A DNA stretch of 64,000 nt, taken from assembly GCA_019448385.1 (NCBI GenBank), contig JAGTXO010000028.1:1-64000 (forward strand). Direction: 5' to 3'. Each line of letters starts with the position of its first letter. Position 1 is the first letter of the stretch. A program made the position numbers and the translations under genes. Source of the stretch: Diacronema lutheri (Eukaryota > Haptophyta > Pavlovophyceae > Pavlovales > Pavlovaceae). Shown one piece after another: positions 1 to 64,000 of the stretch. The notes beneath the pieces are model-generated. The model was not told the DNA's origin, searched no databases, and worked only from the letters and a program-made list of their open reading frames with translations.

Positions 1-491
1 CACGCGCTCGGGCGTAACGTTCGCGCCTGTTCGGCCGAGGCGCACTCGCCGTCCCCTCGCGCCGGCAACGTGCGTGCGGGCCAGCACGCAGGCAGCGTAC
101 GATGCCACGGCAGCGGCGAGCGCGTCCCCGCCGGTGTGCCGCTCGGCGCCCCGTCACGCGCAACGTGCGCGCCGCCCGCTGCATGCGCACGCATACGCGC
201 GCTGGCAGCGTGCGCAAAATTGCCCGGGCAAGATCGTCCCGCGCTCGCGCCGCCGACGCATCATTCCATGTGTCCGTTTCGGCATCTGCCACCATCCACC
301 AGCCCTCGAAAGCCGGCTTGCGCGTGGGCGCCCGTCCGGTGCGAGAAGCGGCTCGCGTCCTCGCGCGGGGCGCCTCCGCGCCAGGCGCCCGGCGCGCGCT
401 CGTCTTGCCGCGCCACCACGCTGATCTGCGCCCAACCCTCGCTCGCCAATTCCCCCGTCGTCCCTGCTGCGCAGCCCGCAACAGCGCGCGC
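1..491. other. Left-edge stretch, no gene assigned
   Basis: Very GC-rich sequence. A plus-strand frame is open from position 102 into the ubiquitin hydrolase that follows, so this stretch could hold its 5' UTR, upstream exons, or an N-terminal extension. No conserved motif was recognised here on either strand. Confidence 0.4.
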
Positions 492-1915
492 ATGGCGCGT
501 GCACGGCGCGGCGCCTTGAGCAAGTTTTACGTCGTCGGTCGGCAGCCTGTGGAAGACGCGTTTGACGGCCCGATGTGGCCGGTGAGAGTGCCCGGCGTGC
601 CGCGTGGTGAGCGCCTGCACGGCTTGCCGGGCTCGGCGCGCGCCCAGCCAGCCTCCCTCCATCCCGCCGCAAACCGTGCGTGCGCACCCCGCACACCCGG
701 CGCTGCGCGGCGCGGCGCAGGCGCGAAAAACGAGGGCAGCGCGTGCTACACGACCGTCCTTATGCAATCGCTCTTCGCCCTGAACATGCTCCGTGCGATG
801 CTTCGCTCCGCTTCGCGCCGTGCCAACAGCGTCGAGAGGGCGCGTTTTCGGGACTTTGGCACGCTGATCGAGGACACCAGGGCGCCGACACGGCTGTGTC
901 TTGTGTCCGTCATCGACGTCATCTCGGGCCGTGGCGCGCGAAGGACGCCGCAGGATGCCGCTGAGTTCTTCCGGTTGCTGCTCGGCCGAGTGCCCGGGCT
1001 CGCTGCGGCCTTTGAAGCCGACACACGCGTCGGGCCAGTGCTCGAGCAGATCGCCGTGCCTTCAGAGGCCGGCGAGGGCATCGCCGTACTCGTCAGCGTC
1101 GGCGGCGATGCGGCGCGCGCGCTTGCACACGCTCTGGGGGGCGCCGCTGGGCCGCCGCGGGATCGCCACACGAACGCGGGCCACTCGGGCGTGCTCACGC
1201 CAGCCAGCATTGCTGTCGAGGCGCCGCGCACGACGCGCGGCAATGGCTCGCAGTGCAAGAACAACCGCGCGCTCGTGTGCGCGCCGCGGCTGCTGCTCGG
1301 CGGGCGCGACCACCTCCCCGTCGCCGGCGTGGTGCACGTGGGCGAGGGGCCGATGAGCGGGCACCTTGTCGCCATCGTGCTCCGCAACGAGGCTTGGTTT
1401 CCGTGCGACGACTACAACGTGCGGCGGCGCGCACGGTCGCTCGGTGCCGCGACCGGCGGTCGAGCGCAGCCGCGACCGCCCCGTCCTCCCGCGCGGCACG
1501 CGCGCGTGGCCTGAAAGCTCGCGCGCGCGCCTGCCGCACGCACGCGCGTTGCCCGCGCAGATCTACAACGTGCCTGAGTCCGACGCGCTGGCGTGGGCAA
1601 GTGGTGCGAGCATGCTCGTTCACAGCCGGCTCGACGTGGAGCCGTTGGACCCGGCGCTGGGCTCAGCGTCACCGCCGTCGGCCGCATCGCCTGCGTGGCC
1701 GAGCTCGGAGCCCGACGCGCCGACCTTGCCGGCAGCCTGGCCGCGGGTGCGGCAGATGGCAGCGGTGCCAACAGATGCGACGATCGGCATCGCGGAGACG
1801 GCTGCAGACATCTCTACGGCGGCGATCGGCCCAGCTGCGTGCGAGGCCCGCCAAGTTGTCTCCGTGACGCGCGCATTGCCAACAGCGGTGAGTGCGTCCT
1901 CGTCTCCGGCGGCCG

Positions 1916-1961
<46 letters not shown>

Positions 1962-2168
1962 ACAACTCTCCCTACCTTCTTCCTCCTTTCGCACCTCGCA
2001 CGCGCACGCCGTCCGCTGTCCGCTGTCCGCGGCCCAAATTGCCTTGCGGAAGCCGAGCAGGCAGAGCCCTGCTTGGATGGCTCCAGCGCGCATCTTGTGG
2101 ATGGCGACGCTGTGGGCGAGCACGGACGCTCAAATGTGACCAGTGGCGCGCACGTGCACGTGCGCTAA
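492..2168 (+). CDS. USP-type ubiquitin carboxyl-terminal hydrolase (peptidase C19-like), 4 exons
   Basis: Likely removes ubiquitin from proteins as a cysteine protease. Proposed exons are 492-606, 721-1418, 1561-1887 and 2061-2168, giving about 415 aa; all three junctions keep frame. The Cys box reads GAKNEGSACYTTVLMQSLF, with the nucleophile Cys at 744-746 and the family pattern NxGxxCYxxxxLQSLF formed across the first splice. The His box reads SGHLVAIVLRNEAWFPCDD, with His at 1362-1364. The second splice restores the expected C-terminal strand pattern (DDYNIYNVPESDALAWASG). The third intron (1888-2060) has a strong GTGAGT donor and a C-tract. At about 415 aa it is short for a USP. The start at 492 and the last exon are uncertain. 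It lies upstream of the giant Fanzor gene on the same strand and may belong to the same mobile unit, which is inference. Confidence 0.65.
1921..1964. repeat. C27 homopolymer followed by (CA)n
   Basis: Twenty-seven C residues run directly into about eight CA units, followed by a pyrimidine-rich stretch. It lies inside the third intron of the USP-like gene and can serve as its polypyrimidine tract, since C is on the sense strand. Confidence 0.9.
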
Positions 2169-2948
2169 CTGGACGTCGAGCGTGTGCGCCTTGTCCGCAC
2201 GTGTGCACTCACGTGCGTCTGCGGCGATCTGCCCGGCGTAGTAGTCCGCGCGCGCGGGAGCCGCGTCGGCAGTAGGAGCAGGATAACGTACTTGCGCCTA
2301 AGGAGGACGGCGAGAAGTGCGGCTTTTCGCTCGGGGTCTACCATGCCGCCGAGGTTGGCGCTGGCGCGCGTGAGGCAGTCGGAGCGCGCTGGGCCCGGGT
2401 TGAAGGCCTCACCCCGGGGGACGGGAGGATTCAAGGCGCCGAGCCGCTGCGGGTGCGGCGGGAGGCCCCGGGCGGGTGTGCTAATGCGGCTCGATGGCCG
2501 CCTGCCGGGGGGGGGGGGGGGGGGGAGGGGGGGGGGGGGGGGGGGGGCGTTGGGCCGCCCGCGGAAACGGAGGTGAGCGTGTGGGAGCGGCGCGCGTCGG
2601 CGCGCGCGGCTGGCGTGCAGCACGGATAAGTCTTGTGTGGACTTCGCGGGGCGGATCCCGGTGCAGGGATTGCCGACGTAGGCCGCGAGCGCGAGCAGGG
2701 CGGGGATGAAGACGGATGATGGGGTTGGGGCCAAGGCCGCCGCACCCGCAGCTATCACGGTGGCAGCGACCGCACGGTCAGTGCGAGGCTCGCGTGGCCG
2801 CTGCGCGGGCAGCTCGCCCGCCAGGTCCAGGAGGGCCGGCCTGCGGCCTCAGTGCCCAGCGTTGGGCATGTCAGCGTCTGCGTCTGCGGGCCCGCCACTG
2901 CGATGGCGCATTGAGCCTGGCGCACCAAAACGCAATCGGTCCGCCGAT

Positions 2949-2979
<31 letters not shown>

Positions 2980-3560
2980 CGAGGCGTGCGCGGGGGCTTG
3001 GGGTGGGCTCCGGGTGCCGGCGCTGTGCCAGCGGCGGGCTTGGTTGACGCCGTCTCGCCGGGGCCCTTGCGCCTTGCGGCGCGAGCGTCGCGGAGGGGCG
3101 TCGGCTGCGCTGGCTCCGCGTCGGCGGTGGCGTGGGGCAGGCTCTTGTGGAGGGCGGAGCGCTCGCGCACGAGTCGGTTGCCAAGGCGGGCTGTCTGCGT
3201 GCCGTTGGGCTGCGCTTGGGCAGGTAGGACCTGCGGCCTCGGGGGCGGGCGGGTTTTCGTGTTGGGCCAGGCGGCAACGCGCACCGGCCGTGTTCGCGGC
3301 CGGCAGGCGGACGTCCGCAGCGGGGCGGAGAATGCGGGTGACGCGCTTGCACGGGCGCGGTTCGCACCTGGCGGCCAGGCGATCACGAACCGTTGGGTCG
3401 CCCGGCTGTTTGGTGGAGCCGAGGGCAGCAAGGATAGCGAGCTTGGCCGCCTCATCGGTGACGAGCGGCACTGTTGCCCAGCTCTGTACCTCGAAGCCCT
3501 GGATGTGCAGGCGTCGGGGAAGTTCCCGGCAGCGTCGCCTGCGTCCGTCGAGAGGCGGAC
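2165..3560 (-). CDS. Unrecognised multi-exon protein, minus strand, exon structure unresolved
   Basis: Not recognised. The last exon is the best supported part: it reads back from about 2470 to a TAG at 2165-2167 and contains ASANLGGMVDPERKAALLAV followed by KYVILLLLPTR. A second coding-like block at about 2640-2770 contains PSSVFIPALLALAAYVGNPC, and a third at about 3390-3530 contains FEVQSWATVPLVTDEAAKLA. Between the blocks are G-tracts on the plus strand (2507-2547 and 2950-2979), which are C-tracts on the minus strand in the position of polypyrimidine tracts before acceptors. Hydrophobic patches suggest a membrane or secreted protein. Its stop overlaps the stop proposed for the convergent USP-like gene. 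The 5' end may reach beyond 3560, even to about 4900. Exact exons and the start codon could not be fixed. Confidence 0.35.
2507..2547. repeat. G homopolymer tract (one A interruption)
   Basis: About 40 G residues with a single A at 2526. On the minus strand it is a C-tract just upstream of the proposed terminal exon of the minus-strand gene. Confidence 0.95.
2950..2979. repeat. G30 homopolymer tract
   Basis: An uninterrupted run of G. On the minus strand it would sit in an intron between the second and third coding-like blocks of the minus-strand gene. Confidence 0.95.
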
Positions 3561-4888
3561 CGAAGTCGCGCCCGTGCCCCCGTTGGCGACACCGAGCTCT
3601 CGCTCGTTCACACCGGCCCGCCGACGCGGGCGCGTGGTGCGCGCGCGTTGGGTGCGTGTCTGCCTCGAGCAGCGTGCCCAGTCGCAGTGTGGGCGCGTGT
3701 CCGTCTGCCTCAAAACGCCACGTGGAGGGGAAGGCGCGGGGCGGGCTCGCCGAGGAGGTGCCGCCGCTCGCTGCCACCCGGCGCGGGCTCGGGGCAGCCG
3801 TCTTCGGGTGCCGCGCTCTTCGCGCCATGCACGAACGTTCCGCCGCGCTCGCAGCGCGCGAGCGCACACACAGAGCGCGCGGCGACCCCGGTGGGGGCAG
3901 TGCGTCCCGGTGGCACTCGCGGGCGCGCGCCTGGCCTGGGCGCAGCTGGGCGCGTTGCCGCCCGCGCAGCGAGCCGCCCGCGCGCCTCGCCGCGCGCGCG
4001 CTTCGTCGCACGCGTGCGCCCTGCATGCACGCGCACAGCGCGCGGCGGCTCGGCGCAGTGCAAGGCAGAGCGTGCTGCAACGGTTGCGAGGGCGCGCACG
4101 CGCGGCGCGGCGCGCCCCTGTGTGGTCGCCTGCGCGCGGCGCGTGGTCCGGACGCAGCTCGGTGGCGTGATGCCGTTCGTGCAACACAGTGCGCGTGAGA
4201 GCCGCACGTGCACACCTGCAGTGCAACGCGGCATTGCGCGCGTTGCGTGGGCGGAGCGCGGCTGGATGTGCTTGAGGTCGCGCAGCATGCCGCGCGCCGC
4301 GCGCTGTGCGGCGCAGCGAGTCGGCCATGCCCCTGGTCCTCGTCTCCGGGGGGGGGGGGGGGGGGGGGGTGGTGGTGGCAACCAGGATCCGCCAGCGCGT
4401 GGTGGGCGCCGTCCAACTCCCAGCCAGGATGCGCCCCGTTCTTCCCCGACACTCTCCGTCCAAACCCGCCGCCCAGCCTGCCGCCGCACCCGCCGCCAAC
4501 GCCGCCGCGCACCCATCCGCCGAGCTCACCTCGCGCGCGCTCGCGCTCACGCTGCGCGACGAGGCTGCGCAGGCCGGCGCGCGGCCGTGCAGAGCAGCGC
4601 AGGCCGGCGCGCGGCCGCGCGCGCGCGCTCACGTTGCGGCCGCGCAGCGAGCTTTCGCCGCGTCGCAGCCCCTCCGAGCAGCCACGATGCACGCCCCCGG
4701 AGGACGTTGGCCGCGCTCGGAGGCCGCGCTCGGGCGCGCAAAGAGAGGCGGCGCGGGCAAACGAGTAGGCTCGGCGCGCTGGCGGGTCCTGGTTGTGGGA
4801 GAGCGGGGCATTCTCCAGGGCATCATGTAAATTCTCCCAAGTATCATCCGGGCCGCCATCCGGACACTGACGTGCCCACAGTCTGCAG
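3561..4888. other. Gene-poor or unresolved stretch upstream of the giant gene
   Basis: No confident gene. Low-complexity R/A/P-rich frames are open on both strands. The minus strand has weakly coding-like stretches near 4240-4310 (contains LRDLKHIQPRSAH) and 4770-4880 (contains DDTWENLHDALENAPL) that could be 5' exons of the neighbouring minus gene. A G22 tract lies at 4348-4369. The last 60 bases before 4889 are locally less GC-rich and are the likely promoter or leader of the giant plus-strand gene. Confidence 0.4.
4348..4369. repeat. G22 homopolymer tract followed by GGT repeats
   Basis: A run of G that passes into several TGG/GGT units. As with the other tracts nearby, the minus strand carries C. 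Confidence 0.9.
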
Positions 4889-7800
4889 ATGGAGGACTCC
4901 GTGAAGGACGCTTTGCCCGGCGGGCGGGGCGGCTCGGACAGTTTCTCGCTGGCCCTCAGCACCATTCTGTCGCCGGGAGATACCCACCCCCACGTGGTCC
5001 CATCCACTTGCCTCATCGCCCTGCTGCGTTACGCGGATTTCGGCACGAGCAGGGTTAGGGTGGGCGACACGGGGTGCTCGCAGCATGCGCTCAAGGTGGC
5101 GCTGCGCAACCTGCGCAAAGCATGCGCGGATGCGGACCGGTTTGGGCAGGTGCTCGTGGTCGTGCTACCGCTCTGCCTCCGCGCGTCCCGCGGCCTCGTG
5201 CACTGGACGGCGGCGTACCTGCTCCTCGCGCCGCCCGCGCAGCGCGGCGCGCCGCCCGGCGCCGCGCTCGCCCTGCTCGCCGATTCGCGCACCTTGGGCA
5301 ACGGCGAATCGGCGTACGCCACGGCGGCCGGCGTGCTCATCAAGAAGCTTGCGCAGCGCATCGGCAGAACAGCGCCGCCCATCGATGCCTTCAAGGCGCC
5401 CCCGCAGAGTGGGGCCGCGTGTTGCTTCGCCGCGGCAACAGTCGCGGCCGAGGTCGTGGCGAGCGCATCGACGCTCTACGGCCGCCGCGCGAGTGTCCTT
5501 GTCGACATCAAGAAGGCTTTGGACGCGCGCCTCGCGCGCCTCACGACGGCCGCGTACGAGGAGACCCGCGCGCGCACGCTCCGCGCCGCCATCGGCGCTC
5601 TGCTCGGCGACCGCGCCAGGCGCTTCGGCCCGTTCACCCGCGAGGCCGCGCGGCTCGCCGAGGCCGCGCGGCTCGCCGAGGCGTGCGATGCCAGTGTCGG
5701 CGGATCCGCGCCCGACGGGCTGCTGCAGGCCGTCGAGGCGGCGCTGCGCGCGCCCGACGACCGCATCGCACGCACGGCCGCGCTCGACGCGCTCACGGGC
5801 GCTGCAGGCCGCGCGCTGTCGACGGCGGCCAGGCCGCGCGGCGCGGCGGCGCCAAGGCCGCCGTCGCGAGCGCCACCGCCGCGTGCGCCGCAGCGGCGCG
5901 CCGCCTCGGCGTGGGGGCCCCGACCATTCAGCAGCCTCGGCGGGGGCGAGGGCGACGGGGACGATGGCGACGCCACCACCGCTGACGACGGGGAGGGCGC
6001 GGAGGACGGGGACGACGACCCCGCGGGCGCGGCGGCTGCGGCGGTGGCGACGGGCACGGCGGCGACGAGCGCGGTGGCGGCGGGCGCGGCGCCAACCTCG
6101 CCGGCGGCGGCGGACGGCGGTGGCTCGGCGCCGCTCGAACGCCGCTGCGTCTACACTGCGCCTGATGAGGGCGACGCGGACGCGCGCGTGTACGACGCCA
6201 AGGACCCCGAGCAGCTAAAAGCGGGCAGGGCGCGGCTACGGGCGAACAGCGGGCGCGCGCCCGCCGTGGTCGACACGCTTTTCGCGCACGCGACGGGCAC
6301 GATCGTCACGCGGCAGCGCACGGAGGGCGTGACCGGCGCGGGCATGCACCACCTCGCCGCCCCGACGCAGGGCGCGGGGTACGGTACCGTCGTGCGGGCC
6401 GAGCTGGGCGAGCCCGGCTTCGCGGGGACGACATGGCACATGACGTCGGGCGTGGAGAACCAGCCGCGCGCGGTACAAGCGGCCGCGCGCGCGTACGCGC
6501 ACGACGGCTGGGGCGGCGTGTACAATGCGCACGAGGACTTTGCCGCCTTCGAGGGCTTGCCGCGGCTCGCCGCGCCCGAATCGCTCGCGGCCATCGCCGG
6601 CGGGTCGGCGGACGCGGTGTTCTGCTGGCGGTCCGGCCGGTCCGTCATCGGCGAGGTGACGACGGTTCACTTCAATGGCGACCGCGCCGCCGCCATCGAC
6701 CACGCGCGGGCGCTGCGCGTCAGGCCCGATTGGCGCTCGCAGCCCAGGATCTACGAGGCGGCGTGCGGCGCGGAGGGCACGGTGCTGCTCGTGTGGGTCG
6801 TGCCCGACCGTCACAAGAACCCGCGGCTGGACTGGGCGCCGATTCTCGTCGTGATCCACCTGCCCGCCGACGCCGACTGGCTCGCGCGCGCCACGCCGGC
6901 GATCGCGAAGGCGCGGCGCGAGGTCGAGGACGGACGCGCGCGCGCGGAGGCGCGCGGCGTGCCGCAGCACCTCGCCTACACGCTGAGCCCACGCTTCCGA
7001 GGCACCGCGCCGCGCGGAGCCGCGCGCGTGCCGCCGCGCCTCGGCGCGAGCGACGCGCGCGAGGCGCGCGCGCTCGCGGCGCTCGAGCCGGCGCTCATGT
7101 TCGCGCCGGCCTGGCGGCGCGCGGTGCGCGCGGCGAGCCGCGCCCCCGGCAGTGGCGCCGCGGCCGTCGAGCGCGCGCTCGCGCGCCTGCACAACGCGCT
7201 CGAGCCCGATGACGAGAGCGCGCCCGAGTCGACGCGCGTCGCGCCGCTCGCCGCCGCGCTCGAGCAGTCGGCGGGCTGGCCGGCGGGCACGGCGCGCATG
7301 GCGGCAAGCGTGACCAAGGGCCCCGGCGTCGGAGATGGCGCAGGTGGCGACGAAGTGACCAAAGTGGAGGAAACGGCGAAGACGAGCGGCGACGGCTGCA
7401 CCGGCACGCCTCCTCTGCGCCCGGCCGCGCGCGCGGCCGGCGCGGCGGACGACGGAGGGGCGGCGGTCGTGGCGGGCGTCGAGGGCGAGCGCGACGCACT
7501 CGCCAAGACGGGTGCCGGCGGCTGCGACGACGACGCTCGCGAGCCGCTGTCGGCCGGCAAGCCCGGCGCACTCGCCGCCGCGGCGACCGTCGGGGGTCTC
7601 GGCGAGCTCGTCGGCAGCCTATGCGCGTGGCTGGCGCGCGGCGCGGCTGGCGGCGCCATCGCGGCCATCTCCCCCGGGACGGCCGCGCGCGGAGCAAACG
7701 GCACGCCGCAGCGCGCCGAGCCGCCGGCCGCCGGCGATCCCGTCGCTCCGCACGCGCGCGTCGCCGCTGCGGCGCCCTTGGCGGGCAGCGCGGCGGCGCC

Positions 7801-10800
7801 GTCGTCGGCCGCGCGCGACGCGCAGCGCGGCGTCGCGGGATTCGACGCGGCCGCGCACGCGCACGCGCGCGACGGCAGGCGGGCGGCACGGCGGATGCGC
7901 GAGCACGAGGGGGCGGTGCACAGGGCCTTCCGCATGTCCCTCTGGCGCGACGCGACGTTTGTCGAGTTCGTTGAGAAGCTGCGCCCCGACGGCGGCGCGC
8001 AGCTGCTCGCGCGCGAGCCCACGCGGCGCGCGGCGGCGGTGCTGTGCGAGCTCGCGCGCGGCCGCGACGGCGCGAGCGGCGCGGCCGGGCTGCTGCACGA
8101 GATGAGAGCCGCCGATGCGCGCGCGCGCGAGGCCGCCAAAGCGGCGGAGGCAGCGCAGCTTGCGCACGGGACGCTGCGCATCGTGGCAACCGTGGCGCTG
8201 GGCGGTGCGGTCTTCGCCGGCATGTCAGCGCTGGTCGTTGCTTGCGCGGCGCGCACGGCGACCGGTGCGCTTTTTGGGGCCCGCCGCCCGCGGGCGGCCG
8301 CGCGCGGAGCCGACGACGCGCTCGGCACGCTGCAGCGCGCCAAGCCGCCGCCCGCCGACAAGGGCAAGCGCAGGCGCGCCAGAGCCAACGACGACCCCGT
8401 CGACGCGGCGCGCAAGGCCGTGGGCAAGGCGGAGGGCAACTGCCGCAAGGCAGCCCGCCGGCTGCACCTCGCTGCACTGGGCGAGGAGGAGGCGCAGCAG
8501 CGCGTGCTCGACGCCGAGGCGGCGGAGCAGCTGGCGCGCTCGCGCGAGCCGGCCGGCGGCTGGGTAGGCAGCGCGCGCGCGCGCGCGCGCGCGCGCCCCG
8601 CCGCGCGCGCGCCCGTCGATTGGCGTGCGCGCAGCGCAGAACGGCGCGCCAGCTCCGTCACCTGCGCGCCGCCGCGCCCGTGCCCCTCGCGCGCAGGGGC
8701 GCCCTGCGGACCTGCGGCTGCAACAGGCGCACTTTGGCATGCGCGAAGATGCCGACGCGGATGTGCGCCGCGCGCACGAGGCGCTGCGCCGGGCGAGACA
8801 GGGTGTGGCGTGCGCCAAGGCCAGCGTGCGGCAGATGGAGGCGGCGTTGCTCAACGCGACGCGCTGCGCCACCGCGGTGCTCGCGCCGCGTGGCGTGCCG
8901 GAGGGTGACGAGCAGGCCGCGGCGAGAGAGCAGGCGGCGCTGGACCGGGAGGCGCCGCCGGCCGCGCAACGCGCGGCGCCGACGGCGCGCTCGCCCTCGG
9001 AGCCGCCGTCCGAGTGGGGCCCGCCAGCGGTCGGCCGGCGCCCGACGCCGCGTGCACTGTCGCACGCCGCGGGTCGCGGGGACGACAACCCGTTTGCGCC
9101 GCTCGCAACCGTCAGCGGCGATTGGTCGCCCACGCCGAGCTCGCGCTCGCCGTCCTCGCCGCCGCGGCAGCCGCCGTCCGACCGCCGCAGCGCGCAGCGT
9201 CGCAGCGCGCGCGCGCGGCCGCCGAGGCCGACCGTTTCGCCCGAGGACGCGCTCGCAGCCGAGCGCCAGGCGCGCGCGCTGTCGGAGCAGGCGGAGCAGA
9301 GGCGCGCCAAAAAGGCCGCCGCCAAGGCCGCGCGCCGCGCCGCGCGCGCCGCCGACAAGCGGACGGCGCGCGTCGTCCACGCGTGCGTAAGCGCCGCCTT
9401 GCGGCGCGTCTGCACGAGCGTCGCCACGGGCACGCCGCTCGCCGTGCTCCGCGAGCGCGCCGAGGGGCCGCGCGCGCCGAAGCCCGCGCCCGCGCCGCCA
9501 CGCCGCGCAGCGGACGGCGGCCGCGCGCTCCGCCACGCGCGCCGTGCGGCCGCCGCGGCGGCGGAGCGCGAGGCGGCGGTGGCGGCCGACGCCGACGAGC
9601 GGTTCGAGCGGCAGCCCTCCGCCGCCCGGTTCGACGGCGGCGATGGCGGCGGAGGCGGCCACGTCGAGGCGAGCGCGCGACCGCGCGCCGGCGAGGCCGG
9701 CGAGGCTGGCGCGCACGGCGCGCCTGGCGCAGCGGGGACCCCGGCGGCGTCGCTCGCGTCGCGCAGCCCGTGTGATGCGCGCCGCACGGCACGCCTCCCG
9801 CACGCACGCGCCGCAGCCACCTGCGCACGCAACGGCGGCTGGGGTGGCAACGTCGGCGGCGACGTGTGCGGCGGTTGTTTCGGCGGCGGCGGCGTCCGTC
9901 GCGACGCCTGCGGCGGCGGCGACGCCACCTGCGGCTGCGGCGATGGCGGCGTCGGTGCTGGCGCTGGCGAGGCCCCTGCACACGGTGCGCCGGCGCGCGC
10001 GACGGCGTCGCGCTTGCTGCGCTTGCTCGGCGCGCCACGCGCCGTGCTCGGTGCGATGGCGCACGCCGCGGCCGTGTTGGCGCGCGGCGTGGCCGCAGCC
10101 GTCGCTGGCGTGCGCGCCGCCGCGCGCGCCGTGCGGCGCGCGCGCCGCCGAGCGCCTCGCGCGCGCCGCACGGCTGCGCGGCGGGCTCGCGGCCCGCCGA
10201 TGCGCGACGTCGACGGCGCCCTGCGGCCCTCGCCGTCCTGGTTGCGCACACGCCTCGTCTGCGGCCGGCGCCTCGCGCCTCTGCGCCGCGCGGGCGCGCG
10301 CCCGCCGCCCGCACACGCCGCGCCGAGTTCCCGCGCGCGCGCTGCGCAACCCGACAGCGACGCGCCGGCGTGCGCGCCGCGGCGCTCGGCGCCTGTCGGT
10401 GCGCCGCCGCGCGCGCGTGGCCTGCGCGCGGCGCGCGCACGGCGCTTCCTCGACGTCGCCGGCCGCGCGGCGCGGAGCGCGCGCCTCGGCGCGCGCATCA
10501 CGCGCCAGCGCACGCCGGGTTCGCCATCGGAGCCCTGCACGGCCGAGAGCGGCGACGGCGCGGGCGCCGGCGGCGTCGGCGCGGCGGCGCCTGGCGCGGC
10601 GACGATGCGCGCCACCGGCGCGCGCGCAGCGCGCGCTGCGGCGGCGGCGGTCGGTGGCGCCTCGCGTCTCGCGCGCCGCGCGATGGCAAGCGCCGCCGCC
10701 GCTGCCACCTCCATCGCCGGCGCTGCCGCCTCCACCGTCGCCGCCGCCGCCGTTGCCATCGGCGCGGCCGTCACGTCACCGGCGTTCGCCGCGGCGCGCG

Positions 10801-13133
10801 GCATGGCGGCCGCATGCGTCGCTGCCTGCGCCCGCCCCACCGCCGCGCAGGCGGCCGCGTCGCGCGCGCTCGGCGCGCTCTTCGTGCTCGTCGACGCGGC
10901 CGACGCGGCGGGCGACAGCGACGCCGCGCTCGGCGCGCTCGCGGCCGCGGTCGACGCGACGGAGCTGCGCCCGCCGCCGGCCTTTTGGCGCGCGGGCCGC
11001 GCCGCGGCGTACGCACCGCGTCCGCCGCCCCTCGACTCGGCGCGGCCGCGCTACAACCGGCGCGCGCGCGCACCTAGCCCTCCCGTCGCGGCCGCGCGGC
11101 GCAATCTCGCGCGCGCGGTGCGCGAGCTCACGCGCGCCGCGCGCGCTGAGCGCGAGCGCGCGCCGGCGCCGCGCGGCGCGCGCGGCGGCGTGCTCCACGC
11201 GCTGCGCGCGTCGCTCCCCGTGCACGCGCGTGCCGCGCTCGGCACGGACGCGGAGCTGCGCGCGGACATCGCCGCGTTCGCGCGCGCGCGCCGCGAGCTG
11301 CACAGCCTCACCGACGCCGAGGTGGCGGCGCTCGCGCGCCCGGACGGGCCGCCGCTGCCCGTGCGGCTCGCGTGCACGGCGGTCGCGCGCGCGCGCGGCG
11401 TGACCGTGCTGCTCGACATCGTGCCGCGCGGCGGCGGCGCGCCCGAGCGGCTCGTGTGCCGCGCCCGTCGCCGCGGCGCCGCCACGCGCACGCCACGGCC
11501 GACAGCCGCCGTTATCGCGCGCGCGCCTTGCATAGCGGCGCGCGTTGGCCACACTGAGCCGGCGCGCGCGTGCGCGGGCGGATCGATCGGGGTCGCGCGC
11601 CTCCGTTCAGCGCGCCGCCGCTCTTGGCGTGGGGCGCGGCTCGACGTGCACACCCGCGAGCGGCTGGCCACACCGGTGCCAGGCCACGTCGTGGCCTGCG
11701 CCGCCGCCTCGGCCATCGGCGCGTGCGTCGCTCGCGCGCGGCTTGGGCTTGCACGGCTGGCGCGCGCGTGGCCCTGCGCCTCCGCTCCACTGGCCGCTGC
11801 TGCTGTCGCCTTCGCGCCTGCCGCCGACGGTGTTTTCTGCGCCCCGCTGGGCGCTCCTGCATCCGCCTTCGCGCCTGCCGCCGACGGTGTTTTCCCCGCC
11901 GCACTAGCCGCTGCTGCATCCGCCTTCGCGCCTGCCGCCGATTTTCCCGCCCCACTAGTTGCTCCTGCATTCGCCTCCGCGCCTGCCACCGACGGCGTTT
12001 TCCCCGCCCCACTAGCCGCTGCCGCTGCCGCGTCCGCGCCTGCCGCCGCGGGCGCGTCTTCCGCCCCACCAGCCATCGCCGCCGCGCCCGCCGCCAACGC
12101 GCGCACCGCCAACGTGCCCGTTGCCAACGAGGCTACCGCCACCGAACCAGCCGCCCTTGAGCTTCCCCTCCAACCCGCCAACTCGGCGCTGCTTGCGTGG
12201 GCGGGCGACGCGGCTGCGCGCCGGCTGGCCGCCGCCGCCGCGAGCGCCGGCCTCCCGCAGGCAGAGGTGGAGCGCATCGCCAGCGGCGACATGCTCGCCT
12301 CAACCGTCGACGCGTGCTGCGAGGTCGTGCTGCGCGTGCACGGGCAGGCCGGCGGCGGGCATGTCTGCCACGTGCCGCTCGCCGCGCAACCCGCGGTGTT
12401 TCAGGACGACGCCGAGCGCGCCGCGCTGCTGCACCGCCTGCGCAGCGAGGCGACAACGCAGGCTGTCATCGGCGTGTGGAGCCCGTCGGACGAGCGCGGC
12501 GGCGCGGGCGGTGACGACGGCGCGCAGCTCGCCTCCGGCCATTTCACCGCGTTGCGCCTTGTGCGCGTCGCGCGCGCGGGCGAGCATCGCTACGACGCGG
12601 TGCTCGTCGACACGCTCGCGTCGCCCTGCAGGCAGGCGCTCATGCTCGCCAAGGCGATAACTGCCACGCTGCACGCGGCGGGTCTCGACATTTCGCGCGT
12701 GCGCCGCGCGCTGCTGCTCAACGAGGCGGCGCAGCGTGGCGCGACGTGCGGCCTCGCGATAGTGGGCGCGCTCAACGACGCGCTCGCCGCGGCGGGCTGC
12801 TCGTCCGCGCCGCGCACGTTCAGCGTGGCGGACATGTACGCTGTCGGCGAGCGCCTCCGCGTCGCGCTGACCGGCGCGGCCAGCGATCGTGCGCCGGGCG
12901 GCGTCTGCGCGGTCACGAGCGCGGTGCGTGGCGGGGGCAGCCCCGATCGCGCCGAAACGCCGCCGCAGACGCGCGGCGCCAAGGCCGCCGCTGGCGTCAC
13001 CGCCGCCGCCACCGCCGCCGCCACGCCGCCGCCGCCCGCGCTGGGCGCCGCCGCCGCCGCCACCGCCGCCGCCGCCGCTGCTGCCGCCGCCGTGGCCGCG
13101 CCGCCACCGCCGCCACCGCCGCCGCCGGCCGGC

Positions 13134-13213
<80 letters not shown>

Positions 13214-16200
13214 GCGCACGTTCTTGAAGCTCGCGCCCAGGGCGCGCGCGGCCGCCTCGGCGCGTGAGGCGTTGCGCGCCGCGTGTGCGCGCGCGGACGC
13301 GGCGGCGTCGTCACACGCGTCGGCGCCGCACGCGCCCGCCGGTGCGCGCCGCCGGCGGCGCGCGGGCGCAGGCGAGCTGGCGCTCGCGGCTGCGCGCGCG
13401 CTCGCCTCGACGGAGCACGGCGATTTGACGGACGACGCGCTCGAGGCCGCCGTCGAGCAGGAGCTGGGCGACGAGCGCGGCCAACTGCTGCTGTGCACGC
13501 GGGGCGCAGCGGCGCAAAGGCCCGCGCTTTGCCGGCTCCTGAAGCACGCGTGCGCGTCGGCGCGCGCGGCGAAGCGCGCGCAATTCACGGTATTCGTCGT
13601 GCGCGCGGCCACGCGCGGCGAGCGGGGGGGCGCCGCCGCGAGGCGCGTGGACTCGGTGGTCGAGCTGTCGTGCGCGCTGCACGAGAAGGCGGGCGCGCTC
13701 GGCGGCCTCCAGAGCGTCTGTGTGCGTGGCTTTGCCCTCGAGCGCCGCCGGACACTCGACGCTGGCGCCGAGGCCGGCGCGTCCGCCATCGGCCAGGACG
13801 AGCAGGTCGAGGCAGAGGCGGGCGAGGCGTGCGTCGCCGGCGTGACGATGGCCAAGCAGCTGCGTCAGTTTGCCGAGCAAGCTGCCCGCGACGACGTGCT
13901 CTTCCACGTCGCCGTGTCCGAGGCCGACGCCCACGCCCGGCTGGCGCGCGTTGCGGGTGACGATGTCGGCGCGTACAGCGTCGTGCTCGCAGTCGCCGGG
14001 CTCGTCTGGCTGGCCAAGGCCGACGAGGTTGCGCCGGCGGCCGCCCAGTCCGCCGCCGTGCCGCCCGCCGCCCCGCCTGCTGCCGCCACGTCCGCCGACG
14101 CCGAGCGCGACGCCTCGCCTTACGACCGCCTGCGCGCGCTGACGCTCGCCGTGCGAGTCGCGCTCGCGCGCGGCGTGCTGCGCCACCTCCTCGCCGACGC
14201 GTCGCCGGGCGCGTCCGCGACCGCTGGCGGTAGTTGCGCGACGCCCGTCGAGGCGGCCGCGTCCGACGCCGCGCCGCCCGCCACGGGCGTCGTGACGAGT
14301 GGCGTTGCGGCGGGCGCTGTGGCGGCCGCACCGGCTGCTGCGGGCGGTGCGATGGCGGGTGCATCGCCCATCGCGCGGCCGGCGAAGCGCGCGCGGCGCA
14401 CGCTCACCGCCGCTCCAGCCGCCTCGGCCGTTGCGGCCGCTGGAGGCGCACGCGCGGGCGCACGCGGCGCGGCCGGCGCGCCTCGCGCGCGCGCCGCGCG
14501 CGCGCCGGCCGAGTACGTCTGGCTTGCCATCGCGCGCCGGATGCTGGCGGCGCGACACGCGGCGGCCGCGGGCGGCGACTTTGTCGCGTCGTGCGTCGCC
14601 GCGATGCAGGCCGAGTACGGCGACGGCTGTGCCGTCGTCGTCGGCGACGCGCCTGGTGACGCCTTGGTCGAGGCTGCGGCGGCGGCGCTGCTCGAGGGCA
14701 AGCACGCGGCGGTGAGCCTCGGCTGCGTCGACCGGCCGGCGGTGCTCGTCGTGCAGCGCGCCGTGGACGCGCCCACGTCGCGCGTGCACGGGTGGTGCGC
14801 GCACGCGGCGGGCGCCGCCGAGTTTGACGAGGGCGCCGCGCGCGACGTGTTCAACGCGATCGTCGAGCGCGCGTGGGCGCTGCGTCCGGACCCGGCCGAC
14901 GGCAGCCCGCCGCCCACGCGCACGTGGGAGGTCGAGCAAATCGCTGACGACGCGCCCGACCAGGCGGGCGTGGCCGCGCTGCGCGTGCTCTACGCGCTCG
15001 TCGCGGCGCACGGCCGCTACCGCTCGGCCGCCGCGCTCTTTGGCGCGCTCGCGCAGCTGCACGCGCCCGACGCCGCCGGCGCGCGCGCGGAGGTCGTCGC
15101 GGCGGCGTGCGCGGTGCCGCCCGGCGCGCGGCCGGGCGCCGCGCCGGCGGCCGCGCGGGACGACGCGAGGGAGCGCGCATGGGAGGGCGCTCAGATCGCC
15201 GCGCTCGCCGTCGGCGCGGACGCTGCGCGCAGGCGTGTCGCGCCCGTGCGCGCGCTCGTCGACGCGCTCGGCACGCCGCCGACCTCGGCGATCACGGGCG
15301 GGCCGGCGGTGCGGCTCGCGGGCGCGGGCGACGGCGGCCACGGTGCACGGTGGGTGGGCGGGCAGGCGGCGACGCCCGCCGAGCAGCTGCCGAGGGAGCT
15401 GCTGCGCGCCTACCACGAGGCGGTGCTGTGCGTCACGCCCGGCAGCCTCCAGCTCGGCCCGGCGGCGCTCGACGCGGTCACGCGGCCGCGCGAAAACGAC
15501 ACGCTGGAAGGCCTCCTCGCGCGCGTCAGCTGGCAGTGCGGCGCGAGGGCGAGCACGTGCGCCATGCTCGCCACGTTTTCCGAGCAGGCGGGCACCGGCT
15601 CGCGCGTCGCGCTCAAGGCCCTCCGCACGAGCTCCGACCTGGCCGGGCTGACGGCGGCTGCGGTCGGGCAGCAGGCGCCGCAGACGCCGCCGCCGCCGCT
15701 GCTCGTGATGCTCGGCCGCTGCCCCAGCCCGCTCGTCGGCGGTGGCCTCTTCCCGCCCGACCGCGCGACGGGCGAGCCGGCGGTGCACGCGGCGACGTCC
15801 GAGCTCGCCGTCGAGCTGCTGCGCGACGCGCGCGCGCTGGCCGGCACGGACGGGCGGCTCGTCGTGCTGTGCCTCGAGGCGTCCAACCCGCTCTGGTTCT
15901 GCCCCAAGGTGCGCGAGCTCGAGCTGCCGCGGACGCGGTCGGACGGCGTGCGCGCGTCCGGCTGCACCTGCCCTGCGACGTGCAGCGATGCGCGCGGCGC
16001 GGCGGGTGGCGCTGCCCGCGGCGCATCGACGCGGCCGGCGGCGCGCGCGATCAACAAGGCGGTGCTCGACCACTTCGTCGCGCTTTTCGGCCGCGAGGGC
16101 TTCGCGACCTTTGAGTTTGCGGGCGGCGGCGAGGCGAGCTGGCTGTGCGACAGCGCGGCCGGCACGACGACCGTCGCGGCGTGCGCGTCGCTGCCGCCGC

Positions 16201-19200
16201 GCATGGGCGATGGGCAGCTGGCCATCCGGCGGCACACGCTCGGCACGGGCGCCGACGCGCCGGCGCACGCCGTCGTCTCGCTCCGCGTCGCGCACGTGAG
16301 CCACGCCATCCGCCGCGCGGCGGACGACGGCGGCGCGCGCGCCGAGCGGATGGCGCGCGCCGCGCGCGCGTTTTGCGATGTGGCGGCCGCGCTGCGCGTC
16401 GACGCGATCCTGGCGGAGGTGCCCGAGGACCGCCCGACGGGCACGCCCTTCCTTGGCGGGCTGCTCAAATTTTGGGACAAAGACCACGGGAGCTCGACGG
16501 CGCCAGCCACGCTCGCGCTCGGAGACGTGCGCGAGGTGGCCAAGCGGACGGCCGACGCAGCGGCCGGCCGAGCGGACGAGGTCCCTGCGGCTGGCCGTCC
16601 GCAGGTCGCGGCGCGCGCGTGCGCTGGCGCGATTGGCGGCGGTGCGGGCGCGGCGGGCGCCTCGGACGCTGCGCCGCGTGCACTGGCGGGCGCGTCGGGT
16701 GCGCGCACGGACGGCGGCCCTGCCGACGCACCGCGCCAGCTGGAGAGCCGCTACGGCGAGGCGAGCAAGCTCGACCTACCCCAAGATTCCACTACGGGCC
16801 GCGTCCTCGACGCTCGCGAGGCCCAGGACCGCGCGCGCGTGCCTGCTGCGCCCGACGGCACAGCGCTGCGCCGCGTGCTCGACGCCGTCGGCGCGGGCGC
16901 GCCCGCGCAGCGCAGCCCGCGCTGGCACGACGAGCGATGGGAGGAGGTCACGGGCAGCAAGGTTGGCGACGTCGTGAACGACAACGCCGGCGTCGCGCAC
17001 GAGACGCTCACCGACGAGTACGTGCACCGGCGGCGGCGCGAGGTGCGGACCAAGGCGACGACCGCGGGCATCCTCGGCGAGGCCGTCGCGCTGCGCAAGC
17101 TGGCGGCCGCGTACGGCATCACCGTCGTGTGCAACCTGCCGATGGTGCGTGCGGACCCGCACGACAAGAGCGCGCCGTTCGCCTTCTCGCCGGACGGGCT
17201 CGCCATCCTCCCCGAAAACAACGAGCAGGTCCTCGTCGAGGTGAAGACGCTCACCAAGGCGGGCGCCACGGCGCACGAGGACGGGCCGCCGCAGCCGCAC
17301 CGCGATCAGCTGCAGCTCGGCATGCACGTCCTCGGCGTGAGCAAAGCGCTCTACGTGCAGTACCTCAGGCACGAGGACCGGATCGTCGTGCACGTCGTGA
17401 CGCGCGGCGCCGGCTGGCTTGCATTCGCGCAGCCGAGGGTGCAGGCCTTCTGGGCGCGCGTCGTCGAGCGGCGCGCGCGGCTCGAGCGCGCGCGCGCCGA
17501 CCACCCGGCTGCGAGCCGGCGGCACCGGCGGCAGCAGACGCCGGCCGGGCCGCCGCTCGTGCTCGCGCTGGACGGGCGCATCCCCGCCGCGCGCGCCGCC
17601 GCGCTGCACGCCGTCGCGCACGGCACCGCGAGCGCGGCGGCGGTGACGGCGGCGGCGGCGACGGGCGACGCGACGGCGTTGCAAGACGCGATCGCGGCGC
17701 TGCGCGCGCCCGTCGGCAATGCGGCGATCGACAGCGCAGCGCGTGCGGAGCGCGCGGCCGTCGAGCGGGCGATCGCGTACCTCGGGCAGCCGGCAGGCGA
17801 CGCCGCCGCCCGCGGCACGGACGAGGCGGCCGAGGAGGAGAGGACGGTCGACGCCGACATCTGCGCGTTGCTGCACCAGCTCGGCGCGAGCGTGGCGCAC
17901 GTGCACGTCGAGGACGCGGATTGCGTCACGCGTGAGCACTGGGGCGGGGCGGTGCTCGCTGCAGCGGGCGACCCGTCGAGCGCCCCCGCCATTTCGAGCG
18001 TCATCGTCGCGCACATCGTGCGCCTCGCCGGCTTTGGCGTCGAGCTCCCGCAGTCGATTCGCGTCGCCCCCAGCACGGCCGACTGGCACGAGGGCTGGCT
18101 CGACGTGCAGTGCGTGCTGCTGCGCACGCGCCGGCGCGGGCGGCGCGACGACGACTTTGTGGCCGTCGTCAGGCGCGGTGGGCGCTGGTTTGCGTGCGAG
18201 CCCGGCCGCGCGCGGCGGCTGCAGTGGCGGTCGGTCCTGCGCCGCGCGCGCGGCGGCGTCGACGGGACCGGCGAGGAGGCGTTCGCGGTCGTCTACGTGC
18301 GGCGCGGCGACGCGGCCGGCGACGCGGCTGGCGACGCGCAGGCCGAACGGGCGCGCGGCGGGCGCGCGCGCAGGCGCACGCGCGGCGGCACGCGCAAGCG
18401 CAAGCGCGGCGCCTCCGCCGGGCTCGAGGCGGCCGCGCCCGCCGGCGCGCCGGCGGGCGCTGCTCACCGCCCGCCCGCCAGGCGTGCCACGGTCGCCGCG
18501 CGCACCACGCGCTCTGTGACCGACGCGCGGCACTCGGCGCCTGCCGCCACGGTTGCACCTGTCTTCGACTGGCGCGCCGGCCGCCCGCCCCCTGCCGCCG
18601 CCGCCGCCGCCAAGCGCGGCCAGGCGCTCGAGCCGGGGCAGTTCGCGCGGCCGCGTGGGCGCGCGCCATGGGGCAAGGTCTGGGACAGAGTCTCGGGTGC
18701 GTGGGCGGACAAGCCGACTGGTGCTGCCGTCGCCGCCGCGCCGCCGCCGCTGCCGCCCGCCGCCGCGCCGCCGCCCGCCGCCGCGCCGCCGCCCACCGCC
18801 GCGCCGCCGCCCGCCGCCGCGCCGCCGCCCGCCGTCGCGCCGCCGCCCGCCGCCGCGCCGCCGCCGCCGCCGCCACCGGCGGCGCTCGGCCGCCGGCAGC
18901 ACGTCGGCGCGGGCGGCAGCGCGGCGGGCCGGCGGCTCGCGGCCATCGCACGGCGGCAGCGCGGCGTGCGCGCGCCGCCGCCCGCCGCGCGCTTCCTCGC
19001 CACGCTGCCGCCACCGCCACGCGACGGCCTCGCGCGCACGAGCAAGCAGGCGCGCGCGAGGCGCAACGCGGACGGACGGCCGGCGCACGCGCGCGCGGCC
19101 AACGCGCGCGCCTTCTACCGCGGCGTGGAGCTCGGCGTGCACGCGACGCGCGCCATCGTCGACGCGCGCCACGCCGACCTGCCGCAGGCCGTCTTCGTGG

Positions 19201-22200
19201 CGGAGGCGCGGGCGATCGTCGCGCGCTCCGCCGGCGGCGGCGCGCTGCTCGCGCCGGACGACGTGCGCGACCTGTGCGACGCGCAGACGGACGCCGATCG
19301 CGCTGCGATCTGGGCGTCGGTGGGCGCGCACGAGGCGACGCGCATCTTCGCGCTCGTCACGCGCAACGCGAGCTTGGCGGGCGCGGCGCTGCTCGTGCTG
19401 CACACGCCGGCGGGCGCGCCGGCGCGCGCGCTCGGGCTCGTGGCGACGCGCTCGCGCGCGCCGTCGACGGGCGCGCCGCGCGACGCGCACGGGGCGCTGG
19501 TGCAGCGGTTGGACGTGCTGATGGACGCGATCGCCGCGGCGCGAGGCGCGTCGCCGCTCGAGCTCGAGCTCGCGCTCGCGCCCGAGCCGCAGAGCGCGTG
19601 CAACGCGCGTGCGGCCGCGCTGCTCTGCCTGCAGGCCGTCGCGGACGCGAGCGGCCGTCCCGCCGCTGAGGACGCGCTGGCCGCGCTCGACGACGCGCGC
19701 GGCATCGACCGGCACTGCCACGCCGTCCGGCAGCAGATCGAGGCGAAGCTCGCGTGGCGGCGCGCCGACGGCGCCGTCGGCGTTGACGGCGCCGACGGCG
19801 CGCCCGCGCTCGCGCCTGCCGCCGCACCGCCGGCGTGCGCGCCGGCGCACGCTGCCGGCGAGGCGGCGGTCGACCAGGCGATCGTCACGCGGGTGCGCGA
19901 CGCGCTGCGCGCGTGGGCGACGACTGGCACCGCGCCCAGCGCGGCGGTGCTCGACGACGCCTGCGCCGCGTACACGGCCCGCGCACGCGCGCGCAAGGAC
20001 GCGCGCACGGCGCTGGGCCCGACGCGCGCGGCCGAGCTGCTCGCCGCGGCCGCGCGCGGCGGAGCCGACGGGGCGGATGCCGCGCGCGCGCTGCTCGGCG
20101 GCACGCCGCGCCTGCTCGTCGTGCTCCTCTGCGTGCCCGTCGCCGCGCCGTCCGGCGAGCCGCCGCGCCCGGTCGGGCTGCTCGTCGCCGACCGGCCGAC
20201 GGACGACTCGCGCCCGGCCGCGCTCGTGCGCTACGACTTTGCGCCGCTCGACGCGGACGTGGCCGTCGCGGTCGGCACGCATGCCGTCGCGCTGGCCAGT
20301 GCGATCTGGCCGCTGCTCGCGGCCGAGGGGGAGCCGCGGCCATCGCCCGTCGTGCGCTCGCAGCCGCGCGGCGGCGACGATGGCGCGCGTGCGCTCGCAA
20401 CGTTCGCGTGCCTCGACGCGCTGATGACCGCCAGCGTCGGCGCGCACGGCCTCGCGGGCGGCGCGGGCATGCTGCCCGCGCTGGTCGCGCGAGGCGCCGC
20501 GGCCGCCCAGCGCGAGCGGCAGCTGCGCGCGGCCGCCGAGAGGCTGGGCGGCACGGTCGCTGGGTGGCCGGACACGGGCGCGAGCGCGGCGGGCGCGAGC
20601 GTCGACGAGGAGGCGCGCACGTACGAGGTCGAGGCGGTCGTCGACGAGCGCCGCAAGGCGGGCAAGAAGGTGACGTTCCAGTTCCGGATCAGGTGGCGGG
20701 GCTACGACGAGAGCGCCGACACGTGGGAGCCTGAGGCCAACGTGAGCAGCGACCTCGTCGCCCAGTTCCGCAAGACGCGCGACGAGCAGAAGCGGCGCGC
20801 GGGCGTATCGGGCAGCGGCAGCGGCGGCGCGGGCGCGGCGTCGGCATTGGCGTCGGCGCCGCTTCGCGCGCACGGCGAGTCGGGCGCCGCGGGCAAGCGC
20901 GCCGCGGCGGGTGCCGCCGCGAGCGCGCGCGACGCCGCGGGCGCGCGCGCGCCGAGCGTTCCCCGCGCGCGCGGCGTCGAGCGCGCGCGCGTGGACGAGC
21001 CCGCTGCGCCGAGCGCGCGCGCCGCCGGCGGCGCGACGGCGCGCACGCGCGTCAGCGTGCTCCCGGGCTTCGTGGTCAAGCGCTCGACGCTCAACGCGGG
21101 GCCGCAGGCGGTGACGGCGCAGCCCGGTGCGCGGAAGGAGCTGCGGCGCATCGCGGCGGCCGTGCACAGGCTCACGACACAGGCGTACCGCGTCATCAAC
21201 AAGGTGGTGCGCGACGAGGCTGCGGTGGCGAGCGCGCAGGCCGTCGGCGCGGCGTCGGGCGGCCCGTCGACCAGCGTGCACACGTCGACCACGATGGACA
21301 AGGGAACCGTCCGTGCGATCTTCTCGGCCATCGGCTGGCACAAGGACGAGAGCACGTACGGTGCAGCGCCCCGAGGCAAGCCCGCCGAGCAAGCCGCCGC
21401 GCAGACCAAGGCGGCGACGGCGCGCGCCGTCGGCGAGATGGCCGAGGGCGTCCAGCCCGTCTGCGCGGTGGGCCTCACGGAGATCCTCGAGGCGGAGGCG
21501 ACGCAGGTGTCCACCGCGTGCCTGATGCATCCATCGCGCGTCGTGAACGGGCTGCTCCGCGACGTCGTCCGCGCGGCAGTCGAGCGCGACGAGGCGCTCG
21601 TCGCGCTGCCCGAGATGCAGCGAAACGCGCGCGTGCGCGAGCTGTGCGAGCGGCTGCTGCGCGGCGACGTGGAGGGCGCGCGCGTCGGCTGCCCCGCCGC
21701 GCTCGACCGCCACCTGCCCGACATGGTCCTCCACAAGATCGACTACAAGTGCACGCCCACGAAAAGGTGGAACTACGACCGGCACACGACGCGCTACTTC
21801 CTCGTGCAGATCCGCACCCTGCAGCACGTGGCCGAGGGGCAGGCGCTGCTCTGCCGGCTCGCGCACATCCACACGCAGCTGACCGGACGGCCGCCGCGGT
21901 ACAATGTGGCGCCGCTGCGCACGCACAATGTGCGCGCGAGGCGTGGCTGCCGCTGCCGCCGCCGAGCGCCCAAGCGCGCGCGCCGCCGCCGTGCGCGCCG
22001 CCCCGCGGCCAGGTTGGTCACGCGCCCGCGCGCTCGCGCGCCGCGCGCTGCGCGCAGGTGCCGCGCAACGTGCGCCTCGCCGCGAGCGCCATCTGGGTGA
22101 CGCTTTCGGATGACGAGCGCAAGGAGCTGCGCGCGCGGCTCAAGGCGCTGGACCTGCGCGACCACGATGGCGAGCCGATCAAGTGGACAGGCACAAACGG

Positions 22201-23782
22201 CAACACCCCGCCGATGTCGGACGTGCGCGTCAGGTACGCGGTCTTTGCGACGCGCTTCGACATCTCCAACCGCGTCTTCGACTACGCCGGGCGCGAGCGG
22301 CCGCCGGCCGATCTGCCGTGGCACGCGCGGCGCTCGTGGGTTGGCCTCGCGCCGCTGCCGCGCGTGCCGCTCCCGGGCCGGCAGCCCGTCAAGTCGGTGG
22401 TGACAGATGGCGTCGCCGTGCACGCCGTCGGGACCGTCCTCGTGCCGAAGGCGCAGGCGCCGGCCGGCGGCTCGGGCGTCCTGCACCGCTGGCGCCGGCC
22501 GGACGGGCGCATCGCCGTCGCGCTCGGCTCCGAGCTGCGGCGGGCGATCGACGTCGAGGCGGCGGTCGTCGTCGCGGCCGACCCGAACATGGGCAACATC
22601 ACCACCTACTCTGCGCACGTCGGGCGGGCGGCCGTCTGGCGGCAGTTCACGCAGCGCGCGCGCGCGCGCGCCGCGGGCTTTGCGCGCGAGACGGCCAAGA
22701 CCAACGCGGCGCGGCGGCGCGTGCGCAAGGACGGGCGCGGCGAGGAGTTCAGCGTGGAGGCGGACGAGGCGCGGCTTGGCGAGGCGCACAGCGCCAAGGT
22801 GCTCGGCGAGGGCGAGTTCCACGCCTTCCACCGCGAGAGCGCGCGGGTGCGCGAGCGCGCCGCCGAGCACGTGTACGACGCGCCGGCGCGCCGGAAGGAG
22901 CGCTGGCGGCGCGACAGCGGCGGGCGGTCCAACGCGGCGCGCGTCGCCGAGGCGCTCATCGCGGCGCACTGTGTCGACGGCGTGACGCGCGACCGGCTGC
23001 TCGTGTGCGTGGGCAAGTGGCTGCGCGACCACAAGGGCGCGCAGCCCAAGGGCGCGCCGCCCGCCTTCCAGGTGGGGCTGCTGCGCGAGCTGCGGCGGCG
23101 CGGCGTCGCGGCCGTCTTCGTGCCCGAGCCGTACACGTCGATGCACTGCTCGATGCCGCGGCTCGCCAAGGGCGGCAGGCTGCAGCGCTGCGGCGCGGAG
23201 CTCGCGCAGAACCCGCGCCTGCCCGTGGCAAAGGGCGGCACGCGCACGGTGCACGCGCTCGTCATCTGCCCGGCGTGCAACGGCGGCAAGAAGCCCGTGC
23301 ACCGCGACTACAACGCCGCGCGCAACATCTTCTACGACGTGCACGACATGGCGGCGCACGCGGCCGGGCGCGACACCACGTCGACGCCTGAGCGCTTTGC
23401 CCTCGTGCTCGCCTGGTGGGCGCGCGGCGAGGTGTGGGAGCGTGAGGAGCGCATGGTGCACGGCGAGGGCGACGACTGCGACGACGAGTGCGACGGCGAC
23501 GACGAGGGCGACGACGAGGGCGACGACGACGACGACGACGATGGCAGCGGCGACGGCGGCGGCGGCGAGGGCGACGGTGACGGCGACGGCGACGGAGGCG
23601 GCGGCGGCGACGACGACGATGACGGCGGGGGAGGCGGCGGCGGCGACGGCGGTGGCGACGACGGCGGCGGGCGCGGCGGCGGTGGCGGCGGCGGCTCTCG
23701 CGCCCGCACCCCCGCCCGCGGAGCTGCCAGCGCCAGTGCCGGCGGCGGCAGCGCGCGCGGGCCGAAGCGCGGCCGGCGTTGA
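4889..23782 (+). CDS. Giant Fanzor polyprotein: Ulp1-like proteases, YqaJ exonuclease, chromodomain, Fanzor RuvC nuclease
   Basis: Proposed exons are 4889-8563, 8727-21929 and 22058-23782, joined by two phase-0 GT-AG introns, for about 6200 aa. Visible domains in order (approximate residues): Ulp1-like protease 90-190; membrane segment about 1095-1125; second Ulp1-like protease 2440-2580; further Ulp1-like but degenerate segments between about 2780 and 5130; YqaJ/lambda exonuclease fold 3955-4125; chromodomain 5188-5248; Fanzor nuclease about 5410-6100; acidic Gly/Asp tail. Fanzors are eukaryotic relatives of TnpB, RNA-guided DNA nucleases carried by transposons and giant viruses. The combination suggests a mobile-element polyprotein that may process itself with its own cysteine proteases (inference). 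R/A/P-rich parts at 8.9-11.8 kb may hide further introns, and the unit could be several genes. No canonical transposase, Rep/helicase or polymerase motif was seen. Confidence 0.6.
5050..5480 (+). other. Ulp1/C48-like cysteine protease domain 1 of the giant protein
   Basis: A His-Trp pair in LVHWTAAYLLLA (His near residue 105), an Asp in LLADSRTL (residue 132), and an oxyanion-type Gln with nucleophile Cys in PPQSGAACCFAAA (Gln173, Cys178/179). This is the H-D-Q-C order of the C48 family, with the Gln six residues before Cys179. All catalytic positions appear present, so it may be active. In the polyprotein it could cleave the chain itself or SUMO-like modifiers. Confidence 0.55.
8564..8726 (+). 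other. Intron 1 of the giant gene
   Basis: GTAGGC donor and CAACAG acceptor, 163 nt, phase 0. It connects the frame ending in EPAGGW to the frame beginning AHFGMREDADADVRRAH. It contains a long (GC)n run at about 8571-8596. A functional link is needed because the upstream frame has no sensible C-terminus and the downstream frame has no ATG-led start. Confidence 0.6.
11800..12045 (+). repeat. Imperfect coding tandem repeat (FAPAADGVF units)
   Basis: Four imperfect copies of a unit of about 60-66 bp, each encoding a variant of AFAPAADGVFPAPL. They lie in the giant gene just before the second Ulp1-like domain and probably form a flexible linker. Confidence 0.75.
12280..12840 (+). other. Ulp1/C48-like cysteine protease domain 2 of the giant protein
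   Basis: His in ASGHFTALRLVRV (about residue 2497), Asp in YDAVLVDTL (about 2520), Gln and Cys in AAQRGATCGLAIVGAL (about 2561 and 2566). The ATCG-L-A-I pattern matches the C48 DCG motif with Asp replaced by Thr. The secondary-structure rhythm (strand around His, strand around Asp, helix after Cys) fits the family. Likely catalytically competent. Confidence 0.6.
12995..13215 (+). repeat. GCC trinucleotide expansion, poly-Ala/poly-Pro
   Basis: Dense GCC and CCG triplets. The end at about 13135-13213 is a nearly pure (GCC)n encoding more than 20 alanines. It sits between the second Ulp1-like domain and the next folded segment. Confidence 0.9.
16905..17420 (+). other. YqaJ/lambda-exonuclease-type nuclease domain of the giant protein
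   Basis: The domain begins SPRWHDERWEEVTGSKVGD, which has the arginine and T-G-S-K pattern of YqaJ recombinases. The catalytic set of the PD-(D/E)XK fold is visible: Glu in ILGEAVALRKLA, Asp in FAFSPDGLAILP, Glu-x-Lys in VLVEVKTLTKAG, and the helix HRDQLQLGMHVLGVSKALY. Residues about 3955-4125. YqaJ-like proteins are 5'-3' exonucleases used in single-strand annealing recombination by phages and large viruses. Here the domain could act in element replication or integration. Confidence 0.75.
18735..18870 (+). repeat. 18-bp Ala/Pro coding repeat
   Basis: Repeats of a GCCGCGCCGCCGCCC unit encode AAPPPAAAPPPT-type segments, about eight copies. They form a linker between the YqaJ side and the region leading to the chromodomain. 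Confidence 0.85.
20611..20793 (+). other. Chromodomain of the giant protein
   Basis: YEVEAVVDERRKAGKKVTFQ is followed by FRIRWRGYDESADTWEPEAN and a C-terminal helix VAQFRKTRDEQ. This is the classic chromodomain order: Y-x-V-E-x-I/V, then a strand with FRIRWRGY, then DTWEPE. The aromatic cage positions are Tyr (start), Trp (WRGY) and Trp (TWEPE). Chromodomains bind methylated histone H3 tails and target many retroelement integrases to chromatin. Here it precedes the Fanzor nuclease by roughly 200 residues. Confidence 0.8.
21290..23390 (+). other. Fanzor (TnpB-like) nuclease domain
   Basis: An N-terminal part (residues about 5410-5625, exon 2) leads into the RuvC core in exon 3. RuvC-I is VVVAADPNMGNITTYSA (Asp at 22580-22582, residue 5801). 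The canonical RuvC-II glutamate position (LLVCVGKWL) lacks Glu. A Glu is instead present in VFVPEPYTSMHCS (23126-23128, residue 5983), the alternative site described for Fanzors. The zinc-ribbon cysteines are HCS, RCG and CPAC. RuvC-III is HRDYNAARNIF (Asp at 23306-23308, residue 6043). The intron 21930-22057 splits the domain. Overall a probably active RNA-guided nuclease. Confidence 0.8.
21930..22057 (+). other. Intron 2 of the giant gene
   Basis: GTGCGC donor and GCGCAG acceptor, 128 nt, phase 0. It joins RYNVAPLRTHN to VPRNVRLAASAIWVTL. An alternative donor at 21906, also phase 0, is possible. The intron brings the frame that carries the RuvC catalytic residues into register with the chromodomain frame. 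Confidence 0.6.
23460..23720 (+). repeat. GAC/GGC coding repeat, acidic Gly-Asp tail
   Basis: The last 80-90 residues of the giant protein are almost only Asp, Gly and Glu from GAC, GGC and GAG triplets. This is a strongly acidic low-complexity tail after the Fanzor domain. Confidence 0.9.
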
Positions 23783-24397
23783 CGCACGGCCGAGCCGCGC
23801 AGCGGTCGACGCTTTGCGGGCTCTGCCCAGGTCGCGCGCGGCTGGCGACGCGTGCCGCGCGCGGCACGACCGTGCACGCCGCCACCCGTGGCCGAGCGCG
23901 CCGCACCAGCCGGCCCGCTCCAACCGCCGTGCGGATCACGGACGCTCGCTACGGCTCGTCGGCGCGCGTCACCTGCGCCGGCGGCCACGGCGCCGTCTGC
24001 TCCGGCCTCGTCGCGAGCAGCCCGACCGCTGCTCGCCGCCCGCACGCCGCCGCAGCAACGCTGCGCGTCGTGCTCCCCCGCTCGCCAAACGCGAAGAGCT
24101 CCCTCACAAGGACGTCCTTCCGAACGGCCCGCGCTGCACTCGGGGCGCGATCGTGCCCCTGATCGGATTTGGCTTGACCATCTATACAGGTACACGCAGC
24201 TCGAAAAGTGTTAAAGACATTCACGGATCTGCGCCGGTCGGCGTGACGGCGGTGCGCCGGTGTGCCAGTGGCAACGGCTCGCGATGCCGGATGCATCTTT
24301 CGGGTGCGACGCCGAGCTGGCGTCGGGCGGCCAGCGGGCCACATCGTCGCCAGGTTGGCTTCCGCACGAGCTGCCCCGCACGAACGGCAACCCATGG
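23783..24397. other. Intergenic stretch after the Fanzor stop
   Basis: About 615 bp between the Fanzor stop and the proposed glycosyltransferase start. The first 350 bases remain very GC-rich, and 24145-24245 is locally AT-richer and probably the promoter of the next gene. In TnpB and Fanzor loci the guide RNA often overlaps or follows the 3' end of the nuclease gene and marks the element's right end, so this is where such an RNA would be sought. No hairpin or terminal repeat could be proven by eye. Confidence 0.35.
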
Positions 24398-26202
24398 ATG
24401 GGCGAGCGGCAGCCGCTTCGCGCAGTGCTCGCGTTCCTCCTCGCGGCCGCCGTCGCGTGCGCGTGCTTGGCGTTGAGCAATGTGCTCGCGCGTTTGCATA
24501 AGGTACTCAGGGCGGAGCCGAGCTCGCTGATGGAACGGAGTGGCACTGCGGTCGTGGCTGCCGCCGTCGTCGTGTTCGCGTACCATCTCCTCCCGTACGT
24601 GCTCCCACCCGGCCTCCCGCCGAGCGACCGGCGCGCGCGCGAGTTCCAAAACGATCCGGCGTTCTTGCGCAAGATCGGCGTGGTCGTGCCCGCGCACAAG
24701 GCGGCGCTCGAGATTGGCGATGTGCTCGAGCGCATGCTCCGCTACTTTCAGCCCGAGCACATCGTCGTCGTGGACAACGCCAACTCGCCCAGCCCGCCCG
24801 ACGAGACGGAGGCGGTCGTCGCGCGGGTGAGCGCGCGCGGCGCGCTCGCGCCGACACCGCGCCGCGCCCCACGCCGGGCGACCGGCGCCGTCCGCGCGTG
24901 CTGACGCGCGCATTCGCCCGCCGCCGGCAGGTGCACCCGCACATCCGGTACGCGTACGTGCCGGAGGGCCACAAGACGCGCGCGCTCCTCACAGGCACAC
25001 TTGCGCTCCCGCCCGCCGTCGAGTACGTGCTGCACGTCGACGACGACACGCGGCTCTCGGACGCGATGGTCTTCGACGAGTCCAAGTTCAGCTCGGACGC
25101 GCGCGTCGTCGCGCTCACGTTTGGCATCAGGATGGGCGGCAACTCGATGTGCGCGCGGCTTGTCGACTGGGAGTTTGTGCAGTTCTCGATCGATCGCACG
25201 TTCCAGGCAGAGCGCGCGACGGCCTTCTTCTGCCACGGCATCGTCGGGCTGTGGCGGCGCGAGCCGTGGCTTGCGCGGCTGCTCGCGCACCCGTCGATGC
25301 CGTACGGCGAGGACAACTGGATCGGCTGCGATGCGATGAGCGAGTCACAGCGCATCGGCGCCGAGCTGCGCTGCCACGTGAGCACCTTCGCACCGCCGCG
25401 CTTCCTGCCGCCGCTACCGTGCGAGGCGGGCGCGCGCGAGCAGGGCTACGGCGCTTCGTCGGTGTGGAAGCAGCGCGCGTACCGGTGGTACACGAACGCG
25501 CCGCGCCGCGTCCACTTCCGCCTGCGGCAACTCGTGCTCTACCGCGCGGGCAGCGCGAGCGCCAACGCGTGGGTACGCCTCTTCCTCGTCCTGCACCTCG
25601 CGTCCATCTTCGCCGCGCTCTCTGCGCCGTTCGTCCTCGCAGCGATCGCTGCGCACGGCGGCGTGCGACGCGGCGTGCCTAGCTTGCTCGTCGGCGCGAG
25701 CAAGCTGCTCGCCCTGCGCGCCGCGTCGTCGTGGACGAAGGCGGCGGTCGTGCGGGTGCGCGCGCCGCAGCTCGCGCCGTCGTTGCCAACGGCGCTGCTC
25801 TTCCCACTCTACAGCTCCTTCCTCGACGTCGCGCTCGTCTTCGGACACTGGCGTGGCCTCCTTTACTACCAACCCTTCTGGCCGCTCCGCCGCACGATGC
25901 CCGCGCGCTGGCTCGCGGCCGCGCACGGCGCGAGCGCAAAGGTGCGCCCTTCTGCCGACTGCTCGAGCTCGTCAAACGACTCGCGCTCGCTCTCGTCCGT
26001 CGATTCGCCGCGCCCGCCGTCGCCGCGCGCGCCCGTGGAGCGCGGCGCCGGCGCGCGCGACGAGGCACAGCGTGCGGAAACGGGCGGCGAGCCGCCAACG
26101 GGCTGGCTGCACATGGCGCGCGCGCTCGCCTCATCACTCGTCTCGCGCTCGCCGGCCGCGCTCGTGCCGGCGGTCCTGATGCCCTCAATGGCGCTTAGCT
26201 AA
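24398..26202 (+). CDS. Processive family-2 glycosyltransferase (membrane, hyaluronan/chitin-synthase-like)
   Basis: Transfers sugar from a nucleotide sugar onto a growing glycan, probably in the plasma or Golgi membrane. Exons are 24398-24826 and 24931-26202 (phase-0 GT-AG intron of 104 nt), about 566 aa. Two N-terminal membrane segments come first. The GT-A core follows with GVVVPAHKAALEIGDVLERM, the metal-binding HVDDDTRLSD, the acceptor-site GEDNWIGCD and the QxxRW motif as KQRAYRWY. Further C-terminal membrane helices follow. The start at 24398 (MGERQPLR) was chosen because it directly precedes the first hydrophobic helix; the frame stays open upstream to about 24260. The tail is Ser/Pro-rich and hydrophilic. 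Substrate cannot be told from sequence. Confidence 0.8.
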
Positions 26203-26205
26203 TGC

Positions 26206-26252
26206 GGGAGAAGGGGGGAGGGGGGGGTGGGGGGGGGGGGGGGGGGGGGGGG
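26206..26252. repeat. G-rich homopolymer tract between convergent genes
   Basis: Nearly pure G with a few A and T interruptions. It fills the gap between the stop of the glycosyltransferase (+) and the stop of the deaminase-like gene (-). Confidence 0.95.
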
Positions 26253-26275
26253 CTGGTCCGAGATTGCGCAGCACT

Positions 26276-27406
26276 TCACGGGCACGTGCGCCTCGGGGAA
26301 TTACAGCTCGGCTGGCAGAGGACCAGCTCCGTTGGCGGCCGCCCAGCGCGCGCCGAGTCCGCGCCGTCCGACGGCGCACGAACCCGCTCGGCCACGCTCT
26401 CCAGCAGCCGCGAGACAAAGTGGTCCAGCGCGCCGCGTGCCGCGCGCCGCGCGGGCGTGAACAGCTCGCTCTCCGCGTCCGCGTCCGCGACCCCGCCGCC
26501 GCCGGCGCGCGCAGCGCGCTCGGCGGCCGCCCAGCTCGCGACGAGCGCCGGCGCGCACAGCGAGATGAGGAAGGCCCAGTCCGGTGCGTCGAGCGCCCGG
26601 ATCGTCGTGCGCGGCGCGTTGGCGAGGAGGAGGAGGCCGGCGCGTGCGGACGCGACGCGCGGCGCGTAGAGCTCGCGCTCGGCGTCGGTTGCAAAGTGCA
26701 CCCAGTGCGCCCGGTACAGGTTGGGCACGCGCAGGTCGAGCGCGATGGCGCGCGGCTCGAGCTCGCGCGCGCGGAACGCGAGCAGCGCCGTCGTGCAGCT
26801 CGTCGAGTGCGCGTGCCGCGCCGCGCCGTCGGCCGGGGGCGTCACCGCGCGGTCGTGCCCGCTGCTGTGGTGGCACGGCTGGTACGTGAGGAAGATGGTC
26901 AGGCGGCCGCCGGCGGCGGCGGGGAGCGCGGCAAGCAGCCGCGCGTCCTGCATGAGGAACTGTTCGGCGTGCACGTTGGCGCGCGAAGAGCCGCGGAAGC
27001 AGTTGGTGTAGCGCGCGACGTGCAGCGGCGGCGCGGACGCGGCGGCGCCGCGCAGCCGCGCGACGGCCGCGACGGACTTGCGCGCGCACTCACCGGCGGA
27101 GCCCTCGCCGTTGAGGCAGGCGACGCCGACGCCCGCCTCCTGCGACGCCTCCACGTGGAAGAAGGACGCGCAAAAGTCCGCCGCGCCGCCGAGCAGCGGC
27201 TGGCGGCCGTCGACGGCGTGTGGCTCGCCCGCGAAGAGAGAGCGCTCGCGCAGGTGCGAGCCGTGCCTGCGCAGCTGCTCGTGGGCGCAGCGGCCGTCGC
27301 AATCCGTCCGCTCGTGATCGGACCGCGGCGCGCTCGAGAGCTCGGAGAGGGAGCGACCAGCGGCTGCCCCGCATCGCCGCACATGCGGCGCCACATACGC
27401 GGCCAT
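26276..27406 (-). CDS. AID/APOBEC-like cytidine deaminase-fold protein
   Basis: Probably a zinc-dependent nucleotide or nucleic-acid deaminase. About 376 aa when started at the ATG at 27404-27406; no other in-frame Met lies before the active site. The zinc motif is NVHAEQFLM (His146, Ala, catalytic Glu148), followed by IFLTYQPCHHSSGHD (Cys178) and HSTSCTTALLAF (Cys204). HxE plus two cysteines is the deaminase signature. Here the two Cys are 26 residues apart instead of the usual PCxxC spacing, as in some ADAR-like or divergent AID-like families. The C-terminal third is helical and variable. The start codon overlaps the start codon of PEX5 on the opposite strand in one CATG. Whether it edits RNA, DNA or free nucleotides is unknown. 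Confidence 0.6.
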   Translation of the reverse strand: MAAYVAPHVRRCGAAAGRSLSELSSAPRSDHERTDCDGRCAHEQLRRHGSHLRERSLFAGEPHAVDGRQPLLGGAADFCASFFHVEASQEAGVGVACLNGEGSAGECARKSVAAVARLRGAAASAPPLHVARYTNCFRGSSRANVHAEQFLMQDARLLAALPAAAGGRLTIFLTYQPCHHSSGHDRAVTPPADGAARHAHSTSCTTALLAFRARELEPRAIALDLRVPNLYRAHWVHFATDAERELYAPRVASARAGLLLLANAPRTTIRALDAPDWAFLISLCAPALVASWAAAERAARAGGGGVADADAESELFTPARRAARGALDHFVSRLLESVAERVRAPSDGADSARAGRPPTELVLCQPSCNSPRRTCP

Positions 27407-29870
27407 GCTGCGCGATCTGGCCAGCTCGGTCGACTGCGCCGTCGGCCCGTCGGGCGTGAACCCGCTCAAGGCGCTCGCCGACGCTGTGGACGGCTCCGCG
27501 TTCCACGCATCTGCCGCGCTTGACCATGCAGACGGGAGCGCCGCGGCCTTCGACGCGCGCGCGCGTGGCGCCGGGCCGTCGGGCTCAGCGTCCGCCGCGG
27601 CGTACGCGCCGCACGACGCGTTCGCTGCGCACTTTGCGAGCGGACGCAAGCAGCCGGCGCACCCGGTGCTCGAGCGTGCGTGGGCGGAGAACGGTCTCCA
27701 CCTCCACTCGCAGCCGTCTGCCGCGCTCGACGCCGCATGGGCAGCGTCTGCCGCGCGGGCGCCACCACCTGCGCTCGCGCCGCGCGCACTCGCCGACGTC
27801 AACCCGGCAGTGATCGAGTGCGTACGCGCGTTCGCGCGCGCGGACGACGGCGCGCCCGTCCTCCACCTGCGCCAGCTCGCCGCCCAGATGGCTCGCTCGC
27901 TCGCGCCGGAGCAGCGCGCGCGCGCGGCCACGCGCGCGGCGACTCACGCGCGGATCGCGCTCGGCGCGCGCGCGGCCACGGTCGTGGGGAGCACGCGGCT
28001 GCGCGCTCTCGGCGAAGAGCTTGTCGGCCCGCTGCTCGTCACCGAGCCAAGCGCCACCGAGCGCGCCTGCGCCGAGCGCTGGGCCGCCGAGTTCGACGCG
28101 GCGCGCGGCGGAGACGGCGGCGCCCTGGCCACGGGCGCGTCCGGCGTCGTCGACGACGCGTGGCGAGCGCCGCCGCTGGCCTCCGCACCCGGACTGCTCC
28201 TGCCGCTGCAGCCGATGGTGGGCTCGGCGACGCAGCTGCTCGGCGCGAATGGCGCCGCGCCGCACGGCCTGGCGGCCTCCTTTTGGGCAGCGCGCGCGTC
28301 GGCGGGCGCGTCGGCAGGTGGCGAGGCGGCGTCGGCGGCGTTGGCGGCGGACGCGCGCGCGGCGGACGGTGGCGCGCGCGCGCTCGAGGGCGGAGGCGCG
28401 GCGGAGACGAGGCGCGCGGCGACGGCCGCGGCTGCGGCGCAGGTCGCCGCGCCAATGATTGCCGCGCTCGAGGCGGAGGCCGCCGCGACGGGCGACGGCC
28501 GTTTCACCCGATCAGCGCTCCTCGGCTTTTTAAAGGAGGTGCACGCCGGCACGGTTGACCTGGGGCAGGGCCTCGAGGAGGCGGAGGAGGCGGCGGTGGT
28601 GGCCGCGCAGCGCGGCGACGTCGACGCTGCCCTCCCGACGACGGAGGCGAGCACCGCCGACATGGCGATCGGCGTGGCGCGCGCGGCGACGGAGGCGCGC
28701 GCGGGCGGCGCGCGCGCGCGCGCCGACGCGGACGCGGAGCGCGCGTGGACCGACGCGCTGTCGGGCGACGTGGACGACTCGTCGCTCTTCGAGGGCCTGT
28801 GGGACTCGCTCCGGATTGACGGCTCCGGCGGCTCGGCCGTCGACGCGACGGCCGCGCGCGCGGGCGGCGGCGGCCTGCCGTCGGAGGTTGAGCGCGCGCT
28901 CTCCGCGGCGATGGACGCGCGCAACCTCGAGCGCAGCGGCGACGCGGCGGTCGTCGAGCGCGCGCCGCCGCCGTACGACTTTGCCGAGGCCAATCCGCAC
29001 GCGCGCGATGTCGACCCGCTCGCGCTCGCGCGCGAGCTGCGCGCGGCTGGTCGGTTGGCGGACGCGCGGCTCGCGGCGGAGGCAGGGGTGCAGCGAGATC
29101 CGTCCGACTCTGTGGCGTGGCAGCTGCTCGGCCAGCTGCACGCGGACTGCGACGACGACGCGGCGGCAATCATCGCGCTGCGCCACGCCGTCGCGGCCGA
29201 CCCGGCGAACGGCAACGCGCGACTGCTCCTCGGCGTGAGCTGCACAAATGAGCTCGACCAACCAATGGCGTTGCACCACTTGCGCCACTGGCTCCGTTCG
29301 CACCCGCACGGCCCGCTCGCCGAGCTCGCCGCGCGTGCTGACGCGACGGACGCGGCCGTGGGCGTGCGCGCCGACGCGGCTGACCCGTTCGGCGCGCACG
29401 AGCGCCTTACGCGCCTCTTCCGACAGGCGGCGGCGGAGTGCCCAGCGGACGCAGACGTGCGCGCCGTCCTCGGCGTCCTCTTCAACCTGTCGCTCGAGTA
29501 CGCGGAGGCGATCGGCGCGTTCGAGGCGGCGGTGCGGTTGCGCGCGGACGACGCGTCGTTGTGGAATAAGCTCGGCGCGACGTGCGCGAACGCCATGCAG
29601 CCCGAGCGCGCGCTCGAGTACTACGTGACGGCGCTCGAGCTCGCGCCCAACAACGTGCGCGTGCTCACAAACCTCGGCATCTCGTACGGCAACCTCGGGC
29701 GGCCGATGGAGGGGGCGGCGTGCTACCTGCGCGCGCTCGAGCTCAACCCGGCCGGCTCGCACATCTGGGGCTACCTCACCATGCTCCTCCACACCGCCGG
29801 ACGCGACGACCTCGCCGAGCGCGCGGGCGCGCGCGACGTCGAAGCGTTCCGCGGGCTGATTGACTATTGA
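27405..29870 (+). CDS. PEX5: PEX5, peroxisomal PTS1 import receptor
   Basis: Binds C-terminal SKL-type signals in the cytosol and delivers cargo to the peroxisome membrane. A single exon of 821 aa. The N-terminus MLRDLASSVDCAVG has the conserved ubiquitin-acceptor cysteine near residue 11, followed by NPLKALADAVDGS, as in plant and fungal receptors. The middle is Ala-rich and disordered with WxxxF-like elements (AWAENGLHL, LFEGLWDSLRI). The C-terminal TPR half includes SCTNELDQPMALHHLRHWL, ADVRAVLGVLFNLSLEYAEA, SLWNKLGATCAN and VLTNLGISYGNL, all diagnostic of PEX5. It ends in FRGLIDY. Length is somewhat longer than typical because of the linker. Divergent from the deaminase gene with overlapping start codons; convergent with the STELLO-like gene. 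Confidence 0.93.
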   Translation: MLRDLASSVDCAVGPSGVNPLKALADAVDGSAFHASAALDHADGSAAAFDARARGAGPSGSASAAAYAPHDAFAAHFASGRKQPAHPVLERAWAENGLHLHSQPSAALDAAWAASAARAPPPALAPRALADVNPAVIECVRAFARADDGAPVLHLRQLAAQMARSLAPEQRARAATRAATHARIALGARAATVVGSTRLRALGEELVGPLLVTEPSATERACAERWAAEFDAARGGDGGALATGASGVVDDAWRAPPLASAPGLLLPLQPMVGSATQLLGANGAAPHGLAASFWAARASAGASAGGEAASAALAADARAADGGARALEGGGAAETRRAATAAAAAQVAAPMIAALEAEAAATGDGRFTRSALLGFLKEVHAGTVDLGQGLEEAEEAAVVAAQRGDVDAALPTTEASTADMAIGVARAATEARAGGARARADADAERAWTDALSGDVDDSSLFEGLWDSLRIDGSGGSAVDATAARAGGGGLPSEVERALSAAMDARNLERSGDAAVVERAPPPYDFAEANPHARDVDPLALARELRAAGRLADARLAAEAGVQRDPSDSVAWQLLGQLHADCDDDAAAIIALRHAVAADPANGNARLLLGVSCTNELDQPMALHHLRHWLRSHPHGPLAELAARADATDAAVGVRADAADPFGAHERLTRLFRQAAAECPADADVRAVLGVLFNLSLEYAEAIGAFEAAVRLRADDASLWNKLGATCANAMQPERALEYYVTALELAPNNVRVLTNLGISYGNLGRPMEGAACYLRALELNPAGSHIWGYLTMLLHTAGRDDLAERAGARDVEAFRGLIDY

Positions 29871-29900
29871 ATGCAGACCCGTCCACGTTCCTTGCCCCTG

Positions 29901-29926
29901 CCCCCCCCCCCCCCCCCCCCCCCCCC
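29901..29926. repeat. C26 homopolymer tract between convergent genes
   Basis: An uninterrupted C run in the 80-bp gap between the PEX5 stop and the stop of the STELLO-like gene. Confidence 0.95.
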
Positions 29927-29950
29927 GCGACCGCGGTTTGCGACGCGCGC

Positions 29951-31699
29951 TCACGGCGCATTGGCAGGCGGAGTCGTGACGGGCTCGGCGCTGGGCGCAG
30001 GCCGCGGCTGCGGCGGCTCGGGCACAAGCGGCGGGAATTCGTACCGCGCGTCGCGCAAGTCTGCGAGCCACGCGGCCTGCAGCTCGACGTCGGCGAGCTC
30101 GAGCACACCGACCTCGTACAGCGCGACGGAGATCTCGAGCAGCGCGTGCACGAGCCCGTCGGGGCCCTCGCGCGCCGCGCGCTCGCTCGGCCGCCACGCG
30201 CGCAGCCAGCGGACGAGCGCGCCCGCGCGCGCGTAGAGCGGCTGTTCCGACTGCAGGTCCGCGAGGTGTGAGTGGGGGTTGCGCAGCTGCACGACCCACG
30301 GCTCGGCGAAGGCGAGGCGCTGGCCAACGAGCCAGAGCAGCCGCTGCACGACGTAGCCGCGCCAGATGTCGGACACGCGCCCGTGCACCGTGATGGGCAG
30401 AAGAAGGCCCCACAGTGCCGGCCGTGCCCACAGTGTCGCCTGCGCATTGAACGGCGCCATCGTGCCAGCGGGCAGCGCGAAGAGCGAGGAAGGGCCGAGT
30501 GGCGCGGCGCCGCGCGCAAACTGGAGCGGCAGGTGGCTCGTGAGCCGGTAGATGGCGTCCACGTCCGGGTCGTGGTCGGCGAGCGACTGCAGCACGCCGA
30601 CCACGCGCGCGCCGACCGCCGTGCCGTTCGCGCCGCCGAGCGCGTCGGCGGGCGGCCCGAGCGTCTCGCACGCGCGCAGCCGGTCGAGCGGAAAGCCGCG
30701 CGGCCACGTGAACTGCGCACGCGTTTTGCACGCGCCGCCTCGCGCGCGCGCGCGCGACACGCCGCCATCGCCGTCGTCGCCACCGCCGTGCTCCCCCCAT
30801 CGCGCGCGGAACGGCACGTACGGATTCACTATGGGCGCGCACGTCCCAAGCTCGCGCACCGTGCGCGCGCGCGGCGGTGCGCGCGGCTCGCGCGCCGCCG
30901 CGCGCTCGGATACCTCGCCCTCACCCTCCGCCCACAGCCGCGCCCACGCGGGCAGGAGCGCGCGATCGCGCAGCTCGTTGTCGTCGTCGGCATCGTACAC
31001 GAGCGTCGCGCCGCGCTCGAGCGCGTGGAGGAAGCCGAGGTTCTTGCGGCCAAAATGGTTCCATGGCAGCTTGGCGACGATGCGGTACGGCAGCCTCCGC
31101 TGCGCGTCCGCGTCCAGGTAGGTGAATCGGCGGGCATCGTTCAGCGAGAGGTTGAGCGCACGATGGTACTCTCGCTCGCTCAGCGCCTTGAGGTCGCCGA
31201 CGACGACGACGCACCAGTCGTCGAGCGCGGCGAGCTGGCGGACGAGGCGGGTGGGCGGAAAGATGGTTGTGATCACTGCCCAGTGCACGCATTCCGATTC
31301 AGCCGGCGCGCGCGCGCGCGCCGGCCGTCGCGGCGCGAGCTGTGGGAGGCCGCCGTGAAACCGACGGCGCCGTATCGGCCGCCAAAGCTCGCCCGACGTG
31401 CCCAACGAGCCGAGGTTGACGGGCGCAAGCGCGGCCGAGGCGGCAGCGCAATCAAGCGGCCCACCCGTGCATTCAAACGGCGCGCCACTCGGGCCGAGAC
31501 ACGAGCCGTCCGCCGGCCGAGCGCCGCGCGCCGCGTAGCCGAGCGCCGCCGCGCACGCGACAGCCGCCACCGCCGCAAGGATGGATGGGGAGCAGCAGCT
31601 GTTCGCCTCGCCACTCGCGCCCTTGCGCCTGCGCACGCCCGCATTGCCCACGCGAGCAACGAGCGGCGTGCCCTCGTCGACATCCTCATCCGGGCTCAT
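29951..31699 (-). CDS. STELLO-like (DUF288) glycosyltransferase-type membrane protein
   Basis: A type II membrane protein of 582 aa starting MSPDEDVDEGTPLV. One transmembrane helix lies at about residues 38-58 (SILAAVAAVACAAALGYAA), followed by a large lumenal domain. Diagnostic STELLO/DUF288 elements are VITTIFPPTRLVRQLAALDD, CVVVVGDLKALS, RKNLGFLHALERGA and LVYDADDDNEL, which resemble a GT-A fold with a DxD-like site. In plants STELLO proteins sit in the Golgi and help assemble cellulose synthase complexes; animal and algal relatives are uncharacterised. A single exon. The C-terminus is Pro-rich. The role in this organism is inferred only from family membership. Confidence 0.8.
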   Translation of the reverse strand: MSPDEDVDEGTPLVARVGNAGVRRRKGASGEANSCCSPSILAAVAAVACAAALGYAARGARPADGSCLGPSGAPFECTGGPLDCAAASAALAPVNLGSLGTSGELWRPIRRRRFHGGLPQLAPRRPARARAPAESECVHWAVITTIFPPTRLVRQLAALDDWCVVVVGDLKALSEREYHRALNLSLNDARRFTYLDADAQRRLPYRIVAKLPWNHFGRKNLGFLHALERGATLVYDADDDNELRDRALLPAWARLWAEGEGEVSERAAAREPRAPPRARTVRELGTCAPIVNPYVPFRARWGEHGGGDDGDGGVSRARARGGACKTRAQFTWPRGFPLDRLRACETLGPPADALGGANGTAVGARVVGVLQSLADHDPDVDAIYRLTSHLPLQFARGAAPLGPSSLFALPAGTMAPFNAQATLWARPALWGLLLPITVHGRVSDIWRGYVVQRLLWLVGQRLAFAEPWVVQLRNPHSHLADLQSEQPLYARAGALVRWLRAWRPSERAAREGPDGLVHALLEISVALYEVGVLELADVELQAAWLADLRDARYEFPPLVPEPPQPRPAPSAEPVTTPPANAP

Positions 31700-31982
31700 C
31701 CCGGTCAGCCCGCTCCAATCCTACGTGCGTTTCGCGCATGCCGGCCATGCCGGCCATGCCGGCTTGGGGACGCGACTCGCGAGGTGCTGCTGGAGCCGAA
31801 TGAGGTTCATCAGTGATGTCCGAGCCCGCGCGACATGCGCGCGATCCCGAGCCCCCATGGTCTGTCTTTGGCTGCTCACTCAGGCTCGCGGGGTCCATCG
31901 GGCCCGTGCTCAGCCAACTCGTGGCCGTTTGCAGACCGTCCGGCCCCGCCCTCCACCCTCCCTCCAGGCCACCAGTGCCGCA
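31700..31982. other. Intergenic stretch with three 9-bp repeats
   Basis: The gap between the STELLO-like start and the 3' end of the small minus-strand gene. It contains three tandem copies of a GCCGGCCAT-type 9-mer at about 31737-31763. Probably the promoter of the STELLO-like gene plus the 3' UTR of its neighbour. Confidence 0.5.
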
Positions 31983-32648
31983 TCACTTCAAAATGTCAAG
32001 CATCTTGCGCAGCTCCGTCCCTGCGCCCTGCTTATTCAGGTGCGCCGGCGCGGCCGCCGACGCGTTGGGCGCGTACGCCTTGGTGAGCGGGTGCCTCGCC
32101 GAAAGGCCGCCGAGCGTCGGCGGGTACTCGTTGGTGCGCGAGCGCGCCTTGTCGCGCGTGAAATACACGATGTTGTAGACCTTGTCCGCCTCCATCGGCG
32201 GCAGGAAGGCCGTCGGCTGGCTCGCCGGCGCGATCGGGCGGTACGACGAGAAGATGGCCTGCGCGCGCGCGAGAGAGAGGCGGGCGTTGGAGCGCGCGCC
32301 GCGCCGGCCCAGAAACATGTGGCGGCGCACGGCATGCGCGCGCGCAGACGTTGCAGCGCGAATGCGCGCGGCGGAGCTGCGCCGCACTCGTCAGCTACGG
32401 CCGCCGCGCAGCACGCGCGGCGCGGGCGGACACTCGCGTGCGAGCCTCACGTTGGACGGAACATGCGCCGGGTTCCAATGTGTCATGAGGCGCATGGAGC
32501 GGTGAGCCTCCTTCACGTAGGCCATGAGCTGCGCGCATGCGCGCGCAGCGGCGGCGCGGTGGCGGCGCGCGGGTGACCACCGGCGCGCTCGCCGCGCGGC
32601 GCCAGCCGCGGCACCAGGCGTGGGCCTCCCACGCACCTCGGCCAGCAT
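31983..32648 (-). CDS. Small conserved protein, probably mitochondrial, three exons
   Basis: Not firmly recognised. Exon 1 is 32648-32637 (MLAE) and exon 2 is 32528-32451 (LMAYVKEAHRSMRLMTHWNP); donor GTGCGT and acceptor CAG agree in phase. Exon 3 runs from about 32376 to the TGA at 31983-31985 and contains MFLGRRGARSNARLSLARAQ, TAFLPPMEADKVYNIVYFTR and GGLSARHPLTKAYAP, ending MLDILK. The join between exons 2 and 3 could not be fixed, as the best donor (GTGAGG at 32450) is out of phase with the available acceptors. Small size, basic character and the KVYNIVYFTRD element recall accessory mitochondrial inner-membrane proteins, but no family is claimed. Confidence 0.5.
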
Positions 32649-32731
32649 GGCAGCGAACGGGACCTTTCCAAGCGGCCCTACAAAGTCAGAGCCTGAGATG
32701 CGAGTCACTGTCGGACAGGGGCACAGGGCAC

Positions 32732-34261
32732 TTAGACGAGCGGCGTCGCGCCGCCCAGCGGCCGGCGCGGCGCAGGCTGAGGCGCGCGCGCCTGGCTCGA
32801 GTGCTCGCCGTCGCGCGCGCGCCTATGCGTCGCGGGGAGCGCGGCCAAGCCGGCGGCGCCGCACGTGCCGCGCGTCCCCGGCGGCGGCTTTTGCTGGCGC
32901 AAGCGCAGCGCTGTCGGCATGCCGTCCTGGTCGGCGGCCGCGACCTCGACGAGCCCCTTCGCGGCGGCCTCGCTCGGCGAGTACACGACGAACACGGCCG
33001 GCGCCTTGACCTTGCCGTCGGCGCGGCGGACGCGCGCGTCACGCGACCGCTCCGCGCGCTCGCCCCCGACGCCCGGCGCGCGCCGCGTCGCGGCGTTCTC
33101 GCCCTCGGCGAGCGCGCGCGGCCGCCGCGCCGCCTGCAGGCCGACGCGCCCGAGCGCGCGCGTCGCCGCGCCCACGTCCGCGACGCGTGCGCCGTCCGCG
33201 CCGAGGAGCAGGCGGGCGGAGACGACGAATGGGGGCGACGCGCCACCCGACGAGGAGCTCGCGCGCGCCGCACGCTGCTCGGGCCGCGCGGGCGGCGATG
33301 GCGGCGGCGTCAGGTCGCCCGAGTGCCACGAGGAGCGGCCCAGCCGCTCGCTGCCGCCACTCGCGGCGGGCATCGTGCAACTGCGCGTCGCGAGCGTCAA
33401 GAGGCCGCCGGGCGCCGGGCGCTGCCCACCGAGCTCTTTCAAAAATTCGGCGGGCAGCGCGCACGTGCAGCAGCGGCCGCACGCGCGCCGGCAGCATGGC
33501 GGGCGGAGGCAGTTGGCGCAGCGGCGGTCACCGCGGCGGAGCGCGCAGCCCAGGCACGCGCAGTACGTGAAGAGCAGCGACGCGCTGCCGAGCACGAGCG
33601 CGAAGACGATCACGAGCCGATGCGCTGCGATCCCGCGCGCTGTGAAGTCCGTCACGTAGGCGGCGGGCGAGCCGAGCACGACGCGCCCAACGCACGGCCC
33701 GCCATGCAGCGCGGCGCGCAGGCGGGCCGAGACGACGGGCGCGCTCGGGTCCGTGCAGTTCGCGCCCGCGAGCGCGGGGTTGACGCTGCACGCCGTCGTG
33801 TAAATACCGCCGTCGACCAGCGGCACCGGTAGCGGGTGCTTTGACTCGCGCTTGCGGCGCGCGGGCTGCGATGGCTCGGCGGACGGCGGCGCGGTGCGGT
33901 TGTAGGCGAGCGTGAAGCGCAAGGGCTGGCGCAGCGCGTGCGAGAAGTCGCCAAACACCGTGTCGAAGGCAACGAGCTCGCGCGGCGGCTCGCCGAGCAC
34001 GCGCACGCGCACCGACGCGCGGTAGACGCCGAGGCACTCGTTCTCGGCGATGCACCGCTCGCGCCGCTGAAGCGCGATCGAGGACGAGTTGACGACGCAC
34101 TGCGCCGACGACCACGACAGCACCGCGTCGTTGGGCAGGATGTACCCGAGGTAGAGCGCGAACTCGGTGAGCGCGAGGAAGCCCGTGCAGCCGAGCGCGA
34201 CGAGTGTGTACACGACGAGCGCGGGCAGGCTCGGCCGCCGCCCGCTGCACGGCCATGGCAT
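32732..34261 (-). CDS. Two-TM membrane protein with Cys-rich loop, function unknown
   Basis: 509 aa from the ATG at 34259-34261 (MPWPCSGRRPSLPALV). The frame continues upstream to a GTG at 34312, but that is not a plausible start. TM1 is at about residues 12-38 (ALVVYTLVALGCTGFLALTE). A lumenal or extracellular domain with six or more cysteines and N-glycosylation sites (VNSSS, YNRTA, ANCTD) follows, then TM2 (LVIVFALVLGSASLLFTYCA). The cytosolic side begins with a Cys cluster (CANCLRPPCCRRACGRCCTC), possibly palmitoylated or metal-binding, and then a long basic, disordered tail. The layout resembles the 57682-59037 protein, but sequence identity is not evident. Function unknown. Confidence 0.65.
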   Translation of the reverse strand: MPWPCSGRRPSLPALVVYTLVALGCTGFLALTEFALYLGYILPNDAVLSWSSAQCVVNSSSIALQRRERCIAENECLGVYRASVRVRVLGEPPRELVAFDTVFGDFSHALRQPLRFTLAYNRTAPPSAEPSQPARRKRESKHPLPVPLVDGGIYTTACSVNPALAGANCTDPSAPVVSARLRAALHGGPCVGRVVLGSPAAYVTDFTARGIAAHRLVIVFALVLGSASLLFTYCACLGCALRRGDRRCANCLRPPCCRRACGRCCTCALPAEFLKELGGQRPAPGGLLTLATRSCTMPAASGGSERLGRSSWHSGDLTPPPSPPARPEQRAARASSSSGGASPPFVVSARLLLGADGARVADVGAATRALGRVGLQAARRPRALAEGENAATRRAPGVGGERAERSRDARVRRADGKVKAPAVFVVYSPSEAAAKGLVEVAAADQDGMPTALRLRQQKPPPGTRGTCGAAGLAALPATHRRARDGEHSSQARAPQPAPRRPLGGATPLV

Positions 34262-34454
34262 GCGGAGCGGCCGTGGCGCGGCGTCGAGCGCTGCGGAGCA
34301 CGCGCCGTGCACGGGCGCTCGGCCGGCAGTGCGCGACGCGGATCGACGGGCGGCGCGTCGCCCGCCCTTTTAGAGAGGCCGTTGGCTGCTGACGGCGGCT
34401 TGTGACTTTGGAGGCCGCTTCGCGTCGGCTTCTCGCTCTCGGCCGTCCTGCAAG

Positions 34455-35449
34455 ATGCCGGTGCTCGAGGCGCTGTGGGCCACGCGCTACATCGCTGCGC
34501 TCTCGTTTGGGATGCAGTGGACCGTCTTCGCGCTGCACGCCGCGCCCTTCCAGAGCGAGCGCCTCTACGACTTGACGGGCAGCCTCACGTACACCGCGTG
34601 CTTCCTCTCGTCGCTCCTCGCCAACGCAAAGCACAACCTCGCGTACGCCGGCGAACGCCAGCAGCTCGTCACAGCGTGCCTGCTCATCTGGAGCGGCCGG
34701 CTCGGCCTCTTTCTGTACTCGCGCATCTCGCGCGACGGCGTCGACCGCCGCTTCAACCGCATGCGCACGCGCCCGCTCCTCTTCCTCGTCGCGTGGAACA
34801 TCCAGGCGCGCGCGCGCGCGCACGGCCGCCGACCAACGGCGCCGCGCGTCTGGTGCGGCCGCGCAGAGCACGGGTGCGGCGCGCGTGCCCGACGATGGCG
34901 TCCTGCGCCCTCGCGCCGCCACCGCGCCGCACGGTATGCGCCGCGGCGTTGCAGGGGCTGTGGGTGTACCTTGTCGGCCTTCCCGCATACCTGCTCAACA
35001 CGCGCTCGGCGCTGCCGCCGCCGCTCACCGTCGTCGACGCGCTCGGCCTCGCCGTCTGGGCGCTCGGCCTCTCCGTGCAGGCGGTCGCCGACTCGCAGAA
35101 GAGCGCGTTCCGCAAAATCACACAGAACCGCGACGCGTACATTGACACGGGGCTGTGGGCGATCTCGCGCCACCCAAATTACCTCGGCGAGATCACGCTG
35201 CACTCCGGCCTCGCCCTTGTCGCTGCCAACGGCCTGCCCGCCGGCGAGCGCACGCTCGCCATCGTGCCGCCGCTCTTCACGGCGATGCTCTTGCTCTTCG
35301 TCTCGGGCGTGCCCCCGCTCGAGAAGCACGCGAGCGCGAAGTGGGGCCATTTGCCCGCGTACCGCGAGTACGTGGCGCGCACGGGCATCCTCGTCCCGTA
35401 CCCGTCGTCGCTGCTCGGCGCGCGCACGCGCAAGCAGAAGGCCAAGTGA
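34455..35449 (+). CDS. DUF1295 / steroid 5-alpha-reductase-like membrane protein
   Basis: A multi-pass membrane protein of the DUF1295 group, related to 3-oxo-5-alpha-steroid 4-dehydrogenases and isoprenylcysteine methyltransferases. Exons are 34455-34805 and 34955-35449, about 281 aa. The intron begins with GC (CAG|GCGCGC) and ends GTTGCAG; joining gives VAWNIQGLWVYLVGLPAYLL in perfect phase. The C-terminal signature GLWAISRHPNYLGEITLHSG is the NAD(P)H/cofactor-binding motif of the superfamily, followed by PPLEKHASAKWGHLPAYREY. Length is normal. It ends in a lysine-rich RKQKAK, a possible ER-retrieval signal. Substrate unknown. Confidence 0.85.
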
Positions 35450-35668
35450 GTCGGCGGTCGCGTCGTCGCGAGCGGCGGCGCGCGGAGCGGGCTGTGGGCG
35501 GCATGGGGCCCTCGATTGCGTGGCGCGCGGCATGAGCGGCGGCGCTTGCCGGCGGCGCACACTGACTGGCCGCGGCCCGTGCACAGGCGCGCTGTCACCT
35601 CGAAGCCTGAGTCCGCGTTCGTGACTGTGGAAAAGTGGAAGTCGGAGCCTTTTTTTTTTGATTGCGCG

Positions 35669-37381
35669 ATGACGGTCGTCTTCGCGCTCATCGGGGCAAT
35701 CTCCCTCACGAGCGCCCGCGTGCCGCTTGTGCGGCCGACAGTAAGGCTATCGGCCCGCCCGCCGCGCGCTCTCGTCACTGCCGATGCTGCGCTTGCGCTC
35801 GAGCAGCCCTCGCAGCCGTCGGCGAGCAGGAAGTGGCGGTTGTGGCCGTGCGGCGACGACCTCGACCGCAAGATTGCAAACCTCGCGCTGCCAGCGATGC
35901 TCAACCTGGCCATCTTCCCGCTGGCCGGCGCGGTGGATGTGTACTGGGTCGGTCGTATGGGCAACGCCCAGGTCCTTGCGGGCATGGGTGCCGCCAACCA
36001 GGTGTTCTCGACGCTCTTTTGGCTCATCGCGTTCCTGCCGTCTGTTACGACACCGCGCGTCGCCGACGCGATCGGGCGGGGCGACCGCGAGCTCGCGGCG
36101 GCGCGCGTGTGCGAGGCGGTGGCGCTAGCGGTCACGCTCGGCTTTTTCGGCTTTCTCCTCGTGCAGCTCTTCCCCGCCGCGCTGCTGCGCGTCGTGACTC
36201 CACCATCCTCGTCTATTTTCGCGGCCGCGCGTCCCTACCTGCGCTATCGCGGCCTCTCCTTCGTGCCAGCGCTCGTCTCGGCGGTGGCCTTCTCGGCGTT
36301 CCGCGCGGAGATGGACGCCATCACGCCACTGCTGATCACGCTCCTCGCCAACGCCATCAATTGCATCCTCGACCCAATCCTCATCTTTAGCGCCGGGTGA
36401 GCGAAGCGCACCACGGCTGCTGCTCGGCACGCGCGGCGTCTCGCCAGATCGCGCGCGCGAAGTATAGGTCGAACCGCGCGCAACTCCCGCCTCGCCTTCC
36501 CATCCCATCCCCGCCCCCCCCCCTCTCCCCTCCCCCTCATCCCTGGGCCCGTGTGCGCGCGCGCGCGTAGGCTTGGCGTCGCCGGCGCGGGCCTCGCGAC
36601 CGCCGTCTCCGAGGTCGTGTCGTGTGCCCTCTTCGTCGCGCTACTCGTCCGGCGGCGAATCCTGCGCGCCGACTTGTTGCGAAAATCGCTCAACGCGGAG
36701 ACGGCGTCGCAGCTCTTCGCCGCGGGCGGCGCGGTACAGCTGCGTTCGCTCTCCATCCAGGCGGCGTTCCTGTACGTCGCGCGCACCGTCGCGCGCATGG
36801 ACACGTCCGGCGTCGCGGCGGCCGCGCACCAGATCACGCTGCAGTTCTGGCAGCTCGGTGGCATTGCCCTGCTCGCCATCTCGACCGCCGGGTCTGTCAT
36901 CATCCCCGCGCTGCGCGCGCAGGGCGTCGCCGAGCCCGGCGGGCGCGCGCGCGCCGACGCGGCGGCGGCGTGCGCGGCGGATCGCGTGATGCTGTGGGGT
37001 GGAGCAATGGGGTGCGCGCTCGGCTGCGCGCTGCTCGCCCTCCTCCCGTTCGCGTCCGTGCTCTCGCCTTTGCCCGAGGTGCAGCGCGCCGCGCGGCCGC
37101 TCGCGCTCTTCGCGGCGTTACTCCAGCCCCTCGTCGGGCTCGTCTTTGCTGGGGAGGGCGTGATGCAGGGGCTCAACTGCTTCGGCGCGATTGCCGCGCT
37201 GACGACAGCCGGCTCAGTCGCGATGGTCGTGGCGCTGCGGCTGCTCGCGCCGCTCGGGTTGAGCGGCGTCTGGCTCTCTTTCTTCGTCTTCAACATCGTG
37301 CGGCTGCTCGGTGTTCTGCGCCACCACTTCCGCTCGGGGCCGCTCGCCGTGTCGCGCGTCTCAAGGCGGCTGGCGGCTTGA
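35669..37381 (+). CDS. MATE-family efflux transporter, probably organellar
   Basis: An antiporter that exports organic cations or metabolites. Exons are 35669-36396 and 36571-37381; the GTGAGC donor, CGTAG acceptor and phase-2 join give LIFSAGLGVAGAGLATAVSE, a hallmark junction of MATE proteins. About 512 aa with 12 predicted helices. Characteristic stretches include LALPAMLNLAIFPLAGAVDV and AAAHQITLQFWQLGGIALLA. The N-terminal 60 residues are hydrophobic and then basic (MTVVFALIGAISLTSARVPL), resembling a signal plus transit peptide, as in plastid MATEs of the EDS5/DinF type. The intron contains a C-tract at 36514-36523 serving as polypyrimidine tract. Followed by a convergent gene across a G-tract. 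Confidence 0.88.
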
Positions 37382-37471
37382 GACGCTCCTGCGGGGATGA
37401 TGGGCCTTTCAGCTTTGGTCATCAGAAAGGGGAGCGCGCACAGCCGAGCCTGTTTATCACGGATTGGGCCA

Positions 37472-37506
37472 GGGGAGGGGGGGGGGGGGGAGGGGGGGGG
37501 GGGGGG
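37472..37506. repeat. G-tract between convergent genes
   Basis: Mostly G with two A interruptions. It lies between the MATE stop and the stop of the Ala-rich minus-strand gene. Confidence 0.95.
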
Positions 37507-37519
37507 TCCAGCAGCGGCG

Positions 37520-39043
37520 TCACTCGAGATCGGCAATTTCGTCAATCGGCGTCGTGAACTCGGCCGAGTCAGAGAGGAGCGGCTCGAGCACCGCCGCCTC
37601 GCGCAGCCGCCCCTCGACAAACGCGCGCTTCACCTCGGCAGCACCGCGCTCGGCCGCCGCCGCCGCGTCGTCCGCCAGCCGCGCGGCGCGCGCACGCGCG
37701 AGCTCGGCAAGAGACGCACCCTCGCGCACGAGCTCGGCGCGCGCCTCGCCAAGCCTCGGCTCGACCGTCTGCACGTAGACGTCAGTGGCGCGCTCGGCGG
37801 CGGTCGCGCCCGCCCAGCCCACCGCGCGTGCCGTCGCGTCCGCGGCCGAGCGCAGCGCCGGCTCGGCCGTCGTCCACGCGTCCGCCGCGCCCCGCTCGGC
37901 GCCGTCAACAAGAGCGTCGCCGGCGAGCTTGCGCGCCTGCTCGTCAGCGGTCCGCTGGAGTGTGGCGGTGGCTATGGCGGCGTTGCGCGCAGCGGCGTCG
38001 CGCGCCTCGGCCGCCACGCGCGCGCTCGTGGCCGCCGCCTCAGCCGCCGCGCTCGCGGCCGCCGCGCGCGCGCGCTCGGCGGCGGCCTGGCCAATCTCCG
38101 AGAGCGCGGTGCCCGCCTGAGCGGCGGTGGCCTTTGCCTCGCTCTCAATGGACGGGGCGACGTCCGTGCGGAGGAAGAGCCACAGCTCGCCGAACGCGCC
38201 CTCGAGCGTCGCGCCCAGCTCGCGCACCGCGCGCACCACGTACGGCGAGAGGATTTTCTGAGTCCTTGCGAGCACGCGCAGCGCGCCGACCGCAAAGCGC
38301 GTGACTGCCTTGAGCGCGGCGCGCAGCGCGGACGTGAGCGGCGGGCCGAGCGGCGCGAGGGCGGTGCGCGCGGCCTGCACCTGCGGGGCGGCGAGCACCT
38401 CGTCGCGCGCGCGCGCCACCGCCGTCGCCGCGCGCGCGGCGGCCTCGCCGGTGTAGTCGTCTAGCGGTCGGCTGAGGAAGTCGTTGAGCTTTCCACTGTC
38501 GCTCAGAAGCGCGAGGCGCTGCGCGTCGAGCGTGAGGAGACGCGCCTTGGTGAGCGAGATGACGCCCTCGCGCGCGCGCAGTCCGCGCTGCACGAGCGAT
38601 CCCGCCTCAGCGCTCGCCGCGTCAAACGACTGCGAGACGGCCGCGGGCAGCGAGCGAACGGCGGAGGCGCCCGGTGATGAACCGAGCGCTTCGAGCTCGG
38701 CGGAGAGCTGCGATCGAACGGGCGCGGTGATCGGCGAGTCGGTCAAAAGCGCGGGCGACGCGATCAGCGCCGCGGCGAGCAACGCCACCGATAGAGCGGT
38801 CGCGCCCAGCGCGAGGCCGTTGCTCTCGCCGCCGCCGCCACCGTCGCCGCCGCTGCCGCCGCTGCCGCGGCCGCCGCCGCGACTGCCGCCGCCGCCGCTT
38901 GGCGGTGCGGCTGCGCGCCGCGATGCGGCAGTCGGACGAAGCGCGGGCTTAGCCGCCGAGCTCGCGCGAGGCGGCGCGTCCGTCGCCAGCAACAAGGCAC
39001 GAGCGCCTGCCGGTGCCCTTCGGCCCGACGCGGCGTGCACCAT
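37520..39043 (-). CDS. Ala-rich helical protein, probably plastid-targeted, function unknown
   Basis: 507 aa from the ATG at 39041-39043 (MVHAASGRRAPAG). The first 80 residues are Ala/Arg/Ser-rich, like a transit peptide. A Gly-rich linker and one membrane segment (ALGATALSVALLAAALIASP) follow. The rest is long Ala/Glu/Arg amphipathic helix, probably coiled coil (for example AAERARAAAASAAAEAAATS). It ends with a short acidic tail, IDEIADLE. The composition resembles LEA/apolipoprotein-like or plastoglobule-associated helical proteins, but no family signature was recognised. A single exon. Divergent from the alcohol dehydrogenase gene across a region with a long inverted repeat. Confidence 0.6.
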   Translation of the reverse strand: MVHAASGRRAPAGARALLLATDAPPRASSAAKPALRPTAASRRAAAPPSGGGGSRGGGRGSGGSGGDGGGGGESNGLALGATALSVALLAAALIASPALLTDSPITAPVRSQLSAELEALGSSPGASAVRSLPAAVSQSFDAASAEAGSLVQRGLRAREGVISLTKARLLTLDAQRLALLSDSGKLNDFLSRPLDDYTGEAAARAATAVARARDEVLAAPQVQAARTALAPLGPPLTSALRAALKAVTRFAVGALRVLARTQKILSPYVVRAVRELGATLEGAFGELWLFLRTDVAPSIESEAKATAAQAGTALSEIGQAAAERARAAAASAAAEAAATSARVAAEARDAAARNAAIATATLQRTADEQARKLAGDALVDGAERGAADAWTTAEPALRSAADATARAVGWAGATAAERATDVYVQTVEPRLGEARAELVREGASLAELARARAARLADDAAAAAERGAAEVKRAFVEGRLREAAVLEPLLSDSAEFTTPIDEIADLE

Positions 39044-39154
39044 TGCGGCCCGAGGTTTGAAATTAGGACGCCAAAAGCCCAAAACGGCAAACGCCCAAAA
39101 CCCGCCCGAAAGGAACTCTCTCTCCAAAGGTATGCCACCTGTGGGCGAGCGCAC

Positions 39155-39310
39155 CGCGCGCGCGTCGTCAACCACCACGCACCGATGGCGCGGCGCGTCG
39201 CGCACGCGCGCGTCGCATCCATGCTGTCGAGAGCGCGCGTGCGACGCGCGCGCGACGCGCGCGCCGCGAGCGCCACCTGATCGGTGCGTGGTGGTTGACG
39301 GCGCGCGCGC
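39155..39310. repeat. Long inverted repeat (hairpin/cruciform) between divergent genes
   Basis: The 20-bp arm GTCAACCACCACGCACCGAT (39167-39186) is present as an exact reverse complement at 39280-39299. The stem continues outward through (GC)n on both sides and inward through imperfect CGCGTCGC-type pairs, so nearly the whole 155 bp can fold on itself. It lies in the 358-bp gap between the Ala-rich protein gene and the alcohol dehydrogenase gene. Confidence 0.85.
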
Positions 39311-39401
39311 GCGCCCGCACGCACCTTATCCGCCGGCGCGCGTGCCCGGCGACTTTCATCAGCCATCGTATCTCCAACACGTCGTCCTGCCCGCCAAGCT
39401 G

Positions 39402-41190
39402 ATGTCGCTCGAGTGCATCTGCCTGCAGTCGCGCTCGTCGCGCTGCGTGTTCGAGCCCGTGCGCGTCGCGCGGCACCAGCCGGGTGAGCACGACGTGACC
39501 ATCGACGTGAAGTTTTGCGGCGTGTGCCACAGCGACGTCCACGTGGCTAAGAACGACTTCCTCGAGACCAAATTCCCTGTCGTGCCTGTGCGCCGCGCGC
39601 TGTGCGGCCCGCGGCCGATGCGCGGCGCGCAGCCGACCCCCGCCTCCACGCGCGCCGCCCCGCCCGTGTTCAGGGCCACGAGATCGCCGGTGTCGTCGCC
39701 GCGGTCGGCGCGCGCGTGACCAAGTTCCGCGTGGGCGACCACGTGGGCGTCGGCTTCTTTGTCGACTCGTGCCTCGAGTGCGCGCCGTGCAAGCGCGGCG
39801 ACGAGCATTTCTGCTCGGCCACATTCACGCCCACCTTCAACGGCAAGCCGGCGCACGGCCGCGCCGGCGCGGGCGTCACGAAAGGGGGCTACTCGACGGC
39901 GATGGTCGTCGACGAGCGCTTCGCCATCGCGCTGCCAAAGGCGCTCCCGCTCGAGCGCGCGGGGCCGCTGCTGTGCGCAGGCGTGACGATGTACGCGCCC
40001 CTCGTCAAATGGCGTGTCGGCCCCGGGAGCCGCGTCGGGATCAATGGGCTCGGTGGCCTTGGCACGATCGGCGTCAAGCTCGCCAAGGCCCTCGGCGCGC
40101 ACGTGACGGTGATCACGCGCTCGGCGCGCAAGGAGCGTCAGGCGCGGGCGGCGGGCGCGGACGCCATCGTCCTCTCGTCCGACGCCGCGTCGATCAAGGC
40201 CGCCGCGCGCTCCCTCGACCTCGTCGTCGACACGGTGGGCGCGCTGCGCGCCGTGCGGCCGCGCGCCGTGCGGCCACGCGCCGTGCGGCCGCGCGCCGTG
40301 CGGCCACGCGCCGTGCGGCCACGCGCCGTGCGGCCACGCGCCGGGCGGCCACGCGCCGTGCGGCCGCGCACAGCACGCCGCGCGCGCGTGTGAGCACCAC
40401 CGCGCGGCCGGCGGCCGTGCGCCCCGCCGCGCCTGCGGCAGGTGAGCGTGCGGCACGACCTCAAGGTGTCCGCGCTCGCACCGGGCGGTCTGATCGATCT
40501 CCTCGCGGTCGACGGCGTCTGGTGCTACTGCGGCTTGATCCTCGATATGCTCGACGTGCAGCCCGTCCGGTTGCTCCAGCACCAGCTCAGCCTGACCGCC
40601 ACGCAGATCGGCGGCATTGCCCTCACGCAGCGCTGCGTCGACTTTTGCGCAAAGCATGCCATCCTCCCCGAGGTGCGCTGCGGCCACGTGCGCCGTGCGC
40701 CGCCCATTGCGATTGGCGCAATGCAGCGCTGCGTTGATATGCTCGCCGCGACCGCGCCAGCCGCTACGCGCGCGCGCGCGCGTCCGACCGCGCGCTGTCT
40801 CACGCACCTGCGCCGGCTTTGCGCCGCGCGCCTTGCGCGGCGCCTTGCGCGATGCAGGTCGAGGTCGTCGAGGCGACGCCCGCGCAGCTGAGCGCCGTGT
40901 ACGAGAAGCTCGACGGAGGCAACGACGCGGGCGTGCGGTACGTGCTCGACATCGGCAACACGCTCAACGCGAGCGTCTTCGAGCAGCCGCGCGCGCGCGC
41001 GCCCAAGCTCGTCTCCGGCTGGCGCGTCGGCGCGCAGATCGCGCTGATTTTAAACCGCGCGGCGCTGGCGCGCATCGAGGAGTTTGTCCTCGAGCACACG
41101 GCGGCGATCGCAGGCGGCGTCGGCGCCGCGCTCTTCGCGGCCGTCGCGGCCTTTGTGATCCCGCCGCTCGCCAGCCGCATCCGCGGCTGA
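39402..41190 (+). CDS. Zinc-dependent alcohol dehydrogenase (cinnamyl-type MDR family) with C-terminal membrane anchor
   Basis: Oxidises alcohols or reduces aldehydes with NAD(P). Exons are 39402-39587, 39674-40234, 40442-40672 and 40858-41190; all three junctions are phase 0, about 436 aa. The catalytic zinc site is VKFCGVCHSDVH and GHEIAGVVAAVG. The structural zinc has four Cys in DSCLECAPCKRGDEHFC. The Rossmann motif is NGLGGLGTIGVKLAKALG. Splicing restores VVDTVSVRHDLKVSALAPGG and ILPEVEVVEATPAQL, as expected for CAD/YahK-type enzymes. Unusually, the C-terminus carries about 70 extra residues ending in a hydrophobic helix (AAIAGGVGAALFAAVAAFVI) and a short basic tail (RIRG), a probable tail anchor. 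Upstream in-frame codons leave the exact start slightly uncertain. Confidence 0.88.
40246..40365. repeat. 15-bp minisatellite inside ADH intron 2
   Basis: Eight tandem copies of a 15-bp unit (ACGCGCCGTGCGGCC with small variants). They fill more than half of the 207-nt intron 40235-40441. The unit length is a multiple of three, so the frame stays open through the intron. Confidence 0.95.
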
Positions 41191-41412
41191 CGCGCGCGGT
41201 GGGGCCGGCCGGCGCAACGAAGGCTCCGCTGCGTGCGCGCCGCTCGGGCAGGGCGCGTGCCGACTTGCGACCCGCGCGCGGGCGGTGAGCTTAGCAGACC
41301 TGCGGGGGGGGATGTTGCGTTCGAAGCTCTGCTGACCCTGGGCCTGTGATGAGAGCCTCCAGCGACGACATCGTCTGACTTTGGACTTCGGGCCTGACAA
41401 AGCCCAGTAAAA

Positions 41413-41440
41413 ATACTAACGGCGCTTACGTCAGGACAGC
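41413..41440 (+). repeat. 28-bp dispersed repeat, copy 1
   Basis: It begins ATACTAACGGCGCTTACGTC and is identical over 28 bp to 46256-46283. It lies 18 bp upstream of the ATG of the following gene. Confidence 0.9.
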
Positions 41441-41457
41441 AGCGGTTACGCACAACG

Positions 41458-42806
41458 ATGGGGGAGCCCACTTTCCACATCGTCGGGCCGGCGAGCTCGC
41501 TCGAGTTTGCGCAGATGGAGTACCTGGGTGAGATGCTGATGCGCAATTTGCCCAACATCATGTGTCGCATTGTCCGCGTCCATCCGTCCGATTGGCGCGC
41601 CTACGCGTCGGAGGTCTGCCGACTGCAGGGCTTCCCGCCAGAGCTCGCGCAGCGGCTCGCGCCGTTCGCATGGACGGGCGCAGGCTACCTCGTGGGTGGC
41701 GCGGCCGATTTTAACGCGGACGTACGCGCGTGCCGAGCTGCACACCCGCACGCGCGCGCGTCGGCGCGCCCGCGCCCACCCGCAGCCACCTTGCGCGCGC
41801 GCCGCTCACGACGCGGCGGCGCGCACGCCGCGCTCGCCGCCGCTCTGCGCCGCGCCTCGCCGTGCTGACAGTGCCGGCGCAAATACAACGTTGGGTTCGA
41901 CGGCGCGTACACGTCTGAAACGTGGACGTCCATTACTAATGAGAATGCCGACGAGGCCCACAAGCTCAAGGCGCTCGAGACCGCGCGCGAGAAAGGCGAG
42001 CGAGCGCCGCGCGCGCTGCCCAAGCCGGGCGCGGGCGCGGCGCTCGGGCAGGTGGCAATCGACGAGTTGTTCGACGGCGCGTGGCGGCTTGCGCACGGCG
42101 CGCCAAAAAGCTGGGCCGACGAGCCGCTTGGCACGCTCGACGCGCCGCGCGTCGCCGTGCTCATGCCTGCAGATGCGAGTTTCGTCGCTCACAAACTTTT
42201 TGACGTTCCCGAGTCCCTCCTCTTCCTCATCGCGGCGCCGGCGAGCGCGCCGACGGTGGACGCGCTCGAGGGGATCGCGTACGCGCTCACCGAGCTGCGC
42301 GTGAGCGCCCTCCTTGTGCTCGGCGCCACACAAAGCCCGCAGCTCGACACGTGCGTGCGTGCGAGCGAGCGAGCGAACGAGCGCACGAGCGCACACCCCA
42401 CATCGCGCGCGTGCATCGTCCGCCCGCCGTGCGAGCGCGCGGCGCGCGGCGCTGAGGCCGTGCCTTCGCGTGCGTCCACGCGCCTGCTCGCCAATCGCGC
42501 CGCAGCGCCATCGCGATCGCCCACGCCAAGATGACGGGCGCGCCGTACGCGCTCCTGCCGTCCGAGGCGATCTGGGCGGAGCCGATGAGCGCCGCGGCGA
42601 GCAACGTGCTCAGCTCCGCGCCGCCGTCTGCGAGCGCCGCGGCGCTGCGCACGGCGTGCGCGGAGGAGTGGCTGCGCGCGGTCGAGCGCCGGCTGACGAC
42701 AGGGCTTGAGGTGACGATGGCCCTCTACCGGGCGCGCGAGCTGCACATCGCGTGCGCGCTGGTTGACAACGACGCACCGGGGAGGCGGAGCGTGCGGCGC
42801 GTGTGA
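41458..42806 (+). CDS. MDH1B-N-terminal-like domain fused to a beta-carbonic-anhydrase-like domain lacking zinc ligands
   Basis: Exons are 41458-41721, 41872-42350 and 42506-42806 (phases 0 and 2 agree), about 347 aa. Residues 1-120 (TFHIVGPASSLEFAQMEYLG, WTGAGYLVGGAADFNAD, TWTSITNENADEAHKL) resemble the N-terminal thioredoxin-like domain that precedes the NAD domain in malate dehydrogenase 1B. Residues about 170-330 follow the beta-carbonic anhydrase layout: VAVLMPADASFVAHKLFDVP in place of CxDSR, then LEGIAYALTELRVSALLVLG, then ATQSPQ in place of GHSxCG. All three zinc ligands (Cys, His, Cys) are replaced, so catalysis as a carbonic anhydrase is unlikely. It may be a regulatory or structural pseudo-enzyme. 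Family assignment of both halves is by eye and moderate. Confidence 0.55.
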
Positions 42807-42917
42807 TGGGTTCTGGAGCCGTTTCGGCGGTGCGTACGAGATCACCGCTCTGTGCCAACGCCAGTGCTCGCTGCGCAGCTGACCCGCGTTCCCCGCGCGA
42901 ATTGGTCAAAATTGCGC

Positions 42918-42960
42918 GGGGCGGGGGGGGGGGGGGGGGGGGGGGGGGGGAGGGGGGAGG
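42918..42960. repeat. G-tract between convergent genes
   Basis: An uninterrupted G28 (42923-42950) with G-rich flanks. It lies between the stop of the carbonic-anhydrase-like gene and the stop of the IQ/coiled-coil gene. Confidence 0.95.
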
Positions 42961-43064
42961 AAGCGGCTGAACGCTCGCGTGCCGATCCCGATCAGAGGCT
43001 TGCAAATGTGGATCGCGAACCCGATCGGAGGCTGTGTAGAGCCCCCCTCACAGCAGGCGCAAGG

Positions 43065-46000
43065 CTACCGGCGCTCGGAGGTCGCAAAGGAGCGGCGATT
43101 CGCGCCGGGCCGGCGCGCCGCCGCCACATCGCCGCCGCCGCGCGCCGTGGCCGCGCCGCCGCCGCCGCCGCCGCGCGCCGCCGCCACATCGCCGCCGCCG
43201 CGCGCCGTTGCCGCCCCGCCGCGCGCCGCCGCCGCATCGCCGCCGCCGCGCGCCGCTGGCGCGCCGCCGCCGCCGCGCGCCGGCGCCGCGCCGCCGCCGC
43301 CGCCGCCGCCGCCGCGCGCCGACGCGCCGCCGCCGCCGCCGCGCGCCGCCGCCGCGCCGCCACCACCGCCGACCGACGGGTCGACGGGCGCGCCGGGCGC
43401 GCCGCGCTCCTCGGCGCGCACGCACTTCTCCGAGTTGGTCGTCGAAGCGGCCACCTCGCCGCGCGTCTCGCGCAGCCATTCCTGCGCGTCGATGACGAGC
43501 TTGAGCGCGCGTGGCCGTGAGATGTGCAGCGAGATACGCGGCCGCTCGGGCGGCTCGAGCGTGGATCGAAGCACGCGCATGCACGCCGCGCCTGCGTGCG
43601 CGCGCACGCGCGCCTGTATGACAAGCGCCGCGCGCTCGGCGGCAGCGTGGGGCGCGCTCGGCGGCAGCGGCGGCGGCTGGCGCTGGCGCTGCGGCTCGGA
43701 CGGCGTGGCGTGCGACGCGCGGCGCGGCGCGACGCTCGGCCGGAGCGGGTCGAAGGCGCGCAGCGGCGCCATCCGCATGGCCTCGGTCGGCTTGAGCGCG
43801 CGAGCCGCGGCCAGCTGCGCCTGGAGCGACGCGCGCACGACGAGACGGTACGCGTCGGCGCGCCGGCGCGCCGCGCGCGCGCGCGCGCGCGCGGCGAGAA
43901 ACGTTGCCGCGCGCTCGCGTGCGGCCGCCTCGTCGTGCGCGGCTTGCGTCTCGTCGAGCGCCTCGCGCCGCCGGCGCTCGGCCTCGGCGGCGGTGACGAG
44001 GTCGCGGCCGTGCGCGCGCGAGGTGCGCAGCCGATGCTCGCGCGCGCTCGCCGCCGCCGCGTCGGCAGCCGCGCGCTCGTCCGCGCGCCGCTTGCGCAGC
44101 GCGGCGACCACGCCTGAGCGCTCGCCCGCGCTGCCGCGCCACACGCCGGCGGCGGCGAAACTACCGCCCGCCGCCCCGGTGGCGACGTCGGCAGCGTCCG
44201 CGGGCCCGACACACGGCGCGGCGCCGGCGGCGGCGGTGGCGGGCGCGGCGGCGGGCCGCGCCGCGGCCGCGTCGCGCCGGTCAACCGCGTCGAGACGCGG
44301 CGAGTCGACGTCAAAGCCGAGTTGACGAAGCTCGCGCGCAAGCGCCGGTTGCGTGAGCGCGAGTGCTGCGACGCCTGCACTGCTCGCGCCGACACTCCGA
44401 TCCACACTTGGATTCACACTTGGATCCACACTGGGATTCACACTCCGATCCACGTCCGTGCGCGGCAGCTCGCCGCGTCGCTCGCCGGGCCGACGCGCGC
44501 CGGCAAGCAACTCGCGCGCGTCGGCGAGGAGCTTGCGCTCGGCGGCGATCGTCACGTACGCCGCGTGGGCGGCCGCGTGGTAGCGAAGGTCAGTTACGAG
44601 CCTCGCGCGCCGCTGCCTGAGCTCGGTCGTAACGACCGCCTCGCGTGACGCGGCAGTGAGCGGCAGAGCGGAGTCGAGCGCCACGATGGCCACCCCACCG
44701 CCCGCACGCGCGCGAGCGCGCGCGAGCGCGAGCGTGGCGCCCAACGCCGCCGCGTTGGCCGCGCGGCGGCCGCCGACGGCCGGGGGCACGGGCACGGACG
44801 CGGGCGCGGGCGCCCGGCGCGCGCCGAGTGCGGGCGGCTGCGCCGAGGGCTCGCCGCGGGCCTCGGCGAGGAGCTGGCGCTCGTGGCGCGCGAGCTGCGC
44901 CGCCATCCTCGCGACAATGATCCCGCGCGCGAGCGCCCACCGCCGCCACCACCGCTGCACGCGCAAGGCCGCACCGCGCACGCGCCGTGCGTACACGGCC
45001 ATGCGCACGCCCGGCGCGGTCGCGAGCGCGGCGACGAATGCGCGCACGATGGGGGCGGCGCGCGCGTGCAGGAGTGCGCGCGCATACGCTCGGAAGCGCC
45101 ACATGTTCCGCCGCAGCCCGCGTAGCCGGCGGTGGAGCTGGCGGACTTGGGCTGAGAAGCGCGCGGCGCGCAGCGCGCGCAGAACCGTGACGCGCGCCGC
45201 CGTGAACCGCCACGTGAGGCGCGCAGCGCGCAGCGCGGCGGCGGCGGCGGCGGTGCGGCTGCCGAGCGCGAGCGCGAGCGCGAGCGTCGACGCCACGCGC
45301 ATCGCCGCCGCGCGCGCCGCTGCGCGCTCGGCGGCCTGCTCGGCCGTAAGCCAGCCGTCGCGCGCGCGCGCAGCGTCGGCCTCCCGCGTCGCTTCCGCCT
45401 CGCGCCGGCGCGCCTCGGCGCGCTCGAGGCGCGCGCGCTCGCGGCGTGCGGCCTCGTGCACGAGCGCGCGCCGCGCCTCCGGCGCCGCAAGCGCGAGAGA
45501 GTCTGCCGACGCGTTGCGCCGCACGGCGACCTGCGCCGCGCGCCGCTCGCGCTCTCGCGCGCGCTCGAGCGCGTGCGCGCGCGCCTCGAATGCGCCACGC
45601 AGCTCGGCGTCGCGTCGGAGGGCGGCGAGCGTCACCTCGACGGCTTGCTGCACCGCGCCCGGCACATGCACGTGCCTCGCGCGCGCCGCCGCCTCGGCCG
45701 CCTCGGCGGCGGCCGCGGCGGCCGCCGCCGCCTCGGCCGCCTCGGCCTCAGCCGCCGCCGCGCGCGCGGCGCGGCGGCATTCGCGCGCGGCCTCCTGCAC
45801 GGCAAGCGTCTCGGCAGAGTGCGCCTCAAGGAACTCGTCCCACAGCCGCGGCGATGTTGCGATCGCCGCGGCGTGCGCGCGCGCCGCCGGCTCGGACGTG
45901 CCGTCGTCTGCTCCCGGCGGCTCCTGCGCGCCGCCGTGCGAGGCGGCCTGGATCGCCACGATCATCTGGCTGAGCTCGGCGCGGAATGCCGACTCGTGCT

Positions 46001-46223
46001 CTGTGTGCGAGCCGCCCTCGAGCAGCTTCGCCGTGCGCAGCGACGGCAGCGCGACGACCGCGCTTGCCGGGCGCGACGCCGCGTCCACGGCGCGCAGCCG
46101 CGAGATGAGCGAGAGCGACGAAACTGTCGTGGCAAGCGTACGCTCCGAGGCCTCTCGCTGCTCGCTCCGGCCGCGCCGCGCAATCCCTATTGCCGGCAGC
46201 GTCAGCCCGCCGCGGCCGCCCAT
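43065..46223 (-). CDS. Large Ala/Arg-rich coiled-coil protein with IQ motif
   Basis: 1052 aa in a single exon from the ATG at 46221-46223 (MGGRGGLTLPAIG). Not assigned to a named family. Long charged helices dominate (for example RRALVHEAARRERARLERAE). A helical basic core around residues 300-420 includes the calmodulin-binding IQ-like element GAALRVQRWWRRWALARG, and a second possible one, ALVIQARVRAHAG, lies near residue 870. Near residue 600 an Asn-Pro-Ser-Val-Asp repeat occurs. The last 130 residues are a Gly/Ala/Arg low-complexity repeat. The architecture fits a cytoskeletal or flagellar calmodulin-binding protein, which is inference. One copy of the 28-bp dispersed repeat lies 33 bp upstream of its ATG. 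Confidence 0.6.
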   Translation of the reverse strand: MGGRGGLTLPAIGIARRGRSEQREASERTLATTVSSLSLISRLRAVDAASRPASAVVALPSLRTAKLLEGGSHTEHESAFRAELSQMIVAIQAASHGGAQEPPGADDGTSEPAARAHAAAIATSPRLWDEFLEAHSAETLAVQEAARECRRAARAAAAEAEAAEAAAAAAAAAEAAEAAARARHVHVPGAVQQAVEVTLAALRRDAELRGAFEARAHALERARERERRAAQVAVRRNASADSLALAAPEARRALVHEAARRERARLERAEARRREAEATREADAARARDGWLTAEQAAERAAARAAAMRVASTLALALALGSRTAAAAAALRAARLTWRFTAARVTVLRALRAARFSAQVRQLHRRLRGLRRNMWRFRAYARALLHARAAPIVRAFVAALATAPGVRMAVYARRVRGAALRVQRWWRRWALARGIIVARMAAQLARHERQLLAEARGEPSAQPPALGARRAPAPASVPVPPAVGGRRAANAAALGATLALARARARAGGGVAIVALDSALPLTAASREAVVTTELRQRRARLVTDLRYHAAAHAAYVTIAAERKLLADARELLAGARRPGERRGELPRTDVDRSVNPSVDPSVNPSVDRSVGASSAGVAALALTQPALARELRQLGFDVDSPRLDAVDRRDAAAARPAAAPATAAAGAAPCVGPADAADVATGAAGGSFAAAGVWRGSAGERSGVVAALRKRRADERAAADAAAASAREHRLRTSRAHGRDLVTAAEAERRRREALDETQAAHDEAAARERAATFLAARARARAARRRADAYRLVVRASLQAQLAAARALKPTEAMRMAPLRAFDPLRPSVAPRRASHATPSEPQRQRQPPPLPPSAPHAAAERAALVIQARVRAHAGAACMRVLRSTLEPPERPRISLHISRPRALKLVIDAQEWLRETRGEVAASTTNSEKCVRAEERGAPGAPVDPSVGGGGGAAAARGGGGGASARGGGGGGGGAAPARGGGGAPAARGGGDAAAARGGAATARGGGDVAAARGGGGGGAATARGGGDVAAARRPGANRRSFATSERR
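44402..44455 (-). repeat. 12-bp coding repeat (NPSVDPSV)
   Basis: Four to five copies of a unit reading ACTTGGATCCAC or close variants on the plus strand encode alternating NPSV and DPSV/DRSV in the IQ/coiled-coil protein. Confidence 0.85.
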
Positions 46224-47041
46224 GAGCGCCGCCAGCTTGACGGGCGGTTAATATGATACTAACGGCGCTTACGTCAGGACAGCGGGGTTAATATACTAAC
46301 GACGCTTACAGGCGGGTCAGCAGGAGGGGCGCGCACGGGGCCGAGGCTGGACAAACGGAGCGAGCGAAAGGGCGCACGCAACATCAGGCCGAAATCAGGG
46401 CGTCGACCCTGTGCACGCCGGCAGCGGGAACGGCCGGGACGGCAAGGACGTGGCAGGACGCGTCATGGGCGGACACCCACTAACGACGCTTTCCGACGGG
46501 TCAATATGATCACCCTAGGAGGAGCTGTTCGAAAGCACGGTAGGAGCATGCTGCATGGGGGTATGGGAACAGGGAACGTGCAGTCTGAAATCGTGAGGAC
46601 GGCATGGCATCACGTGTCGCGCCACCGCCTGTATATTTCGAGTCAGGAGGGGTTCGTGCAAACTACATAGGGTTGCGATGCGACGAGCGGAGCGGGAGAG
46701 CGACGCCGGGATGACGACCCTATGCACGCCGGCACCGGGGATACAACGTTGCGGCATGGGCGAGGGTCGCAACTCGCAACTCGCAAGCCGCACGCGCCTA
46801 GCCACCCCGCGCAGGGCAGGGGGCTCAAAACGGCGGGTGGCCGACATGTGTCCGAGTGCGCGCAGCGCGCGCCTTTATGCGCGCACCGCCGAACGCGCCG
46901 CTCATCCGTTGCGCGCCCACGGGCGCGTTTCGCAATTCGCACCAGCGGGGTGCCGAAACTTCTTGAACGCCGACAACCGTACCCTGCTGGGGAAATACTT
47001 TTTAAAGTTACTACCCATACCTCCAAGGTGTTCCCGATCCT
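46224..47041. other. Long divergent intergenic region with several related repeats
   Basis: 818 bp between the IQ/coiled-coil gene (-) and the SulP gene (+), less GC-rich than its surroundings. It holds the 28-bp repeat at 46256, related ACTAACGACGCTT copies at about 46303 and 46479, and two related blocks around ACCCTGTGCACGCCGGCA (46399) and ACCCTATGCACGCCGGCA (46717). It must contain both promoters. No ORF with recognisable content. Confidence 0.6.
46256..46283 (+). repeat. 28-bp dispersed repeat, copy 2
   Basis: Identical to 41413-41440. Partial copies follow at about 46303 and 46479. Confidence 0.9.
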
Positions 47042-50000
47042 ATGACGAGCTGGTCCGCGTATCGGCAGGTCGAGCTCGGCGCGCTCAAGCACGTGCAGCT
47101 CGACGCCGAGCCGGCGCAGCTCGATGCCGAGCTGGAGGGCGGCGCGAGGTGCGTGCATGCACGCGCGCCGCGCATTGCGCCCTCGTGGCCGGTGGCTCAC
47201 GCGCGCGGCTCCCGCGCGCCGCGGCAGGGGCCGCACGGCCGGCGGTGGCGGCAACGGCTTGGACGCGTGCGGCCGCGGACGGCGGCCGCTCACGGAGGTG
47301 CTCGTGGACGGTGCGGGCAAGGCAGCTGGAGCTGGCGTCGTCGCCTTCATGCTCGTAATGATGGCGCTCACGTTCAGCTCGGCGCTCGTCGGCGGCGACG
47401 AGCTGCTCGCGACGCGCGAGTCGGCGTTCATCTCGATGTCGTTGCTCTCGCTGTGCTCGGGCATGGCGATGCACGTGCGGCGCTCGACGATTCCGTTCGT
47501 CACCGCCGGCCCGTACACGTCGCTCGCGCCGCTGCTCTCGTCCGTCGCGCACGGCTTCGCGACGCAGTGCGCGCCAGACGCGTGGCTGCCGACGACGATC
47601 GTGTGCTTCTCGCTCATGTCCATCTTCACGGGCGGCGTGCTGTGCGTGCTCGCGCACCCGCGCGTGCGCCTCGGCAAGGCCGCCGCCTACCTGCCTGCGC
47701 CCGTGCTGATGGGTATGATGATCGCGATCGCCGTGACGATCGTCATCTCGGCGCTGCAGGTCGCCGCCGGCTTCGTCGTGTTCCAGACGTCGCCGCTCGG
47801 CCCGCTGCTGTACAGGCCGCCGCCGTCGGACGCGGCGGTGCTGCGCCGCGCGGCGGCGCAGTGCGCGTGCGCGATCGTCGTTGGCGTCAGCCTCTTCTGC
47901 ACGCGCTACGTCCGCCGCTCGCTCGCGATCCGGCTGACGCCTACAATCCTGCTCGTCTCAATCGTCGCGTTCCACGCCGCCGCGCGGCTCGGCGGCGTGC
48001 GCGACGACGTGCTGCGCGAGAGCAAGTGGCTCGGCCGGAAGCTGGTGCTCGCCGGCCCACTCGACGCGTTCGCCTCAAGCGCCGCGCTCCTCTCGGGGCT
48101 AGCGCACGGCCGCGTCGACTGGATCGCGCTGCTCGACTTGCGCACGTCGCCGCTGCAGGCGTTGCCCGTCTACTGCTGCGTCGACCTGCTCCTCGTCGTC
48201 GGCATGCTGCCCGCCTTCCTCGTGCTGCCCGCGCCGGCCGATCGGAAGGGCGTCGACGCGGACAAGGAGCTTGCCACCGCCGGCATCTCAGCGATCGCGC
48301 AGGGTATGCTTGGCGTGCCGTCCGCGGCGTACATGATCTCGACGTCGATGCAGCACCGCGACCTGTCGGGCGGTCGCGAGTCGGGCTGGCTGATCACCGC
48401 CATGTGCGCGGGCTGCCTGCTGCTCGGGCCGGCGCTCGCGTCAACGGTGCCGCGCTTCGTCCTTGGCGGCCTCTTCGTCAGCTTTGCCTTATCCTTTGCG
48501 AAAGCGGCGTCCATGATTGCGATGACGCGCGCCGACCGCGCGGTGCTCGCCGCGACTGCCGTCACGTACGTCGGGCTCGGCGCGATGGCGGGCCTGATGA
48601 TCGGGCTGGTGTTCACGTGCCTGCACTTTGTGGTCGAGCAGTCGTACATCGACGTCACGTCGCTCGTCGAGTCGACGGACGAGCAGAACGTCACCGCCGC
48701 CCTCGGCTCGTCGCGCCGCTCGTCGTGCACGCGCGGCGACGCGGGCGCGACGGCGGCGGACGCGAGCGTGGGCGAGCGCGGCGCGGCGCGCGATCGCGAC
48801 GCGGTGTCGATCGTGCTCTCGCTCAAGGGCATCCTCTTCTTCGCGACGACGCACGCGCTCACCGCCGAGATTTTGCGCCAGGTCGACGCGCACGGTCCGG
48901 TGCCGTCCGGACTCTTGGTCCTCAACTTTGCGCATGTCCAATCCGTGGACGTGTCGGCGATCCACACGCTCAAAAAGCTCGCGGATGAGCTCGAGCCGCG
49001 CCGGTGGGCGCTGCGCTGCACCGGACTGCGCTCGCGCCTTGCCTCGCGCTTCGCGCAGATTGGGCTCACCGTCATCACGAGCAGCAGCGCGGCCGGCGCG
49101 GCCAAGCCGGTCGAGCCGCAGGCCGCGGGCGCCGCCGACGGTTGCGCGGGCGCGCGCGTCGCGTCGCCCGCGCCCACGCGCCAGCCAAGCATCGCGCCGC
49201 GCGGCGCGGCGGACCAACCGGCCACGCCGCCGCGCGCCGCGCTCGACGGCGCGCCCGCGCTCAACGCGCAATCCAGCTGCGCTGCGTTCGGCGCGAGCAT
49301 GACGCTCTATCCTCAGCGCGCGGACGCGCCACCCGTCGATGCGCCGTCGGCGCCGCCGCCGCAGCAGCAGCAGCCGCCGCCGCCGCCGTTCAGCCGACGG
49401 GCGAGCGTTGGGCTTTTCACGCCGCTGCGCGAGATGGGCCCGGGTAGCGTCGTGCTGCTCCCGGCGCTCGACGGCAGTGCGCCGATGCCCGCACCGCCCG
49501 TCCATCGGCCGAGCAGCATGGAGGTCGTGCCCCTGTGCGAGGCCCTGGCCGACGCGGACGGCAGCACCGCCGGCCGCGCCGACGGCGCGCCGACGACACC
49601 GTTGGCGTGGCTGCGCCGCTCGGGCTCGCGTTTCGGGCAGTCATCGCCGGTAATTCCCGCCATCGAAACGTTGGCTCCGACCCAACCAGCCGATGCGCCC
49701 TCCAGCCCGCTGCTCGGCGGCGCGTGCCCGGCCGCGCCGGACGGTGAAGGCGAGCGCAATGGCGGCGGGGGTGGGTGCAATGGCGGCGGGGGTGGGTGCA
49801 ATGGCGGCGGGGGTGGGTGCAATGGCGGCGGGGGTGGGTGCAATGGCGGCGGGGGTGGGTGCAATGGCGGCGGGGGTGGGTGCAATGGCGGCGTCGCGCC
49901 GTCGTGTGCGTGCGACTGCGCGGCGACCGGGGCGTCGCACCTGGCTGGTGGCGCAAATGCTGGCGGCGGGAGCGGCGGCGCGCTGCGCTACGCGCTGTGC

Positions 50001-50912
50001 AATGATTCGCTCGACTGCCTCGCCGGCGGCGCGTCGCACCCGGCCGGCGTGGCGAGCGGCGGCGGGAGTGGCGGCGCGCTGCGCTACGCGCTGTGCAATG
50101 ATTCGCTCGACTGCCTCGCCGGCGGCGCGTCGCACCCGGCCGGCGTGGCGAGCGGCGGCGGCTCGGCAGAATGTGTGAGCGGCGACGAGCATGCCTGCGG
50201 TCAACATCCAGTGGGCGGTTTCGACGGCTCGGTTCGGACGCCATCGTTCCGCATGGCGTCGGTGAGCGAAGTGCCAGAGCTGCGCACGGCCGTTTCATGC
50301 TCGAGCTACGCTGTCGATGCGCCGTCGCCCTTCGGTCCGGCGACCGTTGGCGCGATCGGGCGCGGCGGCGCGGCGGCGGCGGTGCCAGCCGCGGCCGCGA
50401 CAGCGCTGCCCGCCGCGGGCAGCGCGTCGGCGCAGCCGCCGGGCACGCACGGCGCGCGGCCGGCGGGCAAGGCCGTGCTGATCCCGGACGACCTGTCGCA
50501 ATTTTCCGGCGTCTTCCGCGCGTACGGCCGGCCCGAGCGCGTCTGCGCGCAGGCCGAGATCCTGAGCGCGTCCGCCGACGGCGCGCCCTCGTCCGAGCTC
50601 GTCTTCGTCGAGCGCGGCGACGCGCTGCTCTGGCTCTCGCGCAAGGCGCTCGGCGGCGAGGTGAAGAGCAACGAGAGCCTCGCGACGCTCCGGACGCACG
50701 GCACGCTCATCGGCTGCACCGAGGTGCTGCTCGCGATCCCGCGCCCCTTCGACGCGCGCATGCTCACCGACGGCGAGATTGTGCGCCTGTCGCTCGACGA
50801 GTTGCTGCAGATCCGCGCGGACCGGCCGGACGTGTGGGAGGCGCTGCTGCTCAAGTCGATGCAGGGGCAGAACACGACCGCGAGCGAGGCGCTCTTCTCC
50901 GTCGAGGGCTGA
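47042..50912 (+). CDS. SulP-family anion transporter with STAS and cyclic-nucleotide-binding-like domains
   Basis: A membrane carrier for sulfate-like anions of the type found in fungi and algae with a C-terminal cNMP-like fold. Exons are 47042-47148 and 47228-50912; the phase-2 join is consistent, about 1263 aa. Transmembrane part residues about 60-510: GAGVVAFMLVMMALTFSSAL, GGDELLATRESAFISMSLLS, IPFVTAGPYTSLAPLLSS and MLGVPSAAYMISTSM, the last being the conserved SulP segment. The STAS domain (residues about 550-670) has FATTHALTAEILRQ and VLNFAHVQSVDVSAIHTLKK. A long disordered linker with tandem repeats follows. The end (residues about 1120-1250) has a cNMP-like sandwich: LVFVERGDALLWLSRKALGG and RTHGTLIGCTEVLLAIPRPF, without a clear phosphate-binding cassette arginine. 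Confidence 0.85.
49757..49893 (+). repeat. 21-bp coding minisatellite (NGGGGGC)
   Basis: Six consecutive copies of AATGGCGGCGGGGGTGGGTG plus C encode NGGGGGC in the cytosolic linker of the SulP protein. The copies are virtually identical, which points to recent expansion. Confidence 0.95.
49972..50163 (+). repeat. 96-bp coding tandem duplication
   Basis: Two nearly identical 96-bp units in the SulP linker, each encoding 32 residues including ALRYALCNDSLDCLAGGASH. Four cysteines in total; significance unknown. Confidence 0.95.
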
Positions 50913-51252
50913 GCGCAGGAAGGCAGACGCGCGGGGAGAAGGGCTCTGTGCTGCGCTGCCGCCAGTTCCCCGCCAAGTTCTGAAACGAGTGGACAGTGAG
51001 GCCCGCTTCACGGACAGTCTGCACGGCTGCACCCGCTCAAGGCGGCAGGGGCCTGGCCTCCGCCCACGGCGCGTACATCGAGGCAGCCGAGGGTGGGGCA
51101 AAGGTTCAAGCACAGGGGAGGGCGGCGGGGGTGGGAGCACATGGGGATTTCAGGAGTGGCAAGCCTGGCACGAGGGATCCAGCGGCACGAGGGATCCAGC
51201 GGCGCTTACACCAGCGCCGTCCGCGATCGCCTGCGCGCCGCCGCGTCGCGCG
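50913..51252. other. Convergent intergenic stretch
   Basis: 340 bp between the SulP stop and the glucanase stop. No gene seen. It contains two tandem copies of GCACGAGGGATCCAGCG at about 51170-51203 and a partial GGCGCTTAC element like that of the 28-bp repeat. Unlike most convergent gaps here it has no long homopolymer. Confidence 0.6.
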
Positions 51253-54200
51253 TTAGTCGTGCAGCTGCTCGCGCAGCGCGAGCAGCCGCTCGCCGTCGAG
51301 CGCGCCCGTCATCGCGAGGCCGCCGCCGCCCTCGCCGCCGTCCGCCGAGCTATAATCGCCAGCGGCGGCGCGGCGCGCGCGCCACGCGCGCACGCCGCGG
51401 CGCGCGCCCGAAACGCCAAGGGCGAGCGCGAGGCCGACGACGGCGAGCGGCGCCGCGAGCGCCGCGCCGCGCGCCACGCGCGTGCGCGCGTCGACGCCGG
51501 CGGCCGCGAGGAGCGGACGCGGCGTGTCGATGCCGGCGACGGCGGCGGCGAGCTCCTGCGCGGTCGGGCCGTCCTCCTCGCCATCCTTGCGCGCGTCGGC
51601 GGGGCGCTCGGGAGTGCGTTGCTTGACGGCCGTGTCGTTCGAGAGGCGCACGAGGCCAATCTGGTCGAGGTCGGTGAGCTCGGCGGCGCCGTTGAAATCG
51701 CACGTGCCGCCGACCAGCCGCGCGGCGTGCCAGCTCTGCGTGAAGATCATCGACGCGTTTAAAATCCGATCGTCCGGACCGCCCTCGCACTGCGGGATCG
51801 GCGGGTTCGCCGTCTGGCACGCCCACGTGACGGCGTCGAGGATCGTCTTGCGGTCGGCGTCCTGCCGCGCGATGCACGCCACGTGACCGTTGTTCTCCTT
51901 CTGCGAGGCGTGGGGCGGGAGTGGCGCGGGAACGTGGCGCGCGCGCGCGGTTGAATGGGGCGAAGAACGCGCGCGCGCGCGCGCGCCATGCGGCGGCCGA
52001 GGAGCATGGCGGGTGGGGACGGCGGGCGCGCCATGCGGCGACCGAGGAGCATGGCGGGTGGGGACGGCGGGCAGGCAGGCGCGCGCGCGCGGTGGCCTGC
52101 ACGTGCTCGTGGCACGGCCAGACGCGCGGACGCAGAGAGTGCGGGGGGTAGGGGGGGGCACTCGTCCGCTCGTCCGCTCCTAACCCGCACGCCGCCGCCC
52201 GCGCGGCGCAGCGCGGCGCGGCGCGGCGCGGCGACTCGCCTCGCACGCCTGGTAGACGGCCGGGTGGTTGCCCTGCGCATCGCGCGGCAGCCAGCCATTT
52301 GCGACCGACTTGAGGTAATCCCACTTAGGCTCGAGCTCGCTTTTGAAATTCCAAAAGAACCAGCCGTGCCCGTACCTGCGGGCGGCGCGCGCGGCGCGGC
52401 GGGTGAGGCGCGCAGCGCAGCAAAGCGTTTGGCCAGGCAACGCGGCGCGCGGTGCGCGGCCCGCCGAGCGCGTGCGGCGTGCGTGCGCCGCCGCTGCTGC
52501 TGGCACGGGCGCGGGCGCGGGCTCGGGCTCGATGCGCGTACGACCAGGCGTTGAGCTTCTTGTGCCCGAGGTTGGTCATCACGTCCGTGTCATTTGGCCA
52601 CGACTTGTCGATCGGGCACATCCCGAAGGCCGGCGTCGAGACGCCCGTGCCAAAGGGCCCGCGTTGGTTGAACCAGCGAGGCGGTGGCGCGCCCGGCTGC
52701 TCGCGGCCCATGTACGGCTCGGCACAGGGCACCAGGTCGCACTGCACCATCGGGTAGCCGGGCAGGTTGTCGTTGAAGCCGTTGAGCCACATGGCGCAGT
52801 TGTCCGTCGCAAGGCTCCACTCGCCCACGACGACGGGCATGATCTGGTCCTCATACTCGGCGATCGTGTGCTTCTGCGCGCATGCGTTCGTGTAGAAGAC
52901 CTCGGGCTCGGACGGGCGGTTCCACGCCTGCGCTCGCGGATGCGGTGGGCGGGTGGGCGGGTGGGCGGGCGGTTGAGTGGCGGCGCATGGCACGGCGCGC
53001 TTGACCGGCGTAAAGACGGAGCGCAACGGGCGCATGCGGCGGGTGAGATGTGCACGCGGGCAAGCGGGATGGGCAGGCATGGAACGTCCCAACCGCACAG
53101 CCACGTCGCGCACGCGGCTCGCCGTGGCTGGCGCTGAGCTCCGTGCTGTCGCCCACTTGATGGCGCCGGCGCAGCCACGGCGTCATGGCGACAGTCACGC
53201 CGTGGCTGAGCTCCGTGCTGTCGCCGGCGTTGGGCTGCTCGTTGCGTCGTGCGCCATGGCCGGCGCTGCGCGCATACTTGGTAAATGTGGGTATCGAGCA
53301 TGATCCCAGGGCAGCCGCGCATGAAGTGGCGCCACAGGCCCGAATGCAGCCGGAAGCTGTCGTGCATGAACCACTTCCAACCCGGCGCGCGCCGCTTGAT
53401 CACCTTGTACCTGCGCCGCGCCAAGGCGCACACGGTGTGCGTGCGGGCCGCGGTCGAGGCAGCCACGGGCGGCCGTGAGCCACGCGCGCGCGCGCGCGCG
53501 CGACACGGGCGGCGGCCGCGCAAAGGCGAGCGGACGACCGCGCTGTCCGCGAGCCAAGCACGCACCCCTCCCAGTAGAAGCGCTTGAGGGGGCCGATCGG
53601 CGTGAACTGCCACGGCTCGTTGACCGGCTGCACGCCCATCACCGCCGCGTTGGTCGAGTACGCCTGTGCGATCGCGCGGACGACGTCGAGCGTCGCGTCG
53701 AGGCGGTGCCAGTAGAGGGCGGAGTAGGCCTTGCTGTCGAGGTCGAATTTGCCCATCCACTCCGCCTTCCGGCTTGCCCAGTGTGAGAAGGTCGTGCCCG
53801 TCGCCGCCTCGCCCGCTTGCCACGTCTCCTCCGAGTCCGCCGGCAGGTCGGCCTTCGTGCGCCAGATGGTCTCGAGGCCGAGCCCGGAGTTGTCGAGGCC
53901 GTTCTGCGAGCCCTCGAGCGCGTGCAGGTCGATCAGCACCTTCATCCCGTACTTGGCGGCGAGGCCGAGGAGTCGATCGAACTGCTCGATCGCGCCGTCG
54001 GTGCATCCGACGTACCTTCGCGCGCGATGGCGGGAGCGGCGGCAGAGGGCAACCGATGCGGGCATGCGTAAGGGGTTGTGAAGGTGCGCGCGCGCCGTAG
54101 CGAAGCGCTGTGTGACACCGCGACGGCGCAGCACCGCGCGGCGAGCGCGGCGCGGCGCGGCGCCTCACGGTCCGTACGGCCGCCACATCCAATCACCGAC

Positions 54201-54916
54201 TGGGACGCGGAGCGAATCAATATTGGCCATGTACAGCTCGCGGATGTCCTGCTCGGTCACCCACGTGCTCCAGTGCCGGCGCAGCTGCTTGTTCCCCTCG
54301 AGCGGACCGAGCGCCTCGCAAAAGGTGTACGTGTCCATGCCGACGTGCTGCGGCGTCTCGTCCTTGTAGCGCTCGGGCGCGCCGAGGAACTGATAGAAGA
54401 GGGAGGGCGTGATCCACGGCTCGAGCACGAGCCAGCTGTGGCGCGCGTGCGCGCCAGAGAGGAATGCAGAGCGTGAGGGGTGGATGGCGTCGGCGCGCGC
54501 CGCGCGTTTCGCGCGCGCGACACGCGCCGCGCGAGCGGCGCGCACCCGCCAATGTTGACGCCCCTGATCTGCTTCTGGAAGGGCGCATCCTTGGGCGCAT
54601 TGCTGCACGTCATGTTCTCGTCGTGGCGCGAGAAGAGGAAGGGTAGCGCGTCCGCCATGTCGGGGTCCTGCGGCGGCGCGGCGCGGCGCGGCGCGGCGTC
54701 ACTAGCCGCGGCCGCCGCGAGCGCGAGCGCGCGCGCGCGCGCGCGCGCCTCGCCGTGCCGCGCCGCGCGCACGTCGTAGTAGTACTCGTCGCCGCCGGTG
54801 TACTCGGGCACAAACTTGCCGCTTTGCACGTCCGGCAGCCCCGCGCCTGCCGCCCGGCCCGCGCAGGCCGCGGCCACGACGGCGGCCACTGCGGCGAGTC
54901 GCATCCTCGGCATCAT
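51253..54916 (-). CDS. Secreted/anchored GH5 exo-beta-1,3-glucanase-like enzyme with X8 domain, 8 exons
   Basis: Hydrolyses or remodels beta-glucan. Exons on the minus strand: 54916-54773, 54667-54546, 54435-54169, 54015-53566, 53410-53278, 52927-52542, 52375-52249, 51900-51253; all phases agree, 758 aa. The last intron starts with GC. A signal peptide comes first (RLAAVAAVVAAACAGRAAGA). The GH5 core restored by splicing begins [20 protein letters not shown]; the acid/base Glu is in GVQPVNEPWQF, the nucleophile Glu in PVVVGEWSLATD, and the barrel end in AWSYGHGWFFWNFKSELEP. The X8/CBM43-type module has ACIARQDADRKTILDAVTWA and GGTCDFNGAAEL. A C-terminal membrane helix follows (AALAAPLAVVGLALALGV). 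Family logic suggests action on 1,3-glucans such as chrysolaminarin or the cell surface. Confidence 0.9.
51981..52070. repeat. 45-bp tandem duplication in glucanase intron 7
   Basis: Two copies of a 45-bp unit (51981-52025 and 52026-52070) with one or two differences, in the GC-AG intron 51901-52248. Confidence 0.95.
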
Positions 54917-54980
54917 TTGTTCCATCCGCGGAATGCCCGCTTCAACCACTTTCGGCCGCGCTCTCGGCCCCCGAAGCCGA

Positions 54981-57284
54981 ATGCACTCCAACCGCAGCGA
55001 CCGGAGCGATGCGAGCAGCACGACGCCGGCGAAGCCGCGGCTGGTGCCGCGCGCGCTGAGCGCGATGGGTCTTGCGCGCACGGACTCGCTCGCGGGCATC
55101 AAGCAGAGCCTCCTCCGGCAGGGCCGCTCCGAGACGCTCGGCGACCTGCGCTCGGCGCGAATCGTCAAGTTTAACCGCGGCTCGGCGCTCGCCGACCTGT
55201 CGTACCTCGCGCTTCCCGGCCTGACGTCGCGCGTCGCGCGTCGCGCGCGCATCCCCACCACCGCCGCCACCGACACCGTCTCGCGCACCGCCTCGTACCT
55301 GCGGCTCGAGATGATCGGCGCGAGCGCGTCCGGGCTGAGCGCCGCCGAGCGCGAGCAGCTGCTGCCGTCGGGCGGCGACGAGTACGTGGAGGAGACGGGG
55401 CTGACGCCCGCGCTGGGCAAGAGCGTCGGCGTCGCGCTCATCTCCTCGTTCATGTACGGCTTCAACGGCGCCAACATGAACACGCAGGCCGGCGTGCAGC
55501 GCGCGGCGCTCGGCATTCCGACGTCGGCGGGCGCGTCCGCCGACAACGTTTGGGCGCTATGCGTCTCGCTCTTCTGCATCGGTGCGCTGCTCGGGTGCAA
55601 CCTCTCCGGCTCGCTTGCCGACAAGTGGGGCCGCAAGAAGTACCTCCTCGTCTCCTCCTTCATCTTCGCGGCCGGCGGCGCGCTCGAGGCCGCATGCGCG
55701 CTCCCGCCCGCGCCGGCGGGCGGCGGCCCGGCGGTCGCGCGCATCGCGATGCTGATCGTCGGCCGGTTGGTGACGGGCGTGGCGTGCGGCGGCGCGACGG
55801 TCGTCGTGCCCATGTACCTCGGCGAGGTCAGCCCGGCCGCGCTGCGCGGCACGCTCGGCACGGCGTTCCAGCTCTGCTCAGTCGTGGCGATGTTCGCCGC
55901 GCAGGTCCTGGGCCTCGGCTCGGCGCTCGGCACCGAGGCGCTGTGGCCGCTCGTGCTCGGGCTGGTCGTGCTGCCCGCAGTCGTGCAGCTGATGCTCGGC
56001 GGCCTCCTCGTCGAGTCGCCGCGTTGGCTCTGCATGGTCGGCGCCGTCGACGAGGCCCAGCTCACCCTCGCGCACCTGCGCAACGTGGACGCGACCGACG
56101 AGCAGCTCCTCGAGGAGCTCGACCTGATGATCTCGAGCGCGGAGGGCGCGCAGGGCGGCGCGGACGGCCGCGGTGGCAAGGCGGGCAGGTCGGCCGGCCC
56201 GACTTTTGCGCAGCTCCTCCGTCCGCCCACGCGCTACCCGCTCCTCATCGCCATGGCGCTCATGGTCCTGCAGCAATTCTCCGGCATCAACAACGTGAGC
56301 GCGCGCCGCCGCCGCCGCCGCGCGACCAGCGGCGGCGGAGACGGCGGCCGCGCGCGCGCGGTCGTGCGCGCGCGCCGCCGCGAGGCCAGCCAACTTCTGG
56401 GCTACGGCCCAGCGCCCGTCAGATCGCCATGCCCACGCCCGCGCTCACGCACGCGCGCCGCCGCATGTGCGTACGCCCGACCCCACGCCGCGCTCGCTTT
56501 GCGTGGTCTCTCGATCGGCGGGTCGGGGGCTGTGCCGGCGCGTCGGGCTGTGCGGCCGTGCCAGGCGTTCAACTTCTCGTCCGTCTTCCTCAAGGCGAAC
56601 GGGATGGACGACGCGTCTGTCCAGCTGATCGCCATCCTGATGAACGTGGGCAATGTGCTCATCACCCTCCTCTCGGTTTTCCTCATGGACCGCGCGGGCC
56701 GGCGCGCGCTCCTCCTCATCTCGACCGTCGGGATGACGCTCGGCACGGGCGCGCTCACCGTCGCGCTCAAGGCGCCCGGCCAGTCCTTCACCACGCCCCT
56801 CTCCGTCCTGTCCGTCGTGCTCTTCGTCGCGAGCTTTGGTGCGTGCGCGCGCTGTGCAGCCTTTGCGCGAGCCCCCGCTGCCCATTCCCTTCTCCGCACC
56901 CTTTCTCCTCTCCGCTCCCGTCGCCGCGCCCAGCTCCCGGACCCCACGCCGTACCGCGTTCGGGCGGGCGCGCCCCTCACACGTGTGCGCGGCCGAGCTC
57001 TTGCAGGCATCGGCCTCGGTCCGGTGGGCTGGCTCCTACCCGCAGAGATCATGCCGGCCGAGACGCGCGCGCTCGCGTCGTCTGTCGCGGCCACGACCAA
57101 CTGGCTCGCGAATTTCATCGCGTCACAGGCCTTCCTCGTGATCGCGAACGCTTTGGGCGGCTTCGCGTTTGTGCCATTTGGCGCGTGCCTCGTGCTCGGC
57201 GGCTTCTTCATCGCGCTCTTCGTGCCGGAGACGAAGGGCAAGTCGCTCGAGCAGATCCAGGCCGAGCTCGCCGACACGCTCTGA
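54981..57284 (+). CDS. MFS sugar/proton symporter (sugar porter family)
   Basis: Moves hexose or a similar sugar across a membrane. Exons are 54981-56294, 56565-56838 and 57007-57284, joined in phase, about 621 aa. The N-terminal 140 residues are basic and disordered. Twelve membrane helices follow with sugar porter signatures: GSLADKWGRKKYLLVSS, VGRLVTGVACGGATVVVPMY, LGEVSPAALRGTLGTAFQL, VLQQFSGINNAFNFSSVFLK (across intron 1), LMDRAGRRALLL, GIGLGPVGWLLPAEIMPAET (across intron 2) and the end motif FVPETKGKSLEQIQAEL. Both introns stay open in frame, so retention would insert rather than truncate. Earlier in-frame ATGs (54932) exist. Divergent from the glucanase gene with only 15-64 bp between starts. 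Confidence 0.9.
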   Translation: MHSNRSDRSDASSTTPAKPRLVPRALSAMGLARTDSLAGIKQSLLRQGRSETLGDLRSARIVKFNRGSALADLSYLALPGLTSRVARRARIPTTAATDTVSRTASYLRLEMIGASASGLSAAEREQLLPSGGDEYVEETGLTPALGKSVGVALISSFMYGFNGANMNTQAGVQRAALGIPTSAGASADNVWALCVSLFCIGALLGCNLSGSLADKWGRKKYLLVSSFIFAAGGALEAACALPPAPAGGGPAVARIAMLIVGRLVTGVACGGATVVVPMYLGEVSPAALRGTLGTAFQLCSVVAMFAAQVLGLGSALGTEALWPLVLGLVVLPAVVQLMLGGLLVESPRWLCMVGAVDEAQLTLAHLRNVDATDEQLLEELDLMISSAEGAQGGADGRGGKAGRSAGPTFAQLLRPPTRYPLLIAMALMVLQQFSGINNVSARRRRRRATSGGGDGGRARAVVRARRREASQLLGYGPAPVRSPCPRPRSRTRAAACAYARPHAALALRGLSIGGSGAVPARRAVRPCQAFNFSSVFLKANGMDDASVQLIAILMNVGNVLITLLSVFLMDRAGRRALLLISTVGMTLGTGALTVALKAPGQSFTTPLSVLSVVLFVASFGACARCAAFARAPAAHSLLRTLSPLRSRRRAQLPDPTPYRVRAGAPLTRVRGRALAGIGLGPVGWLLPAEIMPAETRALASSVAATTNWLANFIASQAFLVIANALGGFAFVPFGACLVLGGFFIALFVPETKGKSLEQIQAELADTL

Positions 57285-57681
57285 GGCAGCGCGGCCGCTG
57301 GTCTGCCATTGTGTGCCACAGTTGCTCTCAGATAGGCGGGTCCGCCTTGCGCGCTGCTCCCTCACCTCCGGTCTGCCATCTTGCCCGTTGTACGGCTCGG
57401 GCTCCTTGCCATGGTGCCCTGCTGCGCATCGCGCAATGGGACGGGATGCGACGCAGCCCGATGGCCCGCCAAGAGGAGGAGGACGTCGGAACGCGATGCA
57501 GTACTGTCCTTGACATGGGACGGGTGCTCTATGACATCGACGTTGGCGGCGGCATGCACGCGGCGGCAGCGGCCTCAACGACGGTCACGAAGCCGCGGGC
57601 GGCGGGCGCACGACCCAGCGAAGGCGGCACGCTTGCCGGTATAATAAGCTCAACCCGGGGGGCGCTCCGCGCCCGCGGCTG
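57285..57681. other. Convergent intergenic stretch, nothing recognised
   Basis: About 400 bp between the MFS stop and the stop of the two-TM gene. No gene or long repeat was seen; a short AT-rich TATAATAAG segment lies at about 57640. Probably the 3' UTRs of both genes. Confidence 0.5.
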
Positions 57682-59037
57682 CTACATGAGCGGCAGCTCG
57701 TCGGCGTCCCTCCCTTCGAAGGGCCCTTTCGACGGGAAGGTGGGCGGCATGGGCGGCTGCGCAGGCGTCTCGCGCGCGGCGATCTGCGAGGCGGTCGAGA
57801 ACGCGCGCGGGCGCTTGCGCGGCTCGTGCTGGTGCGCATCGTCGAGCTCGTCCGGGTCGACGAGGCCGTACTGCTGAAGGGTGCGGCGGGCGAGGAGGCG
57901 GAGGAGGTGGAGAAGGAGGAGAACGACGAAGACAGCGTAGAGGAGGTACAGCACGATGGACGCGGAGAGCTCGCGGTTGAGCACGATGTGCACCTCGTGG
58001 CCTCTGTGATTCGGCAGCCGCTTCTCAAAGGCCCAGCACGGCACGGCTTCGCCAAGCTCCGGGCGCGGGCGGAGCCAAAAATGCGCCGTCCGGTCGCAGA
58101 ATTCCTCGCCCTCCTCGTAGCTCGCGTTCACCCGGCCGGTGCAGTAGTTCGCGTTGGTGAGGACGAGGTCGCTGTACGCCAGGTGCCTGCCGCGCAGGTG
58201 GTCGAGGTTGGACTCGCGCGCCGTGCACTTGTCCCGTGCGCCGACGACGTCCGCCGCCGTCGCTGGCACGACGTCGACTCCATCGCCCATCGCCGCCGGC
58301 TTGCCGCCGCCCGCGGCGGGCACGGCGGCGGCGACGCGCGTGGTGGCAACGACAAGCTCCCTGCTGTCGCCTTCACCGCCGTGCAGCTCGCGAATCGAGA
58401 CGTCCCCCTCAAGTTCGCTGTCGCCGTCAATGTCGACCAAGAAGTAACCGCGGTCGAGCTCGGCGCTCACGATCCGCTGCGCGTCGGCCGGGTTGGGCAT
58501 GTGCTCGGGCAGGCCGTCGCACCCGTCGGCGAGCGTGACGGTGACGTTGAACGCACCAAAGAAGGTCCAGATGATTGCGCCGCGCTGTACCGCCGAGCCC
58601 ACGTTGAGCGACCTGCCGACCTTGTGCGAGATCGCCGCGTACCCGTACGCCTCGACCGCGCACGTCGCCTGGAACCAGATGCCGCCGTGCCGCGCGCGCG
58701 CCTCGTTGACGAGCGGCTCCGCCATGCCCGAGCCGAGCGCGAGTGCCGCGACGAGCACGATGCCCATCGCGACCGGGTTCAACCACACGCGCTGAAACGA
58801 GCGGCCGAGGCCGTACGCCGTGCTGCCCGCGCGCGCTTTCACCGCGTCGATACGGCGGAGCATGTACGGGTGGCGGCCCTCGTGGTGCATCGTGTCATCG
58901 GCCATGAATCCGTCATCGAGCGACGAGCGACCGGCGATGGCCGCCTTCGTCGTCGTGCGCCGCACGCTGGAGAGTCGGTCCCTCCCGGCGCCTGGTTCAG
59001 CCATCTTTTCCATCATTCTTTCGCTCCTCTTTACCAT
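57682..59037 (-). CDS. Two-TM membrane protein with Cys-containing lumenal domain, function unknown
   Basis: 451 aa from the ATG at 59035-59037 (MVKRSERMMEKM). A basic cytosolic N-terminus comes first. TM1 is at about residues 88-108 (AMGIVLVAALALGSGMAEPL). A large lumenal domain of about 250 residues has paired cysteines (ATCAVEAYGY, DGCDGL, DKCTA, NYCTG, EFCDRTAHFWLRP, VPCWAF) and N-glycosylation sites. TM2 follows (ASIVLYLLYAVFVVLLLLHL) and then a Ser/Pro-rich tail. The paired Cys and two flanking helices suggest a receptor-like or structural surface protein. Not assigned to a family. A TATTTAAA element lies only a few bases upstream of the ATG. Confidence 0.65.
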   Translation of the reverse strand: MVKRSERMMEKMAEPGAGRDRLSSVRRTTTKAAIAGRSSLDDGFMADDTMHHEGRHPYMLRRIDAVKARAGSTAYGLGRSFQRVWLNPVAMGIVLVAALALGSGMAEPLVNEARARHGGIWFQATCAVEAYGYAAISHKVGRSLNVGSAVQRGAIIWTFFGAFNVTVTLADGCDGLPEHMPNPADAQRIVSAELDRGYFLVDIDGDSELEGDVSIRELHGGEGDSRELVVATTRVAAAVPAAGGGKPAAMGDGVDVVPATAADVVGARDKCTARESNLDHLRGRHLAYSDLVLTNANYCTGRVNASYEEGEEFCDRTAHFWLRPRPELGEAVPCWAFEKRLPNHRGHEVHIVLNRELSASIVLYLLYAVFVVLLLLHLLRLLARRTLQQYGLVDPDELDDAHQHEPRKRPRAFSTASQIAARETPAQPPMPPTFPSKGPFEGRDADELPLM

Positions 59038-59202
59038 TTTAAATAGGGGCGTTCATTTCCCCGGACTCAGGCAATTTTACGCCCATAGGACGTGCAAAAT
59101 TTCCTTGCGCGACTTCCGCCTGGGGGCTGGAAGCGCGGGCGAGGCGCGAACCGAGCTCGCGGCGTGCCCGAGGCGCTCGTAGGGCGAGCTCGCGTCGGGG
59201 GG

Positions 59203-59946
59203 ATGGCCGCCGAGGCGCTGATGCGCTCGGTCCGCGTGGTGCCTTACTCAGTGCTCGGCTCGCAGCTCACGCTCGAGCGGCGCATCGCGCGCAAGGTGCC
59301 GCCGCCCGACGCGAGTACCTTGTTCGTCGACCCGGCCGGACTGCCCTTCATCACGCAGCTCGGGCCAGGTGCGGCGGCGGGCGCGAGCGGCGCAATCTAC
59401 GAATTCCTGGGCATTCGTGATGACGACGAGTTCCCCGAGCCCGTTCGCGCCGCCATCCGCGACGTGTGCGACGCGCACTGGCACACCTACGCCGCGCCCA
59501 CGGGCGACGACGACGGCTGCGCGCCGCGCGAGCTCAACTGCTGCCACGTCGTTGGCCCCAATTTCAACGCAATGTTCCCGCCGCTGCCCTTTCCGGGCGA
59601 GGACGGCGTCGTCGACGACCCGCAGCGCGCCGAGCACGAGGCGGAGGGCCTCGCGAAGCTTACTCTCGTTTATGCGAACGTGCTGCGTGAGTTTGCGCGC
59701 TCAAAGCTGCCGCGGCTCCGGCTGCTGCCGGTCAGTGGCGGTATCTTTGCGGGCAAGCTGCGCGACGCCATGCCCGCGCTCACCTTCCGCGCGCTGCGCG
59801 CCGCCGCCGATCAGCTCGGCGACGCGGACGCGGCGGCGGTCGCGGCGGCGGCCGACGGCGTCGAGATGTGCATCTTCGAGGAGGCTCACCTGACGCTCTT
59901 CGAGGAGGCGCTCGAGCGCGCGCGCGCGGATGATGGCGCGCAGTGA
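59203..59946 (+). CDS. Macro-domain-like protein
   Basis: Likely binds ADP-ribose or a related nucleotide. About 247 aa from the ATG at 59203 (MAAEALMRSVRVV). The macro fold is recognisable by order: LPFITQLGPGAAAGASGAIY (Gly-rich loop 1), CCHVVGPNF (strand), ANVLREFARSK (helix), LRLLPVSGGIFAGKLRDAMP (the second substrate loop, matching the S-G-G-I-F-A-G consensus) and EMCIFEEAHLTLFEEAL (last strand and helix). The catalytic Asn of hydrolytic MacroD-type members is not evident in the first loop, so it may bind rather than hydrolyse. Upstream in-frame codons are open to 59092 but lack an ATG with better context. Confidence 0.75.
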   Translation: MAAEALMRSVRVVPYSVLGSQLTLERRIARKVPPPDASTLFVDPAGLPFITQLGPGAAAGASGAIYEFLGIRDDDEFPEPVRAAIRDVCDAHWHTYAAPTGDDDGCAPRELNCCHVVGPNFNAMFPPLPFPGEDGVVDDPQRAEHEAEGLAKLTLVYANVLREFARSKLPRLRLLPVSGGIFAGKLRDAMPALTFRALRAAADQLGDADAAAVAAAADGVEMCIFEEAHLTLFEEALERARADDGAQ

Positions 59947-60013
59947 TCCTCCCTTCCCCGCTTTCATCGCACGCCAACGGTTCGGCTCCGTTTGGGCCGG
60001 TTCGTTTGGGCCG

Positions 60014-60052
60014 CCCCCCCCCCCCCCCTCTCCCCCCCCCCCCCACCCCCCC
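60014..60052. repeat. C-tract between convergent genes
   Basis: Mostly C with a few T and one A. It lies between the macro-domain stop and the SEC14-like stop. Confidence 0.95.
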
Positions 60053-60059
60053 GCAGTCG

Positions 60060-61220
60060 CTATCGCGCGGACGGCGGCTCGCGATCGACGTAGCCCATCT
60101 TCTCGAGCAGCTCGAGCTCCAGATGGCCGCTTGCGCGCAGTGCGGGCAGAAAATCCGCGCTGTGGATGCGCACCTTCGCGACGGTGCGCGCGGTGAGCAC
60201 GGTGCTCACCATGCGCCACGGCAGCACGAACCATGACGGCGCGTTCAGGATCCACAGTGTGAGCGCCGACTCGGGGTAGTAGCGCGTCGCAGTCGCGAGC
60301 ACGCGCCGCACGAGCGCGAGCCCGCGCCTGCCGTCGGCCGAGCGCAGCACGGAGAGGCTGAGGCCGGCGAGGTCCTTGACCTGCACCGACTGCACGAGCG
60401 CGCCCTCACGCTCGCTCGCCTCATCGAGCAGCAGCGCGCGCAGCTCAAAGAAGTGCAAGAACCATTCCTCCGTCCGCTTCTCGCCCAAGCGCGCAAAGAG
60501 AGCCGCGACGTCTGCGCGTCCAATCTCGTCGCGGCTGACGAGGTGGCCCTCGCGCGTGCGTCCGACGAGCAGCGTTGTCGGGTAGACCTGGCCGAGCAGC
60601 TCGCCGTGCGGCAGCGCGCGCATCTCGAGCGGCAGCCCGCGCACCGCGTCGCAGATGGCATCCATTTTGAGCGCTTGTCTCCATGCAAGCATCTCGAGGT
60701 AGCGGCTGCGCGCCTCGCCGACCGTCGAGTAGCCGCGGAGGAAGCGCAAGATGCGCACGTCGGACGAGACCTCAGGCGAGCGAACACCCGCGAGCTGCGC
60801 GCGCGCCGCTTGCCGAATGGCTCTGATCGCCTCAAGCTCGTCGGGGGATGCGAGCGGCTGCGTGATGCCCGCGGGCATCTCGGGAAACGAGCGCTCAGCC
60901 CACGCGGGCCAAAAGGCGTCGGCGTCCGTCTGCGCACCGTCCAACGTGCCCGCCGTCGCCACACGGGCCGGAGAACGTCGGCGTCCGTCTGCGCGCCGTC
61001 CGACGTGCCCGCCGGGCGGCGCCATCGGCGACGCCGCCGCGCGCGGCGGCGCCACGACGCGCGGCACCATCGGCGCGGCGCGTAGCTCGGCACGGCGTAG
61101 CGCGGCGCGGCGCGCGTGCCGCTCCAGCCGCGCGGCGATGAAGACGATCGCGCCCAGCGTCAGCGTCAGCAGCGCGCCCGCCCACGTCCACGCACCTGCC
61201 GCCGACGGCATCGCCGCCAT
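60060..61220 (-). CDS. SEC14/CRAL-TRIO lipid-binding protein with N-terminal membrane anchor
   Basis: 386 aa from the ATG at 61218-61220. One membrane helix at residues 10-32 (WTWAGALLTLTLGAIVFIAA), then a Pro/Arg linker, then a CRAL-TRIO-N helix bundle with ILRFLRGYSTVGEARSRYLE. The lipid-binding lobe has VYPTTLLVGRTREGHLVSRD, VQVKDLAGLSLSVLR, YYPESALTLWILNAPSWF and VAKVRIHSADFL. These match SEC14 order, including the gate region with WxxV and T-x-x-K-x-x-I. It probably exchanges phosphoinositides or other lipids at an endomembrane. The linker contains a recent tandem duplication. A single exon. Confidence 0.87.
   Translation of the reverse strand: MAAMPSAAGAWTWAGALLTLTLGAIVFIAARLERHARRAALRRAELRAAPMVPRVVAPPRAAASPMAPPGGHVGRRADGRRRSPARVATAGTLDGAQTDADAFWPAWAERSFPEMPAGITQPLASPDELEAIRAIRQAARAQLAGVRSPEVSSDVRILRFLRGYSTVGEARSRYLEMLAWRQALKMDAICDAVRGLPLEMRALPHGELLGQVYPTTLLVGRTREGHLVSRDEIGRADVAALFARLGEKRTEEWFLHFFELRALLLDEASEREGALVQSVQVKDLAGLSLSVLRSADGRRGLALVRRVLATATRYYPESALTLWILNAPSWFVLPWRMVSTVLTARTVAKVRIHSADFLPALRASGHLELELLEKMGYVDREPPSAR
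60901..61014 (-). repeat. 58-bp tandem duplication in the SEC14-like linker
   Basis: Two imperfect copies of about 58 bp (60901-60957 and 60960-61014) encode part of the low-complexity linker of the SEC14-like protein. Confidence 0.85.
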
Positions 61221-61392
61221 GTTTTGCAGTTCTCCGGGGTTGCGTCACTCTCAACAGTGGCGACTGGTGACAACCTGACAGGCAGGCTCTCAGGCGCGCT
61301 GCCACGCTTTGCAAAGCGTCGGCCGACGGGCGACGGCCCAGTCCGGTGTCGACACCGCGCCCGCGCGCACTGCCCGACGTCGCGCATGCGCA

Positions 61393-62870
61393 TCACGGCC
61401 GCGGCGCGAGCTCGCCGTCCTCGCGCAGAGCGATCTCCGCGTAGTCGCCCGCGAGCGACAGCGTCTCGTCGACGCTCTGCTGATTCATGCCCTCCAGGAT
61501 GTCGAGCTTAAGGATGGACTCGAACGGGTTCTCGATCTGCAACCCGAGCTCCTGGATCCCGAAGAGCACCCAAGAGATGCACGCGATCGCGGGCACGACC
61601 CAGAAGCCCATCTCGGGGAGGAGCAGCAGAGGCAGGGTGAAGATCCACAGGCAGAGGAAGCGGCTCGTGTGCCGCGCGTACTGCGTCGGCACGGGCGTCT
61701 GCACGATGCGCTCGCATGCGCCGATGCACGCCGACAGGTCGTTCACCATCGCGAGCAGGAAGAGGCGCTCACGGCTTGAAAAGTCGAGCGCGTCGGAGGT
61801 GGGGATTGCACGGATCTCGCGTGCGAGGGTGTTGGCGATGAAGAGCGGCTTGTTGCGCACGCGCGCAAGGACCATCTTGTCGTAGGGCAGCAGGCATGCC
61901 GAGATGTCGCGTGTCGACAGGCTCTGCTCGTCCGCGAACGGGCGCACCTGCAGTGAAAAGGGGGGGCGGGGGGGGGGGGGGTGGGTTGGAGAGAAAAGAG
62001 CGCAGCGAGGGAAAGGGGAGGTGCGGTTGAGCACGGTAGTCGCGGCGCGCGCAGGGCGAGCGCGCACGGCGAGCGCACGCCCGCGCACGACTGCACGCTG
62101 CGCGCTGCCGGCGCGCGCACCTGCACGTGCGAGCGGAGGACCCGGGGAAGGATGGTGATGAGGCACGCGATTCTGCGCAGCCGACGGAGGCTGATGGCGT
62201 CGCGGTAGACGGTGCAGGTGCGGACGAGGTCACGGCAGCGGTTGAGCAACTTCTCCCAGATCTTGCGCCCCTCCCAGAACCGGTTGTAGCTCGAGTTGGT
62301 CCGGAAGACGAGCAGGAGCGCGAGAGCCCATGAGAGGAGCGTGTGTGGGCGCGAGCACGGCACGTGGAAGTGCGTGACGGCGTGGAGCGCGGCGAGGAGG
62401 GCGGACCACACGACTGAGGCGAGGACGGGCGCGCGTACGCCGCGCAGCACCGACGACGCCGGCAGTGTCCGCATCGAGTGCAGCCACAGCGAAGACGTCG
62501 TGTAGCGCGCGTGCACGGGGAAGGCCGTGTCCTCGTCGCGCAGCAGCCCGGAGCGCGACGCGCGCGGCGGCGGCGGCGGCGAAGTGCGCGGTGTCGGCGC
62601 GCGTGGCAAAGAAACGCGCGTCGTCGAATCGCCGCTCACCGCGCCGCGCGCCGGCAAGTCGACGAGCAGCGGCACAGCGCGCGCCGCCCGCGGGGCGAGG
62701 CGCGCGCCGTGCGGCGGCGCGCCCGCGGGTGTGTCACCCGGCGCGAGGGCGCCGGTCGGTTGGAGACGCGCAGTGGGCAGCCGACGAAGGGCAGGATGTC
62801 CCGCGCCGGCTGCGCTGGGACATCTCGAGCTGCACGAGAGGGCAACGGCCGCGAGAATCCACCTCACCAT
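61393..62870 (-). CDS. Bestrophin-like anion channel (RFP-TM family), probably organellar
   Basis: A chloride or bicarbonate channel. Exons on the minus strand: 62870-62121 and 61947-61393, phase 0, about 434 aa. The N-terminal 110 residues are Arg/Pro/Ala-rich after a hydrophobic start (MVRWILAAVALSCSSRC), like a signal plus transit peptide. The channel part has LALLLVFRTNSSYNRFWEGR, the signature of the family, then WEKLLNRCRDLVRT, PLFIANTLAREIRAIP, RIVQTPVPTQYARHTSRFLC and WVLFGIQELGLQIENPF. The intron carries a C-tract (61960-61981 on the other strand) right before its acceptor. Algal thylakoid bestrophins supply bicarbonate for carbon fixation; a plastid role here is inferred only. Confidence 0.88.
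61960..61981. repeat. G-tract (C on the sense strand) in the bestrophin intron
   Basis: The G run with one C reads as a polypyrimidine tract on the minus strand, about 12 bases before the CTGCAG acceptor. Confidence 0.95.
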
Positions 62871-63217
62871 CCGGTGAGAGCCCGCCAGCGCAGGCCTTCG
62901 AGTTCGCCGCCGGCCAAAATCCAAACCCGGCGGTGACGAAGTTGTGACGGTGACGCACGACTCTGTGAGCGCTGGGAAGCACGAGCGCACATTTTTCAGA
63001 GGCGCGACCGCGACTGGGACGGGCACTCTTTGCGCGGCGTCCGCACCACCATCTCGCCGCGCCGCCGCGCGACGCGCCGCCAGTTGGTCCACGCTCAAAG
63101 CCTCTCTGCGTGCGCGCCTGTCGCCCCTCTCCCTTGCTTCCCATCACGAGTCGGGCCACGGTCGGTGTCAACTCCTGCTGTGACTCGGGCTTCAGTTCTG
63201 ACAGAGCGTCCGCAGCG
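62871..63217. other. Divergent intergenic stretch
   Basis: 347 bp between the bestrophin start (-) and the UIM-like gene start (+). No recognised gene. Presumably both promoters. Confidence 0.5.
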
Positions 63218-64000
63218 ATGGGGCGCGACCGCGACGATGAAGCGCTCGATCCCGATCTTCTTCTCGCAATCTCGCTCTCCAAGTCGCTGATGGTGGGCAA
63301 CGTGCCGCACGGGGCTGAGCCACCTGGCTTCGACGCCACTGTCCCCGCCAATCGCGACAAGGCGTCGAGGCCGCAGCACGCCGCGTCGCCGCATCCCTCT
63401 CGGCCGGCGGCGGCAGGCATGCGCGCCGGCGTAGGGCGCGCGCTCGCGGTGGCGGAGGCGTCACCCGGCGGCGCGCCCGAAGACTCTGCCATCATATTGG
63501 TGCGCCGCGCCCGCGCCGGCCGTCGCGCGCCTCCGCGCGAGCGCACGCCCCTCACCGCGACTCGTGCCGCCCCCCCGCGCGCCGCGCGCGCCGCGCACGC
63601 GCACGCGCGCGCGCGCGCTCGCGCATGCTGCGCAGTCGTTGATCGACGAGGTGCGCGCGCAGCTGCTCGCGCCGTTGTCATCATCGCGTCAGCGTCGCCT
63701 CGCCGCCCTGCTCCCGCCCTTCGCGCGCCTGCTCGCCGCGCACGGCGGCGTGGCCGTCGGCGGCGTTCGCATTGAGCTCGGGCTGCTCGCGCGCGGTGCG
63801 GCGGCCGAGCTGGGTGGCGCGCTGATCGGAGCCGCGCCGCGCGGCGGCGCGAGCGCGGTGCTTGAGAGTGGGCGCGGCTTGCACGAGCCCGCCGCGCCAC
63901 TGCCGCCCCAGCACCCGCGCGCCGCGCCGCCTGCGGGCGGAGTCCGGCGTGCCGGAGCGCAGCGGCATCCCACCCTCGACGCTGTCACGCTGCGCGCCGG
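63218..64000 (+). CDS. UIM-like motif protein, 5' part only
   Basis: A gene cut by the window edge. Exon 1 is 63218-63499 (start MGRDRDDEALDPDLLLAISL); the GT-AG intron 63500-63635 is phase 0, and exon 2 runs open from 63636 to the end (SLIDEVRAQLLAPLSS). The N-terminal DPDLLLAISLSKSL fits a ubiquitin-interacting motif (acidic patch, Ala, Ser). The middle of exon 1 is disordered. Exon 2 is helical with Leu-rich stretches (RLAALLPPFARLLAAHG). Function cannot be told from this part. The start was chosen as the first in-frame ATG after the upstream stop-rich region. Confidence 0.5.

Follow-up and report, generated by a model that had tools for sequence, protein, structure and literature searches.

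A giant Fanzor-bearing mobile element in Diacronema lutheri with coding capacity for a 6,200-residue chain of exonuclease, chromodomain and nuclease

The DNA analysed here is a stretch of 64,000 nt from Diacronema lutheri, a marine haptophyte alga of the Pavlovales (contig JAGTXO010000028.1, positions 1 to 64,000; hereafter the window). It begins inside a DNA-type mobile element of 31,036 bp, of which the genome contains at least 150 copies that are nearly identical. The element could encode a chain of 6,200 aa and a PIF1 fusion protein, and it also contains a UCH/USP-type ORF. The features of the element in the window are as follows.

1 to 24187, + strand: mobile element, 3' 24,187 bp of 31,036 bp; other copies agree to 24187 and then diverge
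18 to 1514, + strand: UCH (ubiquitin-specific-protease-like) stop-to-stop ORF; Pfam UCH 4.3e-8, over the cut-off, in two stretches
4889 to 8563, + strand: exon 1, with 1,225 codons of the giant chain; N-terminal C48-like motif by eye, no profile-supported domain
8564 to 8726, + strand: predicted intron 1, GT-AG, phase 0; an acceptor at the AG of 8695-8696 would keep the frame just as well
8727 to 21929, + strand: exon 2, 4,401 codons without a stop
12138 to 12827, + strand: C48-like H..D..Q..C motif block, by eye only, with neither profile nor structure support
16899 to 17474, + strand: YqaJ/RecE-like lambda-type exonuclease domain; E, PDG, EVK and Q motifs by eye
20622 to 20774, + strand: HP1/CDY-like chromodomain; Pfam 7.5e-12, PDB chain 2dnt 1.9e-10
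21930 to 22057, + strand: predicted intron 2, GT-AG, phase 0
22058 to 23782, + strand: exon 3, with the Fanzor RuvC core and an acidic/Gly-rich tail
22580, 23126 and 23306, + strand: Fanzor RuvC residues by motif position (D, the alternative E, and the D of RD, respectively)
23090 to 23329, + strand: Cas12f1/TnpB-type nucleic-acid-binding zinc domain; Pfam PF07282 4e-6, over the curated cut-off
23783 to 24187, + strand: 3' non-coding end and candidate omega-RNA region, the downstream flank being the would-be guide; fixed 3' end, 18 distinct flanks
24142 to 24159, + strand: near-palindrome GGGGCGCGATCGTGCCCC, by sequence, 28 nt from the 3' end
24182 to 24187, + strand: terminal CTATAC; CTATA is found again at the element's 5' end

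The original prediction had placed one coding unit with two phase-compatible introns at 4889-23782. Indeed, when 4889-8563, 8727-21929 and 22058-23782 were joined across the predicted introns, an intact frame of 18,603 nt and 6,200 aa was obtained, in which the sole stop was the terminal one. These coordinates describe the coding frame correctly, but the element to which they belong is 31 kb long and extends past the contig start. Without a stop, the longest frame spans 4,510 codons; 200 first-order Markov resamplings of this DNA gave a median of 848 codons and none longer than 1,504. Codon preference supported the frames of the chain throughout, save for those 600-base windows that cover the introns and the C-terminal repeat, and the frame shift in this signal coincided with the intron positions named earlier; because the preference was trained on exon 2 itself, it is informative mainly for exons 1 and 3. 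No domain was assigned across large portions of the chain. The protein homologue search returned no homologue of the exon-2 region 2650-4440 among 1,334 sequences scored and none of the first 780 aa of exon 1 among 8,000 scored, and no relative was found in four scans of viral contigs.

Subsequently, we consider the domains of the chain, which had been predicted to be C48 proteases, a YqaJ exonuclease, a chromodomain and a Fanzor nuclease; the last three were upheld by profiles and motif residues, but the first found no profile support. The exonuclease matched PHROG 434 (RecE-like exonuclease) with an E-value of 4.1e-15, and the catalytic residues of a YqaJ/RecE exonuclease are present by motif reading. 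The match to TIGR03033 (3e-5) was under the cut-off of that model, and those to Pfam YqaJ (0.031 with the full frame as query, 5e-4 with a segment) were both under the curated cut-off. A PDB sequence search gave no relatives of this domain. As for the domain at 20622-20774, it is a chromodomain with certainty and of the HP1/CDY type when compared with PDB sequences, and all three positions that we take to form the aromatic cage (Y, W, Y) are present.

The Fanzor motifs were located in the chain as ADPNMG at aa 5801, EPYTSMHC at aa 5983 and RDYNAARN at aa 6043. The residues occur in the order D-P-N, E, TS, four Cys and RD, the E standing six residues ahead of the zinc finger's first Cys. Their spacing, D-X(184)-TS-XX-C4 zinc finger-RD, fits the published Fanzor pattern D-X(125,275)-[TS][TS]XX-C4-X(5,50)-RD (PMC3627910). 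Exon 3 thus contains the RuvC D, the rearranged E, TS-XX-C4 and RD that characterise Fanzor1. The NCBIfam TnpB model gave only 0.085 against the giant chain, and a search of PDB sequences with exon 3 yielded nothing at E 0.1. Two deviations were observed: DPN stands in place of DPG, and the first zinc-finger Cys pair is widely spaced and not CxxC. Fanzors are described as near-exclusively DPG at the active site (PMC10711439), and the active site of SpuFz1 is reported as D383/N385 (PMC10432273). The element's Fanzor accordingly shares with SpuFz1 the D-P-N plus E active-site signature and a zinc finger (PMC10432273). It differs in being joined to other domains, in having a guide RNA that is a candidate only, and in its first Cys pair. 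The target-adjacent motif of SpuFz1 is CATA (PMC10432273), whereas CTATA lies at the element border, where a corresponding role would be expected only.

The claim of C48 (Ulp1-type) proteases in the chain was rejected as unsupported after Pfam, PDB sequence, genome-wide and own-profile tests. Pfam gave no C48 match on the frames or on the ten segments scanned, and its C48 model found nine matches across the genome, none of them at a located element copy. A profile of our own, built from three of four C48 loci, was run on 11 segments with 500 shuffles per segment; it aligned to eight of them, each below zero bits. For the two segments in which the C48-like motif is clearest, 96 and 111 of the 500 shuffles scored as well. 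The best segment, in exon 1, was equalled by 8 of 500, its score likewise being below zero bits. PDB sequence searches with two C48-like segments returned three unrelated weak matches for one and none for the other. H..D..Q..C blocks are visible by eye in segments of exons 1 and 2, and we treat them as leads only; a single-sequence structure model of one such block was too poor for use (pLDDT 40.6). The further proposal that proteases release the parts of the chain likewise finds no support in these profiles and this model. The protease-like domain that does have profile support is the separate UCH/USP-type ORF upstream of the chain. Its Cys-box and His-box stretches are both there, as in the deubiquitinase profile; the PDB matches were weak, to the His box of USP12 (E 0.045; its Cys box scored below zero bits) and to the Cys box of USP7 (E 0.76).

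The element also encodes a PIF1-type helicase (Pfam 7.3e-24; 2B domain, 1.6e-12), spread over two frames. Its first 250 aa form a conserved domain without characterisation, fused to PIF1. Six homologues of the helicase exon were found among 8,000 scored: one was identical, and the other five (P0005-P0009) were stand-alone metagenomic proteins of 246-252 aa, 53-73% identical to the helicase N-terminal domain. These 250 aa matched no known domain; the predicted fold was poor (pLDDT 52.9), and nothing matched it at E <= 0.001. Our guess is that the P0005-P0009 family might be a single-strand DNA-binding protein. Pfam detected no transposase, integrase, HUH nuclease or reverse transcriptase in the frames scanned, the antisense of exons 1-3 lying outside the scan, and within the same scope no hallmark of a retrotransposon, Polinton or virus (reverse transcriptase, capsid, polymerase). 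Near the 5' end of the element, a patchy codon signal on the minus strand of locus L048 (about 2000-3100) points to short exons of an element gene, and internal inverted repeats surround L048 3551-4418.

The genome searched comprised 43,492,796 bases in 103 contigs. The search for further copies that had been proposed yielded at least 150, with an exonuclease identity of 98-100% in all 150 scored of 237 candidates; for the other element probes, the best 40 of 175 to 248 candidates were scored. The copies are dispersed, nearly identical and fixed at their ends, as expected of the mobile system that had been predicted to combine a chromatin-reading, RNA-guided nuclease with a recombination exonuclease. 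Self-containment is not proven, since no enzyme of transposition could be recognised. The contig start cuts off the first 6,849 bp of the element, which were taken from another copy (contig C1), making 31,036 bp a composite length; other copies extend upstream past window base 1 to a sharp 5' end. Among ten copies sampled at both ends, five agreed with the window upstream of the chain, four had a different sequence between helicase and chain, and one was rearranged at the 5' end.

The element ends, 5'-CTATATAC...TCTATAC-3', are sharp, and the flanks are unrelated. Among 37 distinct 5' flanks, the border was CTATATA in 35, CTATAGA in one and GTATATA in one. The border readings in these flanks were CTATATACGG in 30, CTATATAGGG in five, CTATAGAGGG in one and GTATATAGGG in one, in a sample biased by the query, which carried the CTATATACGG form and retrieved 25 of 38 loci. 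At the 3' end, CTATAC preceded 17 of 18 distinct flanks and CTA the remaining one. The flank bases showed no strong consensus, G opening 11 of the 18 3' flanks. A palindrome, GTACGACCCGGGTCGTAC, lies 48-65 nt from the 5' end. The DNA folds of both ends were not significantly better than those of shuffles, and no terminal inverted repeat was found at the element ends. Alignment of copy ends, which had been proposed as a way to find target duplications, showed short CTATA direct repeats at both ends; no clean empty site was obtained.

CGTTA occurred within the last 20 nt of 4 of the 37 5' flanks, but in the remaining window only 2 of 1,990 tiles of 20 nt contained it; hence the element was often inserted beside the ends of short repeats with AAGCGTCGTTAG-like termini. 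Such repeats were seen at window 46285-46445 and at loci L066, L072-L079, L088, L094, L096 and L101. Several contigs start or stop exactly at the element's 3' end (C1:1, C12:1 and C8:187138) or have it one base from their last (C3:444900 of 444,901, the window being the start of C3), and this repeat therefore limits assembly contiguity.

An open frame of at least 4,400 codons was retained in 87 of the 150 scored copies. The frame is thus kept open in over half of them, and we make no claim of selection among the present copies. Comparison of the window with the longest diverged copy (9.5 kb, 98% identity) gave a pN/pS of 0.95 over 3,089 codons; in seven stretches of lesser length (803-945 codons), where differences were few, it ranged from 0.12 to 1.07. 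No stops were seen in the 18 compared stretches, in which gapped codons were left out. Taken singly, indels were multiples of three in 3 of 28 coding and 3 of 31 non-coding events. The coding indels cluster in repeats, and six of seven neighbouring blocks total a multiple of three, the grouping into seven blocks having been made post hoc. These data bear on the possibility that the region yields several separate transcripts and not one 6,200-aa chain. Ala/Arg-rich linkers do part the domains, as separate products would lead one to expect; nevertheless, exon 2 alone is open over 4,401 codons, most copies keep this length open, and the grouped indel blocks of exons 2-3 mostly preserve the frame. 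We therefore consider separate transcripts unlikely, though worth keeping in mind.

Taken together, the joined nuclease, exonuclease and chromatin reader suggest an element that spreads through programmed DNA breaks. Since a programmable cutter, a resecting exonuclease and a PIF1 helicase occur together, RNA-guided cut-and-copy is the simplest functional reading. We tentatively regard the element as a new giant Fanzor-bearing DNA transposon that may spread mainly in this manner, at a probability that we place somewhat below even. A guide RNA would be transcribed through the element's 3' end into the flank and would direct the Fanzor to the uninterrupted allele beside a CTATA-like motif. The RecE-type exonuclease would resect the break made by the Fanzor, the PIF1 helicase would aid long-tract repair synthesis by which the element is copied across, and the chromodomain would keep the complex on methylated chromatin. 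PIF1 is the helicase type required for break-induced replication. At new sites, the first insertion would have to be made by another enzyme, possibly of a single-strand (HUH-type) or site-specific kind, as suggested by the subterminal palindromes and the short CTATA direct repeats without inverted repeats. A cut-and-copy model for Fanzors has already been proposed (PMC10432273).

Several observations count against cut-and-copy. The open frame was shorter than 3,000 codons in 24 of the 150 scored copies, 2 of the 150 carried a stop within the exonuclease stretch, and pN/pS gave no clear purifying selection among the copies compared with the window. The RNA fold of the last 202 nt was no better than chance (z -1.37), and no Rfam family matched in the 64,000-nt window. 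When the flanks of one copy were joined in search of an empty site, they matched only copies of a neighbouring short repeat. Furthermore, CTATAC is kept at the element's own 3' junction, so that self-cutting would need to be avoided, and the scanned frames contained no transposase.

The other routes of transposition were judged less probable. A giant Helitron, or a Helitron2/HUH-type relative, in which Rep has diverged past recognition, rolling-circle transposition relies on PIF1 and the exonuclease, and the Fanzor was captured as cargo, is unlikely to about the same degree as separate transcripts. The element resembles Helitron and Helitron2 in its PIF1-type helicase, its palindromes near both ends, its high copy number and the lack of detectable inverted repeats; moreover, capture of Fanzor1 by Helitrons and hairpins at both Helitron2 ends have been reported (PMC3627910). 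It differs in its termini, which are not the canonical TC...CTRR (PMC3627910), and in Rep, which Pfam did not detect in the scanned frames. Helitrons have a Rep (HUH) fused to the PIF1 helicase; here the long frames contain HUH-like patterns, none of them Rep-like by eye, and the helicase N-terminus matched no known domain. A convincing asymmetric inverted repeat of the Helitron2 kind was not found either.

An ordinary DNA transposon, with CTATAC as the target, a 5-bp CTATA target duplication, a DDE transposase hidden in the chain and the Fanzor as passive cargo, would account for CTATA at both borders, and much of the chain has no assigned domain in which such an enzyme could lie; however, no DDE profile matched in the scanned frames and inverted repeats are missing, making this reading improbable. 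Cryptons have short direct repeats and no inverted repeats. A Crypton-like element, whose tyrosine recombinase would use CTATA as the crossover core, would share this arrangement and fit the base variation just inside the 5' end, but it is the least probable alternative, marginally behind a hidden DDE transposase: no tyrosine recombinase was found in the scanned frames of the element, the 16 genome matches to the phage-integrase profile are far below the element copy number, the two of them with a Fanzor hit 22-25 kb downstream (C69:95472 and C17:194914) are part of another repeat, which does not match the element, and a loose H..R..GH..Y pattern search gave implausible matches only.

All 16 phage-integrase matches (C1:83672, C4:48529, C6:987126, C17:194914, C69:95472 and 11 others) were over the cut-off. 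The two that lie upstream of a Fanzor hit (L109 and L110) share 94% of their sequence and show no relation to the giant element, and this genome probably contains further tyrosine-recombinase elements.

Fanzors within transposons are already known (PMC3627910). Like the Fanzor1-bearing transposons described there, the present element is a DNA-type mobile element with the same D...TS-zinc finger-RD pattern; it differs in that its Fanzor forms the C-terminal part of a 6,200-aa chain that also contains an exonuclease and a chromodomain, and in that the element measures 31 kb and has no recognised transposase. Its exonuclease domain is RecE-like, as in phage RecE and lambda Red systems; here it lies within the chain of a eukaryotic mobile element, and no annealing protein was identified. 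In chromoviruses, a chromodomain is fused to the retroviral integrase. The giant chain likewise joins a chromodomain to a mobile-element protein, but the chromodomain stands beside a Fanzor and the scanned frames contain no reverse transcriptase. No earlier description of this chain, element or gene set was recognised among the best literature matches in open-licence papers.

In returning to RNA-guided cut-and-copy, we note that in this multi-copy family one chain joins a Fanzor that retains its motif residues to an enzyme of break resection and a chromatin reader, so that the cut-and-copy idea becomes directly testable in a culturable alga. A broader form of this reading would make the element a transposon class without a conventional transposase, in which the nuclease-exonuclease-methyl-lysine-reader chain and PIF1 use programmed breaks followed by break-induced replication, as a natural gene drive in a eukaryotic nucleus; we think this doubtful, slightly more so than a Helitron relative. 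If all copies were full length, the family could reach about a tenth of the genome (150 x 31 kb / 43.5 Mb), a figure to be read as an upper-side estimate, since shorter and rearranged copies do occur. In the repeat section of the published genome, LTRs and LINEs are the main annotated classes (PMC8379373); the present copies suggest that a giant DNA element makes up a large share of that genome's repeats.

A second multi-copy Fanzor family was observed at L001-L008 (contigs C1, C4, C9, C11, C25 and C69) and six further loci; 13 loci have an identical score of 43.9 bits, with open frames of up to 1,779 aa. In the eight 3.2 kb loci that were read, likeness to the giant chain was confined to the nuclease part. 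Downstream of 24187, the window contains host-type genes, three of ten long ORFs having Pfam matches (TPR, STELLO-type and sulfate permease). The frame of the sulfate-permease/STAS gene (47046-50912) includes a perfect 21-bp tandem repeat of 6.6 units at 49756-49893 and a 96-bp tandem repeat of 2.4 units with 92% match at 49928-50161.
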